From a virus, in the IMG/VR virus record IMGVR_UViG_3300007735_000553, positions 1-26,584 of that record: DNA of 26,584 nucleotides; one strand, 5' to 3'. Positions 1 to 26,584 of this stretch are shown here, in pieces; position 1 is the first letter of the stretch, and every line of letters starts with the position of its first letter. A program made the translations under genes and the position numbers. Under the pieces are notes generated by a model. That model saw only the letters and a list, made by a program, of their open reading frames with translations. It was not told where the DNA came from and ran no database searches.

Positions 1-51
1 GTGCATCTTCATAGCCTTAATGGCTACATTTTGGTATGGACGTAGTTTCAT
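1..51 (-). CDS. Partial CDS, probable superfamily 2 helicase N-terminus
   Basis: An ATG at 51 opens a frame that runs off the left edge after 17 codons, reading MKLRPYQNVAIKAMKMH. The LRPYQ..A(I) pattern is typical of the N-terminal Q-motif region of DEAD/DEAH or SNF2-type helicases, where the conserved Gln contacts adenine. The start is preceded by CAACCT, the same leader seen before many early genes here. It lies downstream of the primase-helicase gene and of the iteron cluster, which fits a replication gene. Only 17 residues are visible, so the family is inferred from one short motif; the reading frame itself is clear. Confidence 0.55.
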   Translation of the reverse strand, partial: MKLRPYQNVAIKAMKMH

Positions 52-64
52 AGGTTGATGTTCG

Positions 65-287
65 GTGGTAAGAGTGGTAAGAGAGTGGTAAGAGTTAAAA
101 AGCAACTGTTACCACCAAAATATTGGGTTTGCAGTTTGTATGGGGGGTTTTTTGGCTCGGTGGTAAGAGTGGTAACTACTTTTAAGAAATAAACTATATT
201 TATTATACTACACACATGACGCATGCATGCACACATCATATAGGTTAAATTGAAAAAAACGCGTTTCACTCTTACCACTCTTACCAC
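65..287. repeat. Iteron cluster, candidate replication origin
   Basis: The 10-mer GTGGTAAGAG occurs on the plus strand at 65-74, 74-83, 85-94 and 160-169, with a truncated copy at 169-175. It occurs inverted at 269-278 and 278-287, and a related inverted TTACCACC lies at 110-117. Spacing is 9-11 bases, close to one helical turn. The inverted groups enclose an AT-rich stretch (about 178-250). The cluster sits between a primase-helicase and a probable helicase gene, so a replication-initiator binding site is the leading idea; an operator for the helicase gene is the alternative. No other gene is seen in 52-297. Confidence 0.55.
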
Positions 288-297
288 TTTTGTGTTT

Positions 298-2499
298 TTA
301 GAAATTCGGTTCAGACAGGCTAACTTCTGCTAATGTCCTCTTAGACATCAGATAACATCGTTTTGTGATGTTGCTGCCACGTTGTTTAATACTCTTCCTC
401 TCGAAGCCCATCCTCTTAAGGTATTGCCCAATCTTGTAGATGGTTATGTTCGAAGTCTTCAATCCGCTGATGTTCAGGATGTACTGATACACATCGGATG
501 TCGTAAACCATTCGGCACCCATGACTGTGCCAGGTGGCTCGTAATACTTTTCAATCATCTCGCCTTCTATACTGACCTGAAGGTTCTGCTCTGTCTTTTC
601 CTTTAGGTATTCGCAGTCCGTGCTTGTGAGCATCCAATCCGTAGGGTTATCGTGATAATAGTGGTACAGCTCAACGAACAGCGCAGCCTTGTCTATAGCT
701 TCATAGGCGTCCCAATTTATGCTGGCGACGTTTATAGGTATGATGCGCCGGTTGCCGGTTGGATCGTTAATGACCTCCTCTTCATTTGACGTGCCGCAAA
801 GCACCGCATACCTGGTTAGATCTTCGTGCGTTTTGCCATAGGGCTTACGAACACTAAAGGTCTGGCGGCTGGATAATTCCTTGAGTTTCTTAGCCTCCAT
901 TTTGCTCTTGCCTCCAAATTCATCATCGCAGAGAATAACCTTTTTGCACATTAAAATTTCGTCATCCTTGCCGCCATCAAGTTTTGATTCTCCATAATAT
1001 CCGCGCAGATCTTCGGGTAGTAGGTTGCGGAAGAAATTGGTCTTGCCAATGCCTTGTGGACCTGTTAGCACGAGGCAGATAATCGAATACTGCCCATGCA
1101 TCGACGCGACAATAGAGGTCAGCCATTTCGGCAGGAATCGCCTGATGTATGTGGAATCATGGACATCACTGCTAATGGTATCGCACATCCTTTCGATGTT
1201 GCCGGTAGGTCTTGATCGCTTCTGCTTGTTAAACCACTCCTTAAACGGATCGTATTGGGGGGTCCATTCTGAATCGATTATATCAAACACCAACTGCTTC
1301 TTAACCTTACTGCCCTGCTGATCTATGGCTTCCAGGTAAATCGTGTTTAGCACCCGATCATCGACAGGCTTGCCATCCAGCTCATACTGCCTTGTCACTT
1401 TGTTCATCCGGATGTTGTAGGTACTAATCTGCGCCTTGAGCGCATCTAACATCTCATCCGCTGAAGGCTTATCTATTTCCTTTGCCGGCATCATAAACGT
1501 ATCGTTTACGCGCTGATTCGCATCGTTGATGCCCTCTTGCTCCAGTTGTTTTAATGTCGCGCTCTTAGCTTTATCTTCATCCGCCCATCCTCCCTGCTTC
1601 CCAATCTTGAGCCGGTTCGTTTGCGCAATCATCTGCACCCGCATAGTCTCGGCCGTTTGTATCTCGATGTTCGCATTCTTACACAGGAACATGAACGTCG
1701 CAAAGGTGACCTTGCCCCGAGTTCCCTTTAGTATAACAGTGTACTTGGAATCGCATGTTTTGAAGTCATACTTGAGCGACTGACTGCTGACCAGGTGAAA
1801 TAGATCTCGCCCTTCCTGGCTGTCTCCGTATTTGCTGACGATAGCCATCCCGATCTTCACCCAGTCCTCATATGATTCGCACAGGTTAACACGCTTTTGC
1901 TGAATCTGGTCAGTGATATAGCTGATGTCTTTGTCGCTGTGGACGTAAATGGTTTTGGGTAGGAACTTAGGCTTTTCTAAATACTGCTTAAATACCGGCG
2001 GCATTTTGTCTGCCTTGTATAAATCCGGATCGAAGCTGACGTAGCGCAGTCTGGTCACATCCTTGCAAGATTCGTCCACAATCAGGTGGTAGTTGTCGGC
2101 TATGTACTTACTCAATCCAAGAAACGCATCCAGGTGTTTCTCAGAATCGATGCGAAATAGCACTGCCAATCCATATCCACCGGTAGACGTAAAAACGCTA
2201 TAGGTGTACTTATCCTCAATAAGCGCCTGGCGTTTTGTTTGTAGATCCGGGTTGTTCTGCTGGTCAATATCCATGCATATGAATCCGCTGTGTTTGGTTA
2301 TGTTGTCAGCGTTCCGTCTACTAAATTCACCGCTTAGGGTTATGCATTCCAATGTCTCCTTCTTAACCTTGCCTATTCTCACGTTAATCACTTGGTCTTC
2401 ATACGTACCGTTTTTGACGTTGTCTAAAAAATTATCAAGATGGATTGTGGTTCTCGGGACTACGTCCTTATGAGTTTTGAAAAAACTGCAGTTTGTCAT
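298..2499 (-). CDS. Primase-helicase, BT4734-like N-terminal domain plus VapE-type ATPase
   Basis: This 733-residue protein probably primes and unwinds phage DNA during replication. The N-terminal part (about 30-175) resembles the BT4734/VirE N-terminal primase-like domain, with MDID at 76-79, STGGYGLAVLF at 105-115 and R/SFDP at 150-158. A PriCT-2-like segment follows (about 207-275, ESYEDWVKIGMAI). The C-terminal half is a VapE-like P-loop ATPase: Walker A GPQGIGKT at 480-487 and Walker B VILCDDEF at 521-528. The gene stands alone after a strong terminator (2520-2553), with only about 20 bases of possible leader, so it is either read through or has its own weak promoter. The iteron cluster follows directly downstream. 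Confidence 0.88.
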   Translation of the reverse strand: MTNCSFFKTHKDVVPRTTIHLDNFLDNVKNGTYEDQVINVRIGKVKKETLECITLSGEFSRRNADNITKHSGFICMDIDQQNNPDLQTKRQALIEDKYTYSVFTSTGGYGLAVLFRIDSEKHLDAFLGLSKYIADNYHLIVDESCKDVTRLRYVSFDPDLYKADKMPPVFKQYLEKPKFLPKTIYVHSDKDISYITDQIQQKRVNLCESYEDWVKIGMAIVSKYGDSQEGRDLFHLVSSQSLKYDFKTCDSKYTVILKGTRGKVTFATFMFLCKNANIEIQTAETMRVQMIAQTNRLKIGKQGGWADEDKAKSATLKQLEQEGINDANQRVNDTFMMPAKEIDKPSADEMLDALKAQISTYNIRMNKVTRQYELDGKPVDDRVLNTIYLEAIDQQGSKVKKQLVFDIIDSEWTPQYDPFKEWFNKQKRSRPTGNIERMCDTISSDVHDSTYIRRFLPKWLTSIVASMHGQYSIICLVLTGPQGIGKTNFFRNLLPEDLRGYYGESKLDGGKDDEILMCKKVILCDDEFGGKSKMEAKKLKELSSRQTFSVRKPYGKTHEDLTRYAVLCGTSNEEEVINDPTGNRRIIPINVASINWDAYEAIDKAALFVELYHYYHDNPTDWMLTSTDCEYLKEKTEQNLQVSIEGEMIEKYYEPPGTVMGAEWFTTSDVYQYILNISGLKTSNITIYKIGQYLKRMGFERKSIKQRGSNITKRCYLMSKRTLAEVSLSEPNF

Positions 2500-2519
2500 T
2501 ATTAGAATTTATGGGTAGA

Positions 2520-2553
2520 AAAAAACGCCCCGACTGGTCGTAGCAGTCGGGGC
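2520..2553 (-). terminator. Rho-independent terminator of the early operon
   Basis: On the minus strand a perfect 10-bp stem (GCCCCGACTG / CAGTCGGGGC, arms at 2544-2553 and 2527-2536) with a 7-base loop is followed by G and a run of Ts. It lies between the last early gene (stop at 2631) and the primase-helicase start at 2499, so it separates those two units. Confidence 0.9.
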
Positions 2554-2611
2554 AGGCCAAGGTAGCGGCTTTGCTTACGTTCACAAGCGGCTACGACCTC
2601 GCTGGCAAACT
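2520..2611 (-). ncRNA. Candidate small structured RNA, about 90 nt
   Basis: A perfect -7 box (TATATTTG) just downstream of the stop codon at 2631 would start a transcript near 2611 that ends at the terminator at 2520. The segment has no reasonable reading frame. It can fold as a 5' hairpin (GTAGC near its start pairs with GCTAC at 2562-2566, with an inner GCTT/AAGC stem) followed by the terminator hairpin. Nine bases near the 5' end (minus strand of 2590-2598, GGTCGTAGC) are perfectly complementary to the terminator loop and its flanks (2536-2544). A kissing loop, a pseudoknot or an alternative fold that opens the terminator are all possible. It could instead just be the 3' untranslated end of the early operon. 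Confidence 0.4.
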
Positions 2612-2617
2612 CTGATA

Positions 2618-2625
2618 CAAATATA
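2618..2625 (-). promoter_or_regulatory. -7 promoter box TATATTTG
   Basis: The minus strand reads TGTATATTTG, a perfect match to the Bacteroidota -7 consensus TAnnTTTG. No good TTG is seen 18-21 bases upstream. It lies 5 bases past the stop of the last early gene and would drive the small RNA candidate or the region upstream of the primase-helicase. Confidence 0.45.
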
Positions 2626-2630
2626 CAACA

Positions 2631-2852
2631 TTAAGTCATATTGCGACCTCGCCGGTCGTGTTCATCTGCGACCTTTCGCATCGCGTCAATGATGTTGTTG
2701 TCCATGTACGTTGCGGCAATCGCAAGGTCGTAAAACAACTCCACCAATTCAGTAGCAGTGAGTTCGCTGTCGTCACTTTCGATGCTGATCCGCTTGCCAT
2801 CGATTTGCAGGCTTAGCTTTAAGCCAAGGTCAGAATGGGAGGTCGCTGCCAT
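2631..2852 (-). CDS. Small hypothetical early protein (73 aa)
   Basis: The reading frame is open further upstream, but residues before the Met at 2852 look like out-of-frame translation of the SSB-like gene (Ser/Arg-rich, no leader). The start MAATSHSDLGLK at 2852 is therefore chosen; it overlaps the upstream gene by 23 bases. The protein has a short beta-like segment (LKLSLQIDGKRISIES) and an amphipathic helical part (ELTATELVELFYDLAIAATY) and ends in a basic tail. The family is not recognised. It is the last gene of the early operon, right before the terminator. Confidence 0.6.
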   Translation of the reverse strand: MAATSHSDLGLKLSLQIDGKRISIESDDSELTATELVELFYDLAIAATYMDNNIIDAMRKVADEHDRRGRNMT

Positions 2853-3108
2853 TGTCTTGGAATTGTTGGTTGTGCGATTCCGCATTCGGCTTGCCAGCGT
2901 AATACTCCGCGCTGTTCGGCGATGGCTGCTGCTTGACCTGCACGTTGCCGGCCAAGAACTCGCCCTTAGCGCCTTGCTTGCGCCATAGCGCGACTTGGTA
3001 TTCGACGCCGTTGAGCAGTAGGTTGCCCTTCCACGAGGGAGCGTTGGCATTGTCTGATTGGTTGGTGAAGACGCTGATGTCGCCGTCTTTCTTTTGGTAT
3101 GTACTCAT
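2830..3108 (-). CDS. Putative single-stranded DNA-binding protein with DLPF tip
   Basis: This 92-residue protein has a compact beta-rich core (about 22-58: W-K-G-N-L-L-L-N-G-V-E-Y-Q-V-A-L-W-R-K then GEFLAGNVQV). A polar, Gln/Asn/Ser-rich linker follows, and the last residues are DNGSDLPF. A flexible tail ending in an acidic stretch plus L/I-P-F is the hallmark of SSB proteins and recruits replication and repair partners. It is shorter than bacterial SSB (about 110-170 aa), so a minimal phage OB-fold protein is inferred. The leader AAACCCAACCTATT precedes the ATG. The gene overlaps the next by 23 bases and lies in the same operon as an annealing-protein candidate. Confidence 0.55.
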   Translation of the reverse strand: MSTYQKKDGDISVFTNQSDNANAPSWKGNLLLNGVEYQVALWRKQGAKGEFLAGNVQVKQQPSPNSAEYYAGKPNAESHNQQFQDNGSDLPF

Positions 3109-3136
3109 AATAGGTTGGGTTTATAAATTGTTTGGG

Positions 3137-3502
3137 TTATGGTTGTAAAGATAGGGGTGGTTCGTTCCATTCTTCGCACTCGTTGGCGAAGGCAGCGTCG
3201 TGAAAGAAGTCGAGCGGTGTCTGATCCAGCCATGCCTGCGCGCTTTCTGCTTCGCTGTCGGTCATCACGGCTTTCTTCCATTCAAATAGCACTGGAGGAA
3301 CTTCTCCGACTTTGACTTCGGGTGTGGTTATGTCAAGTTTTATGTACTTGAAACTTGACACCCACGCGTCAATGACGTCGATGCTGCCAGCGTGTTCGTT
3401 GCCCCAGTCGTGCGCCTCGTATTCGATGTGGATTATAGGTTCAATGAATCCGCCGTTGTGCGGGATTGGGTAGTAGTGTTTGAAGGATCGTTCTCTTGTC
3501 AT
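3137..3502 (-). CDS. Hypothetical early protein (121 aa)
   Basis: The start MTRERSFKHYYPIPH follows the leader AACCAACCCAACCT and overlaps the upstream stop as ATGA, so it is translationally coupled. The protein is acidic and rich in aromatic residues (YYPIPHNGGFIEPIIHIEYEA, then several Trp). No transmembrane segment, signal peptide or catalytic motif is visible. The family is not recognised. Its position suggests an early accessory role in host takeover or DNA metabolism, but nothing in the sequence specifies it. Confidence 0.7.
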   Translation of the reverse strand: MTRERSFKHYYPIPHNGGFIEPIIHIEYEAHDWGNEHAGSIDVIDAWVSSFKYIKLDITTPEVKVGEVPPVLFEWKKAVMTDSEAESAQAWLDQTPLDFFHDAAFANECEEWNEPPLSLQP

Positions 3503-4032
3503 AGGTTGGGTTGGTTTAGGTGTTGGTTAACTTTTTCAATTATCAATTCCCCGATGTACTTTCGGCAGATATCAGCGGTTTGCTGCTGATTGGCAGCGGC
3601 AGCGGCATAGGCAGCGGAAGCGGCATAGGCAGCGGCAGCGTAAGCGGAAGCGGAAGCGTCAGCGGCAGCGGCAGCGGCAGCGTAAGCGGCAGCGGCATAG
3701 GCAGCGGCATAGGCAGCGGCATAGGCAGCGTCAGCGTCAGCGGCAGCGGCATCTAATTCATCCCGCGTAGCTCTGCCCTCGCCAAAGGCTATGGCAACAT
3801 CGACGGCTTTAACACTGCGCTCATCACTCATCAAATGACGCACCGTGTTGGCGCAATGCGCCTTGGCAAGTGTCAGCGGCTGTAATTCGACACCGCATCT
3901 TTTTGCGAGCCATAGCAGCCAATCGCCACGGTGACATTCAGTTACAACCTGTTCAATTGGTTTATCTCCAGCCCACTTTATTGCAGCAGCGCATGCTTTT
4001 AATGATTCAAGGTATTGCTTAAATGTTTTCAT
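3499..4032 (-). CDS. Ala-rich repeat protein, Imm-5-like phage family
   Basis: The start at 4032 (MKTFKQYLESLKACAAA) is chosen over the longer frame because it carries the conserved AACCAAACCAACCT leader and the ATGA overlap with the upstream gene. Residues 1-90 include WAGDKPIEQVVTECHRGDWL and a Cys/His-containing helix. They resemble a family common in phages and bacteria and sometimes labelled Imm-5-like: a GD(W) motif, then an Ala tract, then a conserved end (here QQQTADICRKYIGELI). The middle is a 54-residue tract of Ala with Tyr, Asp and Ser, coded by 27 hexanucleotide units. The last residues LNQPNL are coded by the next gene's leader sequence. Function is unknown; the tract length is likely variable. 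Confidence 0.7.
   Translation of the reverse strand: MKTFKQYLESLKACAAAIKWAGDKPIEQVVTECHRGDWLLWLAKRCGVELQPLTLAKAHCANTVRHLMSDERSVKAVDVAIAFGEGRATRDELDAAAADADAAYAAAYAAAYAAAAYAAAAAAADASASAYAAAAYAASAAYAAAAANQQQTADICRKYIGELIIEKVNQHLNQPNL
3592..3753. repeat. 27-unit degenerate hexanucleotide repeat inside a gene
   Basis: The plus strand is an unbroken series of 27 hexamers drawn from GGCAGC, GGCATA, GGAAGC, GTAAGC, GTCAGC and a final GGCATC. Read on the minus strand these give Ala-Ala, Tyr-Ala, Ala-Ser, Ala-Tyr, Ala-Asp and Asp-Ala. Because each unit is 6 bases, gains or losses keep the frame of the host gene. Confidence 0.95.
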
Positions 4033-4232
4033 AGGTTGGTTTGGTTTAGTTTGGACATCATTGCGACGCACTTGGTACGCTCTTCGGTCACGCCGAGGTT
4101 GTACGCGTTCTGCATGTCTTGCAGTGCGCTCCGGTACGCCTCCGCCCAGACCGGGTAGAGGCGCGCCGAAACTTCAGGCGATACGTTCTGGAATAGCTGG
4201 CCAACGAGCGTCACGACCTTGCCCAGCTGCAT
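4029..4232 (-). CDS. Small hypothetical early protein (67 aa)
   Basis: The start at 4232 (MQLGKVVTLVGQLF) is preceded by CACCACAAC. The predicted protein is mostly helical (VSPEVSARLYPVWAEAYRSALQDMQNAYNLG), with no signal or membrane segment. Its C-terminus KLNQTNL is read from the AACCAAACCAACC leader of the next gene, and the stop overlaps the next start as ATGA. No family is recognised. A 23-codon frame (4211-4282) lies just upstream and may affect its translation. Confidence 0.6.
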   Translation of the reverse strand: MQLGKVVTLVGQLFQNVSPEVSARLYPVWAEAYRSALQDMQNAYNLGVTEERTKCVAMMSKLNQTNL

Positions 4233-4282
4233 GTTGTGGTGTATAGCGACATCATCGCTTCATCGCGTTCATATGGTGTCAT
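4211..4282 (-). CDS. Very short ORF (23 aa), possible leader peptide
   Basis: The stop of the upstream gene at 4279 overlaps an ATG at 4282 as ATGA, the same arrangement as real genes in this operon. The resulting frame (MTPYERDEAMMSLYTTTCSW...) is only 23 codons long and overlaps the next gene by 22 bases. It may be a genuine small peptide, a translational coupling device for the gene starting at 4232, or a remnant. Only position and coupling support it. Confidence 0.25.
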   Translation of the reverse strand: MTPYERDEAMMSLYTTTCSWARS

Positions 4283-4593
4283 AGTTTGATTAGTTTATAC
4301 TTTACGCCATCAATTTCTACTACGTTGTCCTCGCTTGGCTTAGGTCGGTTGTCTCTGATTGTACCATTTGAATTCTCAAAGTAGATTTCATTGCTTTCAG
4401 AATCGTATTCCCACTTTTCCCAAAACCCATCGCAATCCTCAAAGTAGATTTCATTGCCCTTAGAATCGTATTCTCGCTTTGTCCAAAATCCATTTGAAAA
4501 CTCGTTATAAATTAGGCCGCCTTTTTTGTCTTTGATTACCAAATTACCATTGGCCTCAAAGTCCCAGTTGATTTGTTGTGCTATTGTTTTCAT
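4279..4593 (-). CDS. Tandem-repeat hypothetical protein (104 aa)
   Basis: The protein contains two near-identical copies of a motif of about 20 residues, EYDSKGNEIYFEDCDGFW and EYDSESNEIYFENSNG, after a degenerate first copy (LVIKDKKGGLIYNEFSNGFW). The pattern x-Y-D-x-x-G/S-N-E-I-Y-F-E resembles short beta-hairpin repeats of the toxin-antitoxin-like or YD-like type, often seen in phage and bacterial small proteins. It ends with VVEIDGVKYKLIKL. The copies are also repeated at the DNA level, so length change by recombination is possible. The stop overlaps an ATG as ATGA. Function is unknown. Confidence 0.65.
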   Translation of the reverse strand: MKTIAQQINWDFEANGNLVIKDKKGGLIYNEFSNGFWTKREYDSKGNEIYFEDCDGFWEKWEYDSESNEIYFENSNGTIRDNRPKPSEDNVVEIDGVKYKLIKL

Positions 4594-5024
4594 CGGAAGG
4601 TTACGGTTAGAGTGGTCTTGGCTGGCTTCACTGGTACCACCGGCACGACTTCGCCAGTGTTGGGATCGACGATGGCGGCGGTGCTTGCCATCTTAAACGC
4701 GGTCTTGATCAGCTCTTGCCGCGATTTGAGGCGGTCTGCCAGTTCAACGCAGACTGGATCGTGGTTGAAGTCCGGCATGTCACGCGGCTCGCGTAGCTGC
4801 ACACTTGCGCCGTGAAACTTGAACTCGCCCTTGCCGTAGGTCGCGGCGGTGTCTTTTGCCAGTTCTTCGGTGCGCTCGATGATAGCCTCCAGCGCCTTCA
4901 CAACCGCCTTGCAGCGGATATGAACGGAAAGCGGATCAACGTGGCCGTCCATGACTTCGGCGGTGACGTGGTTGACGAAGGCCTCAATCTCTGCCCTGTC
5001 GATGTTGGTTGGGAGCGTCAGCAT
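4590..5024 (-). CDS. Hypothetical early protein (144 aa), helical, recombination neighbourhood
   Basis: Residues 5-65 are predicted to be helical (DRAEIEAFVNHVTAEV, then VVKALEAIIERTEEL). A beta-like section (GKGEFKFHGASVQLRE) and a second helix (ELADRLKSRQELIKTAF) follow, and the end is Pro/Val/Thr-rich. Similar small proteins sit beside phage annealing or nuclease genes, but no motif allows a name. Unlike its neighbours, this start has AAGGAGGTGA 3 bases upstream of the ATG triplet context (AAGGAGGTGACCAATG), a perfect Shine-Dalgarno match. The gene overlaps the upstream small ORF by 7 bases. Confidence 0.7.
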   Translation of the reverse strand: MLTLPTNIDRAEIEAFVNHVTAEVMDGHVDPLSVHIRCKAVVKALEAIIERTEELAKDTAATYGKGEFKFHGASVQLREPRDMPDFNHDPVCVELADRLKSRQELIKTAFKMASTAAIVDPNTGEVVPVVPVKPAKTTLTVTFR

Positions 5025-5188
5025 TGGTCACCTCCTTGCAGTTTTGCGATGAACTGTTGGCGCTCTTTCATCTGACTTTCTTTGAAGGCCAGCAGGTCGA
5101 GGTTCTGCTTCCAGCCGAAGGCGTAGCGCTCTTCGCGTTGCTTGTGGATGAACTTAGCCATCAGGTTTTTGGCTTCTTGCTTTTTCAT
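5018..5188 (-). CDS. Small basic hypothetical protein (56 aa)
   Basis: An ATG at 5188, preceded by AACCAACCAACCA, opens a 56-codon frame beginning MKKQEAKNLMAKFIHKQREE and ending AKLQGGDQC. The leader, the tight packing and the lack of any other gene in the gap 5025-5199 support it. It is highly charged and helical with many Lys, Gln and Glu, possibly a small DNA- or protein-binding factor. The end (LQGGDQ) is coded by the Shine-Dalgarno-like sequence of the next gene. Confidence 0.65.
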   Translation of the reverse strand: MKKQEAKNLMAKFIHKQREERYAFGWKQNLDLLAFKESQMKERQQFIAKLQGGDQC

Positions 5189-5199
5189 TGGTTGGTTGG

Positions 5200-5679
5200 T
5201 TAAAGGGTTGTGAAGAAATTGATAATGGTGTTTAGCTTTGATTCGAGTGCGTTGATGCGGTGGATCAACTGGTCATTTGCCGTTACGATAGGTTGCTCCT
5301 GCTCGCGCATAACGGATTCAGTAATTAAAGCAGGCTGAACTGTGTCCTGATTTTTTCTTGACATCTTTCCTTGCTTGCCTCTATTTGAATTATAGTAATA
5401 TTGATAATTTTCTATAAATAATTTTTCGGCAATTTGAGGCAAATCAACAACATCAAGCATCCATTTATAATCCTTAACACCATGCCTGACTATTATATTA
5501 TGCTTACGCAAAAGAGTCCAGTAATGGCTACCAAGTCCTCTTTCGTTTTCTCCACCAGCGTCTTTCAATATCCTATGAGCATCTTTACTAGTGACTGGTT
5601 TTTTAAGCAATTTATGCGCTCTAAATTGTTCGTAAACGTTTTGTAATTTTTGAATTAAAATGTCCGTATTTGTTTTCAT
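5200..5679 (-). CDS. Hypothetical protein with winged-helix-like N-terminus (159 aa)
   Basis: The N-terminal two thirds look like a small helical, possibly DNA-binding domain (residues 25-75: KKPVTSKDAHRILKDAGGE, then HYWTLLRKHNIIVRHGVKDYKW, suggesting helices followed by a wing). A basic, Gln/Ser-rich linker follows, and a C-terminal coiled-coil heptad region (about 136-159, LIHRINALESKLNTIINFF) suggests it oligomerises. The local AT content is higher than in neighbouring genes. Start MKTNTDILIQ follows AACCAAACCA. An early regulator or DNA-binding accessory protein is plausible but unproven. Confidence 0.65.
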   Translation of the reverse strand: MKTNTDILIQKLQNVYEQFRAHKLLKKPVTSKDAHRILKDAGGENERGLGSHYWTLLRKHNIIVRHGVKDYKWMLDVVDLPQIAEKLFIENYQYYYNSNRGKQGKMSRKNQDTVQPALITESVMREQEQPIVTANDQLIHRINALESKLNTIINFFTTL

Positions 5680-5693
5680 TGGTTTGGTTTAGG

Positions 5694-6185
5694 TTAAAGG
5701 GTTGAAAGGTATTTGATTCCGGATTCGTACTTCGCCGCGTCCCAGTTCTCGCGTGCCTCCAGCTTGTAGCGCTGATCGGGATCGCTGACCTTAGCCATCA
5801 GCATCTGACCGTATTTGACGCGCAGGTCGGTGAGCATCTGCTCTTTGTCGATTGCCATTGCTATCTCATCTGCTGTTGCGATACTTGTTTCCAAGCCAAT
5901 GCCGAAGTTACCGAGCGCCCTTCCCCAAGCGGAGGATTCGCAGTTTTCGACGTAGCTGGTCTTGTTAATCGCGCTGCTGGTGCGATCTTCCTGCGCCATG
6001 CCGCTGGCGACGATGCGGCCATTGGGATCGGTGATAATCGCGTTCAGCACGCAGAAGTCGGGTGTCAGCTGCACGACTTCGGTGGTGAGTGAGTGGTCGG
6101 CGAAGTTTGCGCGGAAGTATTTGAGGCGCTCGACTACTTCGACGTAGGGTTTACCCTTGATGTTTGTGGTCTTGAATTGGTGCAT
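5694..6185 (-). CDS. Putative single-strand DNA annealing protein (ERF/Sak-like)
   Basis: The 163-residue protein contains KGKPYVEVVERLKYFR at 10-25, a Pro-Asn-Gly turn with IVASGMAQE in the middle, and a conserved block NKTSYVENCESSAWGRALG followed by a Gly-rich stretch at about 74-99. The pattern ...SY.EN.ET.A.GRALG is seen in phage annealing proteins of the ERF/Rad52-like group and in related phage proteins of unclear biochemistry. Such proteins bind single-stranded DNA and pair complementary strands during phage recombination. The SSB-like gene in the same operon fits this role. No nuclease partner was recognised nearby. The start MHQFKTTNIKG overlaps the upstream small gene by 35 bases. 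Confidence 0.6.
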   Translation of the reverse strand: MHQFKTTNIKGKPYVEVVERLKYFRANFADHSLTTEVVQLTPDFCVLNAIITDPNGRIVASGMAQEDRTSSAINKTSYVENCESSAWGRALGNFGIGLETSIATADEIAMAIDKEQMLTDLRVKYGQMLMAKVSDPDQRYKLEARENWDAAKYESGIKYLSTL

Positions 6186-6303
6186 TTTGTTTTGATTTAG
6201 TTGGTTGGTTTGCAGCGAAGTTCAACGCGGCGCGGATGCTGCCATAGCGCGCCCGGCATAGGGTGAGGGTGTCAGCCTCGCAGTAGACGGAAGTAAGTTG
6301 CAT
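6151..6303 (-). CDS. Small hypothetical protein (50 aa)
   Basis: The start at 6303 (MQLTSVYCEADTLTLCRARY) is chosen because it lies 10 bases after the stop of the upstream membrane protein and has the spacer AATCAATCTAAA. The longer frame beginning at 6351 would lie inside the upstream gene. The protein has a short helix (RARYGSIRAALNFAANQ) and a polar tail. It overlaps the annealing-protein gene by 35 bases, which is larger than usual here, so either the 3' end or the next start could be off. No family is recognised. Confidence 0.45.
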   Translation of the reverse strand: MQLTSVYCEADTLTLCRARYGSIRAALNFAANQPTKSKQNAPIQDHKHQG

Positions 6304-6313
6304 TTTAGATTGA

Positions 6314-6496
6314 TTAGAAAGTGTAGGTGTCATCTTCTTTGTTGAGTTCATTGGTTTTTTTTAGGTATGCAAATATACATAAATAAATAATAGGCAGTGC
6401 GCAGAATGATATGTACCACCACCAGCGGTCGTGGAAGTCTGCCATCATGTAGACCATGGATAGCAGGAAGGGAATGATCAGGAGTAGGTTGGTCAT
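6314..6496 (-). CDS. Small membrane protein (60 aa), two transmembrane helices
   Basis: Residues 3-18 (NLLLIIPFLLSMVYMM) and 27-45 (WYISFCALPIIYLCIFAYL) are strongly hydrophobic and separated by a short loop with charged and Trp residues (DFHDRWW). This is a helical hairpin that would sit in the inner membrane. The tail is polar (KKTNELNKEDDTYTF). Small two-helix proteins in early phage operons often act in superinfection exclusion or host membrane modification, but nothing here is specific. The start overlaps the upstream stop as TAATG. A promoter-like box lies inside its 3' half. Confidence 0.65.
   Translation of the reverse strand: MTNLLLIIPFLLSMVYMMADFHDRWWWYISFCALPIIYLCIFAYLKKTNELNKEDDTYTF
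6370..6377 (-). promoter_or_regulatory. Early-class -7 box TATATTTG inside a gene
   Basis: The plus strand TATGCAAATATACAT at 6367-6381 is identical over 15 bases to the early promoter near 7550. It would direct transcription leftwards into the small ORF at 6303 and the annealing-protein gene. No TTG -33 element is seen at 18 bases. The flanking AT-rich sequence (AAATAAATAATAG) is unlike the coding DNA around it. Confidence 0.45.
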
Positions 6497-6708
6497 TAGT
6501 GGAATAGGTTTTGGAAGTTAGACAGCGTGCGGTCTTTGCCCAGCACTACCAGCAGCGTTTGTATTTCGTTGAAGGTGCATTGGGTGTAGAAGTGCTTTGG
6601 CGTCAGGAACTCAATGCAGAACTCCCGGCTGTGCGGAAGTTCGTAGCTTTCAATAGCCGCGCGGGTTTCGTCGCTCATGCGATCCCAAAGGGTTGGTGGT
6701 CTTTGCAT
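6496..6708 (-). CDS. Small hypothetical early protein (70 aa)
   Basis: The start MQRPPTLWDRMSDETRAAI at 6708 follows TAACC, 2 bases after the stop of the upstream small gene. The protein looks like a compact alpha-beta fold (ESYELPHSREFCIEFL, then HFYTQCTFNEIQTLLVVLG). It has no signal peptide, membrane segment or recognised motif. Stop and next start overlap as TAATG, so it is coupled to the membrane protein gene. Function is unknown. Confidence 0.65.
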   Translation of the reverse strand: MQRPPTLWDRMSDETRAAIESYELPHSREFCIEFLTPKHFYTQCTFNEIQTLLVVLGKDRTLSNFQNLFH

Positions 6709-6710
6709 GG

Positions 6711-6878
6711 TTAGATTTGGTTTAGTAGGTTTTGACGCGCTTGGAGGTACCGGCCGTAGAGTTCGTAGTTGAACGTCAGCGGCTTCTTGGTTTCACTGGA
6801 TGAAGGCGTTGCGGTTCGCTCCAGCATGTAGCGGATGTGGCGATGCCACGCGTAGAGGTATGCAGGGATGAAGTTCAT
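6711..6878 (-). CDS. Small hypothetical early protein (55 aa)
   Basis: An ATG at 6878, preceded by AAACCCAACTAAACC, opens a 55-codon frame starting MNFIPAYLYAWHRHIRYMLE and ending QARQNLLNQI. It fills the gap between its neighbours exactly, and its stop lies 2 bases before the next start. It is aromatic and basic (Tyr, His, Arg) and could be a small nucleic-acid or protein binder. The last residues are coded by leader-like sequence, as elsewhere in this operon. The family is not recognised. Confidence 0.65.
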   Translation of the reverse strand: MNFIPAYLYAWHRHIRYMLERTATPSSSETKKPLTFNYELYGRYLQARQNLLNQI

Positions 6879-6978
6879 GGTTTAGTTGGGTTTAAGGTTG
6901 GCATTGGTAGAGGTGTTGATGATCGTTGGAAGCGGATGAAGCGGAACCAGTCGCGGTGTTGGCTGCGAAAAAGCGCGT

Positions 6979-7134
6979 CTACAATTTGACGTGTCCGCGT
7001 CGAGTTGCTGTTGACCGGAACGGATATTCGGCGTGCATTGCGTACATGCCGCTGGGCAGCTTGTGGATGTAGGCCTCAACGACGATGCCGTTGTCGAGGG
7101 TGATCGGGGTGTAACTGATGATGTCGTGGTTCAT
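6979..7134 (-). CDS. Small hypothetical protein (51 aa), possibly frameshifted
   Basis: The ATG at 7134 follows AACCAACCAACCCA, the standard leader. The frame reads MNHDIISYTPITLDNGIVVE and continues to a TAG at 6979 after GHVKL. Directly after this point another frame continues with a protein-like sequence (VDALFRSQHRDWFRFIRFQR) and ends in a TGA that overlaps the next ATG as ATGA (6875-6878). That arrangement suggests one gene of about 86 codons broken by an indel or a sequencing error. The short form is what is written in this sequence. Function is unknown. Confidence 0.5.
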   Translation of the reverse strand: MNHDIISYTPITLDNGIVVEAYIHKLPSGMYAMHAEYPFRSTATRRGHVKL

Positions 7135-7194
7135 TGGGTTGGTTGGTTAAAGGGTTAAAAGATTGCGCGTTGGTGAGCCGCGCCCCTCGGTGGG

Positions 7195-7500
7195 TTAGAG
7201 GCTGGTTCGCAGGCCAGTTGCTTGAGTAAATACGCTTTGCAGTTGTTCAGCGTAAACATTACAATATATTACGACTTCCGTGAATTTGTACCCTACTGAT
7301 TTTGCAATTCTTACAGTGTAAGTATCTGAACCATTGAGTTCAATATACATGATGTTAGCTTTTGAGCTGCCTTTGAATTTTACGCATACTGTCTGGCTAT
7401 AGTAGCCGATTGTTGCGCCAGTCATTGCTAAAAATTTGTTACCGCCTAATTGGTTGATAACTTGGTTTACAATCTCTTGGCTTTTTACTGAATTTGTCAT
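7195..7500 (-). CDS. Hypothetical protein (101 aa), widespread small phage family
   Basis: This is the first gene behind the early promoter. The sequence has the look of a small family seen in many phages and mobile elements: N-Q-L-G-G-x-K-F-x-A-M-T-G-A near residue 18-28, a middle stretch ANIMYIELNGSDTYTVRIAK, and an end with AEQLQSVFTQATGL. No biochemical function is known to me for it. The predicted fold is alpha-beta without membrane or signal segments. The start MTNSVKSQEI follows AACCAACCA. As the first early gene it should be strongly expressed soon after infection. Confidence 0.75.
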   Translation of the reverse strand: MTNSVKSQEIVNQVINQLGGNKFLAMTGATIGYYSQTVCVKFKGSSKANIMYIELNGSDTYTVRIAKSVGYKFTEVVIYCNVYAEQLQSVFTQATGLRTSL

Positions 7501-7546
7501 TGGTTGGTTTTTTTAGTTGGTTAAGTTTCTACCGCTTTGGTATATG

Positions 7547-7598
7547 CAAATATACATACATATATATATACGATGCAAACTTTTTTTTTTTTTTTTTT
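7547..7598 (-). promoter_or_regulatory. Early operon promoter with A-tract
   Basis: The minus strand has a -7 box TATATTTG (7547-7554), a TTTG (7576-7579) 21 bases upstream, and directly before it a run of 18 As (7581-7598) that could act as an UP element. It lies 47 bases ahead of the first early gene. The gap 7501-7677 holds nothing else recognised. Confidence 0.7.
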
Positions 7599-7677
7599 CT
7601 GCGTTTCCAGCGCGTAAACGCACTTTTGGACAAAATTTGTCCAACGCCACCGATTTCGAAGCCTTGATTTTTCGCGC

Positions 7678-8094
7678 TTACCTCAACCGAGCGAACAAAA
7701 CGACGCTGGCAAGCAGTCCCAAAATCGCCCCAACAAGCAGTATCGGCCACCTGCTTTTGCGCTTCTTCGGCTGAACTACAACCGTGCGCTCTACGATTGT
7801 CGTGTCGCGCAAAATAAGCCTCTCTACGACCGTATCTCTGCGCAGGCGTATGACAATGCCACTGCCTGAATTTGCTACGCTTAAAACGCTTGTTTTTGCG
7901 CTATCACGCAAAGTGAAGCGACGTATCAGTCCGGCACTGTCGCAGAGGTCGGGAAGCGTCAACTCCGTCAAGCTGCCAGCGGTGACTACCTGCCGATCAG
8001 TATGAACGATAGCGCTGGTGCGGATCACCTCCGCAGGCTTCCGGCAGCAGCTAAAAAGCAGCAGGCTAAATATGAGCGTACTCTTGTGTAGCAT
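7678..8094 (-). CDS. Lipoprotein with C-terminal membrane anchor, u-spanin-like
   Basis: The 138-residue protein starts with a lipoprotein signal peptide: MLHK, hydrophobic stretch, then lipobox LFSC with the modified Cys at 16. It ends with a basic stretch (PKKRKSRWP) and a transmembrane helix at about 117-134. The middle is beta-rich and polar (RDTVVERLILRDTTIVERT). An outer-membrane lipid anchor plus an inner-membrane C-terminal helix is the architecture of a unimolecular spanin, which fuses the two membranes in the last step of lysis. The gene overlaps the endolysin gene by 29 bases, the place where spanins are normally found. A different envelope protein cannot be excluded. Confidence 0.6.
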   Translation of the reverse strand: MLHKSTLIFSLLLFSCCRKPAEVIRTSAIVHTDRQVVTAGSLTELTLPDLCDSAGLIRRFTLRDSAKTSVLSVANSGSGIVIRLRRDTVVERLILRDTTIVERTVVVQPKKRKSRWPILLVGAILGLLASVVLFARLR

Positions 8095-8476
8095 TGAACG
8101 ATGGGCAGGCTTTGGCTACTTTCGGAAAGTCACGGTGGCCGAGGATCTTAGCGGCTGGGTACTTGGCGCGCCATTCATGCAGCGCCTGTGAGAGTGCGTC
8201 TTTTTGCCCTTGAGTGCGATTGTCAACCGGGTTGCCTCGACTGTCAACGCCGCCGATGTAGCTGATGTGGAGGCTTACCGAATTGTAGCCTGCAACGCCG
8301 TTGCACACGGTGTCATCCGGTGCCAGCGTGATGACTTCGCCGTTGGGTTTCACAACCTTGTGATAACCGGGTGACTTCCACTTCAGGTTTGTCCGCCAGT
8401 AGTTTTGGATCGAATCGATTGTAGTTGAGTGCGGTGTCGCCGTGCAGTGTACTACGAGGTATTTGATGTTTCGCAT
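8066..8476 (-). CDS. Endolysin, N-acetylmuramoyl-L-alanine amidase (Amidase_2/PGRP fold)
   Basis: This 136-residue enzyme is expected to cut the amide bond between muramic acid and L-Ala in peptidoglycan. It matches the amidase_2 (T7 lysozyme-like) family in length and motifs: LVVHCTAT with zinc ligand His10, GYHKVV at 37-42, GHRDF with ligand His114, and ACPSF with ligand Cys124. No signal peptide is present, so it needs the holin to reach the periplasm. It lies downstream of the holin and phosphoesterase genes and upstream of the spanin-like gene. A candidate -7 box TAATTTTG lies about 20 bases upstream of its start. Confidence 0.92.
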   Translation of the reverse strand: MRNIKYLVVHCTATPHSTTIDSIQNYWRTNLKWKSPGYHKVVKPNGEVITLAPDDTVCNGVAGYNSVSLHISYIGGVDSRGNPVDNRTQGQKDALSQALHEWRAKYPAAKILGHRDFPKVAKACPSFNATQEYAHI

Positions 8477-8508
8477 TTGGCTTGTTTAGGTTACAAAATT
8501 ACTTAATT

Positions 8509-8524
8509 CCATCGAAATCGATGG
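8509..8524. promoter_or_regulatory. Palindrome CCATCGA-AA-TCGATGG upstream of the endolysin gene
   Basis: A perfect 7-bp inverted repeat with a 2-base centre lies 33 bases before the endolysin start, immediately upstream of a -7-like TAATTTTG on the minus strand. Its place and symmetry suggest an operator. As a terminator it is weak, because no T-run follows. Confidence 0.4.
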
Positions 8525-8568
8525 GTTAAAGCATTGCAGTCAGCTTTGCCCTTACATTGGTACTATAA

Positions 8569-8626
8569 TTTACACCCCATCAGGTACGAATCAATGCGCC
8601 TCCTACCACTTTACACCCTATCGGGT
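8569..8626. repeat. Pair of 17-bp imperfect direct repeats
   Basis: TTTACACCCCATCAGGT (8569-8585) and TTTACACCCTATCGGGT (8610-8626) differ at 2 positions and are 41 bases apart start to start. The second copy contains the inverted repeat ACCCTATCGGGT and overlaps the stop of the phosphoesterase gene. They are in the widest gap of the lysis region (8477-8617) and may be regulatory binding sites. Confidence 0.5.
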
Positions 8627-9496
8627 GCTGGTCGTCGTGAAGGTCGCATCAATGACGCGAGTGTCTATTTTCTTGGTGTTGAGGTGAACCAGCTTGAGCT
8701 TCATCCAGTAGCCACCCAATGGCTTCGGCGGTCTGCCTCGCTCAACGTGAAAGCCTCCAACGCCGCCATCGTATTCTTCCTTATACGTCGCCGTGCGTAT
8801 CTGATGCAGCGGCCGTTGTTTGATCATATAGTCGCTTCGGTTGAGGTAGGTGATGACGTTGACGTGATGATACAACTCATGCACGTGACCCTGCCAAGTG
8901 CAGTCGTAGCCTTCCACCATCGCCATGATCCGCTGGTCTTGGATGACGCCCTTGGTCACTGGACCGCCTCCGCCTGAACCGTGGTAGTAGTGCATCGCAA
9001 AGCGCGTCCGGTGGTTGACTTTAGCACTGTGCGTGAATCCGAACAGGATCGCGCCGCCGTAGCCGCCGAGCTGAACGTCACTTCCGCACTCGTGGTTGAG
9101 TAGAGTGACGAACATCTGCAAGGCGTCGAACTCGACATTGCGGATCACGCTTGTTTCGTGGTTTCCGTAACCGATCAGCGCGATGTGCTTAGCGTAGGGT
9201 TTGAACCACTGCACCGCGTCGTTCACGACGGCTTGCAGGTAGTTGCCCTGATTGTGTTCCGGCCGTATCTCATCCTTGCCCCTGCGCGGATCGCCTCTGC
9301 CCTGCATAAGACAGAAGGTGTCGCCGTTCATGATGATCTTTGCGCCTCTGCGCACGGCTTCGTCAAGGTGGCTCTTGAGCAGGTCGCGATCACACTTCGG
9401 GTTGTCCCAGTGCAGGTCGCTCACGAGCAGAAACTCCGCCTCCTTCCCTTCGCAGTCGAAGGTGTGAACATTCGCTGCGCGTCGGGTTATATTCAT
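8618..9496 (-). CDS. Calcineurin-like metallophosphoesterase
   Basis: This 292-residue protein has the full set of metallophosphoesterase motifs: SDLHWD (Asp27, His29), NGDTF (Asp59), GNHE (Asn112, His113), a His pair in AMHYYHG (about 168-173) and GHVHE (His204, His206). These bind two metal ions that hydrolyse phosphoester bonds. The substrate cannot be told from sequence; nucleic acid or cyclic nucleotides are possibilities. It lies between the holin and the endolysin gene, an odd place for a metabolic enzyme. Start MNITRRAANV follows AAACCAATAGT. It has no signal peptide, so it should be cytoplasmic. Confidence 0.88.
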   Translation of the reverse strand: MNITRRAANVHTFDCEGKEAEFLLVSDLHWDNPKCDRDLLKSHLDEAVRRGAKIIMNGDTFCLMQGRGDPRRGKDEIRPEHNQGNYLQAVVNDAVQWFKPYAKHIALIGYGNHETSVIRNVEFDALQMFVTLLNHECGSDVQLGGYGGAILFGFTHSAKVNHRTRFAMHYYHGSGGGGPVTKGVIQDQRIMAMVEGYDCTWQGHVHELYHHVNVITYLNRSDYMIKQRPLHQIRTATYKEEYDGGVGGFHVERGRPPKPLGGYWMKLKLVHLNTKKIDTRVIDATFTTTSTR

Positions 9497-9497
9497 A

Positions 9498-9794
9498 CTA
9501 TTGGTTTGGTGGTGTGCTTTTTAGCAGCTTCATGATCCGCACCTCCAGCACCTCCGTGATCTTGACGCCTGAAAAGCCGACGATGAAGGCGAGGCCATAC
9601 TCGATATTCGGCGCTTTTATGTTCAGGATGCCAATGATGACTGGTGCGATGTAGGTGGCAGATAGCGTGCCTGAAAGCACGGCGATCAGCTGCATTTTCC
9701 AGTTCTTCATCTTGGGAGCCAGCAGTAGTGCGCCGAAGAATCCAGCGATGGTTAGGCCGAGGTTGATGCCGATAGATTTGAGGAAGTCGATCAT
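9498..9794 (-). CDS. Holin-like membrane protein
   Basis: The protein has 98 residues with three hydrophobic segments: about 9-27 (INLGLTIAGFFGALLLAP), 34-60 (MQLIAVLSGTLSATYIAPVIIGIL) and 67-80 (YGLAFIVGFSGVKI). A charged N-terminus and a basic tail flank them. Size, topology and place just upstream of the phosphoesterase, amidase and spanin-like genes fit a phage holin that opens the inner membrane at lysis time. No family-specific motif is visible. Its ATG lies directly after the stop of the preceding gene. Confidence 0.75.
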   Translation of the reverse strand: MIDFLKSIGINLGLTIAGFFGALLLAPKMKNWKMQLIAVLSGTLSATYIAPVIIGILNIKAPNIEYGLAFIVGFSGVKITEVLEVRIMKLLKSTPPNQ

Positions 9795-9796
9795 TG

Positions 9797-10063
9797 TTAA
9801 TCTTCGTTTAGTGTGTTGTTCAAGTCGTCGCGCTCGGTGTAGTCCTTGCCGTACTGCTCATCCCAGCCGAGGAAGGTGTGCACCCCGACAGGTGTAGGCC
9901 AGCACTCATAGGGCAGGTAGGCGGCATTTGGTTTTGCATCCCAAAGGATGTCGACGCAATATGTACCCTGAATGATGCCGAGCGGCACTGCGAAACCTTG
10001 CGGAACTGGTAGCGCGGTGAATGTCGCTTCGTTGGGGAAGGCGTATTTTCTGAAGGTCGGCAT
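9797..10063 (-). CDS. Hypothetical protein after the receptor-binding gene (88 aa)
   Basis: The start codon touches the stop of the receptor-binding gene (TAAATG), so the two are coupled. The sequence begins MPTFRKYAFPNEATFTALP and has a Pro- and aromatic-rich middle (VDILWDAKPNAAYLPYECWP, GVHTFLGWDE). It has no membrane segment. Small proteins of this kind often follow tail fibre genes and may be a chaperone or a minor tail part, but no family is recognised. Confidence 0.7.
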   Translation of the reverse strand: MPTFRKYAFPNEATFTALPVPQGFAVPLGIIQGTYCVDILWDAKPNAAYLPYECWPTPVGVHTFLGWDEQYGKDYTERDDLNNTLNED

Positions 10064-11569
10064 TTATAGTCGAGTTAATTCGGCGAGTTGGACATCGGTG
10101 AGCCGTGTGGTGTAGAGTGCAGCAGCGCGGATGCGGCCATTGAATGCTTCGTTATCATCTCCCGAATTCGCACCATACATCCTAATCTCCGTTAAACCTG
10201 CCGAATCAGGAACTTGAAGTGTTCCGATATTGGTTTGAACGCCATTTACATAAGCGACAACACCGCTTGCTTGCGTCCCGCCTGCCGCCGTGCCTGCTGC
10301 ATCGTATGCGATAGCGACTTTGTAGAATGTTCCAATTTGCAATGCGCCTGAAACAATGTTTATGTTTGTTGTTCCCGCATTATTGCGTGAAGAAAATCTA
10401 ATTCCCGAAGGCGAATCCGTTGGAGCAAAATTAATCCCCATCCCTCTTAGTGAGCCTTGCCTCAAGTAAATCGGCCCGCTCCTTGATGCGGGTGTGCCAA
10501 GAAAAGTAAACTCGCAGTAAATAGTTCCAGCCGTCTGCCCTATCAGCCCACTAACAAGCGCACCCGATGCGCTGATGACGTCGGCGGCACGGCTGACTGT
10601 CGGCGACGTTGTGGGGATGTATGTGGTCGCGATGCTGCCTGCTTCGAGTTGTGCGCCCCAAGTGTATGCAGTTAAGTTGAGCGCACCTGATGCGGGAAAA
10701 GACACATCCCCGTTGCCTTCTGCCATACTAAATATAAGGTTACCATTCAAATCGGTTGATGCCAATGTGTATGGTGCTGAAATAAGCCTATACCATCCAT
10801 TGCCGTAATCTTCAACGCTTGCGCCTGCAGTCAAAGCAGTTCCACTTGCGAGGTTGAAATATGAGATTGATGTTCCACTGCCGCCAGTATAGTTTACAAT
10901 ACCTAAAGCACAAAAAGTCAATGGGTTTGTTGCCCCACGTTTTACAAATAAACTAAAAGTATGAACGCCTGAAGCGGTTGGTGCAATACCTCCTCCTGTA
11001 TAATAAGCATATTGACTGGTTCCGCTCGCTGCACCTCCGACATACTTGGTTATACTGCCACTCGTGCCGTCGGGTGCAAGAAAGTCAGTGCTGCCTGTTG
11101 TAATGGTCATTCCACCTGATGCCGTAGGTGTATCTTGTGAAGTCATCTGATTAACCCAACGAGCGAAGTTTGTCGCAGCAGGCTCAACCATCAATCCGGG
11201 ACACGACTGCCCCAGCCAATCAATGCGCGGCACTCCCGATGCGACGCTTTCAATCAATCCGCTGCTATTGACGCGCGTCGCCGTTGTGTTGCGGCTCACG
11301 GTGAACCGCATCGTCGTGTCTTCCGCAACAAACGGAGGCACGTCTTGGTAGAGGTTGCCGGCTTTGTAGAACTGCGGCACAATCAGCAGCGACGGTGTGA
11401 ACGGCAGTCCGTCATTGTATGCCTCTACACCCCTGGCTAATAAGCACGGCGCTTCCTCAACGGTAGCACCGGCAGCCTTAGCGCCTTCCAGTGCCTTGTA
11501 GAACTGAGACTTATACGCGCCATTGTTGCCCAGCATCGTGGCGTTGGGGATAGCGTAGCCCTGAATCAT
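10064..11569 (-). CDS. Tail fibre / receptor-binding protein with LamG-like C-terminus
   Basis: The 501-residue protein carries the phage fibre signature ATRVNSSGLIESVASGVPRI, with PGLMVEPAATNF shortly after (about residues 95-135). The middle is Gly/Ser/Thr-rich and beta-structured (ASGVHTFSLFVKRG, GNGWYRLI), resembling a carbohydrate-binding jelly roll. The end (about 340-501) resembles a concanavalin/LamG fold (AGTIYCEFTFLG, FYKVAIAYD, GRIRAAALYTTRLTDVQLAEL). It probably binds host surface glycans or capsule. It follows the connector genes and precedes the lysis genes. No enzymatic motif was noticed. Confidence 0.8.
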   Translation of the reverse strand: MIQGYAIPNATMLGNNGAYKSQFYKALEGAKAAGATVEEAPCLLARGVEAYNDGLPFTPSLLIVPQFYKAGNLYQDVPPFVAEDTTMRFTVSRNTTATRVNSSGLIESVASGVPRIDWLGQSCPGLMVEPAATNFARWVNQMTSQDTPTASGGMTITTGSTDFLAPDGTSGSITKYVGGAASGTSQYAYYTGGGIAPTASGVHTFSLFVKRGATNPLTFCALGIVNYTGGSGTSISYFNLASGTALTAGASVEDYGNGWYRLISAPYTLASTDLNGNLIFSMAEGNGDVSFPASGALNLTAYTWGAQLEAGSIATTYIPTTSPTVSRAADVISASGALVSGLIGQTAGTIYCEFTFLGTPASRSGPIYLRQGSLRGMGINFAPTDSPSGIRFSSRNNAGTTNINIVSGALQIGTFYKVAIAYDAAGTAAGGTQASGVVAYVNGVQTNIGTLQVPDSAGLTEIRMYGANSGDDNEAFNGRIRAAALYTTRLTDVQLAELTRL

Positions 11570-11574
11570 AGCGC

Positions 11575-11874
11575 TTAGTCAGTATATGCAACAGCAGTAC
11601 CAGCGGCAATGGTGACCGCCTTAATCGTCAATCCCTGAGGCGCACGCACAATCATGCCGGTCTGCCATTGGAATGAAGAGCTGAAGCCAAGAACTGTCAG
11701 CAAGTTGCGGTCAAGCTGATCCGTTAGCGTGCTGATGGTCGTGTTTGGCGTGTTGATGACCATGAACTTTATGCGCTGATTTGTCAGCGCAGCAGCGGTG
11801 GCGCCTGATCCACTCACACCCACAACTTGGATGTTCAGGCCATCAGCCATCATGTCTTGGTTTACTGTACTCAT
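11575..11874 (-). CDS. Small putative virion protein (99 aa)
   Basis: This Ala/Thr-rich protein is beta-like throughout (LNIQVVGVSGSGAT, IKFMVINTPNTTI, LTIKAVTIAAGTAVAYTD) and has no charged clusters or membrane segment, which suits a structural or decoration protein. It has its own promoter (TTTG-N18-TATATTTA) about 17 bases upstream, within the preceding gene's 3' end, so it and the receptor-binding gene form a separately driven unit. The family is not recognised. Confidence 0.65.
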   Translation of the reverse strand: MSTVNQDMMADGLNIQVVGVSGSGATAAALTNQRIKFMVINTPNTTISTLTDQLDRNLLTVLGFSSSFQWQTGMIVRAPQGLTIKAVTIAAGTAVAYTD

Positions 11875-11891
11875 AGCTTTGTGTTTTATTC

Positions 11892-11921
11892 TAAATATAC
11901 CTTAGGTCGGAATTTCACAAA
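11892..11921 (-). promoter_or_regulatory. Structural-class promoter, TTTG-N18-TATATTTA
   Basis: TTTG at 11918-11921 and TATATTTA at 11892-11899 (minus strand) are separated by exactly 18 bases, with the class-typical AAGG just before the -7 box. It precedes the gene starting at 11874 by 17 bases and overlaps the 3' end of the gene ending at 11902. Confidence 0.75.
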
Positions 11922-12405
11922 CTGAGTGTCCCCAGGGGATGTCAAAACTTAGGGAAGCTGTCCACCCGGCTACCTTGTCATCCCTGGCCTCCACAAACCT
12001 GGTCAGCGCCACGCTCTCCTGCAGCGTCCATATCTCATCGGGATCATCCGTCAAGGATGCTATGAAGTCCTGAGCTGTGCGCAGTTGATCACTGAGCACC
12101 TCGTCTTCATTGTCAGTCCACCGGTAGACAACACTGCCGCTGATCGTCGCATCGAGGCCACGCAAGTCCTCAACGCGGTCCATCCAATAGCACTGCACAC
12201 TGAGCGTCAGCACTCCCCTCCCCGCTTGTGCAGAGATAACGTCAGCGAAGACCAAGGGATAGGCGATCCTATCGCGGTCGCTGGTTCGTAGATTGATTAC
12301 ATTGTCCGTCCCGATTGCCAGCGGATCCCCTGTCCCGAAGCTGTTCACCTGGGGATGGTTTACCGCTCGCGTCATCAGGGCGTTTTTGATCTTTACCCAA
12401 GACAT
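11902..12405 (-). CDS. Putative tail terminator / completion protein (167 aa)
   Basis: The protein has an alpha-beta layout: N-terminal helix (VKIKNALMTRAVNHP), a middle with YPLVFADVISAQ and VLTLSVQCYWMDRV, and a C-terminal helix and strand. Many Asp residues follow hydrophobic strands. Pattern and place resemble the small head-tail completion or tail terminator proteins that follow connector genes in siphoviruses. There is no signature motif, so the assignment rests mainly on position. It is spaced 39 bases after the connector gene. Confidence 0.5.
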   Translation of the reverse strand: MSWVKIKNALMTRAVNHPQVNSFGTGDPLAIGTDNVINLRTSDRDRIAYPLVFADVISAQAGRGVLTLSVQCYWMDRVEDLRGLDATISGSVVYRWTDNEDEVLSDQLRTAQDFIASLTDDPDEIWTLQESVALTRFVEARDDKVAGWTASLSFDIPWGHSVCEIPT

Positions 12406-12444
12406 AGCGTGCCAGTTTTAATACGTTGTTTTTATGCGCTCCCA

Positions 12445-13035
12445 TTAGCAGTTATCACATCCATACCAGCCTTCGTCGTTGATGCCATACGGCCTATCCA
12501 GGCCGACACCACGCATCCGGTAACCACGATCGAGGACCATGCCGACGCGGTAGTTTGTTGCATTCGGGTAGATAGTGTCAATGGCTACCGTTGGGCTGTT
12601 AAAGAGCGGGTAGTCGTTGCGGTTCTCCACGAGGTAGCGCGTCACCCTCTCGCTGTACCACTCCGCATCGCTTTTCGTGCGATCCATCAGCCTGGTGATC
12701 TCATCGACATTCATTGCAGTGCTTTCCGTGCTCGTGCGTCGATCCATCCCTTTATTCATGTACTTGAACGCGAGGACCATCGGCAGCTCAAATTGCAGCC
12801 ACTGGACGAGTGCCGGCTGGATGTAATCTTCAAGCAGCGTGGTGTTCAACGCACTGACACTCTGAGCGATGATCTGCGCCTTGATCTGGTTATACAGCGG
12901 CGATCCGATGATCGGCTGTATGCGCATCTCCTGCACTTTGATCAGCGTCGGGCGGATCTGCGTGTAACTGACGTTCTCATTGATGATGCTGTTCTCGAGC
13001 AGCGTCTGCTCGCTGATGAATAGTGCCTTGCTCAT
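12445..13035 (-). CDS. Head-tail connector-like protein (DUF6712-like, 196 aa)
   Basis: The start at 13035 (MSKALFISEQTLLENSIINE) is chosen because it overlaps the portal stop as ATGA; the longer frame reads portal DNA out of frame. The helical N-terminal part (VSYTQIRPTLIKVQEMRIQP, then GSPLYNQIKAQI) and the later TRLMDRTKSDAEWYSERV match a family seen next to portal genes in Bacteroidota phages (DUF6712). It probably forms a ring below the portal. The C-terminal part is rich in Tyr, Gly and Asp with two close Cys at the end. Confidence 0.7.
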   Translation of the reverse strand: MSKALFISEQTLLENSIINENVSYTQIRPTLIKVQEMRIQPIIGSPLYNQIKAQIIAQSVSALNTTLLEDYIQPALVQWLQFELPMVLAFKYMNKGMDRRTSTESTAMNVDEITRLMDRTKSDAEWYSERVTRYLVENRNDYPLFNSPTVAIDTIYPNATNYRVGMVLDRGYRMRGVGLDRPYGINDEGWYGCDNC

Positions 13036-15161
13036 GGTGCTTCTGTTATTCTGTTGCCTCTGCGAATTACTGTTACCTGCTCCCAGATATGGCGGCATTG
13101 CGGCGTGCGTATGTCTGCCGGTCCTGGTCTGCGATACCACCCACCCCTACGCGCCCACACGCTGTATCCCATGATCTGGGATATTTGGTTGATCTCCTCC
13201 CTGGTGTAGACCTTTCCGCTTTGAGCCATCTGCAGCATGATAGTGCAGAACTCCCTGCTGGTTTTGACGTCCTTGTTGCTGAATCCGGGTGCCCAAGCGT
13301 AGCGGTAGCGCATCTCAAGAGTTGGCACCTCCGTTGGCGCTGTCTCCTTCTGAATCGTGTCAATCACGCGGCGGATGGGATAGCGGTTTTTCTGCATCAG
13401 ATAGGCCACACGCTTGCGTATGCGCTCACGGCTGACACCGAACTCTCGCGCCATCTCTTCAACGGTAGCATCTAAATTCCTGCGCCTGTACTTGATGATC
13501 TTATCATCCAGCTCTTTTTCCTCTTCATCCAATGCCGCAAACGCCTGCCTGGTGGCGTTGCTTATATCCTCTTCCAGCTTCCCGGTGAAGTGCAGCGGCT
13601 GGCTGTGCAGGATGACGTAGTCGCTCTCCTGGCTGCCAAATGTCGATGCCACACGGTGCAGGATTTCGTACTCTTCATTGCCCCAGTCGCATGTCGCATC
13701 ATCGTAATCTTCAGCGCTGAACTCCTGCTCATTAACCCCCAAGAATGCGTCAACCTGTTCAGCACTCAGCCCGAAGCCAGCCCCCAACATCGTCCTCGCC
13801 TGCTCCAAGTTAATCTTGCCCTGGCCGTAGTGCCTGACGATGCGCATTAGGTTTTGATACTGCCGCCCCGAGAGGGTGCGTATTGCTTCGTTTATGGGCT
13901 CTGCGGCGGCCTCTATGGCAAGATCTCCTTGGCCTGGCTCTATCACTTCGCCCGCTGTTTTCAGTGGCTCTAATCCCGCTTTTTCACGCAGCTCATCCGG
14001 TGTCATAATTGTCATCAGCGCCTGCTCCGAAAGCTGCTCAGTGATCGGCTCGACAGGGATCAACGTCAAGCCTTCAACGCCGTTGAATGACGCCAGGTAG
14101 TTGATGGTTCGCTCGATTCTCTTGATGCGGTCTTGGACGTAGGTGTTGCGGAATAATTCAAAGGCCTCCACCAATTCCTTGCGGCCTCCAAGCTGCCCTT
14201 CAACACGAACACCGAACAGCTGAGGGTTGGTGACGCGGTGGCTGATAAAGATCTCCTGCTGCACCGTTTTATTGAGCACCTCAAACTGCTTGTCCATGTC
14301 GCTCGGGGTGAGTGGCAACATCGTTGGCGCTTTCGTGGCATCATCATTGAAGGTGACGACAAAGCGACCTGCATTGTCCGTGCCGCTGAACTTGCGCTTG
14401 ATCTGCCGCTCAATGTCTACCTGTTCCTCAGGTGTGGGGATGCCGTTGTTGAAGTTGATAAGATAGCCACCCCAAAAATTGTTTCTCAGATTATTATTGT
14501 GGAAGTTGGCGATCTCCACGTCAGCTTCAATCCACGCCAAGCCGCCAAGATATTCGGGCAGAGGGTAGTACTTGACGCCCGCTGAATAGCAGCGGTAGTA
14601 GAAGAGTTGCTTGCCGATGCGGTTCTCTGGATCAAAGGCAGGGATGCGCTCAATGTCCTCAACCTTGGGGAACTGGCGGATCATCTCTTCATTGTACCAA
14701 TTTGCAATTTGGAACATCTTCTCCTTCTTATCCACGCGCACACGCTCAAAGGCTACATGCTCCATCCTGGCGATTTGCCCGGATCGTGACCAAGTCACAG
14801 CAATGGCCATGCCGTTGAATAGCTCAAAGTCCAAGCACAGCTTCTGCGTAAGGTCGTTCAAATCGTCAACCTCGTTGGCGTCGCTGATGAATTTCTCTTG
14901 CTTCGCCCTGGTCTCAAGTGTGCCTTGCTCATCTCCCTGCCATCCACCTCCGATGATGTAGCCAACTTTGCCATTGACAATGGCGTTGTGCTTTGAACTC
15001 CGCCGGTACATGTTTAGCAGGTAGTATGGGTACTCATTCTCAACGCCATATCCGATGTAATCCAGTCCTGGCTGCTCGACCATGATTGGCACTTTGTGTG
15101 CAAATCCGGGCCAGGCGAAGAAGCGGTGAGGCTGGCTTTTTTTAGTTGTTGTAGACGGCAT
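13032..15161 (-). CDS. Portal protein with long C-terminal extension
   Basis: The start at 15161 (MPSTTTKKSQPHRFFAWPGF) gives 709 residues; the longer frame lacks a leader. The first ~430 residues look like a phage portal: GVENEYPYYLLNMYRRSSKHN near the N-terminus, LINFNNGIPTPEEQVDIE, and SHRVTNPQLFGV near 310. The portal forms the dodecameric DNA gateway of the capsid. Beyond it lie a helical linker, an HTH-like stretch (about 562-589: TVEEMAREFGVSRERIRKR) and an end resembling MuF-type minor head proteins (ARRGGWYRR about 671-679, CRHIW at 689-693). It overlaps the upstream gene by 20 bases and couples to the connector gene. Confidence 0.85.
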   Translation of the reverse strand: MPSTTTKKSQPHRFFAWPGFAHKVPIMVEQPGLDYIGYGVENEYPYYLLNMYRRSSKHNAIVNGKVGYIIGGGWQGDEQGTLETRAKQEKFISDANEVDDLNDLTQKLCLDFELFNGMAIAVTWSRSGQIARMEHVAFERVRVDKKEKMFQIANWYNEEMIRQFPKVEDIERIPAFDPENRIGKQLFYYRCYSAGVKYYPLPEYLGGLAWIEADVEIANFHNNNLRNNFWGGYLINFNNGIPTPEEQVDIERQIKRKFSGTDNAGRFVVTFNDDATKAPTMLPLTPSDMDKQFEVLNKTVQQEIFISHRVTNPQLFGVRVEGQLGGRKELVEAFELFRNTYVQDRIKRIERTINYLASFNGVEGLTLIPVEPITEQLSEQALMTIMTPDELREKAGLEPLKTAGEVIEPGQGDLAIEAAAEPINEAIRTLSGRQYQNLMRIVRHYGQGKINLEQARTMLGAGFGLSAEQVDAFLGVNEQEFSAEDYDDATCDWGNEEYEILHRVASTFGSQESDYVILHSQPLHFTGKLEEDISNATRQAFAALDEEEKELDDKIIKYRRRNLDATVEEMAREFGVSRERIRKRVAYLMQKNRYPIRRVIDTIQKETAPTEVPTLEMRYRYAWAPGFSNKDVKTSREFCTIMLQMAQSGKVYTREEINQISQIMGYSVWARRGGWYRRPGPADIRTPQCRHIWEQVTVIRRGNRITEAP

Positions 15162-15960
15162 AGTCAATCGTGTTATTTTGTTTAAGGTATGTCTCCGTGC
15201 CAAGCTCAACAAAGGCGAGGCCTGTTTCAAGGACACGCGGGTTCGTGGTTGGTAGCAGGAAGCGACGCATAGCACGCGTGTAGCGGTTGGAGGTGTTGCC
15301 CTTGCTGTGCGTGCCTTGGTTGCCGTTGTTCATGTCCACCGTGAACGCCTGCGTCGCTGATGCCTGTGTCGAAGACCAGTAGATGTGGTTTGCGAAGCCG
15401 CCAAGTCCATCGCTGGCTAACTCCGTCCACATCATCCCTAACTCCTCCAGCGACGGCAAAAACCAGTCGCTAAAGTTGTTCAGCACTAAGTCATTGGCGA
15501 GCCTTGCTGCGATGCCCGCGGTGGCGCAACCAGCGACAATAGACGCCGTGTTGATGACACCTTGGCCAATCGCTTCGGGTGTCGCCCCTTCAGCTATCAG
15601 CGTCCCTTGGCAACCCCACGGCGCGCTGGTCGACTGATCCGTTGCGGCGGTGATATACGCATAGCCGCTATCGGTGAATGTGTATAGTCCGCCTTGTACG
15701 AAGTCGCCAGCGGTGTAGGTTGCTGGGTTCTCCGTCACCTCATAACGATACTGCCCTTTCTCCAATGCGCCCAAGGTGAATGCGAATTTGTCGTAACGGC
15801 TTTCGTACGACGACAGGTTGTCAATCGCGTTCAGGTAGATATCAGTGGCTTCCAGCGTCGCCAAGTTGGTCAGCCGCAAGCGGTAGACCGTTGCGCTGTT
15901 CGCACGCTCGGTCCAGGTGACTGTGATCGTGTTGCTTTGACTGGCCTTTAAGTATAGCAT
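15142..15960 (-). CDS. Virion display protein with DUF1566/Lcl-type C-terminal domain
   Basis: The start at 15960 (MLYLKASQSNTITVTWTER) lies 15 bases after a class-typical promoter; the longer frame overlaps the glycosyltransferase gene. Residues 1-90 form a beta-rich domain that may anchor to the virion. The C-terminal domain (about 98-235) has the DUF1566/Lcl pattern: DWFLPSLEELGMMW at 165-178, GGFANHIYWSSTQ at 187-199, then an Asn/Gly-rich loop region and RAMRRF at 229-234. This is the C-type lectin-like fold also used by variable phage tropism proteins. A host-binding or glycan-binding display role is inferred. No template repeat or reverse transcriptase is visible. Confidence 0.7.
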   Translation of the reverse strand: MLYLKASQSNTITVTWTERANSATVYRLRLTNLATLEATDIYLNAIDNLSSYESRYDKFAFTLGALEKGQYRYEVTENPATYTAGDFVQGGLYTFTDSGYAYITAATDQSTSAPWGCQGTLIAEGATPEAIGQGVINTASIVAGCATAGIAARLANDLVLNNFSDWFLPSLEELGMMWTELASDGLGGFANHIYWSSTQASATQAFTVDMNNGNQGTHSKGNTSNRYTRAMRRFLLPTTNPRVLETGLAFVELGTETYLKQNNTIDYAVYNN

Positions 15961-15975
15961 CAGTTGGCTTTCTTG

Positions 15976-15983
15976 TAAATATA
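15976..15983 (-). promoter_or_regulatory. Structural-class -7 box AGGTATATTTA
   Basis: The minus strand carries the conserved AGGTATATTT 15 bases before the start at 15960. The position where TTTG would be expected (18 bases upstream, 16002-16005) reads AATG, a weaker -33. Confidence 0.55.
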
Positions 15984-15997
15984 CCTCAAAGCCCGAT

Positions 15998-17083
15998 TTA
16001 ACATTTTTTGCGGCCAAGTGCCCGGTATAGCTCCACCCGCCTCTGTGTCGTCGCATCCAAGTCAAAGCGTTCTTTGACATCTTTCTGCAGCTGCGCCGCC
16101 AACGCCATCCGCGTCTCTGGCTCATTCGTCAGCATCTTAATAGCCTTGTACCACCCGGTGTCGTTCTTCCTGTATGGCACAACGTAGGCATTCTCCATAT
16201 GTCGCACAATATCGGTGTAAGGCTCTTTCTCAGAGCATATCAACGCCTTGCCCATCCATCCTGCCTCCACAACTTTTAACTCGCTCTTGAGGCCATTAAA
16301 CAGCGTATTCCGAAGTGGTGCCAGCGTGACATTGACAAAGTTGTAACCGCCAACATAGGAGTAGATGTCGGCTGCCCTTATTCTTCCGTAGTTGCGCGTA
16401 TTTTTCCCATTGTAGCTGAAAATGCGCTCATAACCAGAATAGACGTGATTACCATCATTCCACCCACCCAGGTAGATCCGGTACTTGCCATCAAGTGAAT
16501 GATCGCCCTCAAGCTTGCCCATTGAATTGTACAGCATCTCAATATCCTCGCCATGCTGAGCGCCACCAAACCACCCGAATTTGACAACATCAGGATCGGG
16601 TTCCATCTCCGGGACAGGGATGAACTGCTGGTATTTATCGTAGGGGATGTTGGGTAAGATTGTGATGTTTGGATTCAGCTTCTTGACGTACTCGGCCAGG
16701 TGCGTAGTCGTGCAGGTGACGTGATCGGCAAGGCGCACAGTCTCTGCGATCATCTCGCTCATCTTGTGGTCCTGGTACTGCTTATACATGATATGCCCGG
16801 TGCCCAGATACCAATAGTCATCCATGTCCAAGATAACCTTTGCGCCGGCACTTGTGAGCGCCTTGTAGACGTTCCTCACCTGGTCAATAGTGCCCTGCAC
16901 CCACGTCCGGTTGAACAGAAACAAGTCCACGGATTCCAGTGCTTCATCGGTGATGGTGGCGATGTTCTCGACACAGACAAAGTCAAACTCTGGGTAGTTG
17001 TCGCTGACCACGGCGTTGGGCATCTCGAGGCGGTAGTAGCTGCAGCCTGTTGGATGCGCGTTGTAGACGATGCATATCTTCAT
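15998..17083 (-). CDS. GT-B type glycosyltransferase (GT4-like)
   Basis: The 361-residue protein has an N-terminal Rossmann-like start (MKICIVYNAHPTGCSYYRLEMP), a LDMDDYWYL segment at 85-93, and the GT4-type donor-binding region KSELKVVEAGWMGKALICSE at 266-285, where Glu268 and Glu273 are the likely acidic residues. Such enzymes transfer a sugar from a nucleotide donor. It lies inside the virion gene block between the tail tube candidate and the display protein, directly after a strong terminator and with its own -7 box, so its level may differ from that of the capsid genes. Possible acceptors are virion proteins or host surface glycans. Confidence 0.8.
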   Translation of the reverse strand: MKICIVYNAHPTGCSYYRLEMPNAVVSDNYPEFDFVCVENIATITDEALESVDLFLFNRTWVQGTIDQVRNVYKALTSAGAKVILDMDDYWYLGTGHIMYKQYQDHKMSEMIAETVRLADHVTCTTTHLAEYVKKLNPNITILPNIPYDKYQQFIPVPEMEPDPDVVKFGWFGGAQHGEDIEMLYNSMGKLEGDHSLDGKYRIYLGGWNDGNHVYSGYERIFSYNGKNTRNYGRIRAADIYSYVGGYNFVNVTLAPLRNTLFNGLKSELKVVEAGWMGKALICSEKEPYTDIVRHMENAYVVPYRKNDTGWYKAIKMLTNEPETRMALAAQLQKDVKERFDLDATTQRRVELYRALGRKKC

Positions 17084-17087
17084 TTTG

Positions 17088-17095
17088 CAAAGTTA
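17088..17095 (-). promoter_or_regulatory. -7 box TAACTTTG before the glycosyltransferase gene
   Basis: TAACTTTG matches TAnnTTTG and lies only 4 bases before the ATG at 17083, immediately after the terminator at 17100-17130. No TTG -33 is evident because the T-run occupies the spacer. Transcripts would be nearly leaderless. Confidence 0.45.
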
Positions 17096-17099
17096 ACCC

Positions 17100-17130
17100 A
17101 AAAAAAAAGCCCCGCGATCTCTCGCAGGGC
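17100..17130 (-). terminator. Rho-independent terminator of the capsid unit
   Basis: The minus strand forms a 9-bp stem (arms 17122-17130 and 17109-17117) with a 4-base loop and is followed by nine Ts (17100-17108). One pair is G-U in the minus-strand RNA but a mismatch in the plus-strand RNA, which confirms the orientation. It closes the unit scaffold-capsid-tail tube. Confidence 0.9.
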
Positions 17131-17176
17131 CTTCAACCAACCAATACAACTACGCTGCAATATACGATTTCATGCG

Positions 17177-17710
17177 TTATGATCCGCTAATCTGCGTCGC
17201 ACTTGTTATGCCCGAAAGCAAGGTTCCGCTGACCAAAAACATCGGCTCAGTCTCCATGCCTGTCAGCGTAATGTCGTAGCCGCTTCTGTCACCAAAGGCA
17301 GTGCCGGTCTGAGCCGTGCCCGCTGACATATCGCAGCCATTCGACGCTCCCAAAAGCCAGTAGCGGTCGTTCTGATCTCTTACGATTGCCAGCACTCGGT
17401 TACGAGCGAGCAAACGTAGTTCATTGCGCACAGCAACCTGCAGCTTGTTGATGATGAACTGCACGTCTTGCTGGTAGAATACAGTGCCATTCTCTAAGGA
17501 GACATTGACTGTCTCCGTCATCTGCGAGGTGGCCTTCGTTAAGTCATATTCATAGAACGCGGAAGAGTAACCGGTGAATCCGGTTACTGTCCCACTTCCG
17601 TTAGTGCCAACACTTCCTGTTGCGTTGAGGACCGCTATGCGGACCTCTTTAATGCCACCCGCGCTGTCACGACAGCCGAGTGCATATCCGGTGGTTAGTC
17701 CGCAACTCAT
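17177..17710 (-). CDS. Probable major tail tube protein (177 aa)
   Basis: The protein is beta-rich with long strand-like segments (GYSSAFYEYDL, QMTETVNVSLENGTVFYQQDV), a helix (IINKLQVAVRNELRLLARN), and a GYDITLTGMETEPMFLVSG segment near the end. The N-terminus MSCGLTTGYALGCRDSAGGI is typical of a Bacteroidota phage structural family. It lies 2 bases after the capsid gene and right before a strong terminator, so it should be made in amounts like the capsid protein. A tail tube subunit would need that. A capsid-associated protein is the alternative. Confidence 0.6.
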   Translation of the reverse strand: MSCGLTTGYALGCRDSAGGIKEVRIAVLNATGSVGTNGSGTVTGFTGYSSAFYEYDLTKATSQMTETVNVSLENGTVFYQQDVQFIINKLQVAVRNELRLLARNRVLAIVRDQNDRYWLLGASNGCDMSAGTAQTGTAFGDRSGYDITLTGMETEPMFLVSGTLLSGITSATQISGS

Positions 17711-17712
17711 GG

Positions 17713-18660
17713 TTAGGCCAATTTCCAGTCAACAACAAACTCAGGGTAGGCGATTTGCACGCCGGCTTTCATAGCAGCCTGGAAACGAATTTCATCGTTG
17801 TCGCGAGAATGCCAGATGCTGAACTGCTCCTCATCGCTGAGCAAATCCGTTCCGTAGAACATATTGCCAAGGTATGAAGTGACGATTCTGCTGGTGCTGT
17901 TCAAGCCGTTAACCGCAACAACTTTGAGGTTTGTGCCTGGGAAGACCTGCTCGCCAGTCTGCATGCCCTCAGCCGTGTAGTGGAAGTTACCGGTGCCCGA
18001 TCCTACGTTGATGAATGCGTTCATCATCAAGCGGAAAGTGTCCCAACCACAGAAGGCAACTAAGTCCTCGCGGTTCAAGATCTCAACTGGTATCCGAGTG
18101 TAGATTTGTTGGAAGATACCGATCACATTCGATGCTGTGATCGCTCCTGAAACAGCGGCAACGTTACCCGACACAACAGTGCCTGATGCCTGGTCAAGTA
18201 AGCGGTTGAAGCCGTCAAACTTGTTGGTTTGGATGTTGGTGTTCGACGTCGCTGTCGATCCCTGCCAGATTGCAGTCTCCAAAGCAGCGGCGATCTTGGC
18301 AGCCTTCTGCTCAGCAAAGGCCTGCTCAAAGGGAACGCCAGTGTAGTTGCTGCCTTGCGTCAGCTGCGTCTGCATCCAGTACTGCTCAAGCGAGCGAGGG
18401 CATAGCGCCTCTTGTACTTTGATAGCACCAACTGTCAACGTGCGAGCGCTGAACGTCGTCGTTCCTGATGCATTCCATCCGCATGACGTTCCAGCTTGGA
18501 ACGGCGCATCGGTGTCCATCAAGTTAAGGGTTGCAGCCGACTTGATGCCGACTTGCTTTGACAGCAGGCTGGCAGTCTTCGCTCCGAAGACGGCCTTGGT
18601 GATCAACGGCAGTCGCTGCTGGTCGACATACGTTGATAAGTTTCCAAAGGTGTAACTCAT
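17713..18660 (-). CDS. Major capsid protein (HK97-type fold)
   Basis: The 315-residue protein has the length and pattern of HK97-fold capsid proteins. It has a helical N-terminal arm (STYVDQQRLPLITKAVFGAK), Thr/Ser-rich strands, a long spine-like helix (EQAFAEQKAAKIAAALETAI at about 113-132), an A-domain-like region (VEILNREDLVAFCGWDTFRL) and a strand-rich end (AYPEFVVDWKLA). It is preceded by a scaffold gene and a protease gene, the usual head-assembly group. No -7 box lies directly in front, so it is cotranscribed with the scaffold gene. Confidence 0.88.
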   Translation of the reverse strand: MSYTFGNLSTYVDQQRLPLITKAVFGAKTASLLSKQVGIKSAATLNLMDTDAPFQAGTSCGWNASGTTTFSARTLTVGAIKVQEALCPRSLEQYWMQTQLTQGSNYTGVPFEQAFAEQKAAKIAAALETAIWQGSTATSNTNIQTNKFDGFNRLLDQASGTVVSGNVAAVSGAITASNVIGIFQQIYTRIPVEILNREDLVAFCGWDTFRLMMNAFINVGSGTGNFHYTAEGMQTGEQVFPGTNLKVVAVNGLNSTSRIVTSYLGNMFYGTDLLSDEEQFSIWHSRDNDEIRFQAAMKAGVQIAYPEFVVDWKLA

Positions 18661-18683
18661 TTTTTTGTTGGGGGTTTATAGGG

Positions 18684-19319
18684 TTAAAGTGTTCTTTTCA
18701 TGTTCTGAATGGTCGCAGCCAAGGCGCTGAAGTTCTCTTCCTTCCTGCGCTTGTTGTTTTCAACAATGCCAGGGATGCTTGGAGCAGCTGGTGCTGTTGG
18801 CAGGTCGCTGACCTTCTCAACGATGTCTGCCATGGTAGTCATGTGCGAGGCCATAGCCTCCATCTTCTTGCGCTGCGCTCCCAGCTCCGTCATCGCGGCC
18901 TTTAGCTCATCCATAATCGCCTGCAGGTGCTTGGCGACAATCTCAGTGACGACTTCCGGTGTCATCGTGGGATAGGCATCAGCGATCTCCTCAACGACTT
19001 CGGTGGCTACTTCCGGGGTGATCTCAGCTTCTACCTCAACTTCCGCCACTGGCTCTGCAGCTGGTGTCGCCTGTACCTCAGTGATCTTGCCGCCAACGGT
19101 CACGATTGTGCCCACGTCAGGGATTGTGTGCGTTCCATCGGGTGCTGGTATTACCGTCTCATCAGCGATGACGTAGACTTCAGTGCCTTCTACAAGCTCG
19201 CCGTCAACGCGCACAACAGTGCCGTCTTCAAGTGTGTAGTCAGCGAAAGATTGCGGTGCCTGGACGCTGAACTTCCTCAGCTCACCACGCAACAAGTCGA
19301 TTGCATTTTTTAGATTCAT
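18684..19319 (-). CDS. Capsid scaffold protein
   Basis: The 211-residue acidic protein has a short N-terminal helix, a small beta section (YTLEDGTVVRVDGELVEGTEVYV and HTIPDVGTIVTVGGKITEV), an Ala/Glu/Val-rich linker, and a coiled-coil helix (about 135-170, AIMDELKAAMTELGAQRKKMEA). The basic C-terminal end (ENNKRRKEENFSALAATI) is a likely capsid-binding segment. This low-complexity, helical design between a protease and the capsid gene is that of a scaffold, which templates prohead assembly and is then removed by the protease. It has its own class-typical promoter 18 bases upstream. Confidence 0.85.
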   Translation of the reverse strand: MNLKNAIDLLRGELRKFSVQAPQSFADYTLEDGTVVRVDGELVEGTEVYVIADETVIPAPDGTHTIPDVGTIVTVGGKITEVQATPAAEPVAEVEVEAEITPEVATEVVEEIADAYPTMTPEVVTEIVAKHLQAIMDELKAAMTELGAQRKKMEAMASHMTTMADIVEKVSDLPTAPAAPSIPGIVENNKRRKEENFSALAATIQNMKRTL

Positions 19320-19329
19320 GGGTGTTGAT

Positions 19330-19920
19330 TTATTGGGAAATATACCTTGAGGGCAAATGTTGCAAAAAAGCCGCCAAATCTTGTGCCAATCCTGCCAGGG
19401 CCATCTCCAAGGCGCTGTCTGTGGGCTTCATGCCGAACAAGCCCTCAACGCTGAATCCTGTGAACTGGTCGCGATTCTCCCAAACTTTGTCGTTGTCGAC
19501 TTTGAAAGACCCAAACCAACTGCCATTCTTCGCATCCTCGTAGCCCTTGGGTGGGTTGATGCCGCGATCCCTGTCTATCAGGTAGCTCTCAAACATATAC
19601 ACGCCGTCAAGCTCGGTGCTATGTTCAGCGTTGACGTTATGTTGGTTCCCCTGCTTGAAGTACTTCTGGACAATCTTGCGGATGGTGTCAGCATCAAAGA
19701 CGACGTAGTACTCGCCGTATGTGTCATCGTTGCGGTATATCGGCGTATCGGCCAACATCAACGGCCCTGTCAGCACCCGCTTCTCTCCGGTCTCACTGAA
19801 TCGCTGTTTTTTGGCGAAAGCTTGAAATGGCCGCTCGATAGCAGGGTGTTCAACAAGCGCCACGAAGCTCACTCCCTCATCGACCTCGTCGATGGTCATC
19901 TTGTAGACTGGTATCTCCAT
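19330..19920 (-). CDS. Prohead protease, XkdF-like
   Basis: The 196-residue protein matches the XkdF-like serine protease family. It has VLTGPLMLADTPIYRND at 49-65, EYYVVF at 70-75, NVNAEH with candidate catalytic His100, an ES pair at 111-112, GSWFGSFKV at 133-141, and GFSVEG with candidate Ser157. It would cleave scaffold and capsid N-termini during head maturation. The ATG lies only 5 bases downstream of the -7 box, so the transcript is nearly leaderless. The gene ends 11 bases before the scaffold start. Confidence 0.85.
   Translation of the reverse strand: MEIPVYKMTIDEVDEGVSFVALVEHPAIERPFQAFAKKQRFSETGEKRVLTGPLMLADTPIYRNDDTYGEYYVVFDADTIRKIVQKYFKQGNQHNVNAEHSTELDGVYMFESYLIDRDRGINPPKGYEDAKNGSWFGSFKVDNDKVWENRDQFTGFSVEGLFGMKPTDSALEMALAGLAQDLAAFLQHLPSRYISQ
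19337..19366 (-). promoter_or_regulatory. Structural-class promoter, TTTG-N18-TATATTTC
   Basis: TTTG at 19363-19366 and the -7 box at 19337-19344 (minus strand) are 18 bases apart. The upstream part TTTGCAACATT is shared with the promoter at 19926-19955. It lies inside the 3' end of the protease gene and drives the scaffold gene. Confidence 0.75.
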
Positions 19921-19925
19921 GTCCG

Positions 19926-19955
19926 TAAATATACCTATGCCCCCAATGTTGCAAA
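19926..19955 (-). promoter_or_regulatory. Structural-class promoter, TTTG-N18-TATATTTA
   Basis: TTTG at 19952-19955 and TATATTTA at 19926-19933 (minus strand) are 18 bases apart. The -33 region overlaps the last codons of the tape measure gene and the -7 box follows its stop. Only 5 bases separate the box from the protease ATG. Confidence 0.75.
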
Positions 19956-21575
19956 TTCAGACATCCGGCGCAAACGACTTGAGGTGTCGCTGATGTCACG
20001 CTCGACGACGTAAGCCCTCAAACCTGTCTGCCCTTGACCTTGGTTGTTGGCGAGGTTGCCCAGGTCCGTACTTTGCGGTGTGCCAAAGATTGGCGGTGGT
20101 GCTGCCTCGCCTCCTGCTGCCGACGATCCTGTTGATGGTGCCGCCCCACCTCCGCCACCTGCCTCCGATCCACCTTGGAACTGCTGCTGACTTATAGCCT
20201 TGACGCGTGCTAATGCTGCTGCCGCCGCTGCCGCTGCTAAGACAAAGTTGAGCGGTGCAGGTGCTGACTTAAACGCCTTCTGTGTTGCGACAATACCGTC
20301 AATGATTGCCGTAGCCATTGACGCCTTCTTGTTAATATCAAAGGCTCTGCGCTGCGCTTTTTCGCTCTTGCCGGCAAACAGCGTCGCCAAGTCCGCAATC
20401 CCCTGGAGTGTCTGCTTCGCCCGGTCCACTCTGCGTTGCTCGCGCATATTCTCAAGATCTTCCTCCGCCTTCTTTTCCGCCATCAGCTCCTTGACGCCTT
20501 TACGCCTTTCGCCGCGGATCTGCATTTCACCAAGGGTGTTGCTCTTGTTTAGCTCATCCCAGTACTTCTGGAAGCCGTCTATCAGCTGCATGTAACCTAC
20601 CTCATGGTCTTTTTTCTGCTGCTCAAACTCACGCCTGCGTTCCTCCAGTCTCCTGGCCCTTGCCGCTGCCTCGGCTGCCTCACGATCAGCAATGCCCTTG
20701 TCGATGATGTTCTGCTCTTCCCTGATCTTAACATTTAGCACTTCAATCTCTTGGCGTGCTGCGTTTTGGTATGTATTCTGCCTCACGCCTTCCGCCTTAA
20801 TAGCATCGTCAAGGTTCTTTTGGATGCTTGCACGCTCCTGCTCATATCTCTTGATCCGGATTGCCGCCAGTTGCTCATCAGTTGTACCGAAAGCTTTCAG
20901 CTTGCGCTCATAGAACTCCAAAGTGCCAACGGTCTCATTGAGCGCCCGCTTAATGTCCTTTTGATTTTCGACTTCATCTTCGGTCTTGCTGCTGAAGAGC
21001 CCCATCGCCTCTGCTGCCAATCCTAATGCTACGACAAAGGCACCGATGCCGGTGGAGACCATTGCAATCCTGAACGCCTTGAGCGCCCCTGTGCTGGTGC
21101 CGACTGCTGCAGTGTATAAGCTTTGCGCCAACGTCATCGCCTTGGTAGTGATGACGCTGTTGCGGTTCAGCAGCTCAGCAACTTGCTGAACACCGGTGAC
21201 CAAAGCGATAGATGCCTGCACCTTCATCATGGTCTTCTGAAGGTCTTCATTCTCATCACCAAACAACGCTGCTGCTCCCTGAGCAATAGCGAAGCCGCCA
21301 GCCATCAGCTGTGCCGCCTGGCCGACAGCAGCAAGCCCCGCTGATCCCGCTTTGCTGTACCTGTCAATGGCCTGCTCGACGCCCTCAATGTCACGCTTCA
21401 GCGATCCCGCTTTGGCGCTCAAATCTTGGAACTCCTTCGTGTTCTGTTTGCCAGCGGCGGCAAGATCCAGGAGCTCCTTCTTCGTCTCGTTGAGTTGCTC
21501 TTCAAGGCTTTTGAACGCAGGCGCAGTGTCGTCCTGCGCGCTGACTTTGATAATTATGTCTTTTTCCGTGCTCAT
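19935..21575 (-). CDS. Tape measure protein
   Basis: The 546-residue protein begins with STEKDIIIKVSAQDDTAPAF and a coiled-coil (22-75), followed by hydrophobic stretches (about 79-105 and 171-194). Then comes a long charged helical region (about 240-400, with many Arg/Glu), a second hydrophobic Ala run near 440-460, a Gly/Ser/Ala/Pro-rich linker and a short conserved end (RAYVVERDISDTSSRLRRM). This is the tape measure design; it sets tail length and is threaded through the tail tube. Using about 0.15 nm per residue, a tail near 80 nm is expected. Confidence 0.88.
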   Translation of the reverse strand: MSTEKDIIIKVSAQDDTAPAFKSLEEQLNETKKELLDLAAAGKQNTKEFQDLSAKAGSLKRDIEGVEQAIDRYSKAGSAGLAAVGQAAQLMAGGFAIAQGAAALFGDENEDLQKTMMKVQASIALVTGVQQVAELLNRNSVITTKAMTLAQSLYTAAVGTSTGALKAFRIAMVSTGIGAFVVALGLAAEAMGLFSSKTEDEVENQKDIKRALNETVGTLEFYERKLKAFGTTDEQLAAIRIKRYEQERASIQKNLDDAIKAEGVRQNTYQNAARQEIEVLNVKIREEQNIIDKGIADREAAEAAARARRLEERRREFEQQKKDHEVGYMQLIDGFQKYWDELNKSNTLGEMQIRGERRKGVKELMAEKKAEEDLENMREQRRVDRAKQTLQGIADLATLFAGKSEKAQRRAFDINKKASMATAIIDGIVATQKAFKSAPAPLNFVLAAAAAAAALARVKAISQQQFQGGSEAGGGGGAAPSTGSSAAGGEAAPPPIFGTPQSTDLGNLANNQGQGQTGLRAYVVERDISDTSSRLRRMSEFATLGA

Positions 21576-23797
21576 GATTCAGGGTTGTCAGGTTCAGTGC
21601 CAGGTTCGTTGGGGTAGTTGCTGTTGGGATCATAGGGCGGCTCCGGTCCATTGTACGGCGCAGATGTCACGCTGCGCGGCACAAATTCCGTGAGGTTGAG
21701 GATCCTGCGAAGCGTCACCCGGCATGGTTTCTTCTGCCCAACAAGGTAGTCGCGGATTTCCAGCAATCGCCAAAGCACGCCTCCGTAGAATATAGGCTTG
21801 CGGAAGTCAAGGGTTGCGATGTCCGTGGTGGTCAACATCATGCTCTGCTCCAGCTGCAACGCCTCCTTGCTCGTGGTCTCCAATATGAAGTTCCACCAGA
21901 ATTGATTGTAGAGGTTGTTGTTCGTGTATGAAATAGTCGATCCCGATGCGTTGCGTGCATTATAGTAGACTTGCCGAGGAATACCAAACGCCAGGTCATT
22001 GGTAGGGTTGTATGGGTTGTTGATGTGGCCAATGTAGGGCAGCGAGCTGACAACCATCGACGATGCCGCCGCCGTGATAAAGTTCCACGGATATGGCGCA
22101 ACCGTTGTGCTCCCGGTGATGTTGGTGAACTGAGCAATGCGGTAGTTGTTTTGCAGCGCCTTAATTGTCCCGCTCGATGGTGAGCCGTCAATCTCAAAGG
22201 TTCGCCCGATTACCTTCTCGCTCGTGAACGCGCCAGGGATGACAGTGGCAGCCTTAAGCTCAATGACATTGTCACCACGGCCGTAGTAGTTGTTGGTGTC
22301 GAAGATGCGCCCGCCGTAGCCTTCAATGGCCAAGGGATAGCTCGCCTTGTATAGGCGGCTGAGGTAGTCGCCTGCATCTTTGTACTTCATGATGATGCGC
22401 CGGTAGGCGTTGGGATCTCCGTTGGTGATTTTCTTCTCGGCGTTTTCGTCAGCCTTCATCGACCAATCCACCGATCCGCTGGAGTAGAAGGTAGTCCACG
22501 GCTCAATGTATATCAGCTTGGGATCATCGGGATCCGGCATGAAGTGTAAGTTGAACATCTTCTGCAGGTCAACGAGCAGGTCGCTCTGCCTGATGTCGCC
22601 AGGTAGCGCCGTGTTCATGTTGATATTCCCCACCGATGCCGGGTTTTCAAGCGCCACCCACGTTATGGTGCTACCAGATGCGATTTGCACGAATGGCGAT
22701 CCTACCTGTTCGTCATAGCGCAGGATCAGGTTGGTGTTGCCGCTGACTGTGATGTTTTCAAATTGTAGACCAACGGTAATCGGGTACGTGCTACTGGTCA
22801 GCTCTGCAAATTGAGAGGCAACGACACTGCTGGCGATGGTGTCATAGATTTGGAAGTCACCACCTGCTGTCCCCTCAACGCTGAGGGTTGCCGTGCTGAT
22901 GCGGATCTGAGCAAAGCAGTTCCACCTGGTGCGAATAGTAGGCGGCACCAACGTGCTTGCCGATGCGACCCAATAGCCGCCGTTGTCAAAGAATGGCGAG
23001 ACGTTGTCGTTGCTGAAATTGACCTTGACGGTTACGGTCTGCGATCCTGTCACGCTGCCGGTAGCCTGAGCATAGACAGTGCTCCCGCTGAGGTTGACAG
23101 CCAAAGTCCCCGCGGCGTATGGCATAACGAGGCGCTTGAAGGCGTCGGAGTTGAAGAACGTCGACTGGTATCGATAACCTGCCTGCGTAAAGATCAAATC
23201 AATCATCTGCTTGATGTAGATGCTTGGCGACAACTCGTAGTATCCCAACGTCAACCGGGCGCTGCTTCGCACGTCAGAATAGCCGGCACTGTCAACCATG
23301 CCATAGACGTAACCACTGCCCAATGCCGCGCCCCAGGTGCTGCTCACCAATGCCGCCGTTGGAGTGTGGTTCATGCCACTCACCCCTGCCGTCTGCGCGA
23401 GCAGGATAGCCTCCGTAGCCTGGAAGAGCGAGACATCCTCGCCAAACAAACCGATTTCATAGGTGACCTCACCGCGTGTCTTGCTCATGGACATCAGCTG
23501 AAGGACGCCGCTGAAGATCTGCACGCCGTCATCCCACAATGCCGCCCGGATCTTCTTATTCGGGGTGAAGCCACCAACAAAAGACTGGATGTTGTAGGCA
23601 AATCCAAAGCATTGGTCATTGGTTGCCGTCGATGGCAGCACAACAGTCTTGCTGAAGGATCCCCTGCGCTTGGTGATGTCCTGGATGTCCGTGATCGTGT
23701 ACGTCATGGCCACGTCAATCTCGCCCATGGTGTCCAACATATAGGGCACTTCGACGTCGCTGTCATTCAGCGGGTATGCAATTAACGTGACGCTCAT
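21572..23797 (-). CDS. Tail tip / baseplate hub protein (741 aa)
   Basis: This large beta-rich protein begins MSVTLIAYPLNDSDVEVPYM and includes TYTITDIQDITKRRGSFSKT (about 33-52), an N-terminal pattern typical of tail-tip proteins in Bacteroidota phages. Later come a carbohydrate-binding-like beta region (260-370, ending near LILRYDEQVGSPFV) and a C-terminal Pro/Asn-rich tail. It lies between the distal tail protein candidate and the tape measure and overlaps both by 4 bases. It would form the hub through which DNA passes or contact the host surface. No lytic motif was seen. Confidence 0.75.
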   Translation of the reverse strand: MSVTLIAYPLNDSDVEVPYMLDTMGEIDVAMTYTITDIQDITKRRGSFSKTVVLPSTATNDQCFGFAYNIQSFVGGFTPNKKIRAALWDDGVQIFSGVLQLMSMSKTRGEVTYEIGLFGEDVSLFQATEAILLAQTAGVSGMNHTPTAALVSSTWGAALGSGYVYGMVDSAGYSDVRSSARLTLGYYELSPSIYIKQMIDLIFTQAGYRYQSTFFNSDAFKRLVMPYAAGTLAVNLSGSTVYAQATGSVTGSQTVTVKVNFSNDNVSPFFDNGGYWVASASTLVPPTIRTRWNCFAQIRISTATLSVEGTAGGDFQIYDTIASSVVASQFAELTSSTYPITVGLQFENITVSGNTNLILRYDEQVGSPFVQIASGSTITWVALENPASVGNINMNTALPGDIRQSDLLVDLQKMFNLHFMPDPDDPKLIYIEPWTTFYSSGSVDWSMKADENAEKKITNGDPNAYRRIIMKYKDAGDYLSRLYKASYPLAIEGYGGRIFDTNNYYGRGDNVIELKAATVIPGAFTSEKVIGRTFEIDGSPSSGTIKALQNNYRIAQFTNITGSTTVAPYPWNFITAAASSMVVSSLPYIGHINNPYNPTNDLAFGIPRQVYYNARNASGSTISYTNNNLYNQFWWNFILETTSKEALQLEQSMMLTTTDIATLDFRKPIFYGGVLWRLLEIRDYLVGQKKPCRVTLRRILNLTEFVPRSVTSAPYNGPEPPYDPNSNYPNEPGTEPDNPES

Positions 23798-24975
23798 AGG
23801 ATGCTATTGCGATAGGCTACCGATATTTCCACCTGAAGCTGCTGCAGCCTGTCGTTGCGCCTGGTGTAGAATTGATAGCTGTTGGTGTTGACGATGCCTT
23901 CGACCAATGCGCCGTCAATCTGCAGCCACACCTGAGCAGAGCGGATCATCTCCATAAGCAGCTCACTCTCCAGGTCCGTCAGCCAGTCGCTGTTTAGGTT
24001 GTAGGTGTAGGTGAACTCCCCTGCCCACTGCTTATCGTAGGTCAGCGTGCCGTAGACATCGGAGTTGGCGCCGTAGATCTGCCTGCTAACCGATGCCTTG
24101 CGCCTGTTCTTCATCGTGAAGAGGTAGGTGTCAATACCTCCATATTGGTTGATGTAATGCACAGGAATCGTGTTGAACTGTGCGCACTCAGCTATGTTGT
24201 ACTGAAACGCAAATCCATAGTCACCAAGCGCAAAGTTATAGCTGAGGATAGAGACACTGCCACCTGACCCTGGGAAGTCCGTCGATCCTGGTAGGCCGTC
24301 ACTTGTCTGCCCCGATGTCAGCGCCTTGAGCTGTGCTGGACCACTGGCAACACGGATGGCATTTGTGCTGCCCGATGGCACCGCAAGCAGGAATGTGCGC
24401 CCGGTAGAATAACGCACTTCAATATTGTCAATGATGGTGTTGCCGCTGACACCCTGGCCGAAGCAACTCCACCCATAGCTATCACTCAACGCCGTGCTGG
24501 GCGATGCACTTATGCGACTTGTTAATCCGTGGTTATCAATCTGCAAAATATTTGTCGGCGGAAAGTATGTGTCGCTATCATAGCCTGCCAAATCAAGCTG
24601 CTCAAGGTTGCCTGCAAAGGTACCTACCCCTGATACCACGGTTGGCGATCCAGTAATGACAACAGGTGTCGTGCCGTACTCCTCGTAGAACTGCAGCCTG
24701 TATCCGCTTGTGAAGCCGTCGTGGTTGACAATACCAGTCTCGCTGAGTGATGGCGCCTGCGGTGCAATAAGCGTCTCCACCACCTTGCTGACATCAAAGA
24801 ATCCGAATTGTGTGTCGGGCAGCTTGTCGCTCTTAAGTCGTGCCAATCGTGTGCCCGCCGTTGTCTCCACATCGCAGACATAGCGGTAGTTGGGTTGATT
24901 CTGATTCGTGCCGTCCACAACATAGAGCATCTTGTTGTATGCCGGCGTCCATCCTGTGTTGCCTGTTACGTTCAT
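23794..24975 (-). CDS. Distal tail structural protein (393 aa)
   Basis: The protein starts MNVTGNTGWTPAYNKMLYVV and reads YRYVCDVETTAGTRLARLKS and FGFFDVSKVVETLI in the first 75 residues, a pattern of Bacteroidota tail proteins upstream of the tail hub. The middle is a Ser/Gly-rich beta region, and the end (FTYTYNLNSDWLTDLESELL, then QLQVEISVAYRNSIL) is alpha-beta. A distal tail or tail-tip role fits both location and pattern. Start and stop overlap the neighbours by 4 bases, so the block is translated as a unit. Confidence 0.7.
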   Translation of the reverse strand: MNVTGNTGWTPAYNKMLYVVDGTNQNQPNYRYVCDVETTAGTRLARLKSDKLPDTQFGFFDVSKVVETLIAPQAPSLSETGIVNHDGFTSGYRLQFYEEYGTTPVVITGSPTVVSGVGTFAGNLEQLDLAGYDSDTYFPPTNILQIDNHGLTSRISASPSTALSDSYGWSCFGQGVSGNTIIDNIEVRYSTGRTFLLAVPSGSTNAIRVASGPAQLKALTSGQTSDGLPGSTDFPGSGGSVSILSYNFALGDYGFAFQYNIAECAQFNTIPVHYINQYGGIDTYLFTMKNRRKASVSRQIYGANSDVYGTLTYDKQWAGEFTYTYNLNSDWLTDLESELLMEMIRSAQVWLQIDGALVEGIVNTNSYQFYTRRNDRLQQLQVEISVAYRNSIL

Positions 24976-25586
24976 ACTGGTTTTTGTAGGCTTATTTGCT
25001 TGTCTATTAGTCCGCTGATCTCAGTGATCAAAGTGTTGACCGCTGGCTCCGTCAATGTGTCCGACATGAAGCGCGTCGCTCTTAACCCCCGGCTGTGTAT
25101 CGCCCTGGAAATCAGAAAGGATAGCGTGCGATTGTTGGCAGCCCTCTCCCTTCCTGGCGCTCCCGCCATCTTAATCCCCTTGAATGCAATCCACTCCTGC
25201 AGTGGCCTCATCGGTGGCCTCTTCCCGCCTTTCTTGTAGCTATATGGCGAATTGGGCGCACGCAATGCACTATCCGCCCCTTTCACCCCTAAGTCTACGA
25301 ACTTCCAGTAACCATCCGCCTCCAAGACAACGGTGAACGCATTATCCGTCAACTCCAACGGCCTGACGTTGATACTTGATGCCAGTTGATTGCTGGCAAT
25401 CGCTTTGGCTTGCCTTAACCGCTGAATTGCTTCGTCTTTGACGTTTTCGAGCCACTCCTTGACCATTTCATAGCCTGGAGGTAAAACACCCTCAGGCGGC
25501 AATAGCGTTGCTCCTATGGCTTCTATTTGCGCCTGCTGGATTGGCTTCATCTTGCCGGGTGTTCCGGCGAAAACATCAAACTGCAT
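24972..25586 (-). CDS. Tail completion-like protein (HK97 gp10-type, 204 aa)
   Basis: The N-terminal half is helical with a MVKEWLENVKDEAIQRLRQ segment. The middle has VVLEADGYWKFVDLGVKGAD followed by SPYSYKKGGKRPPMRPLQEW, similar to gp10-type neck or tail completion proteins, in which a DGYWKF-like strand precedes a basic loop. The end is helical and Leu/Ile-rich. Its start lies 5 bases after a -7 box, so this unit is separate from the chaperone gene upstream. Confidence 0.6.
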   Translation of the reverse strand: MQFDVFAGTPGKMKPIQQAQIEAIGATLLPPEGVLPPGYEMVKEWLENVKDEAIQRLRQAKAIASNQLASSINVRPLELTDNAFTVVLEADGYWKFVDLGVKGADSALRAPNSPYSYKKGGKRPPMRPLQEWIAFKGIKMAGAPGRERAANNRTLSFLISRAIHSRGLRATRFMSDTLTEPAVNTLITEISGLIDKQISLQKPV

Positions 25587-25591
25587 ATGCT

Positions 25592-25599
25592 AAAATATA
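25592..25599 (-). promoter_or_regulatory. Structural-class -7 box AAGGTATATTTT
   Basis: This is the conserved AGGTATATTT, 5 bases before the ATG at 25586. The position of the expected TTTG (25618-25621) reads AAAT, so this is a weaker or activator-dependent site. Confidence 0.55.
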
Positions 25600-25622
25600 C
25601 CTTGCCCGCAAAAGTGTATTTT

Positions 25623-25889
25623 TTACTTGCGCCTGGCTCTCATCTGCTCCTCAGCCATGATGTCCTGGAGCATCTGCGTATAGTTGAGGAACTCCCGCGC
25701 CTTCATGCGGAAGATCTGGTCAAACTTGAGGACGTCGTGATTACTCATCCTCCAGACGACCATCAGCCAGCCGTATTGGGCGAGGATGTTGGTGGCAGGT
25801 CCTGCGTCGTCATCGACTCTATCAAAGAGCCGAGGGTAGCTTGAAAGAAGCGTTCGCCAGTGGTCAAAAAAAAAGCGGCAGCGCCCCAA
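25623..25889 (-). CDS. Frameshift-encoded C-terminal part of the tail assembly chaperone (gpT-like frame)
   Basis: The frame opens without an ATG (its first in-frame start would be TTG), overlaps the upstream chaperone gene by about 127 bases, and continues 81 residues past the T9 run (FDHWRTLLSSYP...) to end in EEQMRARRK. A -1 shift at the T-run joins it to residues 1-165 of the chaperone, giving a 246-residue fusion. This matches the gpG/gpGT pair of lambda, where the longer form binds the tape measure during tail assembly. It should not be read as an independent gene. Confidence 0.7.
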   Translation of the reverse strand: MGRCRFFFDHWRTLLSSYPRLFDRVDDDAGPATNILAQYGWLMVVWRMSNHDVLKFDQIFRMKAREFLNYTQMLQDIMAEEQMRARRK

Positions 25890-26362
25890 ACATCACCGAT
25901 TGTGGCTTCTTCGAGGAATAAATCGGCACGCTCCTGGTGCTTGCTCCCATCGTACTCCTTGCGCCAATGTGTAACCCAGCCGCCCTCACGGCAGAGCGTC
26001 GCCATGATCCTGTGCAGGTTCTGCACGATCGTGGGCTCATCGGTAGCGCCAATAGCCATCAAGTCAATCATCTGCCCCGCGGTCAGCTCATCAGTGAAGA
26101 GCGTGGGGTACCACCATTTACCACCACAACGAAAGCGCCGGTGCCACTTCATGTCAGGCAACTTATTCCAGGCGTCGTTAATTGACCGATACTTGGCGGC
26201 AAGTGTCAGTACTGTCATCTGCCGGGCTTGATCTATTGGGATGTCATCGACGATTGCGACAACGCCGAGCTGCTTGTCCGTCTCACTCAGCACATCCTCC
26301 ATCATGATAGCATAGATGCGCTGGAATTGGCTGATGGTCAAATTGGTCAGTGGTGTGTTCAT
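25763..26362 (-). CDS. Tail assembly chaperone (gpG-like, short form)
   Basis: The 199-residue protein is mostly helical (LTISQFQRIYAIMMEDVL, QARQMTVLTLAAKYRSINDA) with a KWWYPTLFTDELTAGQMIDL segment. Place and style fit the short tail assembly chaperone that lies upstream of the tape measure in siphoviruses. The start overlaps the upstream mutase stop as ATGA. Near residue 163 the frame passes a run of nine Ts (GCT TTT TTT TTG). A -1 slip there leads into the second frame and yields the long form; the unshifted frame adds 34 residues and stops at 25763. Confidence 0.75.
   Translation of the reverse strand: MNTPLTNLTISQFQRIYAIMMEDVLSETDKQLGVVAIVDDIPIDQARQMTVLTLAAKYRSINDAWNKLPDMKWHRRFRCGGKWWYPTLFTDELTAGQMIDLMAIGATDEPTIVQNLHRIMATLCREGGWVTHWRKEYDGSKHQERADLFLEEATIGDVWGAAAFFLTTGERFFQATLGSLIESMTTQDLPPTSSPNTAG
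25866..25874 (-). other. Probable -1 ribosomal frameshift site (T9)
   Basis: The minus strand reads CGC TTTTTTTTT GAC. Frame 0 is GCT-TTT-TTT-TTG; a one-base slip back gives TTT-GAC and enters the frame of the downstream chaperone part. T_TTT_TTT fits the X_XXY_YYZ slippery rule. Confidence 0.7.
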
Positions 26363-26584
26363 AGCTTCTGTGCCAATTTAAGCGCCTCCGCGATTGTGAC
26401 GTCCATGTCCATATACCTATAGGTGCCAAGCCTTCCGGCGAAGGTCACCGATGGCAGACGCTCCGCTATCGCGAGGTATTTATTCAACACCGCCTGATCT
26501 TCGGCTAACCTGACCGGGTAGTACGGTATGTCGCCCCTTTCCCACTCCCTGCTGTACTCTAAGGTCACGATTGTACTGTCGTTA
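26359..26584 (-). CDS. glf: Partial CDS, UDP-galactopyranose mutase C-terminal end
   Basis: The frame is open to the right edge and ends at 26359. The last 75 residues contain EYSREWERGDIPYYPVR and FAGRLGTYRYMDMDVTIAEA, which match the conserved end of UDP-galactopyranose mutase, including the flavin- and substrate-contacting GRLGTYRY(x)DMD block. The enzyme converts UDP-galactopyranose to UDP-galactofuranose using reduced FAD. The stop overlaps the chaperone start as ATGA, so a sugar enzyme is translationally tied to tail assembly genes. The N-terminal Rossmann part lies outside the window. Confidence 0.9.
   Translation of the reverse strand, partial: NDSTIVTLEYSREWERGDIPYYPVRLAEDQAVLNKYLAIAERLPSVTFAGRLGTYRYMDMDVTIAEALKLAQKL

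Follow-up and report, generated by a model that had tools for sequence, protein, structure and literature searches.

The stretch of DNA analysed here, called the window in the following, comprises 26,584 bases and is the whole IMG/VR virus record IMGVR_UViG_3300007735_000553, which is probably a fragment. The minus strand is the coding strand for nearly all of its genes. Structural genes lie at high coordinates and encode a portal protein, an XkdF-type protease, a tape-measure-like protein and a probable capsid protein; the lysis and early genes are situated at lower coordinates, with a VapE-type primase at 298-2499. A protein encoded at 3499-4071 has a long Ala/Tyr-rich low-complexity tail (AAYAAAYAAA...), the length of which varies among relatives. 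The host of the phage is probably a Bacteroidota bacterium, a phylum suggested by the promoter type, the BT4734-like domain of the primase and the phage P12024S. Searches of bacterial genomes with the portal protein and the sigma-like protein described below found neither integrated relatives nor a host. The features needed for the following discussion are listed here, with the candidate late-promoter boxes (late boxes) numbered J1 to J5.

25593..25602, minus strand: late box J1, AGGTATATTT(T), 6 nt before ATG 25586; no TTTG-N18; kept in relatives
24972..25586, minus strand: first gene after J1, 204 aa, phrog_29822
19952..19955, minus strand: TTTG of the J2 upstream element (TTTGCAACATT), 18 nt before the box; family profile
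19927..19936, minus strand: late box J2, AGGTATATTT(A), 6 nt before ATG 19920 of the XkdF-type protease gene; kept in relatives
19330..19920, minus strand: XkdF-type protease gene after J2, PF14550
19363..19366, minus strand: TTTG of the J3 upstream element (TTTGCAACATT), 18 nt before the box; family profile
19338..19347, minus strand: late box J3, AGGTATATTT(C), 18 nt before ATG 19319, inside the 3' end of the protease gene
18684..19319, minus strand: gene after J3, 211 aa; the probable capsid gene 17713-18660 comes next
15977..15986, minus strand: late box J4, AGGTATATTT(A), 16 nt before ATG 15960; no TTTG at -33
15142..15960, minus strand: gene after J4, MLYLKASQSN..., start at 15960
11918..11921, minus strand: TTTG of the J5 upstream element (TTTGTGAAATTC), 18 nt before the box; family profile
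11893..11902, minus strand: late box J5, AGGTATATTT(A), 18 nt before ATG 11874
11575..11874, minus strand: gene after J5, 99 aa, MSTVNQDMM...
7547..7554, minus strand: early-type box TATATTTG, TTTG 21 nt upstream, precedes gene 7195-7500; kept in relatives
6370..6377, minus strand: early-type box TATATTTG, inside the 3' part of the small ORF 6314-6496; kept in relatives
2618..2625, minus strand: early-type box TATATTTG, precedes the primase gene, whose start is at 2499; kept in relatives

The original prediction held that five gaps between structural genes share one sequence on the minus strand. Exactly five copies of AGGTATATTT exist in the window, all of them on the minus (coding) strand and none on the plus strand, each one base higher than first proposed. 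Simulations with Markov models of order 2 and 3 gave 0.007-0.02 expected copies on that strand, and the search for the motif elsewhere in the window, which had been suggested as a check, returned only these five structural-region sites. When one mismatch was allowed, 7 copies were seen compared to 0.87 expected, a number that was reached in 0 of 100 shuffles. Downstream of all five boxes, an ATG of the structural-gene region follows after 6-18 nt, with the ATG at 15960 taken as start codon for the box at 15977. The TTTG exactly 18 bases upstream was claimed for three sites and is present there at precisely the coordinates proposed; it is missing at 15977 and 25593. Furthermore, the additional sequence said to be common to two sites is TTTGCAACATT at 19338 and 19927, where it codes for FATL in one protein and, in another frame, for LQHL in a second. 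An extra TATATTTA was noticed inside a gene at 10729-10736, without the G before TATATTT and without a start codon nearby.

Bacteroidota promoters provide the frame of reference for these boxes. In Flavobacterium johnsoniae the -7 element reads TAHHTTTG, in which T-12, A-11, T-8, T-7, T-6 and G-5 are nearly invariant, and transcription starts 4-5 nt beyond the element (PMC6847099); F. johnsoniae itself has little -33 motif (PMC6847099), while Bacteroides shows TTTG near -33 in addition (PMC7366714). The early-type boxes of the window satisfy this host element including G-5, which is present in all three of them. Their sequence TATATTTG was seen three times, at 2618, 6370 and 7547, compared to 0.45 copies expected in the window. 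As had been pointed out before, AGG is missing at these boxes; TG (TTG or ATG) stands just before each of them instead. In the five late boxes, the position of the host G is occupied by A (three times), C and T, and in no case by G.

Searches with the probable capsid and portal proteins resulted in about 150 loci of relatives. The nearest clade has kept AGGTATATTT at all five junctions. In the 86-89% clade, GTATATTT is found at five of five junctions and is preceded by AGG at three, the remaining two being TTGGTATATTT and AAAGTATATTT. The 61-66% clade shows TACATTTA or similar at the same junctions, located 18 bases after TTTG wherever TTTG exists, and in more distant relatives AGG is absent and the box itself differs. 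The putative promoter positions are conserved, AGG is lineage-specific and the box changes with the lineage. Hence, the proposal of a distinct promoter class before structural genes, apart from the early-type boxes, gained support from the boxes at the same junctions of relatives, but the "conserved AGG" that was thought to define it did not, since its occurrence at all five window sites is not repeated outside the nearest relatives; the relatives rule out AGG as a class hallmark. AGG as a remnant of a Shine-Dalgarno sequence was ruled out as well, because of the variable distance from box to ATG at the window sites. In 16 distant records GGGTATATTTTAG was regarded as a further candidate, but it looks like coding sequence and not like a promoter, and related records have TACTTTT there. 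A collection-wide search with the pattern AAGGTATATTTA...ATGAG was too loose to be informative. It must also be mentioned that the window primase (298-2499) is 99% identical to the primase of G032 (L390, L391), a genome with another type of structural genes and late boxes; relatives appear to have exchanged their early and late blocks.

To describe the late sites of the family, a profile was built from 54 non-identical sites. It contains an upstream TTTG-led element at about -34 to -24 and TTT at -8 to -6. Common to the family is this element, separated by a constant distance from a box whose letters depend on the type and which ends in ATTT[A/C]. The TTTG occurs at exactly N18 in 29 of these 54 sites. 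Throughout the family, the candidate late promoters are distinguished from the early ones by the letter after TTT, mostly A or C versus the host G, and by type-specific preceding letters. An A is found at the inferred +1 in 50/54 sites. In 26 of them it coincides with the A of the start codon, which follows by construction of the 6-nt class; among the sites with longer leaders, +1 is A in 20 of 23, compared to 52% A across those leaders. The location of the boxes just before start codons would also be expected if the motif acted in the mRNA as a translation-start signal and not as a promoter. However, the distance to the ATG falls into two groups (6-8 or 14-24 nt) while the distance from TTTG to box is fixed in a promoter-like manner, the box is present at only some late genes, and Bacteroidota mRNAs have no Shine-Dalgarno signals (PMC6847099), which makes a signal in the mRNA hardly credible.

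If the boxes are late promoters, the question arises which factor reads them. In longer relatives, the reading of ORFs disclosed a protein of 174-193 aa encoded between the replication genes and the terminase; the window record is cut before this region. Among relatives with a window-type late block, the protein is found in L470 and also in L473, the latter being assigned by neighbouring genes. Sequence profiles were weak for this protein (best phrog_1740 with E 0.003), Pfam gave no hit, and searches of PDB sequences with its profile gave chance-level hits only. When 32 records were searched with the Pfam families of sigma region 2 and region 4_2, P12024S was the only one in which a stand-alone sigma gene was detected. 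An AlphaFold model built from an alignment of 19 diverse members reached a mean pLDDT of 82 and a pTM of 0.48. The structure matches listed were sigma-factor chains, the best among them sigmaE with Z 8.9. The second half of the model could be superposed on region 4 of sigmaE bound to -35 DNA (rmsd 2.8 A, 69 residues); the match of the first half was region 2 of an ECF sigma factor (3.2 A, 78 residues). The whole-chain rmsd is high, as the two halves are placed differently, and the structural match rests on the separate halves; Foldseek against the PDB gave E-values no better than 0.035. Among viral models, some of the matching phage proteins carry the name of a sigma-70 or RpoE homologue. Judged from this model, the small protein looks like an ECF-type sigma factor in which both region 2 and region 4 are represented.

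The start region of most of these sigma genes in types A, B and D, as defined below, consists of TATATTTG, 8 nt and GTG; a few have TATCTTTG instead, and type C has the weaker ATCTTTG. The putative promoter of the sigma gene in types A, B and D is of the host type, and its TATATTTG fits a cascade from host sigma to phage sigma. Several additional observations were made on sigma-like sequences. A fifth and more distant type, about 36% identical, is encoded at L215:8756-9331 and L212:6954-7547, in records that contain little of the late block. In G002, a small protein with a DnaA DNA-binding domain (PF08299) is encoded at 16756-17055 (L161:1757-2056), directly before the type C sigma-like gene. 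Moreover, residues 581-629 of the portal-like protein of the window (13032-15275) resemble a sigma-70 region 4 helix-turn-helix (PF04545, 22.8 bits, just under the cutoff), and sub-threshold region 4 hits also exist in large portal-like frames of eight relatives. The portal hit was considered as the source of the switch and set aside once the stand-alone sigma-like gene had been found.

The sigma-like proteins fall into four types, which are 38-57% identical to each other and are accompanied by different late boxes.

Sigma type D (window type): late box GTATATTT
Sigma type A: late box GATATTT
Sigma type B: late box GGTATTT
Sigma type C: late box ACATTT

Sigma type and J1 box type agree in all 58 of the 58 loci having both. 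In 13 genomes, a table of sigma type against the boxes near starts had a single off-diagonal entry, GTATATTT in G040, which is probably a host-type box before the sigma gene. The two counts are not independent, as sigma and late genes adjoin and many loci are near-copies, and the co-variation is confounded by common descent. A ranking of k-mers near starts without knowledge of the boxes placed the box of the respective type first in 7 of 9 genomes; it was third in the type B genome and absent in G001. For type D, very few records have both sigma and late boxes, and the pairing of the window with this type is an analogy to near relatives because its own sigma gene is not in the record. Two observations go beyond ancestry. 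Within a single genome, several promoters have changed in concert and the early boxes of the host type have stayed the same; moreover, four loci of type C have a type C box although their J1 protein is closest to the D kind. This match between the type of ECF-sigma-like protein and the type of late box in relatives, as far as fold prediction and sequence comparison allow, speaks in favour of the phage-guided RNA polymerase that the original prediction had envisaged.

Nevertheless, other readers of the boxes have to be considered. The late boxes could be variants of ordinary Bacteroidota -33/-7 promoters that are used by the unmodified host polymerase, with the missing G as tolerated drift; the -33 TTTG and the TAnnTTT of the window boxes would fit a host promoter. 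Yet the nearly invariant G-5 is found in 2 of the 54 late sites of the family, i.e. it is missing in 52, and is present in the early-type boxes of the same genomes. Furthermore, types A and B break T-12 (GATATTT, GGTATTT), and B also A-11, consistently at several junctions per genome. We therefore regard ordinary host-sigma promoters as unlikely, although the boxes of type D have kept T-12 and A-11, so the host sigma could read them weakly. Another possibility is a phage activator that binds the TTTGCAACATT-like upstream element at about -34 to -24 and helps a host sigma that tolerates a poor box; the sigma-like protein itself might be this activator. The upstream element is indeed conserved at a fixed distance to the box, and the region-4-like half of the protein could bind it. 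However, it is mainly the box that varies with the protein type, whereas the upstream element is alike in all types. If an activator were at work, variation with the protein type should appear in the upstream element, hence its appearance in the box counts against this reading, and the protein has a region-2-like half in addition. An activator acting with the host sigma appears quite improbable to us.

We consider it likely that the five sites are late promoters and that a phage sigma factor, itself expressed from an early host-type promoter, redirects the host RNA polymerase to them, in some cases to give leaderless transcripts. This idea of an early-to-late switch is largely supported, apart from AGG as its hallmark. 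Soon after entry, the host RNA polymerase with the main host sigma would read the early-type TATATTTG promoters, which match the Bacteroidota consensus TAnnTTTG and one of which stands, in the sequences of relatives, directly before the small ECF-sigma-like gene. In the second step, suggested by the fold and the co-variation, the phage sigma would join the host core polymerase and direct it to the late promoters, in which the TTTG-led element (about -34 to -24) is followed at constant spacing by the box, (A)GGTATATTT[A/C/T] in the window lineage, without the host G. The transcript would then begin with an A, seven bases beyond the last T of the box. For J1 and J2, the predicted start coincides with the A of the start codon, so the mRNAs would be leaderless; the leaders at J3-J5 would comprise about 10-12 nt. 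The late promoters would feed the head and tail gene blocks. Beyond the window, we see about an even chance that at least four distinct sigma/late-box pairs exist in one phage group and are exchanged together with the late block, while the early promoters read by the host remain unchanged. If this is true, late genes would be tied to the sigma of their own type, and relatives would be less able to recombine or to make use of late genes from one another.

Such a scenario, if right, would describe an early/late switch at the sequence level for a large, uncultured and probably Bacteroidota-infecting phage group. Some annotated start codons, such as that of the type A protease gene, would have to be revised in line with the predicted leaderless starts. 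With four related sigma-like proteins and four boxes, recognition of the -7 region becomes directly testable, and orthogonal promoters for Bacteroidota are a possible outcome. An incomplete search of the literature yielded neither an account of late transcription in this phage group nor a report of a comparable set of matched sigma/box pairs.

Systems of this kind are already known from phages phiEco32 and 7-11 and, more loosely, from T4. Compared to the Bacteroidota housekeeping (sigma-ABfr) promoter (PMC6847099, PMC7366714), the window late boxes share TAnnTTT and a similar inferred distance to the start, and three of the five have TTTG near -33, but they lack G-5, and other types also alter T-12 and A-11. 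Cultured Nonlabens phage P12024S (JQ823122, L167) has a portal protein 28% identical and a similar gene order, and its Sigma70_r2 protein (P12024S_33) is encoded between replication genes and terminase like the sigma-like gene of the relatives. Its repeated motif just before structural genes, read by eye as roughly AAACAAA...CGTTAATA, is unlike the ATTTA boxes; it occurs a few bases before the starts of the genes at 179, 3031, 5412, 21280, 23961, 25201 and 26802. T4 late transcription (gp55, gp33 and the gp45 clamp; PMC2988020) likewise depends on a phage sigma-like protein that redirects the host core polymerase to a short late box. However, the T4 late promoter is a single 8-bp box that is read without an equivalent of region 4 (PMC2988020). 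The present group is set apart from the T4 type by conserved sequence upstream of the box, at about -34 to -24, and by a protein of which one half resembles region 4. The closer parallel is found in 7-11 and phiEco32, for which the portions of PMC4331800 considered here describe a phage-encoded sigma with its own middle and late promoters and an anti-sigma factor. Host-type early promoters, a phage sigma and a separate repeated motif before structural genes, predicted from genome sequences, are common to that system and ours. According to the same portions of the source, its hosts are enterobacteria with a sigma-70 consensus and its motif core is TGATGT, unlike in this phage group, and they describe no set of matched sigma and box types such as the one proposed here.
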